A stretch of DNA of 47,331 nucleotides from Planctomycetota bacterium (GTDB lineage: Bacteria; Planctomycetota; UBA1135; UBA2386). Shown in pieces: positions 1-47,331 of the stretch. The translations under genes were made by a program, and so were the position numbers. The notes under the pieces are model-generated. The model ran no database searches and had not been told where the DNA came from. It saw only the letters and a program-made list of their open reading frames with translations. The stretch spans positions 1 to 47,331 of the forward strand of contig JAEUHS010000027.1 in assembly GCA_016794035.1 (NCBI GenBank), given 5' to 3'. Each line of letters opens with the position of its first letter. Positions within the stretch are counted from its first letter, which is position 1.

Positions 1-26
1 GCCAGCGGCCGCAGCGGCCAGGAATC

Positions 27-101
27 TGGAGCGGGTGATGAGATTCGAACTCACGACCATCACGTTGGCAACGTGATGCTCTACCACTGAGCTACACCCG
101 C
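27..101 (-). tRNA. tRNA-Gly (anticodon GCC)
   Basis: Reading the minus strand, a full cloverleaf is visible: acceptor GCGGGTG pairing with CACCCGC, D-arm GCTC...GAGC, anticodon stem TCACG/CGTGA around loop TTGCCAA (anticodon GCC), and T-arm GTGAG-TTCGAAT-CTCAT. The discriminator is U, as is usual for bacterial tRNA-Gly, and the CCA end is encoded. It sits alone at the left edge, so whether it belongs to a tRNA cluster cannot be seen. Confidence 0.96.
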
Positions 102-267
102 GCAGAACGCCGGCCGCAGGGCCCGGGGGCGCTTTTCGGGCGACCCTGGTTGACCCAGCGGACGAGGGGGCGCATTCGTATGGATCACGACCGTGGATGT
201 CAAGCGTCCCAGCCAGGTTCTGCGCCCGTCGACGACCCCGGTTCCGAGGCCGCGCGCGGTAGCGTCC

Positions 268-2067
268 ATGGCCCCGCCGATGACCTTTCCCGCGCTCGTC
301 GGAACAGCCCGCCGCCACGCCGAACGGACGTTCCTGCCGCGGCGCCGCGCCCAGTCGGCGGAACCCGTTTCGTTCGGCCGACTCGGCGAGGACGTCGACC
401 GACTGGCGACCGCGCTGCTCGACCTCGGCGTGCGCCGCGGTGACCGGGTCGGCCTGATCGCCGAGAACCGCTACGAGTGGCTGCTGATCGATCTGGCGCT
501 CGCCAGCATCGGTGCCGTCGACGTGCCGCGCGGCGCCGACACCTCGCCGACCGAGATGCACTTCATCCTGCGGCACAGCGGCTGTCGCCTGGCGTTCGTC
601 GACGACGACCGCGTCGGGCGCGAACTGCTCGCGGCCGACGACGCCTTGCCGCAGCTCGAGCGCATCGTCGTGATGCAGGATCGCAGCGAGCTGCCGCCGG
701 CGACCACGCTGGCCCGACTGCTCGAACGCGGCGGTGAGCTGCTGCCCGCGCGGCAGCCGCAGCTGGCGGCCGCACGCGCCGCGGTGCAACCGACGGACCT
801 GCTGACGATCGTCTACACCAGCGGCACGACCGCCGAACCGAAGGGCGTGATGCTGACGCACGACAACGTGCTGGCGAACCTGCGCACCGTGCAACAGGTC
901 CTGCACGTCACGGCCGAGGACTCGTTCCTCAGCGTGTTGCCGGCGTGGCACATGTACGAACGCATCATGGACTACCTCGCGCTCGCCACCGGCGCGCAGC
1001 TGGTCTACACCGATCGCCGCCACATCAAGGACGACCTCGCCCGGATGCGACCGACGGTGTTCGCGGCGGTGCCGCGCATCTGGGAGATGCTGCACGACGG
1101 GCTGGTCGGTCACGCGCAGAAGCTGCCCGGCTGGCGCGGCAGGCTGCTGCGGCACAGTCTGCACGTGTCACGCCTGGTCGGCAGCGGCCAGGCCCGCCTC
1201 GGCCATCGCCTCGTGCACGCTGGCCTGCGCCGGCTCGTGCTGCGCAAGGTGCTGGCGAGCTTCGGCGGTCGGCTGCGGCTGTGCGTCAGCGGCGGTGGCG
1301 CGCTGCCGCGGCACGTCGACGAGACGCTGCTGGGCATCGGCCTGCCGCTGCGCAACGGCTACGGCCTCACCGAGACCAGCCCCGTCGCCGCGGTCCGGCT
1401 GCCGCACCAGCTCGACCCCGGCCACATCGGCCCCCCGTTGCCGGACACGACGATCCAGGCGCGGCGCGACGACGGCACCCCGTGCGAACCCGAAGAGACC
1501 GGCGTGCTGTGGATCCGCGGCCCCCAGGTCATGCGCGGCTACTACGACAACCCGCGCAAGACCGCCGAGGTGCTGACCGCCGACGGCTGGTTCAACAGCG
1601 GCGACCTCGGCCGCATCGACCTTCGCGGCAACGTGTGGATCACCGGCCGCCGCAAGGACACCATCGTGCTGGCCGGCGGCGAGAACGTCGAACCGGAGCC
1701 GGTGGAGACGATCGTCAAGACGTCGCCGCTGATCGAACAGGCGGTCTGCGTCGGCCAGGACCAGAAGGGGCTCGGCGCGCTGCTGGTGCCGGACTTCGAC
1801 GCGCTCGAGCGCGAGTTCCCGCGCGCGCAGTGGGACGTGGTCGATGCCGAGATCCGCTCGCGGGCGGTGCATGCGCTGCTGCGGCGCGAACTCGACCGCC
1901 TGCTCGTGCGCGACAACGGCTGCCGGTCCTGCGATCGCGTGACGACGTTCCGCGTGCTCGCCGAGCCGATGACGCCCGAGAACGGTCTGCTGACGCAGAC
2001 CCTGAAGGTGCGCCGGCACGTCGTCGCCGAACGCTACGCGGCGCTGCTCACGTCGATGTTCGCGTGA
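268..2067 (+). CDS. Long-chain acyl-CoA synthetase (AMP-forming ligase)
   Basis: It activates a fatty acid to acyl-AMP and then acyl-CoA, probably at the inner membrane face. About 599 residues, normal for long-chain FadD15/FACS-type enzymes. Visible ANL-superfamily motifs are the P-loop YTSGTTAEPKG near residue 183, the YGLTETSP adenine motif near 363, GWFNSGDLG, and the C-terminal hinge GRRKDTIVLAGGENVEP near 460. The open frame extends to a GTG at 193, but those extra 25 residues are Arg/Pro-rich and unlike the family, so I place the start at ATG 268. A TAGCGT hexamer at 260-265 lies 14 nt before a second candidate, ATG 280, which is therefore a good alternative. Its 3' end overlaps the convergent thiD gene by 20 bp. 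Substrate chain length is an inference. Confidence 0.9.
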   Translation: MAPPMTFPALVGTARRHAERTFLPRRRAQSAEPVSFGRLGEDVDRLATALLDLGVRRGDRVGLIAENRYEWLLIDLALASIGAVDVPRGADTSPTEMHFILRHSGCRLAFVDDDRVGRELLAADDALPQLERIVVMQDRSELPPATTLARLLERGGELLPARQPQLAAARAAVQPTDLLTIVYTSGTTAEPKGVMLTHDNVLANLRTVQQVLHVTAEDSFLSVLPAWHMYERIMDYLALATGAQLVYTDRRHIKDDLARMRPTVFAAVPRIWEMLHDGLVGHAQKLPGWRGRLLRHSLHVSRLVGSGQARLGHRLVHAGLRRLVLRKVLASFGGRLRLCVSGGGALPRHVDETLLGIGLPLRNGYGLTETSPVAAVRLPHQLDPGHIGPPLPDTTIQARRDDGTPCEPEETGVLWIRGPQVMRGYYDNPRKTAEVLTADGWFNSGDLGRIDLRGNVWITGRRKDTIVLAGGENVEPEPVETIVKTSPLIEQAVCVGQDQKGLGALLVPDFDALEREFPRAQWDVVDAEIRSRAVHALLRRELDRLLVRDNGCRSCDRVTTFRVLAEPMTPENGLLTQTLKVRRHVVAERYAALLTSMFA

Positions 2068-2821
2068 CCAGCGGCAACACGCGGGGCAGGCCATCGGCCG
2101 GCGCCGGCCCCAGTGCCTGCAGCCGCGCGTGCAGCCAGTCGCCGGCGCGGCGGCATGCGTCTTCGATCGTCGCGCCGCCGGCGAGGCGGGCCGCGACCGC
2201 GGTCGCCAGCGCACAGCCGGTGCCACGCACGCGCCCGACCGGCAGCCGCGGCCGGCGCAAGTGCACCGGCTCCGCATCGCGGCGCCACAACACGTCGTCG
2301 ACCATCGCGCCGCCGCCGTGGCCGTCCTTCGCCAGCACGCCGTCGCAACCGGACGCCAGCGCCGCGGCGATGCGGCCACCCCAGATCGCCGCTGCCTCCG
2401 CGTGGTTCGGCAACGACAGGGAGGCGATCGGCAGCAGGTGCTCCCGGTACGCGGCAGCCATCGCCGCCGACGCGGCCGGCCCGTCCGCGGTGCTGACGAG
2501 CACCGGGTCGACGACGATCGGCACCCGCCCCACCAGCGGCTGCAACGCCGACGCGACGAACGCCACCGTCGCCTCACCGCCGAGCATGCCGACCTTGACC
2601 GCGTCGACGGCCCCGTCTGCCAGCGCCGCGGCCAGCGCCGCGGCGAGCCAGGCCGGCGGCACCGGTTCGCGGCAGTGGAAGCGGCGGCGGTTCTGCACCG
2701 TCAACGCGGTCACCACCGGCAGCGCCGCGCAGCCGTGCAGCGCCGCGACCACCGCGTCGACGGTTAGCCCGGCGCCGCCGGACGGATCGATGCCACCGAG
2801 CAGCAGCAGCCGCGGACTCAC
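2048..2821 (-). CDS. thiD: Hydroxymethylpyrimidine/phosphomethylpyrimidine kinase
   Basis: It phosphorylates HMP to HMP-P and HMP-PP for thiamine synthesis in the cytoplasm. At 257 residues it has the usual ThiD length. Ribokinase-fold hallmarks are the N-terminal GGIDPSGGAG (residues 9-18), LPNHAEA near 137 in place of the common TPNxxEA, KDGHGGG near 166, and the GTGC anion hole with the catalytic region at 200-203. The start is GTG, overlapping the stop of the upstream surface-protein gene as GTGA, so translation is probably coupled. No other thiamine gene and no TPP riboswitch is seen nearby, so coupling to a surface protein is odd. HMP kinase versus a related pyridoxal-type kinase cannot be fully separated by eye, but DPSGGAG favours ThiD. 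Confidence 0.88.
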   Translation of the reverse strand: MSPRLLLLGGIDPSGGAGLTVDAVVAALHGCAALPVVTALTVQNRRRFHCREPVPPAWLAAALAAALADGAVDAVKVGMLGGEATVAFVASALQPLVGRVPIVVDPVLVSTADGPAASAAMAAAYREHLLPIASLSLPNHAEAAAIWGGRIAAALASGCDGVLAKDGHGGGAMVDDVLWRRDAEPVHLRRPRLPVGRVRGTGCALATAVAARLAGGATIEDACRRAGDWLHARLQALGPAPADGLPRVLPLVTRTST

Positions 2822-5800
2822 TGCACGAGCACGGGTCCCAGGAACACCTGCCGACCGGCGAGCAGCACGGTCAGATCCTGCGGGCCCTTGGCCTGGGTCG
2901 GGTCGACGCGCAGCGTGATCTCACGCGTGGTCACGCGCCCCGGCATCACGGCGCGACCGCCCAGAGTGGAGTCGAGCAGGCCGCCGCCGAACACCCCGCG
3001 CAGGGTGAACCAGCCGCCGGCGGTGACGACCGTCGGTGCCTCGACCAGCGCCGGACGCCCGAGCACCGCCGCGCGCTGCAGCGCCACGTCGGCCGCGGTG
3101 ATCACGAGGTCGCCGTCGCAGTCGATGGACGATGCCACCTCGCCGAGGCGGTTCAGCAGCAGTCGCAGATCGAAGATCGTCGCCTGTCCGTCGCCGTCCG
3201 CGTCGCCGGGCATGGCGCCCTGGACCAACACCGGTCCTTCAGCGCGGCCGGTGCCGAGCACGCGCACCTCCGGTCCGGCGCCGACGCCGTCGGCGCGCAG
3301 ACGCCAGGCATCGCGGTCGACGACCGCCGCCGCGAGTTCGACCGAACGCCCCTGGGGACCGGCGACCAGGTCACACTCGAAGCGCAGCGTGCCCTCGGCG
3401 TGAGCGGGCAGCACGGCGCCGGACAGCAGCAGTTCGGTCTCGTCGTCGTCGTCGTCGACCACGATCGGGCCGGCCACCAGCACCGGCGCCGAAGCCGCCG
3501 GAACGTCGAACCAGACCCGCAGCGACTGCGCCTGCAGCGGCGCCGAGCCGGCCCCTGCCAGCAGCAGTCGCACGGCCTCGATGGTGATGTCGCGATCGGT
3601 CACGTTCGCCACCGTCGCGGTCAGCACGGTCTGCGGGCCGGCGGGCACGACGACCGGTCCCGACGTGGCCGCGCCGGCGACGGCGAAACCCGCGCCGATC
3701 TGGCTCAGCAGATCGAGCTTGACCACCACGCCGTCCTGCACGCCGTGCAGGTTCGGCTGGAACCCCGCCGGAGCGACCGGGAAGTCGGTCGAGAACGACC
3801 AGCCGGCGACGACGGCCATGCCGGCGACGTCGAGGCGCACGCCGCGCAGCATGTCCTGGTCCACACCACCGAGGTAGCTCGCGTAGGTCAGCGTGGTGCC
3901 GCCGGCGGTCAGGTAGCCGATGAAGCCATCGAGGTTGCCGCCGGCGAACTGCGCCTGGATCGGGTTCGCCGTCACCGGGAATCCCGGCCCCGCGTCGCCG
4001 ACCAGCGCGATGCCGGCCGCGCCGACGTCGAAGGCGCGCACGCTGTCGACACCGGAACCGCCGATCAGCGTCGAGAACACGAGGTTCTGCCCGTTGGCGC
4101 TCAGGTGGCTCAGGAAGCCGTCGAAGGTCCCGGCGTTGACGCGTTGCGGGGCGTTCAAGGTGACCGGGAAGTTGGTCGAGTCGGTGCGACCGCCCACCCA
4201 GACCGAACCGTCGGCGGCGAAGTGCGCGTCGTACGCGCCCTCGTCCCAGACGCCGCCGAGGTAGGTCGCGAACACCGGTGCCGTGGCGTTGGCATTGAGC
4301 CGCGCGACGACGGCCTCGACGTCGCCGTTGTTCGTCGTGCTGTAGGCGTTCAGCGTGGCCGGGAAGTTGGTCGACTGGGTCCAGCCGGCGACCAGCACGT
4401 CGCCGCTGGTCGGATCGACGTCGACGGCGAGCAACTGATCGGACGCGACCCCGCCGACGAACGTCGAATACTGCAGCGACTGGGCGTTGGCCGAGATGCG
4501 CGCGACGAAACCGTCGCTGTCGATGAACGGCATCGAATTGAAGGTCGGCTGCCAGACCCCGGGCGTGGTCGGGAAGTCGCCCGAGAACGTGAACCCGGCG
4601 ACCACCGAGTTGCCGCTGGGGTCGACCGTGACGTCCTCGGCGACGTCGTCGGACGTGCCGCCGAGGTAGGTCGCGCCGAGCAGCGCCGCGCCGTTGGCCG
4701 CGAACCGGACCAGGAAGCCGTCGCCGATGCCGGCGATCTGGCTCGAGCCCCCATAGGTCGGCTGCAATGACCCGGGCGTGGTCGGGAAGTCGGCCGACGC
4801 GGTGAAGCCGACGACGGTCGCCGTGTCGCCAGGACCGATCGCCAGACCTCGCACTTCCTCGCCGGCGCTGCCGCCGAGGTAGGTCGAGAACACCAGCGAA
4901 CTGCCGTTCTCCTGCAGGCGCGCGACGAAGGCGTCGCTGGCGCCCGTCGTCCGGTAGGCGCCGACCGTGGTCGGGAAGTCCGTCGACCCGGCCCAGCCGG
5001 CGACCCAGATGCCGGTGCCGGACTTCCACTGCATCGCGTTGATGCTGTCGCTGGCGCCACCGCCGAGATAGGTGCCCCACAGGACGCCGGGGTCGACCGT
5101 GGCCGGAAACGTCGGATCGAGGTTCGCCGCGACGAAGCCGTAGCTGCGCGTGCCGAGCAGACGGAACTCGACCCGCAGCGGCACCCGACCCGCGGGCGTG
5201 TCCTGCCAGGCGATCGGCGCCTCCTGCACGAGTTCGGCGCCGCCGGTCGGCGTGGTGATGCCGGCACAGAGCCGCCCGTCACGATCGAGACGCAACGCGT
5301 CGACGCCGTCGCAGACGGCGACGAAACGCGCGAGATCGGCACCGGGCGCCAGCACCAGGTCGTATTCGAACGGACCGCGGCGCCCGGCCGGCAGCGGTCG
5401 GAACACGACGTCGATGCCGGGCAGCACACCCTGCATCGCGACGGTCGCGAAGCTCGGCACGTCGGTGCGCCAGCGCGTCGGATCGTTGCCGAGGAAGAAG
5501 TTCTCGCGCGTCGGCACGTCCCGACCCGGGACGAACGTGGGCTTCGCGGCGTCGACGAAGCGGGTGCGCACGACGCAACCGGACTGCTCACGCACCATCG
5601 CCGCGGTCGCCGCCGCGGCGTCGGCAGGTTGGCGCCAGCGTTCGTAGCGCAGCGTGAAACCGTCGTCGTGCAACCAACCCGCCGTGTCACCGAGCGACGC
5701 GTAGCGCACGTCCTCGTGCCACTGGCCCAGGTTGGGGACGAAGCGCACGGCCGCCACGGCCGCCCGTGCGACGGCCGCTTCGCTCGCAGCGGTCCTGGGT

Positions 5801-5874
5801 GCCGCCGACGGCGATGGCATGGCACCCGAGGCGGCGATCGGCAACAGCAGGGTCAGGAGCAGGGGCCGGCGCAT
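2818..5874 (-). CDS. Secreted SBBP beta-propeller protein with C-terminal dockerin-like segment
   Basis: A large exported protein of 1018 residues. It begins with a signal peptide (MRRPLLLTLLLPIAASGAM). A DUF7948-like N-terminal domain follows, with PNLGQWHEDVRYAS and NFFLGNDPTRWRTDVP. About seven SBBP-type repeats come next, each with a YLGG core (TYLGGGASD, TYLGGSAGEE, TYLGGTSDD, TFVGGVASD, TYLGGVWDE, TLIGGSGVD, SYLGGVDQD) and a DFPTT tail, forming a probable beta-propeller. Near residues 885-940 there are two calcium-loop-like stretches (DADGDGQATIFDLRLLL and DCDGDLVITAADVAL), typical of dockerin type I. I chose ATG 5874 because it opens the signal peptide and has a TATGCT hexamer 11 nt upstream; the frame stays open to 5994. 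Likely cell-surface or matrix protein; the ligand is unknown. Confidence 0.88.
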   Translation of the reverse strand: MRRPLLLTLLLPIAASGAMPSPSAAPRTAASEAAVARAAVAAVRFVPNLGQWHEDVRYASLGDTAGWLHDDGFTLRYERWRQPADAAAATAAMVREQSGCVVRTRFVDAAKPTFVPGRDVPTRENFFLGNDPTRWRTDVPSFATVAMQGVLPGIDVVFRPLPAGRRGPFEYDLVLAPGADLARFVAVCDGVDALRLDRDGRLCAGITTPTGGAELVQEAPIAWQDTPAGRVPLRVEFRLLGTRSYGFVAANLDPTFPATVDPGVLWGTYLGGGASDSINAMQWKSGTGIWVAGWAGSTDFPTTVGAYRTTGASDAFVARLQENGSSLVFSTYLGGSAGEEVRGLAIGPGDTATVVGFTASADFPTTPGSLQPTYGGSSQIAGIGDGFLVRFAANGAALLGATYLGGTSDDVAEDVTVDPSGNSVVAGFTFSGDFPTTPGVWQPTFNSMPFIDSDGFVARISANAQSLQYSTFVGGVASDQLLAVDVDPTSGDVLVAGWTQSTNFPATLNAYSTTNNGDVEAVVARLNANATAPVFATYLGGVWDEGAYDAHFAADGSVWVGGRTDSTNFPVTLNAPQRVNAGTFDGFLSHLSANGQNLVFSTLIGGSGVDSVRAFDVGAAGIALVGDAGPGFPVTANPIQAQFAGGNLDGFIGYLTAGGTTLTYASYLGGVDQDMLRGVRLDVAGMAVVAGWSFSTDFPVAPAGFQPNLHGVQDGVVVKLDLLSQIGAGFAVAGAATSGPVVVPAGPQTVLTATVANVTDRDITIEAVRLLLAGAGSAPLQAQSLRVWFDVPAASAPVLVAGPIVVDDDDDETELLLSGAVLPAHAEGTLRFECDLVAGPQGRSVELAAAVVDRDAWRLRADGVGAGPEVRVLGTGRAEGPVLVQGAMPGDADGDGQATIFDLRLLLNRLGEVASSIDCDGDLVITAADVALQRAAVLGRPALVEAPTVVTAGGWFTLRGVFGGGLLDSTLGGRAVMPGRVTTREITLRVDPTQAKGPQDLTVLLAGRQVFLGPVLVQ

Positions 5875-5885
5875 GGGGACGGCGT

Positions 5886-5891
5886 AGCATA
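5886..5891 (-). promoter_or_regulatory. -10-like TATGCT before the SBBP gene
   Basis: TATGCT on the minus strand ends 11 nt before the chosen ATG. There is no Shine-Dalgarno sequence. This predicts an mRNA leader of only a few nucleotides. Confidence 0.5.
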
Positions 5892-5947
5892 CGCCATGAC
5901 ACCCGGTTCCGCCGCGGTCGCGCCGCCGAACCCCCGGCCGGGTCGGA

Positions 5948-7021
5948 TCAGTCGTCGCCGTCGCCGAGCGCCGCCGCGTTGCCGCCGGCGACACCCATCG
6001 CCTTCAGGATGTTGCGCTCCAGCCGCCGCTCCAGCCGCCGCAGGGTGCGGGCATCGGCGGAGTCGACCTGGATCGCACCACCGGCGACCGAACCGTGGCC
6101 GCCACAGGTTCCGGCCTCGCCTTCCATGCTGGCCCGGATCAGCCGCCAGGCGTCGCCACCGATCTCGGTGCGCACCGAGACATGGTAGTTGGTGCCGACC
6201 AGGCCGCCGCAGAACACCGCCTTGGTGCCCTCCATGCGCAGCAGCAGATCCGCCACCTCGGCGACCATCTCGGCGCTGCCCGTTCGCCCCAACGAGCACA
6301 GGACCACGCCGTCGTACATGCGGACCTTGGTCAGCGCGTCCTTGAGCGTCTGGAAGTACGCCACCGGCAGGCGCGGGCTGGTGATCGCGACCAGGCGCTG
6401 GCGGTCGACGAACGGGAACAGGAAGTCGTAGGCGCGCAGGTCGAGGTCGCTGACGTTGCGCGACAGGTCGGCGGTGTCGGTCTTGATGCCGTAGGCGAGC
6501 GCCGTGGCCACCTCGGCGCTCGGCCGCACACCGGCCTCGAGCAGGTGTCCGGCCACCAGCGAACTGGTGGCGCCGACGTCCGACCGCACGTCGACGAAGG
6601 AGACGTCGCGCAGGCTGCTGCTGGCATCCGGGCAGACGTGGTGGTCCAGCACGATGTCGACGGCGAGACCGGGCGGAACGTGGGTGTGACCGAAGCCCGG
6701 CTGGGTGTCGACCAACGCGACACAGTCGAAGTCCGCCAGGTTCACGTCTTCGACCCGGTCCATCTGCAGGCCCAGTTCCCGCACCATCGCCTGGTTCTCG
6801 GCGCGCAGGATCTTGCCGGTGATCGCGAGGCGGCTGTCGATGCCGACGGCCTTGCGCGCGAACTCCTGCAGACCGACGGCGCCGCCGAGCGAGTCGGGGT
6901 CCGGGTTGTTGTGGGTCAGCACGAGCAGCCGATGCCGCGCGCGCAGGAGGCTGCGCAGTGCTTCCGTGCGTGCCCTGCCCGTGCCCAGGGGTGGCTGCTT
7001 GGCAACTGGCGTGGGTTTCAT
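5948..7021 (-). CDS. DHH-family phosphoesterase (NrnA-like)
   Basis: Predicted Mn2+-dependent cytoplasmic phosphoesterase. NrnA-type members degrade 2-5 nt oligoribonucleotides and often 3'-phosphoadenosine 5'-phosphate. The 357-residue protein shows the family motifs in order: HNNPDPDSLGG (37-47), the second-motif aspartate in VALVDTQPG (D105), the signature DHH (126-128) and the DHHA1 loop GGHGSVAGG (307-315). The ATG start has only a weak purine stretch upstream. The gene is followed 73 bp later by the SBBP gene and preceded by the TIM-barrel gene on the same strand. I see no extra CBS or DRTGG domain. NrnA versus another DHH subfamily is not settled by eye, so no gene symbol is given. Confidence 0.85.
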   Translation of the reverse strand: MKPTPVAKQPPLGTGRARTEALRSLLRARHRLLVLTHNNPDPDSLGGAVGLQEFARKAVGIDSRLAITGKILRAENQAMVRELGLQMDRVEDVNLADFDCVALVDTQPGFGHTHVPPGLAVDIVLDHHVCPDASSSLRDVSFVDVRSDVGATSSLVAGHLLEAGVRPSAEVATALAYGIKTDTADLSRNVSDLDLRAYDFLFPFVDRQRLVAITSPRLPVAYFQTLKDALTKVRMYDGVVLCSLGRTGSAEMVAEVADLLLRMEGTKAVFCGGLVGTNYHVSVRTEIGGDAWRLIRASMEGEAGTCGGHGSVAGGAIQVDSADARTLRRLERRLERNILKAMGVAGGNAAALGDGDD

Positions 7022-7102
7022 GAGAGGCCTCGGGGGCTGCGGGGGCGGACCCGATGTCCGGGGGATGCCTGTCCATCGGCCGGCTGTTGCGGCGCCCTAC
7101 AG

Positions 7103-7996
7103 CTACAGGCCGTACTTGGCGAGGCAGGCGCGGATACCGGACAAATCACTCGGAGGTACGGCGGGGTCGAGGTCCAGCACCACGGGGGTCGGGGCACCGG
7201 AGCGACGTACATAGGAGGCAAGCAACCCGTAGTCCACCCCGCCCGAGCCGGGCGGCCGATACAGGCCCTCCGGGGAAGCATCACCTAAGCTGAAGCCCTC
7301 ACACCGGTTACCGAATGCCTCCAGCCATTCGCCCTGCGCTTCGCCGAGCACCTGTTCCCTTCGGGCGCAAATGGCAGCGTCGTGCCAATAGCCGAGCCGC
7401 AGCGAACTGAGATCTTCGAAGATGTCCTGCAGGCCGCCGAGGTCGGCGACGCCCCGCAGGCTACGGCCGGTCGCGAGACAGAACTGGAAGTCGGGGAACG
7501 TGCGGCAGAGACCGAACAGCTCGCGGCACACGCGGTCCAGTGCCCCGTTGCGACCGACCTTGCGCCGGGCGAGCAGCGCCTGGGTGCGGGCCTCGGTCCA
7601 GGCGACATCGGGGTCGCCGAGGTCCTCTGCGTCGACTTCGCCCAGCACCGGCACGAGGCCGGGCTCGAGCACGATCGTCTGCGCGCCGAGCACGCGCGCC
7701 GTCGCGACCGCCTGCCGCACCGCCTGGTTCGCGACCTCCCGTTCCCCTTCCTTGCCGGAGGCGAGCCCGGCGGTCACCGAGTGCTCGGCGAGCGGGCTGC
7801 CGACACGGACCACCGGAAACCGGATCGGCAGGTCCTCGGCCGCGGCCGCCAGGCCCTGCCAGTGCATCGGCCGCGGCCCCGGACCCGCCGCCAGTCCGGC
7901 GAAACGGGCCTCGAGCAACCAGGTCAGCATTCGGACGGGATCGCTCGGACCGTGGACGCTGGCCCACGGCGAGGCGAGCAGACGCAACACATGCAT
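7103..7996 (-). CDS. Sugar phosphate isomerase/epimerase-like TIM-barrel protein
   Basis: A 297-residue protein without a signal peptide. Its alternating hydrophobic strands fit the xylose-isomerase-like TIM barrel (AP endonuclease family 2). These include FPVVRVGSPL, GAQTIVLEPGLVPV, FQFCLATGRS, LRLGYWHDAAIC and a final PTPVVLDLDP. The acidic and His positions in VLEPG and GYWHD resemble metal ligands in that fold, but the complete His/Glu/Asp set is not obvious, so catalytic activity is uncertain. The start is ATG 7996; a second in-frame option is not evident. It is divergent from the coiled-coil protein gene with 75 bp between. No pathway neighbours suggest a substrate. Confidence 0.6.
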   Translation of the reverse strand: MHVLRLLASPWASVHGPSDPVRMLTWLLEARFAGLAAGPGPRPMHWQGLAAAAEDLPIRFPVVRVGSPLAEHSVTAGLASGKEGEREVANQAVRQAVATARVLGAQTIVLEPGLVPVLGEVDAEDLGDPDVAWTEARTQALLARRKVGRNGALDRVCRELFGLCRTFPDFQFCLATGRSLRGVADLGGLQDIFEDLSSLRLGYWHDAAICARREQVLGEAQGEWLEAFGNRCEGFSLGDASPEGLYRPPGSGGVDYGLLASYVRRSGAPTPVVLDLDPAVPPSDLSGIRACLAKYGL

Positions 7997-8071
7997 GGGG
8001 TTTCAGGACGGGGATCAGACGGTAGCCTGCGGACCTGCGGCCACCGCCCACGCCACCTTAGCGGAGCACCC

Positions 8072-9457
8072 ATGATGCACCTACGCCTGCTGTTGCCTTC
8101 CTTCGTCGCCGTCGCCTGCTGCCTCGGAGCCGTTCGCTCCCAGGAGGAACGCACGCTGCAGAACTCGGTGCTGCGGGTCGAGCAGCGCCTCGCGCGCCTC
8201 GACGAGTACCTGAAGTCGGTGCAGGAGGGCCAGGTCAAGCAGCAGAAGGAGAAGACCGAGGCGCTGCAGGAGGCCAAGCAGGAACTGACCCGCATGCGCG
8301 ACCTCGTCAAGTCGCAGGAAGCGGCGTTCCAGCAGGCGGAGGCCGAACGCAAGGCGATCGCCGCGCAGAAGCAGGCCCTCGAGCAGGGCCTGCAGGCCGC
8401 GAACGCCAGGGTGAAGGAGCTGAGCGACCAGGTCGAGGCCGGCCGCAAGGTGCTCGCGCAGCGCGACGGGGAACGCCAGCAGGCCGATGCGGACCGCACC
8501 GCGCTCGAACGCAGCGTGCAGGCAGCGAAGGCGCAACACCGTGAGCTGGCGCAGCAGCTCGAGGCGAGCAAGAAGCTGCTGGCGCAGAAGGAGGCCGAGC
8601 AGAAGAAGCTCGCGGACGCCCGGCGGCAGGCGGAGGACAAGCTCGCCGGCGCCCAGAAGGCCACCAAGGAGCTGCGCGACCAGCTCGATCGCGAGCAGAA
8701 GGAGCGCCGCAGCGTCGAGGCGGCGCAGCAGAAGCTCACCGCGCAGGCCAAGGCGCAGGAAGCGGACCTGCAGAGCCGCGCCGCCACGGCGCAGGCCAAG
8801 ACCGATGCGGCGCGCGCCGAGCTCGAGCAGCTGCGCGCCGAACTGGAGGCGATGCGCGGCCAGGTGGCGGCGCAGCAGGACGACCGCAGGCGGGTCGTCG
8901 CCCAGCTGGCCGACGAACGCCGGCAGATCGAACAGCTGCGCCAGGAGGTGGCGGCCGAACTGGCGCAGGCGCGGCAGGCGGCGGCGCGCGACCAGGAGCG
9001 GGCGGCGGCAGGTCAGATCCAGCGCGACGACGGGCTGCGGCGGCGGCTCGCCGAACTGCAGCGGGAGAACGAGGAACTGCACGCGGCGATGCAGCAGCGC
9101 GAGCGCGCCGTCGCGGTCGCGCCGGCCCCCGCCATGGCCGCGCCGATGCCGCCGATGGCACCGATGCCGCCGGGGGCGCCGATGGGCGGCAACATCGTCG
9201 TCAACAACGCCAAGGGCGAGGTGCACTTCCACTTCCACGGACCGGCCCCGGCGATCGCGCCGCCGCCCCCGCACGGGCACGAGGCCGACGAGCACGAAGA
9301 CGAGGACGGCGACGACGACGACGAGCGCCACGCAGAGCGCAAGGTCGAGGTCAAGGTCGAGGCCGCACCCAGGGCGGCGCCGAAGGCCCGCAAGGCGAAG
9401 CAGGCCGCCGCACCCGCGGCGCCGCGCGCCGAGGACGGCGCCAAGAAGATCAACTGA
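8072..9457 (+). CDS. Secreted long coiled-coil protein with His- and Asp/Glu-rich tail
   Basis: I do not recognise a named family. The 461 residues start with a signal peptide (MMHLRLLLPSFVAVACCLGAVRS, probable cleavage before QEE). About 320 residues of nearly uninterrupted heptad-type Ala/Gln/Glu/Lys/Arg sequence follow, consistent with a long periplasmic coiled coil. A Met/Pro/Ala-rich linker then leads to a short beta-like patch GGNIVVNNAKGEVHFHFHG near residue 372. The tail has an HGHEADEHEDEDGDDDDE cluster near 400 and a basic Ala/Lys end. GGAG lies 6 nt before ATG 8072, which decides the start; the frame is open much further upstream. The HFHFHG and HGHE/acidic runs could bind metal, but this is inference from composition. 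It might be an envelope spacer or adaptor. Confidence 0.75.
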   Translation: MMHLRLLLPSFVAVACCLGAVRSQEERTLQNSVLRVEQRLARLDEYLKSVQEGQVKQQKEKTEALQEAKQELTRMRDLVKSQEAAFQQAEAERKAIAAQKQALEQGLQAANARVKELSDQVEAGRKVLAQRDGERQQADADRTALERSVQAAKAQHRELAQQLEASKKLLAQKEAEQKKLADARRQAEDKLAGAQKATKELRDQLDREQKERRSVEAAQQKLTAQAKAQEADLQSRAATAQAKTDAARAELEQLRAELEAMRGQVAAQQDDRRRVVAQLADERRQIEQLRQEVAAELAQARQAAARDQERAAAGQIQRDDGLRRRLAELQRENEELHAAMQQRERAVAVAPAPAMAAPMPPMAPMPPGAPMGGNIVVNNAKGEVHFHFHGPAPAIAPPPPHGHEADEHEDEDGDDDDERHAERKVEVKVEAAPRAAPKARKAKQAAAPAAPRAEDGAKKIN

Positions 9458-9528
9458 CGGTCGCCCGGGCGCTGCCGCGCCTGCCGTCGCCGGCGGCTCA
9501 GTGCGCGAGCGGCAATCGGTTGCGCACC

Positions 9529-9569
9529 CTCGGCGCCGTCGCGGTGGCGGCCGCCGACGGCGAGCCGAG
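9529..9569. terminator. Hairpin between convergent genes
   Basis: CTCGG plus CGCCGTCG pairs with CGACGGCG plus CCGAG (13 bp with a 2-nt bulge) around a 13-nt loop. It lies between the stop codons of the coiled-coil gene and the convergent sigma-factor gene. There is no T-tract, so a bidirectional terminator or 3'-end stabiliser is inferred from position and stem strength. Confidence 0.5.
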
Positions 9570-9598
9570 CGCCCGGGTCGGGATCCTCGCTCGGCCTG

Positions 9599-10240
9599 TC
9601 AGTCGACGAACCGGGCCATCAGCTCCTGCAGCCGCTGCAGCGCGCGCATGTGCAGCGAACGCACCGTGACTTCCTTGGTGTAGCCGAGCAACGGCATGAT
9701 CTCGGCGAAGCTCTTGCCCTGGAACAGGCGCAGCTCGATCACGCGTTTGTGCTTGTCGCTGAGTTCGCCGAGCGCACGCTGCAGGGACTCCTGCAGTTCC
9801 TGGTAGCGCACCAGCATGCTCTGCCGCGGCACCTTGTCGTCGGCGAAGCGCTCGCGGCCGCCGGTCTCGTCGAAGTCGCCGAGGTGTTTCAGCTTGCCGC
9901 CGCCGCGCTTCTTGGCACGCGCGCGCCGCCAGTAGTCGTTGAGCTTGCGGCCGGCGACCATGCGCACCCAGCCCGAGAACGACGCGCCGGGCTCGACCTT
10001 GAACTCGCCGATGTCGCGGAACACCTGCAACAGCACTTCCTGCGTCAGGTCGTCGAGGCTCTTGTCGGTCGGCAGGTTCTGGCCGTGCGTCGCCTCGGCG
10101 ACCCAGCGCACCATCTTGTCGTGCAGGTTGCTCCACGACACGTCGGCGTCGTGTTCCTCCTGCACGGCCTTGACGTGGCGCAGCGTGCTCGACAGGGGCA
10201 CCGGCGGCGACTTCGGGTCGGGATCGTTCGACGCGGTCAT
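9599..10240 (-). CDS. ECF-type RNA polymerase sigma factor
   Basis: A 213-residue sigma-70 family factor. Region 2 is visible around residues 60-110 (LDDLTQEVLLQVFRDIGEF, then GWVRMVAGRKLNDYWRRARAKK, the core-binding and -10 recognition part). Region 4 is at about 160-210 (LSDKHKRVIELRLFQGKSFAEIMPLLGYTKEVTVRSLHMRALQRL, a helix-turn-helix for the -35). The N-terminus has an extra segment of about 40 residues, which resembles the planctomycetal ECF/SigZ-like group more than short ECFs. ATG 10240 is chosen because a TAGGCT hexamer lies 7 nt upstream and the upstream extension is Arg-rich. No anti-sigma factor is adjacent. It is divergent from the Ppx/GppA gene. Confidence 0.88.
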   Translation of the reverse strand: MTASNDPDPKSPPVPLSSTLRHVKAVQEEHDADVSWSNLHDKMVRWVAEATHGQNLPTDKSLDDLTQEVLLQVFRDIGEFKVEPGASFSGWVRMVAGRKLNDYWRRARAKKRGGGKLKHLGDFDETGGRERFADDKVPRQSMLVRYQELQESLQRALGELSDKHKRVIELRLFQGKSFAEIMPLLGYTKEVTVRSLHMRALQRLQELMARFVD

Positions 10241-10247
10241 GGCGCGT

Positions 10248-10253
10248 AGCCTA
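10248..10253 (-). promoter_or_regulatory. -10-like TAGGCT before the sigma-factor gene
   Basis: TAGGCT on the minus strand ends 7 nt before the ATG. A transcript starting at the usual distance would begin at or beside the start codon. I see no convincing -35. Confidence 0.5.
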
Positions 10254-10313
10254 CCGGAAGTCGGCGCCGGCCGACTGCGACGAAGAGCCGCTTCCCGCAG
10301 CCGGTGCAACGGC

Positions 10314-10319
10314 TACCCT
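10314..10319 (+). promoter_or_regulatory. -10-like TACCCT before ppx
   Basis: TACCCT ends 8 nt before ATG 10328 and there is no Shine-Dalgarno sequence. Together with the element at 10248-10253 it forms a compact divergent promoter pair. Confidence 0.5.
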
Positions 10320-10327
10320 GCCTGCAC

Positions 10328-11872
10328 ATGGGCCACCCCGCGCGCGTCGGCATCGTCGACATGGGATCGAACGCGATCCGCTTCCTGGTCGCCGAAGCCG
10401 CCGGCAACACCGTCGGCATCCTGGAGAACCACCGGCTGCCCGCACGCCTGGGCCGGGAGGTGTTCCACACCGGCCAGATCCCCGACGCGACCCTGGCCGA
10501 CACCGTCGACGCGTTCCGCCGCTTCCGCGCCACCTGCGACCGACTCGCGGTGCAGCACATCCGCGCGATCGCGACCTCGGCGATGCGCGACGCGCGCAAC
10601 CGCGACCTGCTGATCGATCGGGTGCGCGACGCCTGCGGCATCGAGATCGAGGTCATCTCCGGCACCCAGGAGGCCTACCTGCTCAAGCTCGGCATCGAGG
10701 CGAAGGTGGACCTGCGGCAGGGCCGTTCGCTGCTGGTCGACGTCGGCGGCGGCTCGGTCGAGATCGTGCTGGTCGAGGACGGTCAGGTGACGAACGCCGA
10801 CTCGTACCGGCTCGGCGCCCTGCGCATGCTGGAGGCGCTGCGCGACAGCGAGACGTCGAGCGAGTCGTTCGTCGACCTGCTGCACAAGCACATGCGCAGC
10901 CTCGAACGCCGCATCCTCGATCGCTTCGAGGCCCGCGACTTCGATCGCTACGTCGCCGTCGGCGGCAACATCGACAGCCTGACCGACCTGATCCACGGAC
11001 GTCTCGGCGCGAAGCAGCACAACGGCGTCGACTGCTGCAGCATCCAGGACCTGGACAAGGAGGTCCGCGACCTCGCGACGATGACGGTCGAGCAGCGCAT
11101 GGAGCGCCGCGGCCTCAAGCCCGACCGCGCCGACACGATCCTGCCCGCGGGCATCGTCTACGTGCGCCTGGGTCAGCTGGCCGGCGTCGACCGGGTGCTG
11201 GCGCCGCGCGTCGGCATCAAGGAAGGTCTGCTGCAGGAGGTCTTCCGCGGTCACTTCGAGTCGTTCGCGGCCGAGGACCACGTCGACGTCGTGCTGTCGT
11301 CGTGCCGGGCGATGGGTCGCCGCTTCCACTTCGAGGCCGATCACGCCGAGGCGGTGCTGGTGCTGGCGCGGCAGCTGTTCGACCAGACCAAGGACCTGCA
11401 CGGTCTCGGCGACCGCGCGCGCGTGCTGCTCGAGGCCGGCGCGCTGCTGCACGACGTCGGCGTCGGCATCAACAACGACGGCCACCACAAGCACTCGCAG
11501 TACCTGATCGCGTCGAGCGAACTGGTCGGGCTCTCCGACGAGGAGCGCCAGCTGGTCGCGCTGCTCGCGCGCTACCACAGGAAGGCGCCGCCCGGGCGCG
11601 ACCACGAGGAGTTCATGGCGCTGCGCCGCCGCGACCGCAGCCTGCTCGAGCGGCTCGCGGCGATCCTGCGCCTCGCCGATGCGCTCGACCGACAGCACGC
11701 GGGCGTGGTCAAGGGTGTCGCCGTCGAAATGCGCACCGACCGCATCGACCTGCGGCCGACGGTCAGCGGCGACGCCCAGTCGCGGCTGACCCTCGAGGCG
11801 AAGGCCGTCGACGAGAAGGGCGCCCTGTTCGCGCAGCTGTTCGGCCGCGCGCCTAAGCTGGTGGTGGGCTGA
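10328..11872 (+). CDS. Ppx/GppA phosphatase with C-terminal HD domain
   Basis: Predicted exopolyphosphatase or pppGpp 5'-phosphatase of 514 residues, the usual length for the two-part enzymes. The N-terminal actin-like fold shows the phosphate-1 loop VDMGSNAIRFLV (10-21) and phosphate-2 loop VDVGGGSVEIVLVED near 137. The C-terminal HD-type half has LLHDVGVGINNDGHHKHSQYLI near 374 and ARYHRKAPP. ATG 10328 opens MGHPARVGIVDMGSN at the expected distance from the first motif. It lies 26 bp upstream of a CYTH-CHAD gene, a partner strongly tied to polyphosphate, which favours exopolyphosphatase activity. GppA activity cannot be excluded from sequence. Confidence 0.9.
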   Translation: MGHPARVGIVDMGSNAIRFLVAEAAGNTVGILENHRLPARLGREVFHTGQIPDATLADTVDAFRRFRATCDRLAVQHIRAIATSAMRDARNRDLLIDRVRDACGIEIEVISGTQEAYLLKLGIEAKVDLRQGRSLLVDVGGGSVEIVLVEDGQVTNADSYRLGALRMLEALRDSETSSESFVDLLHKHMRSLERRILDRFEARDFDRYVAVGGNIDSLTDLIHGRLGAKQHNGVDCCSIQDLDKEVRDLATMTVEQRMERRGLKPDRADTILPAGIVYVRLGQLAGVDRVLAPRVGIKEGLLQEVFRGHFESFAAEDHVDVVLSSCRAMGRRFHFEADHAEAVLVLARQLFDQTKDLHGLGDRARVLLEAGALLHDVGVGINNDGHHKHSQYLIASSELVGLSDEERQLVALLARYHRKAPPGRDHEEFMALRRRDRSLLERLAAILRLADALDRQHAGVVKGVAVEMRTDRIDLRPTVSGDAQSRLTLEAKAVDEKGALFAQLFGRAPKLVVG

Positions 11873-11898
11873 CGGCCACGGGACCGCTGCACCCCGCC

Positions 11899-13467
11899 AT
11901 GCATCGCGACGTCGAAGCCGAGTTCAAGCTGCGCGCGACGCGCGACCTCGAGGTCGCGGTGGTCGACGCTGCCGTGCGTGAGGCCGGCTTCCGGGTGCAC
12001 GATCCGAAGGCGACGCGACACGTCGACGTCTACCTCGACTCGGCCGAGGGTTCGCTGCGCCGGGCCGGCATCGGCCTGCGACTGCGCAACACCGACGGTG
12101 CACTGCGCATGACCTGCAAGACGCGCGGCCAGCGCAACGGCAGCCTGTTCGTGCGCCACGAGTGGGAGTCGACGTGGCCGCAGGCCGAGCCGCCGCGCCG
12201 CGCCGCCGACCTGCCGGCGCCGCTGCGCGATGCCGTCGAGCCGTTCGTGCTCGATCACCCGCTGCAAGCAGTCCTGCAGCTGGCGACCCGGCGGGATCAC
12301 CGCGCGCTGCAGTGCGATCGGCGCGACCTGTGCGAGCTGGCGATCGACCGCGTCGAGGCGACCGCGGCCGGCCGCTCGGCGGCGTTCTGTGAAGTGGAGA
12401 TCGAGGTCCTCGACGACCTGCCGACCTGCGAACGGCTGGCCGATCGCCTGCTGCAGGGACTGCCGCTGCAGGCCGCCGACGACGACAAGCCCGGCCACGC
12501 GAGCGCCCTGCTCGGCCTGCAGCAGGCGCCGCCGCGGGCGACGCCGGTGACCGCTGCGACCGACATCGGCGTCGCCGTCGCAACCATCGCGGCGCCGCAC
12601 CTGGTCACCATGCAGCAGGCCGAGGTCTCGGTGCGCCGCGACGATGGCCCCGACCACCTGCACGCGATGCGGGTCGCGGTGCGTCGCCTGCGCGAGATCG
12701 TGCGCGGCTTCGGCAGCCTGTGGGACAAGGCCGAACGCACCTGGCTTGTCGCCCACCTCGCCGAGACCGGGCGCCGACTCGGCGCGCTGCGCGACCTCGA
12801 CGTCGTGCTCGCCGATCTGCCGCCCGCGATCGAACACCTGCCCGCCGCGCTGCGGCGCGCGAGCCCCGCGGTGCTCGACTGGGTCGGCCAGCGGCGCCGC
12901 CACACCTGCGAGCAGCTGCTCGCCTGGCTGCGCAGCGACGCGCGCCTCGCCGACCAGCGCCGGCTGTTCGAAGCGTTCGCGAGCCACGAGGCGAGGCCGG
13001 CAGCGGCGACGGTGGCCGAGGTGCTGCCGCGGCGGTTGGCGAAGGCGGTGCGCAAGGTGCGCAAGCTGGCGGCCGCGCTGCCGGCCGAACTGCCGCTCGA
13101 ACCGCTGCATCGCCTGCGCATCGCCTGCAAGCGCCTGCGCTACCTGGCCGAGGAGTTCGCGGCGCTGCCCGGCCTCGACTACGAGAAGTCCCTCGCCGAA
13201 GTGGTCCGGCTGCAGCAGGCGCTCGGCGCGGTGTGCGACCACGAGGTGGCGACGCGGCGACTGCTCGAGTGGATCCACCCGGCCGCGGCCGCGATCGGCG
13301 ACAACCTGAACGTCGCGGCGCTGCTCGGCGGCCTCGCGTCGCGCGCGGCGCTGGCCGCGGACGCGGCCCGCATGCGGGCAGCGCGACGCCTCGCCCGCAC
13401 CCACCGCAAGAAGGTCTACCGCCGCTTTCGGTCCTCCCTGGACACGGATGTCACTTTGGCATCATAG
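11899..13467 (+). CDS. CYTH-CHAD domain protein (polyphosphate-associated triphosphatase family)
   Basis: A two-domain protein of 522 residues. The N-terminal CYTH triphosphate-tunnel domain (about 1-205) carries the signature ExExK as EAEFK (6-10), then HVDVYLDS, GIGLRLRN and MTCKTRG basic and acidic strands. The C-terminal CHAD domain (about 225-515) has the paired conserved-histidine helices HAMRVAVRRLREIVR and HRLRIACKRLRYLAEEF. CHAD domains bind polyphosphate, and CYTH enzymes cleave inorganic triphosphate or related substrates. The neighbour upstream is Ppx/GppA, so the two probably form one polyphosphate operon. ATG 11899 places EAEFK right at the N-terminus as in relatives. The stop codon lies inside a short inverted repeat. 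Confidence 0.92.
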   Translation: MHRDVEAEFKLRATRDLEVAVVDAAVREAGFRVHDPKATRHVDVYLDSAEGSLRRAGIGLRLRNTDGALRMTCKTRGQRNGSLFVRHEWESTWPQAEPPRRAADLPAPLRDAVEPFVLDHPLQAVLQLATRRDHRALQCDRRDLCELAIDRVEATAAGRSAAFCEVEIEVLDDLPTCERLADRLLQGLPLQAADDDKPGHASALLGLQQAPPRATPVTAATDIGVAVATIAAPHLVTMQQAEVSVRRDDGPDHLHAMRVAVRRLREIVRGFGSLWDKAERTWLVAHLAETGRRLGALRDLDVVLADLPPAIEHLPAALRRASPAVLDWVGQRRRHTCEQLLAWLRSDARLADQRRLFEAFASHEARPAAATVAEVLPRRLAKAVRKVRKLAAALPAELPLEPLHRLRIACKRLRYLAEEFAALPGLDYEKSLAEVVRLQQALGAVCDHEVATRRLLEWIHPAAAAIGDNLNVAALLGGLASRAALAADAARMRAARRLARTHRKKVYRRFRSSLDTDVTLAS

Positions 13468-13474
13468 CGCCAAA
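13455..13474. repeat. Inverted repeat TTTGGC-N8-GCCAAA over a stop codon
   Basis: A perfect 6-bp inverted repeat flanks the TAG stop of the CYTH-CHAD gene. It could be a weak 3' hairpin or an operator for the downstream heat-shock gene. There is no T-tract. Confidence 0.35.
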
Positions 13475-13569
13475 ATGGCGTTCCAGCGCCGACTCGGCTG
13501 TCGAGCGAGACACACGTAACATAAGTCTGGAGCGATGCTTCTGGTTCTGGCGCCACATTGGCACCAATC

Positions 13570-13583
13570 GGCACACCGCTTGC
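13570..13583 (+). promoter_or_regulatory. Candidate sigma-54 (-24/-12) promoter of hsp20
   Basis: GGCAC-ACCGC-TTGC matches the RpoN consensus TGGCAC-N5-TTGCW with the invariant GG and GC at the correct spacing. Its -12 element lies 32 nt before the hsp20 ATG, so the leader would be about 20 nt and would contain the AGGAG site. Just upstream is a perfect ATTGG-CA-CCAAT palindrome at 13557-13568. A TAACAT hexamer at 13517-13522 is an alternative sigma-70-like -10. No CIRCE element is present. Confidence 0.45.
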
Positions 13584-13615
13584 CTCGTGGCGACTCCCCA
13601 ACCAGGAGATCCCAC

Positions 13616-14065
13616 ATGCAAAAGACCCAGTCGAATGTCCCGTCGCGCTCGCCGTCGCTGCGCGACCCGTTGCAGAGCCTGTTCGGCCGCCTGTTCGGCG
13701 ACACGCTGCAGGAGTTCTACGGCACCCCGGAGGCCAACGCGGCGCCGCGCACCAACATCGCCGAGAACGACCGCGCCTACGAGCTGTCGTTCGAGTTGCC
13801 CGGCCTCGACGAGAAGGACATCCAGGTGCACGTGCAGGACCACGTGCTGACCGTGGCCGGCGAGCGCAAGGACGACCGCGAGACCCAGGGCAAGCGCTGG
13901 CACCGCGTCGAACACCGCTACGGCCAGTTCTCGCGCATGATCTCGTTGCCGCAGGACGCGTCGACCGAGGGGGTCGAAGCCGTCTACAAGAGCGGCGTGC
14001 TCACGGTCACCGTGCCGAAGCAGCCCGAGTCGCGGCCGACCAAGGTGCAGATCAAGACGAACTGA
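13616..14065 (+). CDS. Small heat shock protein, Hsp20/alpha-crystallin family
   Basis: A 149-residue ATP-independent holdase chaperone. The N-terminal arm (RDPLQSLFGRLFGDTL) is followed by the alpha-crystallin domain from about residue 42: NIAENDRAYELSFELPG, then VQDHVLTVAGERKDD, then FSRMISLPQDASTEGVEA, and the hallmark GVLTVTVPK. The C-terminal VQI is a short version of the IxI/V oligomerisation motif. AGGAG at 13604-13608, 7 nt before ATG 13616, decides the start among several upstream in-frame options. The sigma-54-like site upstream suggests regulation separate from the polyphosphate genes before it. Confidence 0.95.
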   Translation: MQKTQSNVPSRSPSLRDPLQSLFGRLFGDTLQEFYGTPEANAAPRTNIAENDRAYELSFELPGLDEKDIQVHVQDHVLTVAGERKDDRETQGKRWHRVEHRYGQFSRMISLPQDASTEGVEAVYKSGVLTVTVPKQPESRPTKVQIKTN

Positions 14066-14093
14066 GTCCGTGCCGCCGCCCACCCGGCTCGCG

Positions 14094-14099
14094 TAGGCT
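14094..14099 (+). promoter_or_regulatory. -10-like TAGGCT before dtd
   Basis: TAGGCT ends 6 nt before the GTG start of dtd and no Shine-Dalgarno sequence is present. It is consistent with a leaderless transcript. Confidence 0.5.
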
Positions 14100-14105
14100 G
14101 CCACC

Positions 14106-14588
14106 GTGATCACGGTCGTGCAGCGAGTCGGTTGGGCGCGCGTCTCGGTCGACGGCGATTGCATCGGTGCGATCGAACGCGGCCTGCTGCTGTTCGTCGG
14201 CGTCGAGCACGGTGACACGGACGCCTCGGCCGACGCCACCGCGAAGAAGGTCGCCGCGCTGCGCGTGTTTCCCGACCGCACGCCGATGGACCTGTCGGTG
14301 GCGCAGATCGGCGGCGGCTGCCTGGTCGTCAGCCAGTTCACGCTGGCCGCCGAGCTGCGGCACGGCAACCGCCCCGACTTCGGTGCCGCGGCAGCCCCCA
14401 CGATCGCCGAGCCGCTCTACCTGCGCGTCGCCGAGCAGCTGAGCACCGCCGGCCTGCGCGTCGCCACCGGGCGGTTCGGCGCCTCGATGCAGGTCGAGTC
14501 CTGCAACGACGGGCCGGTGACGGTCGTACTGACCGTGCGCGACGGCCGGGTCGTCGGGCGGCCGGCCCCGGCCAGGCCTACGAACTAA
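14106..14588 (+). CDS. dtd: D-aminoacyl-tRNA deacylase
   Basis: It hydrolyses D-amino acids (and glycine) mischarged on tRNA, acting as a cytoplasmic proofreader. The 160 residues show the start MITVVQRVGWARVSVDG, the catalytic-side motif SQFTLAAELRHGNRPDF, and a C-terminal GASMQVESCNDGPVTVVL. This corresponds to the family's GxxM...NxGPVT cross-subunit Gly-cisPro element; here it reads NDGPVT. The GTG start is supported by homologous N-termini and the TAGGCT hexamer. Length is slightly above the usual 145-150 because of a short C-terminal extension. The stop lies 47 bp before the next gene on the same strand. Confidence 0.93.
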   Translation: MITVVQRVGWARVSVDGDCIGAIERGLLLFVGVEHGDTDASADATAKKVAALRVFPDRTPMDLSVAQIGGGCLVVSQFTLAAELRHGNRPDFGAAAAPTIAEPLYLRVAEQLSTAGLRVATGRFGASMQVESCNDGPVTVVLTVRDGRVVGRPAPARPTN

Positions 14589-14635
14589 GCCCACCGGGCC
14601 CGACACACCTCGGACTTGGTGACAGCCTCGCTTGC

Positions 14636-15871
14636 GTGCATGATCGACGCGCCGTGCACGTGCTCTTCCTGGCCCCGGACACTCATGTCTACAACCACGG
14701 CTTCGTCGGGGCCCTGAAGGACCTCGGCGCGAAGGTCTCGGCGATCGGGATGACGGGTCGCGGCCAGCTGAGCGCGACTGCGGCGCGACTGCTCGACGGC
14801 TACCGCCACTGCGACCGCATGATGGAACCGGACGCGGTGCTGCGCGCGGCGCGTGAGCTCGCCGCGCCGGCCTTCGATCGCATCGAGACCATCGACGAAC
14901 CGTTGGTCGACGTCGCCGCGACGCTGCGCGGCACGCTCGGTGTGCCAGGGCCCTCGCTCGAGACCGCGCGGCTGTGCCGCGACAAGGTCGCGATGAAGGA
15001 GTTCCTGCGCCGGCACGAGATCCCGTGCGCGCAGTCCGGCGCCGTCGCCGCGGCCGCCGACGCGCATGCGTTCGCCGAGCGCTGGGGTTACCCGGTGATC
15101 CTGAAGCCGCTGGCCGGTTTCGGCTCGTTGCGCACGTTCCGCTGCGGCACGGCCGGCGAACTGGACGATGCGCTGCGACAGCTGAAGCCGTCGGCAGGCA
15201 AGCCGGTCGCGATCGAGGAGTTCATCGAGGGCCACGAAGGCTTCTTCGATTCGATGTGCGACAGCGACGGCGTGCGTCACGAGTTCGCCGCGCACTACTA
15301 CCCCGGCTGCCTCGAGGCGACACAGCAGCGCTGGATCTCGCCGCAGATCGCGGTCACCAATCGCATCGGCGAGCGCGGCTACGACGAGCTGCGCGCGATG
15401 AACGCGCGCGTGATCGCCGCGCTCGGGATCCGGAACGCGGCCACGCACATGGAGTGGTTCTTCGGGCCGAAGGGGCTGAAGTTCAGCGAGATCGGCGCCC
15501 GGCCGGCCGGCGAGAAGATCTGGGACATGTACCGCGTCGCCAACGAGTTCGACGTCTACCGCGAGTGGGCGCTGGCGATCCTCGGTCGGCCCGGCGAACA
15601 GCAGCCCAGTCGGCGCTACGCCGCCGGCTCGATCCAGATCCGGCCCGATCGCGACGGCAGGATCGTCGGCCACCGCGGTCTCGAAGCGGCGCTGCAGCGC
15701 TGCGGCGAGTTCATCTACGAGCAGTCGGTGCCGGCGCCCGGCACGCCGACCAAGGCACTCGACAAGGGCTGGCTGGTCAACACCTGGTTCCGGCTGCGCC
15801 ACCCCGACTACGACACGCTGCGCGAGCTGATGACGTTCCTCGGCGAGACCGTCAAGGTCGAAGCGCGCTGA
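14636..15871 (+). CDS. ATP-grasp domain enzyme (substrate unknown)
   Basis: A 411-residue ATP-grasp protein of the carboxylate-amine/thiol ligase superfamily. The N-terminal pre-ATP fold HVLFLAPDTHVYNHGFVGALKDLG is followed by PSLETARLCRDKVAMKEFLRRHEIPCA. The phosphate-binding loop is PVILKPLAGFGSLRTFRC, the adenine-contact strand is VAIEEFIEGHEGFFDS, and the metal-binding stretch is HMEWFFGPKGLKFSEIGARPAG (E and N/R of the EINxR class, here EIGAR). This order is the same as in carbamoyl-phosphate-synthase-like and BacD/RizA-like peptide ligases. The start is GTG 14636; GTG 14654 is an alternative. No non-ribosomal peptide or amino-acid cluster is nearby, so the acceptor is unknown. Confidence 0.8.
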   Translation: MHDRRAVHVLFLAPDTHVYNHGFVGALKDLGAKVSAIGMTGRGQLSATAARLLDGYRHCDRMMEPDAVLRAARELAAPAFDRIETIDEPLVDVAATLRGTLGVPGPSLETARLCRDKVAMKEFLRRHEIPCAQSGAVAAAADAHAFAERWGYPVILKPLAGFGSLRTFRCGTAGELDDALRQLKPSAGKPVAIEEFIEGHEGFFDSMCDSDGVRHEFAAHYYPGCLEATQQRWISPQIAVTNRIGERGYDELRAMNARVIAALGIRNAATHMEWFFGPKGLKFSEIGARPAGEKIWDMYRVANEFDVYREWALAILGRPGEQQPSRRYAAGSIQIRPDRDGRIVGHRGLEAALQRCGEFIYEQSVPAPGTPTKALDKGWLVNTWFRLRHPDYDTLRELMTFLGETVKVEAR

Positions 15872-15895
15872 CGCTGCTGGCCGCGTCGACCTCGC

Positions 15896-16753
<858 letters not shown>

Positions 16754-16760
16754 GCCGGCG

Positions 16761-16766
16761 AGACTA
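16761..16766 (-). promoter_or_regulatory. -10-like TAGTCT before the TPR-zincin gene
   Basis: TAGTCT on the minus strand ends 7 nt before the ATG. A TAGGC-N6-GCCTA inverted repeat at 16781-16796 lies just upstream in the space shared with the divergent usp gene and may be an operator. Confidence 0.45.
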
Positions 16767-16877
16767 GCTGCTCGCGGCGGTAGGCCGAAGAGCCTACTTG
16801 CGGAGCCAGCCACGAACGGATCCGCTACCGATCGTCGGGAGGCACACCGCACCCCATCGCCCGCGCGTCGAGAAGCC

Positions 16878-17318
16878 ATGATCCAGATCCGCCGCATCGT
16901 CTGTCCGACCGACTTCTCCCCCACCGCCGCCCGGGCCGTCGCCTACGCCGCCGAGATGGCGCGCACGTTCGGCGCCGAGCTGACCCTGTTGCACGTCGTG
17001 CCGGAGATGAACTACCCGCTGCGCAGCTTCGGCATGGCCTCGGCGTTCCCGCACCTGCGTGAAGAACTCCACCTGCGGGCCGACGAGGAACTGCAGAAGG
17101 CGAAGGCGGCGATCAAGGACGCCAAGGTCAACACCCTGCTGCAGGACGGCGAAGCACACGTGCAGGTGTTGGAATGCGCGAAGGCGACCGGCGCCGACCT
17201 GATCGTCATCGGCACCCACGGCCACACCGGTCTCAAGCACGCGTTCCTGGGCAGCACCGCGGAGAAGGTCGTACGCCTGTCGGACTGCCCGGTGCTCACC
17301 GTTCGCACCAAGGACTGA
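16878..17318 (+). CDS. Universal stress protein, UspA family (ATP-binding type)
   Basis: A 146-residue single Usp domain: IRRIVCPTDFSPTAARAVAYAAEMA at the N-terminus, LTLLHVVPEM for strand 2, and GADLIVIGTHGHTG followed by FLGSTAEKVVRLSDCPVLTV. The G-2x-G-9x-G(S/T) nucleotide motif is intact (GTHG, nine residues, GST), so ATP binding is expected. ATG 16878 starts directly before the first strand. It is divergent from the TPR-zincin gene and followed by a tandem repeat. Usp proteins commonly answer to starvation or low oxygen, which fits the oxygen-sensing genes beyond the repeat, but co-regulation is inference. Confidence 0.93.
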   Translation: MIQIRRIVCPTDFSPTAARAVAYAAEMARTFGAELTLLHVVPEMNYPLRSFGMASAFPHLREELHLRADEELQKAKAAIKDAKVNTLLQDGEAHVQVLECAKATGADLIVIGTHGHTGLKHAFLGSTAEKVVRLSDCPVLTVRTKD

Positions 17319-17328
17319 GGCCCTACAG

Positions 17329-17637
17329 GTGGGATCGATCGCCCGGGGAGCGGTCGCACCGCCCGCTCCCCGCGGTGGCGCCAGCCAGGTCCCCGACCGC
17401 CGCAGCGGCGCTGGAGGCGCTGCTCGCCAGCGCATCGTCGCCGCGTTGCGGCGGTCCCCGGGATCACGTGGGATCGTTCGCCCGGTGGGCGAACGCACCG
17501 CCGTTCCCCGCGGTGGCGCCAGCCAGGTCCGCGACCGACGCAGCGGCGCTGGATGCTCTATTCGCTGGCGTACGGTCGCCGCGTTGCGGCGGTCCCCGGG
17601 ATCACGTGGGATCGTTCGCCCGGTGGGCGAACGATCA
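17329..17637. repeat. Tandem ~139-bp non-coding repeat, 2.2 copies
   Basis: Copy 1 (17329-17467, 139 bp), copy 2 (17468-17605, 138 bp) and a 32-bp start of copy 3 follow one another. Each begins GTGGGATCG and ends CGGTCCCCGGGATCAC. Shared blocks include CCCCGCGGTGGCGCCAGCCA, GCAGCGGCGCTGGA and CGTCGCCGCGTTGCGGCGGT; the segments between have diverged. Each copy opens with an inverted repeat: perfect in copies 2 and 3 (TTCGCCC-GGT-GGGCGAA core), altered in copy 1. It fills the whole space between usp and the convergent response-regulator gene, and the last copy supplies that gene's TGA. No credible reading frame crosses it. It looks like a dispersed palindromic intergenic element. Confidence 0.85.
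17610..17636. terminator. Perfect 12-bp hairpin at the repeat edge
   Basis: GATCGTTCGCCC, loop GGT, then GGGCGAACGATC. It overlaps the stop of the response-regulator gene and lies downstream of usp, so it could end transcription from both sides. There is no T-tract. Confidence 0.5.
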
Positions 17638-18300
17638 CACGTTCAGCAGGCCCTCGCGGATCGCGAGACGCGCCAGTTCGGCCGCGCTGTGGCAGTCGAG
17701 CTTGCGCTGCAGGTTCTCGCGGTGCTTCTTCACCGTGCCGAGCGACAGGCCGAGCATCGCGGCGACCTCCTTGTTGGCCTTGCCGAGCGCCAGCAGCTGG
17801 AACACCTCGCGCTCGCGCGGCGTCAGCACGCCGAGCGTCGTCGAGTCGCCGACCGCCGGCGCTTCGCCGCGCACCGCGCGCGCCATGATGCCGCTCGCCA
17901 CCTTCGGCGACAGGTAGGAGTCGCCGCGCCGCACCGACTCGATCGCCAGCGCCAGCTCCTCGGGCTCGCTGTCCTTCGACAGGTAGCCGTCGGCGCCGGC
18001 CTGCAGCGCCTGCTGCACGAACTTGGTGCCCTCGTGCTGCGATGCCATCAGCACGCGCGTGTGCGGCGAGACCTTCTTCAACGGTCCGACGGAGTCGATG
18101 CCCGACAGGCCCGGCATCGTGATGTCGAGCACGACGACGTCCGGCTTCAGCTGCTGTACGAGTTCGATGCCGGCGCGCGCATCGCCGGCATCGCCGACGA
18201 CGCGGAAGTGCGTGTTGCGCTCGAGCAGCGACTTGAACGCGGCCCGCACGATCGCCTGATCGTCGATCAACACGATGCTGATGGTCTGCTTGTCGGTCAT
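17635..18300 (-). CDS. NarL/FixJ-type response regulator (REC-LuxR)
   Basis: A 221-residue two-domain regulator. The receiver domain (1-125) has ISIVLIDDQ acidic pair, phospho-acceptor D59 in VVVLDITMPG, the switch residues in VLMASQH, and the conserved Lys in GYLSKDSE. The DNA-binding LuxR/GerE helix-turn-helix is at about 155-215: LTPREREVFQLLALGKANKEVAAMLGLSLGTVKKHRENL. ATG 18300 with a GAGAG purine stretch upstream is preferred over a TTG 15 bp earlier. It is 26 bp downstream of the receiver-kinase gene on the same strand, so the two are one operon. With a FixL-like kinase next to it, it is the best candidate for a FixJ-like output regulator. Confidence 0.93.
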   Translation of the reverse strand: MTDKQTISIVLIDDQAIVRAAFKSLLERNTHFRVVGDAGDARAGIELVQQLKPDVVVLDITMPGLSGIDSVGPLKKVSPHTRVLMASQHEGTKFVQQALQAGADGYLSKDSEPEELALAIESVRRGDSYLSPKVASGIMARAVRGEAPAVGDSTTLGVLTPREREVFQLLALGKANKEVAAMLGLSLGTVKKHRENLQRKLDCHSAAELARLAIREGLLNV

Positions 18301-18326
18301 GGTCGGCTCTCGCAACGGGGTTTTGG

Positions 18327-19397
18327 TCAGGCAGGCACGAGGGCCGGCACTGTGACCCGGAAACAGGCACCGGCGCCGGGCTTCTCCGCCAGCGAGATCG
18401 TACCACCGTGGGTCTCGATCACCTTGCGGCAGAACGCGAGCCCGATGCCCGTCCCGTACTCCTTGGAACTGTGGAACGGTCGGAAGATTTCGTCGCGTTT
18501 GTTCGCGGGCACGCCGGGCCCGTCGTCCTCGACCTCGACGATGGCGTGCTCGCCGTCGCGGCGGCAGCGCACGACCACGTGGCCCTTGCCCTCGCAGGCT
18601 TCGACGGCGTTGCGCACCAGATTCGACACGACCTCTGCGAACAACTGCGGGTCGACCTCCGCCATCGTTCCCGGCTCGCTGCGAACTTCGATCTCCGCGC
18701 CGACGGCGACCGGCAACTGCGCGACCTCGCGCACGGCATCCTGCGCCAGGTGGCCAAGGTCGGTCGACTGGCGCTGCAGGTGCAGCGGTTTGGCGAACGA
18801 CAGTGTCTGGCCGAGCATGCGTTCGATGCGGTTCAGGTTGCCGATGAACTCCTCGACCAGCACGCGGTCCTCGACGCCGAGCTTCTCGCCGACCGCGCGC
18901 AAGGCATGGCGCAGGCTGGTGATCGGCGTGCGGATCTCGTGGCTCAGCACCGACGCGGACTCACCGAGGCTGGCCAGGTTCTTCAGGATCTGCATCTCGG
19001 CGTGGCGCGCCTGGTCGCGTTCCCGCAGCAGGTGCACGTGGCGCAGGCCACGGGAAACGGCCTCCAGCAGCTTGTCCTTCGTCACCGGCTTGCTGATGTA
19101 GTCGAACGCGCCGCGCCGCACGGCTTCGGACGCGGTCTCGAGGTTCGGCTCACCGGTGATCAGCACGACCGGTTCCTGGCACTGGCGCGCCTCGACGACC
19201 TCGCGCAGGACCTTCATGCCGTCGAAGTCCGGCATCACGATGTCGGTGACCAGCATCTCGAACCGGCCGGGCCACAGGTGCTGCTCCACCTCGCGGAAGG
19301 AGCCGCCGCGCACGACGTGGTGCCCCTGTTGTTCGAGGAACCGGGTCAGTGTCTGCAGCAGCCGCGCTTCGTCGTCGATCAGTACGATGCGGGCCAT
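18327..19397 (-). CDS. Receiver-histidine kinase (REC-HisKA-HATPase)
   Basis: A soluble 356-residue signal protein. The N-terminal receiver has LIDDE and acceptor D52 in VTDIVMPDFDG, with the Lys in YISKPV. The HisKA phospho-histidine is H153 in LSHEIRTPITSLRHAL. The ATPase domain carries the N-box LVRNAVEACEG, G1 VEDDGPGVP, the F-box-like FRPFHSSKEYGTGIGLAF (G2) and the final GACFRVTVP. No membrane segment or DNA-binding domain is present. This receiver-first layout suits an intermediate: a kinase phosphorylates D52, which tunes the kinase part that feeds the adjacent LuxR regulator. It is divergent from the FixL-like gene with a 140-bp shared region. Confidence 0.93.
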   Translation of the reverse strand: MARIVLIDDEARLLQTLTRFLEQQGHHVVRGGSFREVEQHLWPGRFEMLVTDIVMPDFDGMKVLREVVEARQCQEPVVLITGEPNLETASEAVRRGAFDYISKPVTKDKLLEAVSRGLRHVHLLRERDQARHAEMQILKNLASLGESASVLSHEIRTPITSLRHALRAVGEKLGVEDRVLVEEFIGNLNRIERMLGQTLSFAKPLHLQRQSTDLGHLAQDAVREVAQLPVAVGAEIEVRSEPGTMAEVDPQLFAEVVSNLVRNAVEACEGKGHVVVRCRRDGEHAIVEVEDDGPGVPANKRDEIFRPFHSSKEYGTGIGLAFCRKVIETHGGTISLAEKPGAGACFRVTVPALVPA

Positions 19398-19481
19398 TCG
19401 TTCGGGGAGCGGTCGTTGCCTGGATGCACCGAGCTCATTCTGACCCCGTCGAACAGCCCACCCGGGGGGCCACAGTTCGTA

Positions 19482-19512
19482 CCTCGCCGACGCCTTTGGC
19501 GTAGCGGCGAGG
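19482..19512. promoter_or_regulatory. Strong inverted repeat in the divergent kinase promoter region
   Basis: CCTCGCCG-ACGCC, loop TTT, GGCGT-AG-CGGCGAGG gives 13 paired bases with a 2-nt bulge. It is 25 bp before the FixL-like start codon, in the space between the two divergent kinase genes. It could be an operator for both promoters or an RNA hairpin in the fixL-like leader. Confidence 0.45.
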
Positions 19513-19537
19513 CAGGCTCTCCCTGTACATCGGCGCC

Positions 19538-20872
19538 ATGTCGACCACGGAGCCTACCGCCGGCCCCCACGCGCCGCGACACGGACCCAGCTGGCCCGAG
19601 TTCGCGCTGCCGGCCGCCGCCGTGCTGTCCTGGGTGCTCGCCGTCGGCAGCAGCGGCACCCTGGCCGCCATCGCCTGGGTCGCCGCGGGAGCGACGACGG
19701 CGCTCGGCTGCCTGTACCCCTGGTGCCGACGACGCACCTGGCACACGGTCGAGGCCGCGACCTGGTCGGCGCAGCGCGAACGCAGCGCGGCGGTGGCGGC
19801 GGGCGCGCAGCACGCGGCCAGGTGGCAGGCGATCGTCGACACCGCGACCGAGGGCATCCTGACGATCGACGCCGTCGGCACCATCGAGACCGTGAACGGC
19901 GCCGTCGAGCGCCTGTTCGGCTGGCCTGCCGACGAACTGATCGGCAAGAACGTGAGGGTGCTGATGCCACCGCCGTACTGCGACGAACACGACGGCTACC
20001 TGCAGCGCTACCTGACGACCGGCGAGCGCCGCATCATCGGCATCGGCCGCGAGGTCATGGGCCGGCGCCGCGACGGGACCGAGTTTCCGATCGACCTGTC
20101 GGTCGGCGAGGGCCAGATCGGCGGTCGACGGTTCTTCACCGGGGTGATCCGCGACATCAGCGACCGCAAGCAGATGCAGACCAAGCTGGCGCAGGCCGAA
20201 CGCCTGGCGGCGGTCGGCGAACTCGCCGCCGGCGTCGCGCACGAGGTCAACAACCCGATCAACACGATCATCAACTGCGCACAGCTGATCGAGGACGGTG
20301 ACGACGCCGAGGCGAACTGCCGCATCATCACCGAGGAAGGCCAGCGGGTCGCCGAGATCGTGCGCGACCTGTTGCAGTTCGCGCGCGACGACCGGGCCGA
20401 GCCGCAGCCGACGTCCCTGGCGGACGTCGTCGAGCGCACGCGACGGCTCGTCGGCGAGAACTGGAAACGACACGGCATCCGGCTGCTGGTGACGCTGCCC
20501 GACGATCTGCCGCCGGTGCTGGCCCGCCCGCAGCAGCTGCAGCAGGTGCTGCTCAACCTGATGATCAACGCCAAGGACGCGCTGATGCAGGAGCCGCGCG
20601 ACGACCGGCAGGTCGAACTGTCGTTCCAGGCCGTCGACGGCGCCGTGCAGTTCACCGTGCGGGACAACGGCCCCGGCCTCGCTGCCGGGCTCGGCGACCG
20701 CGTCTTCGAACCGTTCGTCACCACCAAGCGGGCTCGCGGCGGCACCGGCCTCGGGCTGTCGATCAGCAAGAGCCTGGTCGAGAGCTACGGCGGCACCATC
20801 CGCGCGGAGAGCGAGCCAGGCCGCGGGGCCGCGTTCATCGTCCAGCTGCCGCGAGCCGCGAACGGCGAGTGA
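19538..20872 (+). CDS. FixL-like haem-PAS oxygen-sensor histidine kinase
   Basis: A 444-residue membrane-anchored kinase. Two hydrophobic segments (about 22-38 and 41-60) are followed by a PAS domain (about 95-210) and a HisKA/HATPase core with H235 in GVAHEVNNP, G1 VRDNGPGL and G2 TGLGLSI. The PAS stretch HDGYLQRY...RIIGIGR aligns without gaps to rhizobial FixL. H151 falls on the proximal haem histidine (His200 of B. japonicum FixL), R157 on Arg206, I166/I169 on Ile215/Ile218 and R171 on Arg220. RRFFTGVIRDISDR matches the end of the FixL PAS. So haem and O2 binding are likely. It is convergent with the cbb3 operon and divergent from the receiver-kinase gene. A non-haem PAS is less likely given these residues. 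Confidence 0.88.
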   Translation: MSTTEPTAGPHAPRHGPSWPEFALPAAAVLSWVLAVGSSGTLAAIAWVAAGATTALGCLYPWCRRRTWHTVEAATWSAQRERSAAVAAGAQHAARWQAIVDTATEGILTIDAVGTIETVNGAVERLFGWPADELIGKNVRVLMPPPYCDEHDGYLQRYLTTGERRIIGIGREVMGRRRDGTEFPIDLSVGEGQIGGRRFFTGVIRDISDRKQMQTKLAQAERLAAVGELAAGVAHEVNNPINTIINCAQLIEDGDDAEANCRIITEEGQRVAEIVRDLLQFARDDRAEPQPTSLADVVERTRRLVGENWKRHGIRLLVTLPDDLPPVLARPQQLQQVLLNLMINAKDALMQEPRDDRQVELSFQAVDGAVQFTVRDNGPGLAAGLGDRVFEPFVTTKRARGGTGLGLSISKSLVESYGGTIRAESEPGRGAAFIVQLPRAANGE

Positions 20873-20879
20873 GCGACGG

Positions 20880-22346
20880 TCAGCGCCGGTGTCGCGGACT
20901 CGGCCCGAGCAGCGGCGCCGTGGCCAGGCGCGTCAGTTCGCCGTCCGGCTCCTGGCAGCGTACCAGCAGCTCCGCCTTGAGGCCGGCCTGGAACGCATCG
21001 CGCGGCACGAACACGTGCACCGGGATGCGCAGCGACTCGAGCGACGCGAGCGTCACCTCGACCGTCGACACGATCGTCTCGGCGTCCGCGGGCCCCTGCA
21101 CCGTCACGGTGAACGTGCGCGGACCGGACCGCTTGTTGATCAGCTGCAGATCGAACACGTTGTGCACCCGCTCGCCGCCGCCTTCGAGCGAGTAGGCACG
21201 CCCCGGCGCGCGGATCAGACTGGCCTCGAACGGTCGGCGCGCCGTCAGCGCCAGGGTCAGCATCGACAGGCCGAGCAGCAGCAGGAACCCGTAGAGGAAC
21301 ACCCGGCCGCGCAGGAACCGGCGCTTGCCGGTCTCGAAGCCGCGCTGGCTGTCGTAGCGCACCAGCCCCTTGGGCCGGCCGATCTTCTGCATCACCTCGT
21401 CGCACGCGTCGATGCAGTTGGCGCAACCGACGCACTCGAGCTGGGTGCCGTTGCGGATGTCGATGCCGGTCGGGCAGACCGCGACGCAGCGGTAACAGTC
21501 GACGCAGTCGCCGGCGCCCTGCTGGTGCGCCGGGCCGCGCGGCTCGCCGCGCTTGCCGTCGTAGCCGACCAGCACGGTGTCGGGGTCGTAGAGCGCGGCC
21601 TGCAGTCGCCCGTACGGACAGATCACGATGCACAGCTGTTCGCGGAACCAGGTGAAGTTGACGAACAGGATCAGCGTGGTGACGACGACGAACACGAACG
21701 CCGTCAGGTGCCGCGTCGGCGACGACGTCACGGCCTCGACCAGCACCTCGGTGGGCAGGAAGTAGCCGAGGAAGCTGTGCGTGATCAGCGCGGCGATCAG
21801 GAAGAACACGACCATCTTGATGCCGCGCCGCACGAACTTGCCGGCGCTCATCTTCGCCTTGTCCAGCCTCGCGCGCGCGGCGGCAGGTCCCTCGATCAGC
21901 CGCTCGATGCGCCGGAACACGCCCTCGAGAAACACCGTGTGCGGGCACGCGTAGCCGCACCACATGCGGCCCCACAGCGCGGCGACGACGAACAGCGTGA
22001 AGCCGACGCCGCTGATCAGGAAGAACGCGTACCAGAAGTCCTGCGCGTTGAACGTCTGGCCGAGCAGATAGAAGTGGCGCGCCGGCAGATCGATCAGGAA
22101 CGCCGGGTGGCCGTTGATGCGGATCCACGGCACCACCAGGTAGACGCCGATCAGCAGGTACCAGAGGCCGTGCTTCCAGCGCTGGAAGCGCCCGTGCACG
22201 TCGGCCGGGTGGATCGCGTTGCGCGACCCGTCCGGGTTGATGCTGAACAGCGTGTCGACGTCGGGACGCCGTACGACCGGGCGCCCCTTGTGCACGACCG
22301 GCCGCGCGACCTCGGCGCCCTTGCGCGCTTCGGGCTGCTCGTTCAT
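20880..22346 (-). CDS. ccoG: cbb3 oxidase accessory ferredoxin-like protein CcoG
   Basis: A membrane iron-sulfur protein of 488 residues needed for cbb3 maturation, with a proposed role in Cu(II) reduction. The N-terminal half has membrane segments (GLWYLLIGVYLVVPWIRI, FFLISGVGFTLFVVAALW) and the motif GRMWCGYACPHTVFLEG. Two 4Fe-4S clusters follow near 275-325: CVDCYRCVAVCPTGIDI and CVGCANCIDACDEVM. Another membrane helix (FLYGFLLLLGLSMLTLAL) leads to the Ig-like FixG C-terminal domain (INKRSGPRTFTVTVQG). It is the last gene of the cco operon, 27 bp after ccoP, and its stop is 7 bp from the convergent FixL-like stop. Confidence 0.95.
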   Translation of the reverse strand: MNEQPEARKGAEVARPVVHKGRPVVRRPDVDTLFSINPDGSRNAIHPADVHGRFQRWKHGLWYLLIGVYLVVPWIRINGHPAFLIDLPARHFYLLGQTFNAQDFWYAFFLISGVGFTLFVVAALWGRMWCGYACPHTVFLEGVFRRIERLIEGPAAARARLDKAKMSAGKFVRRGIKMVVFFLIAALITHSFLGYFLPTEVLVEAVTSSPTRHLTAFVFVVVTTLILFVNFTWFREQLCIVICPYGRLQAALYDPDTVLVGYDGKRGEPRGPAHQQGAGDCVDCYRCVAVCPTGIDIRNGTQLECVGCANCIDACDEVMQKIGRPKGLVRYDSQRGFETGKRRFLRGRVFLYGFLLLLGLSMLTLALTARRPFEASLIRAPGRAYSLEGGGERVHNVFDLQLINKRSGPRTFTVTVQGPADAETIVSTVEVTLASLESLRIPVHVFVPRDAFQAGLKAELLVRCQEPDGELTRLATAPLLGPSPRHRR

Positions 22347-22373
22347 GGACAGGCAACGACGCCGGCGACGGCG

Positions 22374-22955
22374 TTATTGCTCCTTCTTGGCGTTCGGCTC
22401 CGGCGCCTTGCCGGGCACGTTCGTGTTCTTGATCGACAGCACGTACGCCGTCGTCTGCAGCACGAACTGCAGCCCCTCGTGCTCCCACGACTGCATGCCG
22501 CCCATGTAGCCGTTGGCAGGATCCGCCGCACGGCCCTTCGCGATCGTCGTGTAGATGTCCATCGGCTTGCCGCCGTAGATCCACATGTCGTCGGTGAGGT
22601 TCGGGCCGATGTTGCCGCTCGCGTCCGGCTTGTGGCACAGCGCGCACTTCGCCGGGTTCTTGAAGATCCTCTCGCCGGCGGCGACGAACGCCGGCTCCTT
22701 GCTCAGCTTCAGCAGCGCGGCGTCGTCGATCGGGTTCTCGGCCAGCTGCTTCGCGAGCCTGGCGGCCGCCGCCTCCTGCTCGATCGCGTAGGCCTCGCTC
22801 GGCAGCTCGCCGACGCCGATCGTGTGGTAGAAGACCCAATAGCCGATCGAGAACAGGCAGGCGCCGTAGAAGGTCCAGAGCCACCAGTTCGGCAGCCGGT
22901 TGTCGAACTCCTGGATGCCGTCGAAGGTGTGCCCGCGAGTTGCTTCGGTGGTCAT
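22374..22955 (-). CDS. ccoP: cbb3 cytochrome c oxidase subunit III, single-haem CcoP
   Basis: A membrane-anchored c-type cytochrome of 193 residues. The FixP N-terminal anchor is clear: FDGIQEFDNRLPNWWLWTFY followed by GACLFSIGYWVFYH. One cytochrome c domain has CALCH at 104-108 and a likely Met ligand in GYMGGMQSWE near 150. Typical proteobacterial CcoP is about 300 residues with two CxxCH sites; only one is present here and no second site is found in the remaining sequence, so this is a one-haem form. Its ATG overlaps the ccoQ stop by 4 bp. Confidence 0.92.
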   Translation of the reverse strand: MTTEATRGHTFDGIQEFDNRLPNWWLWTFYGACLFSIGYWVFYHTIGVGELPSEAYAIEQEAAAARLAKQLAENPIDDAALLKLSKEPAFVAAGERIFKNPAKCALCHKPDASGNIGPNLTDDMWIYGGKPMDIYTTIAKGRAADPANGYMGGMQSWEHEGLQFVLQTTAYVLSIKNTNVPGKAPEPNAKKEQ

Positions 22956-23134
22956 TGCTTGGCTCCGGTGGTGGTGTCGTCGTCGAGCGGCAGCGAGGCC
23001 ATGCGACGGTACTCCGGCGCGCGGGACCGCTGGCAGACGCGGATCAGGACGGTGGCGAAGATCGCCACGAAGATGCCGAGCGCGATCAACGGCAGGTGCA
23101 GCGCGGCGATGTCGGCCAGGAATTGACGCAGCAT
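22952..23134 (-). CDS. ccoQ: cbb3 oxidase small subunit CcoQ
   Basis: A 60-residue protein with one transmembrane helix (LPLIALGIFVAIFATVLIRV) and a short polar C-terminus with EYRRMASLPLDDD. Size, topology and position between ccoNO and ccoP fit CcoQ/FixQ, which stabilises the complex. It starts 1 bp after the ccoNO stop and overlaps ccoP by 4 bp. Sequence conservation of CcoQ is low, so the call depends mainly on context. Confidence 0.82.
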   Translation of the reverse strand: MLRQFLADIAALHLPLIALGIFVAIFATVLIRVCQRSRAPEYRRMASLPLDDDTTTGAKQ

Positions 23135-23135
23135 G

Positions 23136-25484
23136 TCACTTGCCTCCTGCGGTCGAGGCCGCCTGGTTGGTCGCGGGTTCGAGGTTGCGGCCGAGTCGCA
23201 TCAGGTAGGCGACCATCGCGACGATCTCGGTCTTCGGATCCGCGTCGGTCTTGCCCTGCGTCGCGAGGTTGGCGACCACGGTCGCCGCCTGCGCCTCGTA
23301 GTCGGCGACCGCGTTGACGATCTGCTCGTCGGTGTAGGGGGTGCCGAGCTTCTTCAGCACGCGCATCTTGTCGGCAGCGATGCCCGGTTCGACCTCGGCG
23401 GTGAAGAGCCACGGGAACCCCGGCATGATCGACAACGGCACGACGTTGCGCGGATTCTCCATGTGGTCCCAGTGCCAGGACTCGTTGTACTTCGATCCGA
23501 TGCGCGCCAGATCGGGTCCGGTGCGCTTGCTGCCCCACTGGAACGGGTGGTCCCACATCGACTCCTCGATGCGGCTCGGCGCGCCGTAGCGCAGCTGTTC
23601 GTCGCGGAACGGCCGGATCATCTGCGAGTGGCAGACATAGCAGCCCTCGCGCACGTAGAGGTCGCGGCCGGTCAGCTCGAGCGCGGTGTACGGCTTCACG
23701 CACATCTCCCCGTTCGCCGCCAGCGGCACCTGCTTGTCGGTGATCAGCCCGGGCAGCAGCTCGAACACGCCGCCGACGACGACCGCGATCAGCGTCAGGA
23801 TCGAGAACGCCAACGGCCGTGACTCGATCACCTCGTGCCAGGTGTGGCGCCCCTGGTGCGTCGAGCGGAACAGCATGCCCGCCGCGAACATGACGATCGC
23901 CGCGAGCAGCACGAACCCGAGCACCGCGAGGCCGATGCTAGGCATCGCGAACATCGTCGCCGCGCCCATGCCGAGGAAGCTCAGGATCACCGGCGCGCTG
24001 AACACCAGCCGCGCCGTGCTCGGCTCGCCGGGCAGCGGCATCGTGCGCGTGACGGTCACCTCGGTCTCGATCGTCGTCGCGCGGCCGGACATCGCCGTCG
24101 CGACCAGGTTCCAGACCATCAGCAGCCAGCCGATCAGGAAGAAGCCGCCGCCGATGCTGCGGGCCATGTAGAGCCACTGTTTGTCCTCGAGGATCTGGCT
24201 CCAGTCGGTGTACTGCAGGCCGCCGTCGGGCGTCTGCGCGCGCCACATCAGACCCTGGCTGATGCCGGACACCCACATCGACGCGACGTAGAGCAGGATG
24301 CCGAAGATGCCGATCCAGAAGTGCAGGTCGGCCATCTTCTGGCTGTGCAGCCTGGTGCCGAACAGCCGTGGCACGAGCCAGTAGAACATGCCCGCGGCCA
24401 TGAAGCCGTTCCAGCCGAGCGCGCCGCTGTGCACGTGGCCGATGATCCAGTCGGTGTAGTGGCCGAGCGCGCTGACCGACTTGATCGACAGCAGCGGCCC
24501 CTCGAAGGTCGCCATGCCGTAGAAGGTCACGCCGGCGACGAAGAACTTCAGCACCGGATCGGTGCGCACCTTGTGCCACGCGCCGCGCAGCGTCAGCAGG
24601 CCGTTCAGCATGCCGCCCCACGACGGCGCCCACAGCATCAGGCTGAACAGCATGCCGACCGACTGCGCCCAGTCGGGCAGCGCGGTGTTCAGCAGGTGGT
24701 GCGGCCCGGCCCAGATGTAGATGAACACCAGCGCCCAGAAGTGCACGATCGACAGCCGGTAGCTGAACACCGGCCGGTCCGCCGCCTTCGGCAGGAAGTA
24801 GTACATGATCCCGAGGATCGGCGTCGTCAGGAAGAACGCGACCGCGTTGTGGCCGTACCACCACTGCGTCAGCGCGTCCTGCGCGCCCGAGAACACGCCG
24901 TAGCTCTTCGTGCCCGTCACCGGCAGCGACAGGTTGTTGACGATGTAGAGCACCGCGATGGTCAGGATCGTCGAGATGTAGAACCAGATCGAGACGTAGA
25001 GGCTCTTCTCGTTGCGGATCGCCAGCGTCCAGAAGAAGTTGACCGCGAAGGCGACCCAGACCAGCACGACGGCGATGTCGAGGAACCACTCGAGCTCGGC
25101 GTATTCCTTGCTCTGCGTGATGCCGAACGGCAGCGTCAGCGCCGCCCCGAGGATGATCAGCTGCCAGCCCCACAGGTGGACCTTGCTGAGCAGGTCCGAC
25201 GCCATGCGCGTCTTCAGCAGCCGCTGCGAGCTGTAGTAGATGCCGGCGAACATCATGTTGCCGACCAGCGCGAAGATCACCGCGTTGGTGTGCAGCGGCC
25301 GCAGCCGGCTGAAGGTCAGGAACGAGGTGTCGAAGTTCAGGACCGGGAAGCTCAGCTGCAGCGCGATCAGGAGCCCGACGAGCAGCCCGATCAGGCCCCA
25401 GCCGACGCTGGCCCAGACGAAGCCGCGCACGACGGCGTCGTCGTAGGTCACACGACGGGTCTCGGTGACGGTGGCAGTTTGCAT
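23136..25484 (-). CDS. ccoNO: Fused cbb3 oxidase subunits I and II (CcoN-CcoO)
   Basis: This 782-residue protein reduces O2 to water with high affinity and pumps protons at the inner membrane. The CcoN part (about 1-480) has about twelve helices with haem and CuB ligands: H65 in RPLHTNAV, H212 in WWYGHNAVAFF, H262/H263 in AGPHHLLNT and H350/H352 in IGHVHSGALGWNG. The CcoO part (about 520-782) has one anchor helix, then GRDLYVREGCYVCHSQMIRP with haem c site C615-x-x-C618-H619, and IMPGFPWLF containing a likely Met ligand. N and O are separate genes in proteobacteria; here one uninterrupted frame joins them. It is 10 bp after ccoS. Confidence 0.97.
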   Translation of the reverse strand: MQTATVTETRRVTYDDAVVRGFVWASVGWGLIGLLVGLLIALQLSFPVLNFDTSFLTFSRLRPLHTNAVIFALVGNMMFAGIYYSSQRLLKTRMASDLLSKVHLWGWQLIILGAALTLPFGITQSKEYAELEWFLDIAVVLVWVAFAVNFFWTLAIRNEKSLYVSIWFYISTILTIAVLYIVNNLSLPVTGTKSYGVFSGAQDALTQWWYGHNAVAFFLTTPILGIMYYFLPKAADRPVFSYRLSIVHFWALVFIYIWAGPHHLLNTALPDWAQSVGMLFSLMLWAPSWGGMLNGLLTLRGAWHKVRTDPVLKFFVAGVTFYGMATFEGPLLSIKSVSALGHYTDWIIGHVHSGALGWNGFMAAGMFYWLVPRLFGTRLHSQKMADLHFWIGIFGILLYVASMWVSGISQGLMWRAQTPDGGLQYTDWSQILEDKQWLYMARSIGGGFFLIGWLLMVWNLVATAMSGRATTIETEVTVTRTMPLPGEPSTARLVFSAPVILSFLGMGAATMFAMPSIGLAVLGFVLLAAIVMFAAGMLFRSTHQGRHTWHEVIESRPLAFSILTLIAVVVGGVFELLPGLITDKQVPLAANGEMCVKPYTALELTGRDLYVREGCYVCHSQMIRPFRDEQLRYGAPSRIEESMWDHPFQWGSKRTGPDLARIGSKYNESWHWDHMENPRNVVPLSIMPGFPWLFTAEVEPGIAADKMRVLKKLGTPYTDEQIVNAVADYEAQAATVVANLATQGKTDADPKTEIVAMVAYLMRLGRNLEPATNQAASTAGGK

Positions 25485-25494
25485 GACGTCTTAC

Positions 25495-25680
25495 CTAGGG
25501 TTCAGGAGAGGAAGGTGGTGGTTCGCCCGCGACACGCTCCTCGGCGTCGTCCTCGAGCGGCATCAGACAGAGGCGTTCGGCGTCGCTGCAGTCGCCCTGC
25601 TTCGCGGCGAACACGAACAACACGATCGAGCCGACGACCAGCGCGAGGCTGCAGAACAGCAGCAGCGGCACGATGCTCAT
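25495..25680 (-). CDS. ccoS: cbb3 oxidase assembly protein CcoS
   Basis: A 61-residue protein with one helix (SIVPLLLFCSLALVVGSIVLFVFAAK) followed by the CcoS-like tail QGDCSDAERLCLMPLEDD. CcoS is needed for cofactor insertion into cbb3 oxidase. ATG 25680 overlaps the ccoI stop as ATGA, which settles the start. The gene is too short to stand out except by this context. Confidence 0.88.
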   Translation of the reverse strand: MSIVPLLLFCSLALVVGSIVLFVFAAKQGDCSDAERLCLMPLEDDAEERVAGEPPPSSPEP

Positions 25681-28103
25681 GCGGCCCTCCGGCGCCGGAA
25701 GCGGGTCGCGGTGTGCAGCACCAGCGCGGCCGAACTGATCGGCATCAGCACCGCGCACAGCACCGGCGTCATCGCCGCGGCGAAGCACGCGACCAGCGTC
25801 GAGCTGTTGTAGATCAGCGCCATCGTCAGGTTCGTGCGCACGACGCGCGCGTGCAGGTCGGCGACCTCGAACACGGCGCGCACGGCGCCCGCCTCGGCGC
25901 TGCGGAAGCAGAAGTCGGCGCGGGCCGGCAGCACCGGCCGGTCCATCGCCGGCGTGCCGGCGCAGAACGCGGCCGCGAACGCGGGCGCGTCGTTGAGCCC
26001 GTCGCCGACCATCATCAGGTCGCCGCGATCGAGCGCCTGCACCACGGCCGCCTTGTCGGCCGGCGACATGCCGCCGCGCGCGCGTTCGGCCGCGATGCCG
26101 AGCTGCGCCGCGGCGCGCTGCACGCGGTCGGGCCGGTCGCCGGACAGCAGGTGGATCTCGAGTCCGCGCGCCGTCAGATCCGCGATCTCGTGTGCAGCGC
26201 CGGCGCGGAAGTCCTCCTCGAGCAGGTAGCGGGCCACCAGCTCGCCGTCGCGCGCCAGCACGCATTCGCGGCCGGGCACCGCGGCGGCGGGCACGCCGAC
26301 GAAGGCCCGCCCACCGAGCCGCCATTCGGCGCCGTGCGCGCGGCACACCAGCCCCTGGCCCGCGACCTCGTCGACCTCGACGTCGGCCACGAACGGTGCG
26401 CGGTCGAGGCCCTGCAGGATCGCCTGGCTGACCGGATGGTTGCTGCTCGCCACCATCGTCGCCAGCACCGGCAGCGCCGCGGCCGGCAGTTCGCCGTCGA
26501 CGCGGGCGCGCAGGCCGCCGTGCGTGACGGTGCCGGTCTTGTCGAACACGACCTTGCGCACGCAGCGCGCCTTGTCGAGCAGGCTCCTGCTGCGCACGAA
26601 TACGCCGCGCCGCCGCAGCTGCGCCAGCGACAGGTGGAACGCCAGCGGGGTCGCGATGCCCATCGCGCAGGGGCAGGTGATCACCAGCACCGAGATCGCC
26701 ACCGGCAGCGCGCGGTCCGGATCGATCAGCGACCAGACCCCGGCGCCGAGCGCCGCCGCGACCAGCACGCCGAGCGCGTACGAGCGGTTCAGCCGCTGCC
26801 AGAAGCGCACCCGGCCGCGCGTGTCCTCGCGATCGATCGGCACCTGACCCAGCAGTTCGCCGAGGCCCGAGGTCACGAAGTCCGCGCTCGCCGTGGCGCG
26901 CACGGCGCCGCGCCCGCAGTGGAACGCACCGGCCGGCACCTCGCTGCCGGCCGCGAACGCGCGCGGCTCGCTCTCGCCGTCGATCCAGTCGAGCGAGAAC
27001 CGGCTCGCGGTCGCGACGCGCACGCGCACCGGCACCAGGTCGCCCGGTGCGAGCAGCAGTTCGTCGCCGGGGCGCAGCGTGGCCACCGGCGTCAGCGCGA
27101 CCACGCCGTGCTCGAGCCGGCGCGCACGCATGTGTTCGGCGCCGTCGTCGGCCAGCACCTGATCGCGGCTCTTCGCCAGCGTGCGCTGCTGCAGGAACCG
27201 ACCGCCGAGCATGAAGGCGACGAAGATCGACACCGTGTCGAAGTACACGGCGCCGCCGGTCAGCTGCCCGTAGACCGAGCCGCCGAAGGCCAGCAGCAGC
27301 CCCAGCGAGATCGGCAGGTCCATGTGCACGACGCCGGCGCGCATGCCGGCCAGCGCGGTGCGGAAGAACACCGGCCCGCCGACGACGACGCTCAGCGTGC
27401 CGAGCACCAGCAGCACCTGGCCGAACAGCGTGCGCAGTCCGCCGTCGCCGGCGGCGCTGCCGGCGACCACCCGGTCGAGACCGAAGTAGAGGCTGACGGC
27501 GAGGATCATCGCGTTCATCGCGATCGCCGCGCAGATGCCGAAGCGCAGCAGCAGCCCGGTGTCGCGCACGATCCGGCGGCTCGCCGGCGCCATCTGGTAG
27601 CCGAAGCGCGCGGCGGCGGCGAGGAACGTGGCCGCCGCCCGGCTGCCGCGGTCGTAGATCAGCGTCGCGCGGCCGAGCGACGGATCGAGCCGCAGGTCGC
27701 GCGCGCCCGGCTGGCGCTTCCACACCGTCTGCAGCAGCCAGACGCAGGCGGCGCAGCGGATGCCCTGCACGTCGAGCACCAGCCGCACCGTCGCGCCATC
27801 GCCGGCGGCCAGACGTTCGAGGTCGGGCAGCCAGTCGAACGACGGCAGCCGCGGCACGCTGCCGACCGCCCCGCTGTCGCGGCCGCCGAGATCGTAGAAG
27901 CGCAGCAGCCCCTCGCGGCGCAGCAGCTCGTGCACGACCTCGCAGCCCGCACAGCAGAACGCCGAGCTACGCCGTTCGCCCGGCACCGGTAGGCCACAGT
28001 GCGTACAGCTCGCCCGTCCCCCGGCGACCTCCGTCCTCGCATCCGGAGAATTCCAGGTGCGCGACGACCGTTCGGTCGCAGAGACTTGCGGTCGCAGCCT
28101 CAC
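25677..28103 (-). CDS. ccoI: Copper-translocating P1B-type ATPase for cbb3 assembly (CcoI/FixI)
   Basis: It exports or delivers copper for CuB insertion. Counting from the chosen start, the N-terminus has a metal ribbon C33-T-H-C36...C50-C-A-G-C54, then an HMA domain with C117-A-A-C120. Membrane helices, the CPC metal site (477-479), the phosphorylated D521 in DKTGTVTHGG and the hinge GDGLND near 700 follow. The 808-residue length fits CcoI. The start is uncertain: GTG 28103 is the only in-frame start before the conserved ribbon, has no ribosome site, and lies 10 bp from the divergent TauE-like start. The first 30 residues are not family-like. It heads the cco operon and overlaps ccoS by 4 bp. 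Confidence 0.92.
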   Translation of the reverse strand: MRLRPQVSATERSSRTWNSPDARTEVAGGRASCTHCGLPVPGERRSSAFCCAGCEVVHELLRREGLLRFYDLGGRDSGAVGSVPRLPSFDWLPDLERLAAGDGATVRLVLDVQGIRCAACVWLLQTVWKRQPGARDLRLDPSLGRATLIYDRGSRAAATFLAAAARFGYQMAPASRRIVRDTGLLLRFGICAAIAMNAMILAVSLYFGLDRVVAGSAAGDGGLRTLFGQVLLVLGTLSVVVGGPVFFRTALAGMRAGVVHMDLPISLGLLLAFGGSVYGQLTGGAVYFDTVSIFVAFMLGGRFLQQRTLAKSRDQVLADDGAEHMRARRLEHGVVALTPVATLRPGDELLLAPGDLVPVRVRVATASRFSLDWIDGESEPRAFAAGSEVPAGAFHCGRGAVRATASADFVTSGLGELLGQVPIDREDTRGRVRFWQRLNRSYALGVLVAAALGAGVWSLIDPDRALPVAISVLVITCPCAMGIATPLAFHLSLAQLRRRGVFVRSRSLLDKARCVRKVVFDKTGTVTHGGLRARVDGELPAAALPVLATMVASSNHPVSQAILQGLDRAPFVADVEVDEVAGQGLVCRAHGAEWRLGGRAFVGVPAAAVPGRECVLARDGELVARYLLEEDFRAGAAHEIADLTARGLEIHLLSGDRPDRVQRAAAQLGIAAERARGGMSPADKAAVVQALDRGDLMMVGDGLNDAPAFAAAFCAGTPAMDRPVLPARADFCFRSAEAGAVRAVFEVADLHARVVRTNLTMALIYNSSTLVACFAAAMTPVLCAVLMPISSAALVLHTATRFRRRRAA
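28065..28078. promoter_or_regulatory. Inverted repeat CGACCG-TT-CGGTCG near the cco promoter region
   Basis: A perfect 6-bp inverted repeat lies between the conserved part of ccoI and the divergent TauE-like gene, where promoters for both should be. It is a candidate regulator-binding site. No FNR/FixK-type TTGAT-N4-ATCAA site is present here. Confidence 0.35.
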
Positions 28104-28113
28104 GGATTCGGCA

Positions 28114-28755
28114 ATGCCACTGTTGTTCGAGAGTTTCGTTTTCGGCGCCGCCAACTCGGTGCACTGCGCGTGCATGTGCGGACCGCTGGCGCTCGCATTC
28201 CACGGCGGTGGGGGTGGCTCGTTCTCGTACCACATCGGCCGCACGATCTCGTATGGGGCATTGGGCGTAGGCCTCGGCGCCGCCGGTGCCGCCGTCGGCA
28301 GCCGCGAACTCGGCACGCCGACCGCGTGGGTGTCGTTCGTGCTCGCCGCGGGCCTGCTGCTGATGGTGCTGGTCGGCGAGCGCGGCGCGCTGCGCATCCC
28401 CGGCCTCGGCGCCGTCACGCAGCGACTGCTCGGCCGCGCGCGCGCGTGGCCGCCGTTCTGGCGCGCCCTCGCGCTCGGTCTCGGCACCCCCCTGCTGCCG
28501 TGCGGCCTGCTGTGGTCTGCCTGCGCCGGCGCGGCGGTCGCCGGCACCGGCATCGACGGCGGCGGCGTGATGGTCGGCTTCGCGCTCGGCTCGCTGCCGC
28601 TGCTGTGGTTCGCGCAGTCGCAGGCCGGCCGGCTCGCGCGCCGCTTCGGCCCGCGCACGATGCAGTGGGTACAACGTGCGGCGATGCTGTCGGCGGCGGC
28701 GATCCTGGTCTGGCGCGGCGTGCTCGCCCTGCAAGGAGAGAGCTGTTGCCACTGA
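28114..28755 (+). CDS. TauE/SafE-like membrane protein linked to cbb3 oxidase (COG2836 type)
   Basis: A 213-residue integral membrane protein with about six helices. The N-terminal FGAANSVHCACMCGPLALAF is the typical cysteine-bearing first helix of the COG2836 group found next to ccoGHIS genes; HCxCMCGP is the likely metal-handling element. Later helices include WVSFVLAAGLLLMVLVG and ALGLGTPLLPCGLLWSACAGAAVAGT. Homologues are proposed to help copper handling or c-type cytochrome/oxidase maturation. It is divergent from ccoI, so one intergenic region could control both units. ATG 28114 is preferred to an earlier in-frame start at 28057 that would run into ccoI. Confidence 0.85.
   Translation: MPLLFESFVFGAANSVHCACMCGPLALAFHGGGGGSFSYHIGRTISYGALGVGLGAAGAAVGSRELGTPTAWVSFVLAAGLLLMVLVGERGALRIPGLGAVTQRLLGRARAWPPFWRALALGLGTPLLPCGLLWSACAGAAVAGTGIDGGGVMVGFALGSLPLLWFAQSQAGRLARRFGPRTMQWVQRAAMLSAAAILVWRGVLALQGESCCH
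28733..28738 (+). promoter_or_regulatory. Ribosome binding site AAGGAG deciding a TTG start
   Basis: AAGGAG lies inside the end of the TauE-like gene, 7 nt before TTG 28746. It selects TTG over the in-frame GTG at 28758 for the downstream gene. Confidence 0.7.
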
Positions 28756-29519
28756 CCGTGCGCGTCGCGTCCTGGAACGTGCACAAGTGCACCGGCGGGC
28801 TCGACCGGCGCCACGACCCGGCGCGCACGGCCGCGGTGCTGGCCGCCCTGGACGCCGACGTCGTGCTGCTGCAGGAGGTGGCACAGAACGGTCGCTGGTA
28901 CGGCGGCCACGGCACGCGCCAGGTCGACGTGCTCGGCGATGCGCTCGGCCTCCCGCACCGCAGCTACGTGGTCAACGTGCGCTTCGGGCCGCGGCGCGGC
29001 GAGTACGGCAACGCGATCCTCAGCCGCCACGCGATCGCGACCAGCGAGAACATCGACCTCACCCTCTCCGGCCGCAAGTCGCGCAGCGTGCTGCACGCCG
29101 AACTGCGGCTGCCGGTGGCCGCCGGCCACACGCGCACGCTGCACGTGTTCAACCTGCACCTCGGCCTCGGCGAACGCGAGCGCCTCGAGCAGCTGCGCCG
29201 CTTCCTCGCCAACCACACGGTGCAGCACATCCAGCACCGCACGCCGACGATCGTCGCCGGCGACTTCAACGACGTCTGGGGCACGCTCGGCAAGAAGGTG
29301 CTCGAGCCGGCCGGCTTCCGTGGGCCATCGCGGCCGCTGCGCACGTTCCCGGCCTGGGCACCGGTGCGCGCGCTCGATTCCCTGCGCGTGCGCGGCGACG
29401 TGCAGGTCGTGCGGCTCGACCGCGTACGCACGCGGCTCACCCGCGTGGCGTCCGACCACCTGCCGCTGCTCGCCGAACTGCAGGTCGCGCCGCCGCACGG
29501 CGACGACGCGACCGCGTAG
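28746..29519 (+). CDS. Endonuclease/exonuclease/phosphatase (EEP) family protein
   Basis: A 257-residue metal-dependent phosphodiesterase or phosphatase fold. Motifs in order are VRVASWNVHKCTGG (Asn metal site), ADVVLLQEV (catalytic Glu), NAILSRHAI, LHVFNLHLGLG, TIVAGDFNDVW (Asp-Asn) and VASDHLPLLAEL (Asp-His pair). All core residues of the family are present. No signal peptide or lipid anchor is visible. The TTG start overlaps the end of the TauE-like gene by 10 bp and is coupled to it. The substrate (DNA, phospholipid, inositol phosphate) cannot be told; relatives near phospholipases are often annotated as phospholipase D-region proteins. Confidence 0.88.
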   Translation: MPLTVRVASWNVHKCTGGLDRRHDPARTAAVLAALDADVVLLQEVAQNGRWYGGHGTRQVDVLGDALGLPHRSYVVNVRFGPRRGEYGNAILSRHAIATSENIDLTLSGRKSRSVLHAELRLPVAAGHTRTLHVFNLHLGLGERERLEQLRRFLANHTVQHIQHRTPTIVAGDFNDVWGTLGKKVLEPAGFRGPSRPLRTFPAWAPVRALDSLRVRGDVQVVRLDRVRTRLTRVASDHLPLLAELQVAPPHGDDATA

Positions 29520-29609
29520 CGGCTCGCCGCGTTCGCCGGCGGGCGGCATGCGCACAGTGCCCCGACCGAACGGGCCCCTGTCCGCACCGCCTGACCGCAC
29601 GTTGCGCCC

Positions 29610-29615
29610 TAGCCT
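29610..29615 (+). promoter_or_regulatory. -10-like TAGCCT before the cytochrome/EB_dh gene
   Basis: TAGCCT ends 6 nt before ATG 29622 and there is no Shine-Dalgarno sequence. It predicts a leaderless transcript. Confidence 0.5.
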
Positions 29616-29621
29616 CAGGCC

Positions 29622-31151
29622 ATGGACCTCACCCCGCTGGTGCGCCTGGTCTGGCCGATCGCCACCGCTCTCACCGTCGCCACCTGCGCCACCTCGCCGC
29701 CGCCGTCCACGGCCGCCGCCGCCGCCGGCAGCGGTGCCGCGCTCTACGCCCGCCACTGTGCCGTCTGCCACGGCGCCGATGGCAGCGGCGACACGGTGGT
29801 GTCGCAGCTGCTGCGACCGCGCCCGAACGCGTTCCGCCTCGGCCTGTTCAAGCTGGTCAGCACCGACAACGGCATGCCGAGCGACGACGACCTGGTCGCG
29901 ACGCTGCGGCGCGGCATGCCCGGCTCGACGATGATGTCGTGGGGCTGGCTGCCCGACGCCGACCTGCGCGCGCTGGCGGCCGAGGTGCGGCGGCTCGCGG
30001 TGCACGGCCGCGCCGACTCGATCCGCCGCACGGCGCTGGCGACCAACCGGCCGATCACCGAGACCGAGGCGATCGCCGCGGCCGAACAGGAACTCGCGCC
30101 GGGCGACCCGATCGACGTCGGCACGCCGGTGCCGCCCAACGCCGACAACCTCGCCGAAGGCGAACGGCTCTACCGCCAGCACTGCAGCGGCTGCCACGGC
30201 ACCGACGGCCGCGGCCTGCCCGCCAGCGCCGACTGGCCGACCGACGGCACCTGGCTGTGGCCGCGCGACTTCACGGCCGGCTACCTGCGCGGCGACGCGA
30301 CCTACCGCGACCTCGCCAGCCGCGTGCGCGCCGGCATGCCGGGCGCGCACATGCCGCCGACCCGCCTGTCGGTCGCCGAGACCGAGGCCCTGGTCGGCTA
30401 CCTGCAGAGCCTGATCGCCGAAGACGCGAGCGCGCACCACACCCAGTGGCGCCGCACCGTGCGCGTGCAGCAGACCGGTTCGCTGCCGGCCGACGACGAC
30501 GCGGCCGCCTGGGCGCGCCTCGACACCGTGCGGCTGCCGCTGGCGCCGCTGTGGTGGCGCCCCGAGGCCTGCTCGGAGCTGTGGCTGACCGCCGCGCACG
30601 ACGGCACCGACATCGCGCTGCGCCTGCAGTGGGCCGATGCGAGCCGCGACGACACCGCCGTGCCGACCTCGACCATCAGCGACGGGGTCGCGATCCAGTT
30701 CGCGCCGACGCTCGACCCGCCGCTGTTCGCGATGGGCAGCGCCGAGCAGCCGGTCAACGTCTGGCGCTGGCACGCCTACGACCCGAAGGTCCTCGCCGGC
30801 ATGGCCGATCTGCTCGGCCGCACGCACGAGGGCCTCGACGTGCCGCTCGGCGGCACCCGGCCGCGGCCGCGCGGCGAGTCGCTGGCGTTCCGCGGCGTCG
30901 CGTCCGCCGCCCGGGAGACCGGCTCCGGCCTGCCGCTGGCGGTCGCGACCGAGTGGCGCGACGGCCGCTGGACGGCGACGTTCCGCCGCTCGCTGCACGC
31001 GCGCAGCAGCAACGAGGTCGACCTCGCGGCGGCGACGCCGGTGCTGTTCGCGTTCGCGGTCTGGGACGCACACCTCGACCGGCACGCCGGTTCGAAGGCG
31101 ATCACGACCTGGCACGCGCTCGAACTGGAGCGTCGAGGCACGCGCCGGTAA
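29622..31151 (+). CDS. Dihaem cytochrome c fused to ethylbenzene-dehydrogenase-like haem domain
   Basis: An exported electron-transfer protein of 509 residues. The N-terminal hydrophobic segment (LVRLVWPIATALTVATCATS) is a signal or anchor. Two cytochrome c modules follow, with CAVCH at 46-50 and CSGCH at 188-192; GMPGSTMMSWGW and GMPGAHMPPTRLS supply likely Met ligands. The C-terminal domain (about 285-505) resembles EB_dh/DMSO-reductase gamma-type haem b domains: ELWLTAAHDGTDIALRLQWAD, DGVAIQFAP, FAMGSAEQPVNVWRWHA (Met ligand candidate), and a final WHALEL. The protein would carry three haems. No molybdenum enzyme is encoded nearby, so its partner may be the cbb3 oxidase or an unseen dehydrogenase; that is inference. 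Confidence 0.85.
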   Translation: MDLTPLVRLVWPIATALTVATCATSPPPSTAAAAAGSGAALYARHCAVCHGADGSGDTVVSQLLRPRPNAFRLGLFKLVSTDNGMPSDDDLVATLRRGMPGSTMMSWGWLPDADLRALAAEVRRLAVHGRADSIRRTALATNRPITETEAIAAAEQELAPGDPIDVGTPVPPNADNLAEGERLYRQHCSGCHGTDGRGLPASADWPTDGTWLWPRDFTAGYLRGDATYRDLASRVRAGMPGAHMPPTRLSVAETEALVGYLQSLIAEDASAHHTQWRRTVRVQQTGSLPADDDAAAWARLDTVRLPLAPLWWRPEACSELWLTAAHDGTDIALRLQWADASRDDTAVPTSTISDGVAIQFAPTLDPPLFAMGSAEQPVNVWRWHAYDPKVLAGMADLLGRTHEGLDVPLGGTRPRPRGESLAFRGVASAARETGSGLPLAVATEWRDGRWTATFRRSLHARSSNEVDLAAATPVLFAFAVWDAHLDRHAGSKAITTWHALELERRGTRR

Positions 31152-31161
31152 GACTGCCGGC

Positions 31162-33585
31162 GTGATTGCCCACAAGTTCGGCGGCAGCAGCGTCGCCAAT
31201 GCAGAACGCATCGCTCGCGTCGTCGACATCCTGCTGTCCCGTTCGGAACGACAGGTCGTCGTGATCTCGGCGATGCAGGGCGTCACCGACGCGCTGATCG
31301 CCGTCGTGCAGCAGGCCGCGGCGCGCGACGACGGCTGGGCGGCGGGCATCGTGCACCTCGAACGGCGCCACGTCGACGCCGCCGCCACGCTGCTGGGCAG
31401 CCGCGCCGAACCGGTGGTCACCCACCTGCGCGCCAGCTTCGCCTCGGTGCACGATCTGCTGCGCGCGCAGGCGATGGTCGGCGCCGTGTCGACCGACCTG
31501 ATGGACCTGGTGTCCGGACTCGGCGAGATCTGGTCGTCGACGCTGGTCGATGCCGCACTGCGCGCGCACGGCGCGCCGAGCACCTGGCTCGACGCGCGTG
31601 AGGTGCTGGTCGTCGACAAGACCGACCTCGGCGCCGTCGTGTCGTGGGACCGTTCGCAGCAGCTGTGCGCGGCGCACCTGTCCTCGATGCCGGCGCGCAC
31701 GATCGTCACCGGCTTCGTCGCCCGCACGCGCGACGGCCGCATCACGACGCTCGGTCGCAACGGCAGCGACTACTCGGCGGCGATCTTCGCGGCGCTGTTC
31801 TCTGCCCGCGAACTGCACGTCTGGAGCGACGTCGACGGCGTGCTGTCGGCCGACCCGCGCATCGTGCCCGAGGCGGTGCACATCCCGCGGCTGTCCTACG
31901 CCGAGGCCTGCGAACTGGCCTACTTCGGCGCCAAGGTGCTGCATCCGCAGACGATGGCGCCGGCGATCGAGCGCGGCATCCCGATCGTCGCCCGCAACAC
32001 GTTCCGCCCCGAGCATCCCGGCACCCGCATCGCCGCCGACGCCGACCTGACGCAGCCGGTCAAGGGCGTGACGACCTTCCAGGGTCTCGCGATCCTCGAC
32101 CTCGAGGGCGCCGGCATGATCGGCGTGCCCGGCACCGCCGAGCGCGCGTTCGCGGCGCTGAAGCAGGCGCGCGTGTCGGTGGTGATGATCTCGCAGGGCA
32201 GCTCGGAGCACTCGATCTGCTGCGTGATCCGCGAGCCCGACGCCGAGGCCGCGCGCCACGCGCTGCTGGAGGAGTTCGGCCGCGAACTCGCGAACCGCCA
32301 GATCTCCAACGTCACCGTCGTGCGCGGCATCGCGGCGCTGGCCGTGGTCGGCGACGGCATGGCGGGTCGGCCGGGCACCGCGTCACGCCTGTTCTCGGCG
32401 CTGGCGCGCGCGAACGTCAACGTGCGGCTGATCGCGCAGGGCGCCTCCGAACGCAACATCTCGGTGGCGATCGACGCGACCGATGCGGGCCGCGCGCTGC
32501 GCGCCGTGCACGCCGGCTTCTACCTGTCGCCGCAGACGATCTCGATCGGACTGGTCGGCCACGGCCACGTCGGCAAGGCGTTCCTGGCCCAGGTCCAGGC
32601 CGCGCGCGAACGCCTGCTGCGCGAACACGACCTCGACCTGCGCGTGCGCGCGATCGCGGGGTCGCGCCGCATGCAGCTGCTGGACACGCTGCTGCCGCCG
32701 GGCGCCGAGCCGGCACTCGACCGGGCCACGGATCTGGAGGCGTTCGCCGCCCACGTGCACGCCGAACACCTGCCGCACGCGGCGATCGTCGACTGCAGCG
32801 CCAGCGACGCGGTCGCCGACCACTACGACCGTTGGCTGGCGCGCGGCATGCACGTGATCACGCCGAACAAGCAGGCCGGTTCGGGCCCGATCGAGCGCTA
32901 CCGCGCGGTGCAGCGGCACCACGCGTCGTTCCGCTACGAGGCGACCGTCGGCGCCGGCCTGCCGATCATCACCACGCTGCGCGACCTGCTCGACACCGGC
33001 GACCAGGTGCTGGCGATCGAGGGCATCCTGTCGGGCACGCTGGCGTTCCTGTTCCACCACTTCGACGGCGCGCGGCCGTTCTCGCAACTGGTGCAGCGCG
33101 CGATGGAACTCGGCTTCACCGAACCCGACCCGCGCGACGACCTGTCGGGCCTCGACGTCGCCCGCAAGCTGGTGATCCTCGGCCGCGAGAACGGCCAGGA
33201 GCTGCTGCTCGAACAGGTGCAGCTCGAATCGCTGGTGCCCGAGGCGCTGCGCGCGGTGCCGCGCGAGGAGTTCCTGGCCCGGCTGACCGAACTGGATGCG
33301 CCGATGGCGCAGAAGCTCGCCGCGGCGCGCGCCGGCGGCGGTGCGCTGCGTTACACGGCCCGGCTCGAAGCCGGCGGCAAGGCGACCGTCGGTCTGACCA
33401 CGCTGCCCGTGGGGCACGCGCTGACGCTGATCCGACCGACCGACAACGTCGTGCAGTTCACGACCCAGCGCTACCGCGACAACCCGCTGATCGTGCAGGG
33501 TCCGGGTGCGGGTCCCGAGGTGACCGCGATGGGCGTGTTCGCCGACCTGCTGCGCGTGGCGACCCAGCTGGGAGCACGGCTGTGA
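31162..33585 (+). CDS. thrA: Bifunctional aspartokinase/homoserine dehydrogenase
   Basis: It catalyses aspartate to aspartyl phosphate and, after the Asd step, aspartate semialdehyde to homoserine. 807 residues, close to E. coli ThrA. The kinase half has [14 protein letters not shown] at the N-terminus and [16 protein letters not shown], followed by two ACT regulatory domains ([27 protein letters not shown] and the [22 protein letters not shown] repeat). The dehydrogenase half starts near 464 with the NAD(P) loop [14 protein letters not shown], then [15 protein letters not shown] and the homoserine-binding [18 protein letters not shown] 31162 opens directly before the kinase motif, 10 bp after the cytochrome stop. 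The ACT domains suggest threonine feedback. asd is not in the window. Confidence 0.96.
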
Positions 33586-34514
33586 GCGCGCGCACCGAGG
33601 CCACGGCGTTCGCGCCCGGCACGGTCGCCAACTGCGCGGTCGGGTTCGATGTGCTGGGCCACTCGCTCGCCGGTCCCGGCGACCGCGTCACGGTGCGCTG
33701 GAACGAACTCGGCACCGTGCGCATCGTCGCGATCCACGGCACCGAGACGGCACTGCCGCTCGACGCCGAACGCAACACCGCCGGCCGCGCGCTGCTGGCG
33801 CTGCTGCCGCACGCACCGAAGGGGCGCGGCTTCGACGTCAGCATCGACAAGGGCATCGCGCTCGGCTCCGGCATGGGCGGTTCGGCCGCGTCCGCGGTCG
33901 CCGCCGTGGTCGCCGCGAACGCACTGCTCGCGACCCCGCTCGACACCGCGACGCTGTATGCGGCGACGATGCAGGGCGAGGCCGCGGCCAGCGGTGCGGC
34001 GCACGGCGACAACACCGGCCCGGCGTTGCTCGGCGGCCTCGTGATCGCCACCCGCGCAGGCGCGCCGGTGCGCGTCGCCGTGCCCGACTGGCTGCACATC
34101 GGGCTGGTGCGCCCCCACTTCGCGCTCGAGACGCGCACCTCGCGCGCCGCGCTCGCCGGCAGCTACGAGCTGCACGAGTTCGTGACCCAGAGCGAAGGCC
34201 TGGCGCTGGTGCTCGCCGGCTGCTTCCACGGCGATCCGCAGCTGCTGCGCCGCGGCCTGCGCGACGTGCTGGTCGAACCGCGCCGCGCGCCGTTGATCCC
34301 CGGCTTCGCCGGCGTCAAGCAGGCGGCGCTCGACAGCGGCGCCCTGGGCGCCAGCATCGCCGGCGGCGGACCGAGCGTGTTCGGCTGGTTCGAATCCGCG
34401 GCCGCGGCGGCGCAGGGCACGCGGGCGATGCAGCAGGCGTTCGCGCAGGCGGGCCTGCCGAGCTCGGCGCTGGTCAGCCCGGTGAACGGTCCCGCCGCGG
34501 CGGTGCTGCCATGA
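33582..34514 (+). CDS. thrB: Homoserine kinase (GHMP family)
   Basis: It phosphorylates homoserine to O-phosphohomoserine in threonine synthesis. 310 residues, typical length. GHMP-kinase motifs: [19 protein letters not shown] at the N-terminus, the ATP loop [19 protein letters not shown] near 90, and the C-terminal [18 protein letters not shown]. The GTG start overlaps the thrA stop as GTGA, and GGGAG lies 7 nt upstream, so translation is coupled. Confidence 0.96.
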
Positions 34515-35773
34515 TGGTGCAGAGCACGCGCGGCGGCGAGGCGGTGCCGCTGTCGGTCGCGATCGCGCGCGGCCAGGCGACCGACGGCGGGCTCTACATG
34601 CCGCCGCGGCTGCCGCCGCAGCCCGGCCCGTGGGGCGACGACCTGCCGGCGCGCGCGGCCGCGGCGCTGCGACCGTACTTCGCCGGCGACGCGCTCGCGC
34701 TGCAACTCGACGACTGCGTGCGCGAGAGCTTCACGTTCCCGGCGCCGACGACCTGGTTCGACGACGACACCGGCCTGCTCGAGCTGTTCCACGGCCCGAC
34801 CGCCGCGTTCAAGGACTTCGGCGCGCGCTTCCTCGCCGCGTGCCTGGTGCGCCTCGTGCCGCGCGGGAAGCAGGCGACGGTGCTGGTGGCGACGTCGGGC
34901 GACACCGGCGCGGCGGTCGCGGCCGCGTTCTGGCGGCGGCCCGGCTTCCGCGTCGTCGTGCTCTACCCCGACGGTCGCGTGTCGCCGCGTCAGGCACACC
35001 AGCTCGGGGCGTTCGGCGACAACGTCACCACGCTGCGCGTCGCCGGCACGTTCGACGACTGCCAGCGGCTCGTCAAGGCGGCGTTCGCCGACCACGCACT
35101 GACCGGCAAGCACGGCCTGGTCTCCGCCAACAGCATCAGCCTCGGCCGGCTGCTGCCGCAGATGGCCTACTACGTGCACGCGGCGCTCGATGCCAGGGCC
35201 GCCGGCAAGGGCGCGGTCCACTTTGTCGTGCCGACCGGCAACCTCGGCAACGGCTTCGCCTGCCTGCTCGCGCGCGAGGCCGGCCTGCCGATCGGCAGGA
35301 TCGTGCTGGCGACCAACGGCAACCGCGTGCTGCCCGACTTCCTGCGCACCGGCCGCTACGAGCCGAAGGCGAGCCTGGCCACGCTGGCGAACGCGATGGA
35401 CGTCGGCGCGCCGAGCAACCTCGAACGTCTGCGCGACCGCTGCGCGGATCCGGCCAGCGCCGTCACCGCCGACTGGGTCGACGACGACACGATCCGCCGC
35501 ACGATCACCGCGACCCTGCGCGACCGCGGCACCGTCGTCTGTCCGCACACGGCCTGCGGCCTCGCGGTGCTGGAGCGGCTGCGCGCGCGCGGCGAGACCG
35601 GACCCTGCCTCGTCGCCGCGACCGCCCATCCGGCGAAGTTCGACACCGTCGTCGAGCCCCTGGTCGGCCGCAGCGTGCCGGTGCCGCCGGCGCTCGCGGC
35701 CCTGCTGGCGCGCCCGGCGCGCGCCGAACCGATGGCTGCGACGCTCGCGGACCTGGTGGCGCGACTCGGCTGA
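34511..35773 (+). CDS. thrC: Threonine synthase
   Basis: A PLP enzyme that converts O-phosphohomoserine to threonine; 420 residues. The substrate entry motif is [26 protein letters not shown]. The PLP lysine is K101 in [13 protein letters not shown], the phosphate-side motif is [15 protein letters not shown], and [12 protein letters not shown] is the glycine-rich PLP-phosphate loop. The length and N-terminus match the E. coli/yeast-type class rather than the short Bacillus class. Its ATG overlaps thrB as ATGA. This completes the thrABC operon, with the E. coli gene order. Confidence 0.96.
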
Positions 35774-35802
35774 TGCCGGCGTGCGTTCGCGGGGCGCGGC
35801 GG

Positions 35803-35808
35803 TAAGGT
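35803..35808 (+). promoter_or_regulatory. -10-like TAAGGT before the GT-C/TPR gene
   Basis: TAAGGT ends 9 nt before ATG 35818. The TAAGG part could also act as a weak ribosome site, so this example is ambiguous. Confidence 0.4.
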
Positions 35809-35817
35809 CTCGCGGCG

Positions 35818-37842
35818 ATGACGGCTCGACCAACTCGCGAATCGCCGGCGGCGACGACGGGGTCCGGCCGCGGCTGGTCGGGCTCGTGGTCGTGGTCGCT
35901 GCCGGTCGCCGCGGCGCTGCTGGCCTACGGCGGCAGCCTCGGCGGCGACTACGTGCACGACGACCACGCCGCGATCGCGCAGAACACCGCGCTGCAGGCC
36001 GGCGACTGGTTCGCCGCCGCGTTCGGCGGCAGCCATTCGCCGCTGTCGGGGCGCCCCGTCGCCTGCGCGAGCTTCGCGCTGTCGGGCGCTTTCGGCATCG
36101 ACACGGCGGCCGGCCACCGGGTCGTCAACCTGCTGCTGCACGCGCTCAACGCCGTGCTGCTCGCAGCGGTCGTGCGCCGGACGCTGCTGGCGCCGAACCT
36201 GGCAGGAATCCACGGCGAACGTCGCGCGACCTGGATCGCCACCGGGCTGGCGATGCTGTTCGCCTGCCATCCGCTGACGGTCGACGCCGTCGCCTACGTG
36301 ACGCAGCGCTCGATGCTGCTGATGGCCACGGCGTTGCTGACCGCGCTGCTGGCGACGCTGCGCGCCGGCAGCGCGACCCGACCCGGCGCCTGGCACGCCG
36401 TGGCGATCGCCGCGGTCGCGCTCGGCATGGGCTGCAAGGAGGAGTTCGTCGCCGCGCCGTTGCTCGTCGTGCTGTTCGAGCGCGCCTACCTGGCGCCCTC
36501 GTTCGCCGCGCTGCGCTCCCGCTGGCGGTTCCACGCCGGCCTGGCGGCGACCTGGCTCGTGCTGCTCGCCTGTGTCGTGCTCGCGCCGCCCAACCGCACC
36601 GTCGGCTTCGACGCGATCGTCCGGGTGTCGCCGTTCGAATGGCTGCTGACGCAGGCGCCGGTGGTCTGCCACTACGCCCGGCTCGCGCTGTGGCCATCGC
36701 CGCTGCTGCCCGTCTACGACTGGCCGGTCGTCCGCACGTTGGGGCCGAGCGTGCTGCCGGGATCGATGGTGCTGCTCGCGATCGCGGCGACGATCTGGCT
36801 CTGGCGCCGCCGGCCCGCGTGGGGCTGGCTCGGCGCCCTGTTCTTCCTGCTGCTGGCGCCGACGTCGAGTGTGCTGCCGATCGTGACCGAGCCGGTCGCG
36901 GAACGGCGCGTCTACCTGCCGATGCTCGCCGTGCTGGTGCCGGTCGGACTGGCCGCGACAGCGGCGATCGGCCGTGGCTTCGCGACGTCCCGCGCGCAGG
37001 CGATCGCCGGCGGCGTGCTGATCGGCGCCGTCGTCGCGCTCGCCGTCCCGACGACGCGGGCCCATGCCGACGTCTACGCCAACGACGCGGTGTTGTGGGC
37101 CTACAGCTACGACCACAACGAACTGACCAACGGCAGCCTGGTCGCGGGCACGATCCTGGCCAATCAGGCGGTGCTGCTGCGGCACCTCGGCAAAGTCGCT
37201 GACTCCGACCGACTGTTCGACCGCGCGGCGCAGAGCGAGACCATGCTGACCGGCGCCGAGGCCAGCTATGCGACCTCGCTGCTGGAGCGCGGCCGCGAGG
37301 ACGAAGCCATCGCGCGGCTGCGCGTGTTGCGCGCCGATCGTCCCGACCACCGGCTGGCGACCGTGCTGCTGGCGAAGGCCCTGATGGGCATCTACGCGCC
37401 GCCCGGCACCCCCGCGCGCGCCGACGCAGCACCACGGCGGGCCGAGGCGCAACGGATCCTCGGAGAGCTCGTGCAGCGCCGGCCCGGTGACGCCGAAGCC
37501 CACAACCTGCTCGGCATGATCCTGGCAGAGCAGTCGCGCATGGGTGAAGCCGAGGCCGCGCTGCGCCGCGCCGTGGAGCTTGCTCCGGATCAGCCCCTGT
37601 TCGCCGACAACCTGCTGCTGTTGCTGCGTCGCGAGCGCGGCGCCCAGGCAGCGCTCACGTTCTGGCGCCCGATCGCCGCCGGGCGACCGAACGACGTCGG
37701 GGCGCAGCAGAACCTGGCGCAGCTGTGCCTGGAGACCGGCGACCGCGCCGGCGCCCGGGCCGCGCTGCAGGCGGTGCTGCGGCTGCAGCCGGGAGACGCG
37801 GCCACGCGTTCGCTGCTGGAACAGCTGCAGCCGGGCCGCTGA
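35818..37842 (+). CDS. TMTC-like membrane glycosyltransferase-type protein with TPR tail
   Basis: A 674-residue membrane protein. The first helix and loop GGDYVHDDHAAIAQNTAL match the acidic first lumenal loop of GT-C enzymes, close to the YDDxxxI/V motif of TMTC O-mannosyltransferases. HPLTVDAVAYVTQRSMLL is the second conserved TMTC/GT-C element, and EPVAERRVYLPMLAV the third. About ten helices span to residue 410. From about 440 to the end there are TPR-like repeats (LLERGREDEAIARLRVLRADRP, LLGMILAEQSRMGEAEAALRRAVELAPD, NLAQLCLETGDRAGARAALQAVLRLQPGD). This order is that of TMTC proteins and of many planctomycetal homologues. Donor and target are unknown. Confidence 0.82.
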   Translation: MTARPTRESPAATTGSGRGWSGSWSWSLPVAAALLAYGGSLGGDYVHDDHAAIAQNTALQAGDWFAAAFGGSHSPLSGRPVACASFALSGAFGIDTAAGHRVVNLLLHALNAVLLAAVVRRTLLAPNLAGIHGERRATWIATGLAMLFACHPLTVDAVAYVTQRSMLLMATALLTALLATLRAGSATRPGAWHAVAIAAVALGMGCKEEFVAAPLLVVLFERAYLAPSFAALRSRWRFHAGLAATWLVLLACVVLAPPNRTVGFDAIVRVSPFEWLLTQAPVVCHYARLALWPSPLLPVYDWPVVRTLGPSVLPGSMVLLAIAATIWLWRRRPAWGWLGALFFLLLAPTSSVLPIVTEPVAERRVYLPMLAVLVPVGLAATAAIGRGFATSRAQAIAGGVLIGAVVALAVPTTRAHADVYANDAVLWAYSYDHNELTNGSLVAGTILANQAVLLRHLGKVADSDRLFDRAAQSETMLTGAEASYATSLLERGREDEAIARLRVLRADRPDHRLATVLLAKALMGIYAPPGTPARADAAPRRAEAQRILGELVQRRPGDAEAHNLLGMILAEQSRMGEAEAALRRAVELAPDQPLFADNLLLLLRRERGAQAALTFWRPIAAGRPNDVGAQQNLAQLCLETGDRAGARAALQAVLRLQPGDAATRSLLEQLQPGR

Positions 37843-37844
37843 GC

Positions 37845-37885
37845 CCCGGCACGTCGGCGTCGGTCATGGCCGCGGCGACGCCGGG
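37845..37885. terminator. Hairpin between convergent genes
   Basis: CCCGG-CA-CGTCG pairs with CGACG-CCGGG around a 19-nt loop. It begins 2 bp after the GT-C/TPR stop and ends 7 bp before the convergent stop. It lacks a T-tract. Confidence 0.45.
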
Positions 37886-37892
37886 CCCGCCG

Positions 37893-38570
37893 TCACTTCA
37901 CCAGCGGCACCCGCCAGCCGGCGATCAGGTCCTTCTCGCCGGGCGAGTACTGCTCGACCAGATCGATCGCGCGCCGGCGCAGCTGGTAGTCGGTGGCGAA
38001 GGTCCGGCCCTGGCCGACACCGGCGGTCGCCTTGGCGATCGCCTCGGCCGTCGGCGCCTGGGCGCCGGCGGCCCGCGCCGCCGCCAGTTCGGCGTCGATG
38101 TGCCGCTGCTGCAGTTCCTCGGGCAGGTTGGCCTGGCCGTAGAAGATCGGCGCGTCCTCGAGCCGGAACTCGCCGGGCACGATCGCGACGATGCGGCCCG
38201 AGTCCTGGCCGGTGTTGACGCGGTCGGCGGTCTGCGCACCGACGAACAGCACCGGCTCCTTGGTCTGGCGCGGCACCATCTGCGCCGGATCGCCGGCGAG
38301 CACCAGGAGCCAGCCGCGGTCGACCAGCGGCTGCTCCTGCCGCCACACGTGCCGGAACGGCCGCTCGGTGCGGAACGGCTCCGCGTGTACGAGTTCGAGC
38401 TGGCGCACCGGCGGCACCCGCGGCGCGGCGGCGGCCGCCGGGTCGACGGCGCGCGGGCGCGAGAGCGCGATCGCGACGACGATCGCACTGGCACCGACCA
38501 GCGACGCGATCGCCAGCGCGCGGGAACGGCGGCTCGCGAGGCGGCCGCGGGACGACGGGGTGGAGTTCAT
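37893..38570 (-). CDS. Hypothetical protein with one N-terminal membrane anchor
   Basis: I do not recognise the family. It has 225 residues: a basic N-terminus (SSRGRLASRRSRA), one helix (LAIASLVGASAIVVAIALS), an Ala/Pro linker, and a mostly beta region with RGWLLVLAGDPAQMVPRQT, PVLFVGAQTADRVNTGQDSG and RIVAIVPGEFRLEDAPIFYG. A helical Ala/Glu-rich C-terminus ends in a probable LIAGWRVPLVK strand. It probably sits on the periplasmic side of the membrane. The gene is 13 bp downstream of the hydrolase gene on the same strand, so the two are likely cotranscribed; a role linked to that exported enzyme is inference. Confidence 0.75.
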   Translation of the reverse strand: MNSTPSSRGRLASRRSRALAIASLVGASAIVVAIALSRPRAVDPAAAAAPRVPPVRQLELVHAEPFRTERPFRHVWRQEQPLVDRGWLLVLAGDPAQMVPRQTKEPVLFVGAQTADRVNTGQDSGRIVAIVPGEFRLEDAPIFYGQANLPEELQQRHIDAELAAARAAGAQAPTAEAIAKATAGVGQGRTFATDYQLRRRAIDLVEQYSPGEKDLIAGWRVPLVK

Positions 38571-38583
38571 CGTGGGATCTCGA

Positions 38584-41037
38584 TCAGTTGCGGACCAGCT
38601 CGATGTCGTCGAGCGCGATGCGACCCTGGGCGGAGCCGTGCGCGGGCCCGAAGCGGAACCGGATCTTGCGCACGCTGGACAGGTCGACGCCGGTGCCGTT
38701 GTTCTGGAAGTCGGTCAGGCGGATGCGCACGACCTCGTATTCGCTGTTCCAGCCGAGCCCGACGCCGCACGTCGGCGCCGAGTTGCGCTGGTACGGCTCC
38801 TCGATGCCGCCGCCGTAGGCGCCGACGTTGATCGAGCCCAGGTTGCCAGCCTCGTCCTCGAGCGCGACCGAGAACGTCAGGTCGCCCAGCACGGCGGTCG
38901 TCAGCGGGTGCCGCGACCCCTGCGCCGCGCGGAAGGTCAGGAACGCGTAGTCGCGCAGGTTCGGCCGGCCGCTCGCGGTCGACAGGTCGTAGACCAGTTC
39001 GTAGTTGGCGGCGCCGTCGAAACCGAACACGCAGGCGAAGCTGTCGCTCCGGTTCGGCGAGGTGCCGCTGAAGTCGTCGTAGGTGAAGCCGTTGAACGGG
39101 TCGTTCAACGAGCCCGTGAAGTCGTTGTCGGCGTCCTCGGCGCGGCCTTCGACGAACGCCTGCACGCCGATCGTCACGCTCGCACCCGAGGTGGCGAGGT
39201 TCGGGCTGGCGAACGACTGGTTCTGGAAGTCGTCGATGACGTAGTGGCCGGAGGCGGCGCCGTCCTTCAGCGTCATGTTGACCACGACGCCGGCCGAGGT
39301 CGGCGCGCCGACGGCGCGGAACGACTCGTACTGGCGCCACAGGAAGTCGCGCGACGGGACGTCGCCGGCGATGTGGTGCGAGACCAGCGCCAGCAGGTAG
39401 CCGCGCATGATCTCGTGCGTCGTCGCCCGACCGATCAGGTTGGGCCCCGACGCGAACGCGCCGCCGGTGCCGTCGTGCAGGTCGCCGTGGCCGACGCCGT
39501 ACATCGCCATCGACTGACGCTTGTCGGTGGCGCGCTCGTGCAGCGCGTACCAGTACACCGCCGGATCGCTGACGCAGCCGTGCACGTCGGAGTCGGCCTG
39601 CGCGACCAGCAGACTGAAGTTCGCGTCGTGCGGGTGCGAGCCGTTGCCGATGCCGCCGAGCACCGGGCTGGTCCCGTTCCAGCCGCCGAAGTCGACCGGC
39701 GCCATGCTGCAGACGAGCCGGATGTCGGCGATCGAGAACTGCGCCGGCGTGACCGTGCTGTTGAACAGCTGGTCGTAGGCGCGCGCGACGCCGTCGGCGC
39801 CGCGGCTGTGGCCGATCCAGGTGATCCTGTGGCCGTCGACGTGCCCGTTCAGCACGCCGCCGCCGATCACCGGCAGGTTGCCGAGCAGGAAGTCGGTGTT
39901 CTGCAGCGTCGACGTCGCCGCCGTGTGGCTGCCGGGCACGGTGTTGTTCTGGTGGCTCATGACCACGTACCCGAACGACGCCAGGTGGTAGCCGATGTGG
40001 TCGTACCAGGTGTAGTCGTGGCCGTTGCCGTGGCTGACCACGACCAGCGGCAGCATGCCGAGCGACGCGATGTTGGTCGGGTAGTAGGTACGCTGGCCGA
40101 GGAAACTGCCGCCGCTGTAGTTGATCTGCGTGACCGCGTAGGGGCCGCGCGTGGTGTTGGTCTTGATGCCGCCCAGGGTCAGGTTGCGCACCACGTAGAA
40201 GCCGGCCTCGTCGCCGTAGCCGTCGATCAGATCGACGCCGGGGTCGAACTGGCCGTCCTGGCCGAAGTCGACGACGACGTCGTAGCCGACGCCGATGCGC
40301 GCGTCGCCGGACGCCGGCAGCTCGCTGGGACCCGGCAGGGTGCCCGCGTCGAGCAGGAACGTGTTCTGCTGGATCGTCGTCGCGCCGGCCGGGAACGACA
40401 CCGGCTGCGCCGCGCCGCGCACGTCGACCAGCGCCGGGTTGAGGTCCCATTGGCTCGCCGTCTTCGCGGCGACGACGTAGACGTCGGCGGTCTTGCCGAC
40501 GACGTAGGTGAAGCGCGGGTCGATCGCCATCGACACCGGCGACTGCCGGTTGATCGCCGCGACGTGCTGGAAGAACGGGAACGTCGGCAGCGCATTGCCG
40601 GCCAGCTGCGGGCGGGCCACCATGGTCAGCGCGACGCCGTTGGAGACGGCGAGACCCTGCGGCGCCACCGAGTCGAGCGACACGGCGGCGAACCAGGTCG
40701 TCACGGCGTGAAACGACTCGGCGGCCGGCAGGTCGAACGACACGCTGAGCGTGCCGCCGGGCGGCACCGTGCCGATCACCGCCATGGCGAACCCAGGGCC
40801 GAGGTCCAGCGGCACGCTGAGCCCCAGCACGTTGGTGGGACCCGGGCCGCTGTCGAGCATCAGCGCGACCGGCTGACCGACCTCGGCGGTGACGTTGGCC
40901 GTGATCGTGGCGCCGAGCGGTCGCACCAGCGTGGTCTGGCCGTCGAAGTCCAGCGTCGACTGGGCCCGGATCTCGGAGGTCGCGAACACCGCCGCGACGA
41001 GCGCCGCGGACGCGGCGAAGGAGTGCGATCGATTCAC
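38584..41037 (-). CDS. Secreted alpha/beta-hydrolase (lipase/esterase-like), multidomain
   Basis: An exported protein of 817 residues. The signal peptide MNRSHSFAASAALVAAVFATSEIRAQ is followed by a beta-rich region of about 200 residues. A hydrolase domain (about 290-560) shows LPLVVVSHGNGHDYTWYDHI (oxyanion region) and the nucleophile elbow GHSRG with S411. It also has YGVGHGDLHDG as a likely catalytic-His region and CSMAPVDFGGW. This layout resembles PET-hydrolase/chlorophyllase-like alpha/beta hydrolases. The C-terminal 230 residues are beta-rich and look like a carbohydrate- or surface-binding module (VRKIRFRFGPAHGSAQGRIALDDIELV). The start is GTG, chosen because it opens the signal peptide. 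The substrate is unknown; polyester or lipid is possible. Confidence 0.82.
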   Translation of the reverse strand: MNRSHSFAASAALVAAVFATSEIRAQSTLDFDGQTTLVRPLGATITANVTAEVGQPVALMLDSGPGPTNVLGLSVPLDLGPGFAMAVIGTVPPGGTLSVSFDLPAAESFHAVTTWFAAVSLDSVAPQGLAVSNGVALTMVARPQLAGNALPTFPFFQHVAAINRQSPVSMAIDPRFTYVVGKTADVYVVAAKTASQWDLNPALVDVRGAAQPVSFPAGATTIQQNTFLLDAGTLPGPSELPASGDARIGVGYDVVVDFGQDGQFDPGVDLIDGYGDEAGFYVVRNLTLGGIKTNTTRGPYAVTQINYSGGSFLGQRTYYPTNIASLGMLPLVVVSHGNGHDYTWYDHIGYHLASFGYVVMSHQNNTVPGSHTAATSTLQNTDFLLGNLPVIGGGVLNGHVDGHRITWIGHSRGADGVARAYDQLFNSTVTPAQFSIADIRLVCSMAPVDFGGWNGTSPVLGGIGNGSHPHDANFSLLVAQADSDVHGCVSDPAVYWYALHERATDKRQSMAMYGVGHGDLHDGTGGAFASGPNLIGRATTHEIMRGYLLALVSHHIAGDVPSRDFLWRQYESFRAVGAPTSAGVVVNMTLKDGAASGHYVIDDFQNQSFASPNLATSGASVTIGVQAFVEGRAEDADNDFTGSLNDPFNGFTYDDFSGTSPNRSDSFACVFGFDGAANYELVYDLSTASGRPNLRDYAFLTFRAAQGSRHPLTTAVLGDLTFSVALEDEAGNLGSINVGAYGGGIEEPYQRNSAPTCGVGLGWNSEYEVVRIRLTDFQNNGTGVDLSSVRKIRFRFGPAHGSAQGRIALDDIELVRN

Positions 41038-41076
41038 TTGGATGCCTGCCGGGCGCGGGACGCGCGGATCGAGGGG

Positions 41077-42750
41077 CTACAGGTAGGTGAAGGTGGAGGT
41101 GACCGAGCAGCCACCCGGTGTGGTCAGCACGACCTGCGCCGGGCCGGCGGTGCCGGGCGGCGTCAGGATGACGACCAGCGTGCCGGACGCGGTGGTGACG
41201 GTCGCCGGATTGCCGCCGATGGTCACCGTGGTGCCGAGCGCGAAGCCCTGGCCGAACACGATGTAGCTGGTGCCGCCGGACACGGGACCGGACGTGTTCA
41301 CCTGACTGGTGACGATCGGGGTCGGGTTGAAGCCGATCGTCGCGGCCGCGCCGTCGGGGTTGCGCACCGTCAACACGGCGCCGCAGGGCACGCCCGGCGG
41401 CATCGCGAAGGTGATCGTCTTCTTCGCCACCGACAGCGGCGCGACCGGCACCGAGTTGAGGGCCAGCGTCGCGAACAGCGAGAAGTTGTCCCCGGTCACC
41501 GTGATGGTGCCGCCGACGACCGCCGAGTTCGGGCTGACGGCGGTGATCGACGGCGACGGCGCCAGCGCGAACTGCAGCCCGATCGCGTTGGTCAGCTCGA
41601 TCACGTTCGGGTCACCGGGATCCGTCGCCATCACCGCCTGCAACGTCAGCTCCATCGGCAGGAAGACGCCCGCCGGCACGACCAGGGAGTACGGCGCCGC
41701 GGCGCCGCCGAGGTCGACGACCGACACCAGCGGAAAACAGGCCTCCCCCAGCGGCGTCGGCGTGACCGTCGTCGCGTCGGCGATGCCGAGCGTCGCCAGC
41801 AGCAGGAACGGCGCCGAGACCTGGCCCGGTGCCGGCGCGACCGCCAGCGTGAACGGGTCCGCGACCGCAAGGCGCGCGATGCGGAAGAAGCCGCCGTTGC
41901 CGCCGTCGACCGTCAGCAGGTCGTAGGGCCCGCCGGTGCCGAGGTGCACGTTGCCGGTGTAGCAGTCGTCCGGCCGCATGAACGAGGTCCAGCTCCACGA
42001 GCGGATCTCGGCGTTCTGGTTGATGACGCCCGCCGCGGTCGCCGAGGTGAAGCCGACCCACGCCTCGATGCCGGCGAGGCCGAGCCCGCCGGTCGAACCG
42101 CCGGTCAGCTGCGTGCCGCCGCCTTCGAACGTGTACGCCGTCGTCAGCAGCGGCGTCGTCAGGTTGTCGACGTAGATCCGCAGCATGCCCGGCTCGTAGG
42201 TGACCCGCATCGTGTGCACGGCGTTGTTGCTGAGATCCACGGCCGGCGTGACGCGCGCGATCGACACGCTCTCGTTCTCACTGTTGCCGAGCGCGCCGAC
42301 CGTGTGCACGCTGACCTCGTTGGCGCTGGTGTCGTTCAGGAAGCCGTCCTGCATGGCGTCGATCTCGATCGCGATGCTGTTGGGGATCGGGCTCGACGAT
42401 CCACCGAAGCCGTAGCCGATGCCCCACAGCCCGCCGCCGATCGCCGCCGGGCCCGCGGCCGAACCCTGGATCACGAACGCCAGCCCTTCGGGCGACGGGG
42501 TCATCACGAACTGGAACTGCGTCTCGAAGCCCTCCGCGACCGGCACCGGCGTCGTGTACCACGCGCTGCCCGTCTGCGCCGCGCCGTTGTTGGTCACCCG
42601 CAGGGCCGTGCCGACCTGCGCCGCCGAGCCGTTGAGCGTGAGGCCGGCGACGCTGGCGAAGTCGGGGAAGTTGAAACCCTGGGCGCTGGCGGCCGCGGCA
42701 CCGGACAGCACGACAGCGAGACGACCGGCGAGGCGGAGCGCGACGTTCAC
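41077..42750 (-). CDS. Secreted L-type lectin-like protein with C-terminal IPT/TIG domains
   Basis: An exported 557-residue protein. After the signal peptide (LRLAGRLAVVLSGAAAASAQ), residues about 25-240 resemble legume/L-type lectins. They contain FNFPDFASVAGLTLNGSA, SPEGLAFVIQGSA, GGGLWGIGYGFGGSS, NSIAIEIDAMQD and HTMRVTYEPGMLRIYVDN, and the region ends in IRSWSWTSF. A middle beta region of about 150 residues is unassigned. Two IPT/TIG domains end the protein (ITAVSPNSAVVGGTITVTGDNF and VNTSGPVSGGTSYIVFGQGF). The start is GTG 42750; GAGGAG lies about 10 nt upstream, and the open frame continues far beyond it without coding character. A TATGCT about 80 bp upstream could give a leadered mRNA. 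It probably binds glycans at the surface. Confidence 0.84.
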   Translation of the reverse strand: MNVALRLAGRLAVVLSGAAAASAQGFNFPDFASVAGLTLNGSAAQVGTALRVTNNGAAQTGSAWYTTPVPVAEGFETQFQFVMTPSPEGLAFVIQGSAAGPAAIGGGLWGIGYGFGGSSSPIPNSIAIEIDAMQDGFLNDTSANEVSVHTVGALGNSENESVSIARVTPAVDLSNNAVHTMRVTYEPGMLRIYVDNLTTPLLTTAYTFEGGGTQLTGGSTGGLGLAGIEAWVGFTSATAAGVINQNAEIRSWSWTSFMRPDDCYTGNVHLGTGGPYDLLTVDGGNGGFFRIARLAVADPFTLAVAPAPGQVSAPFLLLATLGIADATTVTPTPLGEACFPLVSVVDLGGAAAPYSLVVPAGVFLPMELTLQAVMATDPGDPNVIELTNAIGLQFALAPSPSITAVSPNSAVVGGTITVTGDNFSLFATLALNSVPVAPLSVAKKTITFAMPPGVPCGAVLTVRNPDGAAATIGFNPTPIVTSQVNTSGPVSGGTSYIVFGQGFALGTTVTIGGNPATVTTASGTLVVILTPPGTAGPAQVVLTTPGGCSVTSTFTYL

Positions 42751-42908
42751 GGGATCTGGACTCCTCGGCGCGGCGTCGGTCGAGCCGACCCGCGTGGGGA
42801 CATGCAGGGCAGGGGCGGGACGGCGCGGAGCATAGAGCCCGGTCGCCACGATTGGGCGACTTGTTCGCCGCCTTCCCCTCGGCAGTACGGCCGCGCCACC
42901 ACCGGCGC

Positions 42909-43687
42909 CTACTCGACCTTCCAGAGCGACTTGTAGCCGATGCCGACGTTGAGGATGCGCTGCAGCAGCTGGCCGTAGTCGAGGCCCGCGGCCTCGGCCG
43001 CCTCGGCGAAGTCCTCGTTCGCGGTCAGGTCGGCGTTCACGTTCGCCTCGATCACGTAGACGTTGCCGTCCGTGTCCATGCGCAGGTCCATGCGCGCGTA
43101 GCCGGACAGGTGCAGCGCCTTGTAGGAGCGCCTGGCGATGTTCTGGATGTGCTTCTTCTGCTCGTCGGTCAGGTCGCGCGCCGGGCCGGTGCGGATGCCG
43201 AGGCGCTGGGCGTGCTCGACGTCCCACTTGACGCGCGAGGTGGCGATCGCCTGGCTGCGGTCGGGCAGGTTCTCGAACCACATCTCCAGACCGGGAACAC
43301 GTCGAGGCGCTCGTTGCCGACGGCGTGCGCCGTCTCGTGCCGCAGCAGCCGCACGCACTGCACCCTGGTGCTGCCCTCGGCCTCGAACATCTCGCTGTGC
43401 TCGAGCCGGACCAACCGCGGCTGCGCCAGGTAGAACGGCACCGCGAAGCCCGACGAGCCCTCGGGCGTGAACCAGTCGTCGGACAGCCACACGTAGGGCC
43501 GGTAGCGCAGGCCCTTGCGGTCCAGTTCGTCGACCAGACTGTCGACGCGCTCGCCGAGCACGGAGCCCTCGAGCGCGAGGTCGAGGTCGCACAGGCGCAC
43601 GTCCAGCAGCGCTTCGGTGTCGAGGTCGACCCACCACGGACCGCGAGCCCTCGACGGGCGGCGGGCCGTGCGACGCTTCTTGACCAC
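42909..43687 (-). pseudogene. Chimeric remnant: zinc metallopeptidase N-terminus joined to ATP-grasp C-terminus, frameshifted
   Basis: The first ~121 codons resemble the putative zinc-binding metallopeptidase family: YVWLSDDWFTPEGSSGFAVP, FYLAQPRLVRLEHSEMFEAE, and LLRHETAH with the HExxH zinc motif at 117-121. The sequence then changes to GNERLDVFPVW, which looks like an ATP-grasp peptide-ligase segment. The matching EMWFENLPDRSQAIATSRVK, YARMDLRMDTDGNVYVIEAN and DYGQLLQRILNVG are in another frame. One C is missing near 43284-43288 (TGG-AG where TGG-GAG is expected). So a deletion fused two genes and a 1-nt shift broke the result. Promoter and GTG start remain. A MAG assembly error is possible. 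Confidence 0.75.
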
Positions 43688-43693
43688 AGGGCC

Positions 43694-43699
43694 ACCCTA
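43694..43699 (-). promoter_or_regulatory. -10-like TAGGGT before the chimeric remnant
   Basis: TAGGGT on the minus strand ends 6 nt before the GTG start, the same spacing as in intact genes of this window. Confidence 0.45.
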
Positions 43700-43743
43700 G
43701 CGGCTGCCGCGCCGCGTTTCGAGGCACTCGCCCGGGCCGATCG

Positions 43744-44349
43744 TCAGCCGGGTTTCCGCGCGATCGTCAGCGTGTCGTGGCTGCGCGCCAGCGGCCAGTG
43801 CAGCCAGCGTGCGAACTTGTAGAGCACACCGGGCGCGTGGTCGCTGACCGGCCGCGGCCAGCGCGGCAACAGACCGTGCGGCTCGAGGCACTCCCAGCGC
43901 GACTCCACCACCGCGAGACCGGCCTCGTCGCACAACGCGCGCATGCCTTCCGGATAGATGCGCCAGCAGTCGACCGGCGCCTCGTGGTACGGCCAGGTCA
44001 CCGGGCTGATCGTGACGACGTGGCCGCCGGGGCGGCACACGCGCGCCAGCTCCGGCAGCCAGCGCCACGGCTTGCGCACGTGCTCCAGCACCTGGCCCGA
44101 CAGCACCAGGTCGTAGGCACCGTCGGCGATCGGGAACTCGTATTCGCTGCGCGCCGCGTGCGTCATGCCGGGCCGCGACGCGAGGTCGACGGTGTCCCAG
44201 ACCGCCGGCGAACGGTCGTCGAGCCGCGCGCGCACCATCGCCTGGTAGGTGCTCGGAACGCCGTCCGGCCCGATCTCGAGCACCCGCGTTCCGGCCGCGA
44301 ACAGCGGCATCGCGTGCCGCGCGAAGATCAGCTTGCTGTTCTCGTGCAT
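43744..44349 (-). CDS. Class I SAM-dependent methyltransferase (Methyltransf_11-like)
   Basis: A 201-residue soluble methyltransferase. Motif I is VLEIGPDGVPS (23-33). VWDTVDLAS gives the acidic ribose-binding position, and the motif IV region is YDLVLSGQVLEHVRKPWRWL, followed by LARVCRPGGHVVTISPVTWPYHEAPVDCWRI. The HEAPVDCWR stretch is common in methyltransferases that act on glycans or lipids near surface-polysaccharide genes. ATG 44349 is supported by the position of motif I and the TATCCT hexamer 14 nt upstream. It stands alone here, and the substrate is unknown. Confidence 0.87.
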   Translation of the reverse strand: MHENSKLIFARHAMPLFAAGTRVLEIGPDGVPSTYQAMVRARLDDRSPAVWDTVDLASRPGMTHAARSEYEFPIADGAYDLVLSGQVLEHVRKPWRWLPELARVCRPGGHVVTISPVTWPYHEAPVDCWRIYPEGMRALCDEAGLAVVESRWECLEPHGLLPRWPRPVSDHAPGVLYKFARWLHWPLARSHDTLTIARKPG

Positions 44350-44363
44350 CGAGTCCGGGCCGG

Positions 44364-44369
44364 AGGATA
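44364..44369 (-). promoter_or_regulatory. -10-like TATCCT before the methyltransferase gene
   Basis: TATCCT on the minus strand ends 14 nt before the ATG, so a leader of about 7 nt is expected. Confidence 0.4.
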
Positions 44370-44792
44370 GCCGCACGGGGCGCGGGCGCCGATGTTCGAA
44401 TCGGCCCGGCTCGCCCTCGCGCAGAACTGATGTCTTGCGTGTGCGCGCTCGGGATGCGCGCCCTGACGTGCATCGGAGCGGCGCGATTTCTCGCAGATTT
44501 CCCACCGAGGGATCGTGGCAGCGCCGTGCAGCGGCTCGGGTGGATACGGCCCGCGCGTCGTCGCCGGCGCTCGCTTCGAGCACCCGCCTGCTGCTCGTGT
44601 GCTGAGTGGGGGCGGAGCGGATCGCGGGGCCCTGAGAAGTCCCGACCGGGCTCGCGGATCGCTGGTCCCGGTGCAACGGGTGCAGGCAAGAGCCGCCTGG
44701 GCAGCCTGCCCGCCGAATGCACACGCAAGTCATCAGTCCTCGTTCGCGCGAACCGGGCGAACCGCAAGCAGCCGCGGGCCGTTGCTGGCCGC
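44370..44792. other. 423-bp intergenic region with a palindrome
   Basis: The gap between the divergent methyltransferase and vWA genes holds no convincing gene. I see a perfect 12-bp palindrome GTTCGCGCGAAC (44742-44753), about 40 bp before the vWA start and a possible operator, and CCGAT-GTTCGA-ATCGG near 44389-44404. Around 44420-44515 is a slightly AT-richer stretch where promoters might lie. A GC-rich segment at 44620-44715 has several short self-complementary runs and might be a structured leader, but I cannot assign a riboswitch class. Confidence 0.5.
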
Positions 44793-46409
44793 ATGGTCCG
44801 CTCCGCCCGCGCGCTCCCCGTCCTGCTCGTCGCCGGCCTGCTGCTGCACGGCTGCGGCCGGCACGCCGCCGCGCCGGTGACCACCGAGCCGCCGCCGCCA
44901 GCGAGCGCGCCCGAGACCTCGGCCGTCGACAACGTCGTGCCCGAGGGCACCAGCAAGGAGTCCGCGTTCGACAGCAACCAGTGGAACTCCGCGGTCGGCC
45001 TCGGCGGCGGCGCCGGGGGACGGTTCGGCGGCCGCCGCGTCGGAACCGAGAGCTATGCCAGCACGGCCGAGGGCGGGTTCTTCGCCGCGCTCGACAGGTC
45101 GCTGTCGACGTTCGCGGCCGACGTCGACACGGCGTCGTTCACCAACGTGCGCCGGATGCTGCGCGACGGCGCTCTGCCGCCGCCGGATGCGGTGCGGATC
45201 GAGGAGTTCGTCAACGCGCAGCGCTACGGCGCCGCGGCGCCCGGCCCGCGCGAGGCCTTCACAGTCGCGGCCGAGGTCGGGCGGTGCGCCTGGAACGCGG
45301 ACCACGAACTGGTACGGCTGTCGATCCGGACACGCCCGATCGAGGCCGACAAGGTGCCGCCGTGCAATCTCGTGTTCCTCGTCGACGTGTCCGGCTCGAT
45401 GGACACGCCGCAGAAACTGCCGCTGCTGCAGCAGGCGCTCGGCCTGCTGATCGACCAGCTGCGCCCGCAGGACCACGTCGCGATCGTGACCTACGCTGCC
45501 GGCGTCGAGGTGCCGCTCGCGTCGGCGCGCGGCGACGAACGTGAACGCATCCGCGAGGCGGTGCAGGCGCTGCGCGGATGCGGCAGCACCAACGGCCAGG
45601 GCGGCATCCAGCGCGCCTACGAGATCGCGCGCGCGCATCGCACGGCCGGTGTCAACCGCGTGCTGCTGGCGACCGATGGCGACTTCAACGTCGGCATCCG
45701 TTCGCCGGACGAACTGGAGGCGTTCATCGCCGCCCAGAAGCAGGACGACATCTTCCTGACCGTGCTCGGGCTCGGCTCCGGCAACCTGAAGGACGACCGT
45801 CTCGAACGCCTCGCCGACAAGGGCAACGGCGTCTACGTCTACCTCGACGACCTCGCGGCGGCGCGCCGCGTGCTGGTCGAACAGTTCGGCGCCAGCATGA
45901 TGACGGTGGCCAAGGACGTGAAGCTGCAGGTCGAGTTCGACCCGCGGCAGGTGCAGAGCTATCGCCTGCTCGGCTACGACAACCGCGCGCTCGCCGCGCA
46001 GGACTTCCGCGACGACCAGAAGGACGGCGGCGAACTGGGCGCCGGACACTGCGTGACGGCGCTGTACGAGATCGTGCGTCGCGCCGATGCGCCGCGCACC
46101 GCGGACGCGACGCTGCTGACGCTGCGCATCCGCTACAAGCCGCCCGAGGGCGACACCAGCCGCGAGTTCGCACATCGCGTGGCCGCGCCGGCCGCGGTGC
46201 CGGAGCAGCCGAGCGACGACTTCCAGGTCGCAGCGACGGCGGCGGCGCTGGCGCTGCAGCTGCGCGGCAGCAAGGACTGCGGCAACCTGTGCTTCGACCT
46301 GGTCGCGGCCATGGCGGGCAGACTGCCGCCGCCGGGCAGCGACGACCTGCGGTCGATGGTCTCGCAGGCCTGTGCGCTGGCGAGCCGGGCCGGCGTCGAG
46401 GCCCGCTGA
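44793..46409 (+). CDS. von Willebrand factor A lipoprotein (YfbK-like)
   Basis: A 538-residue probable lipoprotein. The signal ends in a lipobox-like LLLHGC. A Pro-rich linker precedes the vWA N-terminal domain (STFAADVDTASFTNVRRMLRDG...VRIEEFVNAQRY). The vWA domain carries a complete MIDAS: DVSGSM from D198, the Thr in GCGSTNGQGGIQ, and ATDGDFNVG. The C-terminal DUF3520-like part (QVEFDPRQVQSYRLLGYDNR, then FQVAATAAALALQLR) completes the family order. Such proteins sit at the periplasmic face of the membrane with unknown partners. ATG 44793 opens the signal peptide; upstream frame extension is not signal-like. No MoxR ATPase is adjacent. Confidence 0.9.
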   Translation: MVRSARALPVLLVAGLLLHGCGRHAAAPVTTEPPPPASAPETSAVDNVVPEGTSKESAFDSNQWNSAVGLGGGAGGRFGGRRVGTESYASTAEGGFFAALDRSLSTFAADVDTASFTNVRRMLRDGALPPPDAVRIEEFVNAQRYGAAAPGPREAFTVAAEVGRCAWNADHELVRLSIRTRPIEADKVPPCNLVFLVDVSGSMDTPQKLPLLQQALGLLIDQLRPQDHVAIVTYAAGVEVPLASARGDERERIREAVQALRGCGSTNGQGGIQRAYEIARAHRTAGVNRVLLATDGDFNVGIRSPDELEAFIAAQKQDDIFLTVLGLGSGNLKDDRLERLADKGNGVYVYLDDLAAARRVLVEQFGASMMTVAKDVKLQVEFDPRQVQSYRLLGYDNRALAAQDFRDDQKDGGELGAGHCVTALYEIVRRADAPRTADATLLTLRIRYKPPEGDTSREFAHRVAAPAAVPEQPSDDFQVAATAAALALQLRGSKDCGNLCFDLVAAMAGRLPPPGSDDLRSMVSQACALASRAGVEAR

Positions 46410-46440
46410 CCGGCGCGACACACGACGGCCTCACGGCGAG

Positions 46441-46455
46441 CAGGATTTCATCCTG
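46441..46455 (+). terminator. Short hairpin after the vWA gene
   Basis: CAGGAT-TTC-ATCCTG is a perfect 6-bp stem with a 3-nt loop, 31 bp after the vWA stop and just before the next gene's promoter. There is no T-tract. Confidence 0.4.
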
Positions 46456-46473
46456 GCTTCAAGTCGGCGGCCC

Positions 46474-46479
46474 TAGCAT
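46474..46479 (+). promoter_or_regulatory. -10-like TAGCAT before the TolC-like gene
   Basis: TAGCAT ends 9 nt before ATG 46489 and no Shine-Dalgarno sequence is present. Confidence 0.45.
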
Positions 46480-46488
46480 CCGCCGTCG

Positions 46489-47331
46489 ATGCCGTTGCCT
46501 GCGCGAAGCCGACGCGACCTGATCCTGGTCAGCATGCCGCTGGCGCTGGCGATCGGTGGCTGTGCCAGCTACGAGGCCGCGCCGATCGATCTCGACCGGC
46601 TGCCGAGCACCCATGCGCAACGGCGCCTCGACGAACCGGCGCTCGCGGCCTTCGCCGGCGCGTTCCTGGGCCACGACCCCGCCGCCTGGCCGCCCGCCGC
46701 CCTCGACCTGCCGGCGCTGCAGGCGATCGCGCTGTTCCACCGTCCGGAGCGTTCGGCCGCGCGCGCGCGCCTGGCCCAGGCCGAGGCCGCGCACGCGATC
46801 GCCGGCCAGTGGCCGAACCCGAGGCTCGCCGGTGGCCCCGGCATGGTCGGCAATCCCGGCGGCGCGATCCGCTGGCTGGCGTCGATCGGGCTCTCGTTCC
46901 CGCTCGAGCTGTTCGGCCAGCGCGGCGGGCGCATCGAGGCCGCCGCCAGCGAGATCACCGCCGCGCGCATCGACACCGCGCTCGCCGAGCAGACGATCCG
47001 CGCCGACGTCGTCGAACGCGCGTTCGCGGCCGTGCACCAGCGGCAGCTGGCGGCCCTGGCGCGCGAACTGGTGACGCTGCGCGAGCAGGCGTCGACGTTG
47101 GCCGAGGCGCGCGCCGCGGCCGGTGCCGGCGACGCCCGGGACGTCGCCGCCGCGCGCGCCGCGGCCCGACGGGCGACCCTGGCGAGCGCCACCGCCGACC
47201 GCGAGGCCGCGGCGGCCCTGGCCGCGCTCGCCGCCGCCGTCGGCGTGCCACCGGCGGTGCTGGACACGCTGCCGCTGCAGCTGCCGACCGCCATGCTGCC
47301 CGACCTCGACGCCGCCACCGGTGAACGCCTC
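46489..47331 (+). CDS. TolC/CzcC-family outer membrane efflux lipoprotein (3' end outside window)
   Basis: 281 codons are present and the frame is open at the window edge; complete family members have about 420-480 residues. The N-terminus ends in a lipobox (LALAIGGC). The OEP pattern is clear: LPALQAIALFHRPERSAARARLAQAEAAHAIAGQWPNPRLAGGPG, then LASIGLSFPLELFGQRGGRIEAAASEI, followed by a long Ala/Arg-rich helix with RADVVERAFAAVHQRQLAALARELV. The LFGQRGGR turn resembles CzcC/CusC-type proteins, which export metals or drugs with an RND pump and adaptor. These partners would be expected just beyond the window. Confidence 0.88.
   Translation, partial: MPLPARSRRDLILVSMPLALAIGGCASYEAAPIDLDRLPSTHAQRRLDEPALAAFAGAFLGHDPAAWPPAALDLPALQAIALFHRPERSAARARLAQAEAAHAIAGQWPNPRLAGGPGMVGNPGGAIRWLASIGLSFPLELFGQRGGRIEAAASEITAARIDTALAEQTIRADVVERAFAAVHQRQLAALARELVTLREQASTLAEARAAAGAGDARDVAAARAAARRATLASATADREAAAALAALAAAVGVPPAVLDTLPLQLPTAMLPDLDAATGERL

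Follow-up and report, generated by a model that had tools for sequence, protein, structure and literature searches.

A FixL-type haem-PAS sensor kinase beside planctomycete cbb3 oxidase genes, with a predicted receiver-kinase relay behind it

FixL is the classic example of a haem-based oxygen sensor. The experiment-backed FixL circuits that we found in open-access PMC are proteobacterial. FixL-FixJ is named in Proteobacteria in the accessible part of PMC10876117, and the accessible part of PMC12325837 carries FixL only as a gene name in a list. In the hFixL-FxkR system of Rhizobium leguminosarum, as described in the available sections of PMC7888657, FixL-type sensing is combined with a non-FixJ partner upstream of the cbb3 genes fixNOQP, much as is proposed for the locus described here; FxkR acts via FixK, whereas our locus has a receiver on a separate second kinase and a predicted LuxR-type output. 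A haem-PAS protein has also been characterised outside the Proteobacteria, namely FG214 of Fimbriimonas ginsengisoli, but the text available from PMC13060918 presents it as a one-component HTH-PAS DNA-binding protein with two ferric-state His ligands, and not as a kinase relay. A relay from an upstream kinase through a Rec-controlled kinase to a further receiver, of the kind considered below, is represented by LvrA-LvrB-LvrC of Leptospira, where LvrB, the prototype Rec-HK, is switched on when LvrA phosphorylates its Rec. The signal and output are different there, and the accessible portion of PMC13269768 makes no link to oxygen or haem.

FixL-type genes have been reported from planctomycetes in partially available sources: a Phycisphaerae MAG annotated with 'fixL' and a cbb3 oxidase was read as having microoxic capacity (PMC9083452), and a complete KEGG FixL-FixJ module was assigned to Phycisphaerae and Planctomycetes MAGs (PMC9868349). 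These reports resemble our case in their FixL-type annotation, once with a cbb3 oxidase, but the parts available stay at annotation level, and haem residues, transmitter lineage, receiver-kinase and gene order are absent from them. The FixL/DosP cluster of a PAS survey contains over 9,700 sequences that have the invariant His (PMC10468136, available in part). In our homologue search 3,643 of 7,999 scored candidates reached E 1e-40, and among the matches listed, at least 120, 'sensor kinase FixL' is the name that JGI gives to many, planctomycete homologues among them, and NCBI to one. Given these database names and the MAG-paper annotations, the presence of FixL-type proteins beyond the Proteobacteria was already on record. 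Neither an experiment on a planctomycete FixL nor a FixL/Rec-HK relay was found in open-access PMC.

The window, the whole stretch of 47,331 nucleotides analysed here, belongs to a 4.83-Mb MAG that is 94% complete and holds one kinase matching over its full length. An earlier note on this DNA had placed a FixL-type sensor in a host outside the Proteobacteria, and the nearest named homologues, which are planctomycete MAGs, agree with that placement. The locus contains the following features:

16869..17318, forward strand: Usp-family gene (PF00582), of a kind that often adjoins the regulator pair
17635..18315, reverse strand: NarL-type LuxR response regulator with a receiver (D64) and a GerE HTH
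18327..19397, reverse strand: REC-HK, with an N-terminal receiver (D8, D9, D52, K103) and complete HisKA (H153) and HATPase domains
19475..19504, forward strand: conserved direct repeat GTnCGTA-N14-TTnnCGTA(G) before the FixL gene, a candidate regulator site
19538..20872, forward strand: FixL-type haem-PAS sensor histidine kinase, 444 aa, PAS-HisKA-HATPase
20880..22346, reverse strand: ccoG (TIGR02745 over cut-off)
22374..22955, reverse strand: short ccoP, 193 aa with one CxxCH (FixP_N over cut-off; TIGR00782 108.9 against 180 bits)
23136..25484, reverse strand: fused ccoN-ccoO of the cbb3 oxidase (TIGR00780, TIGR00781 and NF011053 over cut-off)
between ccoI/fixI and ccoNO: ccoS-like ORF, identified by eye
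25677..28031, reverse strand: ccoI/fixI-type P-ATPase, 5' end approximate (E1-E2_ATPase, Hydrolase, ATPase-cat_bd)

The sensor kinase consists of a PAS domain (residues 95-207), HisKA (226-285) and HATPase (331-440), with its H-box (H235), N-box and G-boxes all intact. Its N-terminus is hydrophobic, with 19-residue Kyte-Doolittle windows of at least 1.6 beginning at residues 27-42, and the structural model predicts helices at 19-37 and 41-102. The PAS segment aligns with rhizobial FixL without gaps, pairing H151 with FixL H200, R157 with R206, I166 with I215, R171 with R220, L187 with L236 and V189 with position 238. The predicted PAS fold superposes on haem-domain structures of Bradyrhizobium FixL at 1.3-1.8 Å with the pocket in the same register, so that the modelled H151 lies on H200, a proximal His on helix F, and R171, R157 and I166 stand as the equivalents of distal Arg220, Arg206 and Ile215. 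A structure search with the whole model returned mostly kinase-domain rows, with PAS-only rows appearing from rank 43 among the best 50. The haem-PAS assignment made in the earlier note is thus borne out by both alignment and predicted structure, and the kinase is predicted to bind haem at H151 and to sense O2.

It is possible for such a domain to report redox state, CO or NO through its haem, or to have lost haem altogether, in which case the kinase would not be an O2 sensor. Pocket variation among relatives gives this some footing: of 21 aligned rows, 4 carry N or H in place of R157 and 6 carry A or V in place of I166 (L034 and L041 being one genome in each count), and about 40% of FixL-cluster sequences lack the His in the PAS survey, as far as its accessible text goes (PMC10468136). 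H151 and R171, however, are invariant in 45/45 aligned homologues and in 21/21 rows of a second alignment, and this, together with the modelled fit of the pocket to the Bradyrhizobium structures, makes the alternative improbable.

The likeness to Sinorhizobium and Bradyrhizobium FixL covers the haem-PAS sequence and predicted fold, the proximal His, the Arg206 and Arg220 equivalents and the cbb3 neighbourhood, but does not extend to the transmitter, which reads HEVNNP at the H-box against HE(L/I)NQP in those proteins and HE(L/I)N(Q/E)P across alphaproteobacterial FixL-type rows. In a 95-row transmitter tree, 22 planctomycete rows with a FixL-type PAS group together (SH-aLRT 97), as do 12 proteobacterial rows in a clade of their own (96); the 12 include two identical rows as well as L048 and L063 (PAS without the His). 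Neither clade takes in four further rows with a FixL-type PAS: L052, L054, L064 and the planctomycete L145. Forcing the 22 and the 12 into a single clade costs 77.8 log units and is rejected (p-AU 0.0035) on a quick tree and a sequence set picked after the first tree; 17 of the 95 rows had been removed, namely rows with long branches or odd composition and the three FixL-type PAS rows L052, L054 and L145, and L064 was retained but assigned to neither group. Kinases with HEVNNPIN are over-sampled around the planctomycete clade because the contig scan patterns included that motif. The best PDB match of the transmitter is ZraS.

The PAS tree gives a different picture. With L048, L063 and L145 removed beforehand, FixL-type PAS domains fall into one 37-row set (97/98) that also takes in two outgroup rows, and the alphaproteobacterial L046, L059 and L062 lie within a planctomycete group (84/94). 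One PAS set and two transmitter clades together point to a shared sensor carried on two transmitter lineages. On the 119 columns of this tree the domain may have passed in either direction, and either swap may have come first.

The window kinase scores 257 bits against an NCBIfam FixL cut-off of 850, for a model that is rhizobial and strict, and with its transmitter in the other clade its identity as FixL over the whole protein is rejected. The adjacent LuxR regulator was considered as FixJ and likewise rejected (81.8 bits against a cut-off of 255); it has the phospho-Asp receiver and GerE HTH of NarL/LuxR-type response regulators and scores higher to MctR (180) and NarL (150), both below their own cut-offs. 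Furthermore, no Crp-type HTH passes the cut-off for PF13545, the family searched, in the 94%-complete genome, where the best match is LexA at 22.1 against 27 bits; the same search gave matches in 14/14 control genomes. A FixK/FNR step like that of the rhizobial cascade is therefore likely to be absent. Because the transmitter clade differs, the regulator is not FixJ and no Crp-type HTH exceeds the cut-off, the FixL label, judged from these comparisons, fits the sensor only.

In place of FixJ, the window has a REC-HK and the NarL-type regulator, 11 bp apart and both divergent from the sensor gene across 140 bp. The REC-HK has the architecture of the LvrB-type Rec-HK, an N-terminal REC followed by complete HisKA and HATPase with conserved Asp and His, and aligns to the solved Rec-HK LvrB from receiver residue 43 through the kinase end (71.8 bits). 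Its D8, D9, D52, K103 and H153 are kept in 17/17 true rows of an alignment that holds two further rows, both NtrC-type proteins, and D64 of the LuxR regulator is kept in 18/18.

We surveyed 154 genomes of the order at E 1e-60, scoring the best 11-13 candidates per genome for each of the kinases. The FixL-type kinase occurs in 33, REC-HK in 26 and both in 23, an association with a Fisher p of 1.4e-16 when shared descent is ignored; 10 of the 33 have the FixL-type kinase without REC-HK, and three genomes have REC-HK without FixL. In 22 of these 23 genomes the two genes are neighbours on a single contig; in the remaining one, G008, each is found at the end of a different contig. In 20 of these 22 the pair is divergent, while in G033 and G122 the genes run on the same strand in the order FixL, REC-HK, LuxR. 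The co-occurrence and the two gene orders speak for the extra receiver-kinase step suggested in the earlier note, and the REC-HK step is well supported as part of a conserved unit. One MAG, G011, carries two FixL/REC-HK/LuxR/cco loci (L022, L036) and is likely to be a binning mixture, since one of the copies is near-identical to G004.

The order of steps within this unit may be read in two ways. REC-HK's receiver scores 67 bits against Bradyrhizobium FixJ and 59-70 against the NtrC-type receivers found beside related FixL kinases, compared with 48 and 31-40 for the receiver of the LuxR regulator. REC-HK is placed directly after FixL because its receiver is nearer to these FixJ and NtrC-type receivers, and we regard it as the predicted target of the FixL-type kinase, with the LuxR regulator as the predicted output. 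LvrB, activated through its own receiver by the kinase ahead of it, offers a structurally solved precedent for such a step (PMC13269768). Alternatively, the system would be branched, the FixL-type kinase phosphorylating the LuxR regulator directly and REC-HK acting as a competing kinase or phosphatase. Such an arrangement would suit a unit whose only DNA-binding protein is the LuxR regulator, and in Bradyrhizobium uaiense (L040) FixL adjoins its LuxR-type partner FixJ. The NarL-like character of the window regulator's receiver, further than that of REC-HK from the FixJ and NtrC-type receivers, argues against it, as does the retention of REC-HK and LuxR together without FixL in G010, G012 and G021, in the manner of a cognate pair. 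We consider the branched scheme unlikely.

Among genomes with a FixL-type kinase, G015, G040 and G119 have a REC-AAA-Fis NtrC-type sigma-54 activator beside or near it. These activators, and the ZraS match of the transmitter, ally the system with ZraS/AtoS/NtrB-type kinases; it differs from them in the FixL-type haem-PAS sensor and, in the clade of the window kinase, in having REC-HK and LuxR in the place of the NtrC-type partner.

The window kinase's stop codon lies 7 bp from that of ccoG on the opposite strand, and a link to cbb3 genes, also put forward in the earlier note, proves to be conserved: cco lies within 8 kb of FixL on the same contig in 16 of the 22 FixL genomes of the family, counting G145, whose contig ends inside ccoNO. 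In G015, one of the 16, and in G040, from another family, the FixL gene is found at the other end of cco, the 5' end. Across the order, FixO is found at E 1e-20 in 27/33 FixL genomes against 67/121 others (p 0.004, shared descent ignored). G010, G012 and G021 (L127, L128 and L129; 95, 95 and 85% complete), which keep REC-HK and LuxR with FixL not found, have FixO in 0/3 at E 1e-20; they show weak matches at E 4e-5 to 7e-4, two of which exceed the Pfam cut-off once adjoining pieces are included. Among REC-HK genomes, FixO is lacking at this threshold in 2/23 with FixL (G008 and the 65%-complete G147) against 3/3 without it, with p 0.004 if G145 is counted as FixO-positive and otherwise 3/23 and p 0.008. 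The visible flanks of G010 and G021 have other genes at the expected place of FixL and cco, and that of G012 stops at a contig edge. As neighbours, FixL and cco could be removed together by one deletion. Control of cbb3 by the unit is what we infer from this neighbourhood and joint loss.

Seven family genomes have cco and neither FixL nor REC-HK at E 1e-60. In two such FixL-less members a hybrid kinase with a receiver heads the cco operon (L137:13000-15404, L140:15092-17272); Pfam gives HAMP-PAS-HisKA-HATPase-REC for the L137 protein, with GAF just under the cut-off. The hybrid kinase may serve this operon as an alternative sensor.

The O2 relay could also be real and the cbb3 operon a bystander by inherited synteny, the true regulon of the relay lying elsewhere, for example in Usp, Hsp20 or general stress genes. 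The genes at 10304-17318 (Ppx/GppA, CYTH-CHAD, Hsp20, D-Tyr-tRNA deacylase, ATP-grasp, TPR-zincin and Usp) largely keep their order beside the unit in family loci that extend that far, and the wide synteny PPX-CHAD-Hsp20-DTD-zincin-Usp-LuxR-REC-HK-FixL-cco recurs in the family, as a bystander would predict. The FixL units of G033 and G122 are not beside cco, the cbb3 genes being on a different contig, and in G008 FixL is retained and the sole FixO match is weak (E 3.8e-8, above Pfam's cut-off). At L029:1-2333 in G008, FixL (residues 46-440 matched) is followed directly by a DsbD_2-type C-terminal remnant and an endonuclease-like gene, and the cco operon is missing between FixL and the remnant, where relatives carry it. 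On the other side, FixL-type kinases occur next to cco in two arrangements and with two kinds of partner, and a strong FixO is missing from the REC-HK genomes that lack FixL. On balance the bystander reading appears somewhat unlikely.

DNA elements bear on the same alternative, which gains from the finding of no shared element at cco. The pattern of the direct repeat upstream of FixL was derived from these same REC-HK/FixL intergenic regions, and 11 of the 14 contain it with no more than 2 mismatches (L022 and L023 being near-identical, and the L030 copy falling outside the interval used). The best matches before REC-HK in two FixL-less genomes and before FixL in G033 and G122 have 3-4 mismatches, and those at cco, Usp and Hsp20 have 4-5. 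Whole-genome scans gave 10 exact matches in 7 of 25 genomes, 3 of them at FixL promoters, against 20 for a reversed control. A CGTA-element regulon is accordingly rejected, and the repeat marks the FixL promoter. It would fit self-regulation of FixL and, as it precedes FixL only, provides no sequence evidence for the regulator at the cco promoter. It has a partial likeness to the FixJ SELEX site GTAMGTAG (PMC4999443, available in part). FNR-box-like matches number 8 in the window against a shuffle mean of 1.7, above all 100 shuffles; five of these, allowing up to 2 mismatches, lie at 22114-25748 within the coding sequence of ccoG, ccoP, ccoNO and fixI. A scan of four sequences with a sigma-54 -24/-12 pattern found a single match, in L035.

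We are thus able to propose a relay that we hold to be probable, in which a FixL-type PAS on a non-FixL transmitter signals through D52 of REC-HK and D64 of the NarL-type regulator to the cbb3 genes. The FixL-type kinase would bind O2 at the haem held by H151, and at low O2 would phosphorylate D52 of the adjacent REC-HK; REC-HK would then phosphorylate D64 of the NarL-type regulator, which would adjust the neighbouring cbb3 oxidase genes. Of the interpretation given in the earlier note, the FixL-type sensor, the conserved link to cbb3 genes and the receiver-kinase step are supported, and the identity of the whole protein as FixL falls away. The front end is predicted to be FixL-like, with a Rec-HK relay behind it. 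The REC-HK and LuxR pair is likely to have a role of its own or another input, as it is kept without FixL, and with the G008 FixL seemingly lacking cbb3 the unit as a whole likely has other targets and inputs.

A broader reading, which we offer tentatively and think doubtful, is that planctomycetes have an O2 relay of their own, in which a haem-PAS on a ZraS/NtrB-like transmitter, with no FixJ, would use an NtrC-type partner in some genomes and a Rec-controlled kinase with a NarL-type regulator in the window lineage, and would control cbb3 without FNR or FixK.

Overall, if the proposed relay is correct, the same sensor domain has been reused with a kinase of another lineage, and its signal runs through a kinase under receiver control. 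A single bacterial order would then offer a natural case of exchanged partners, an NtrC-type regulator in some genomes and REC-HK with a NarL-type regulator in others, and the unit would provide a route for O2 control of high-affinity respiration in a planctomycete with no Crp-type HTH over the cut-off.
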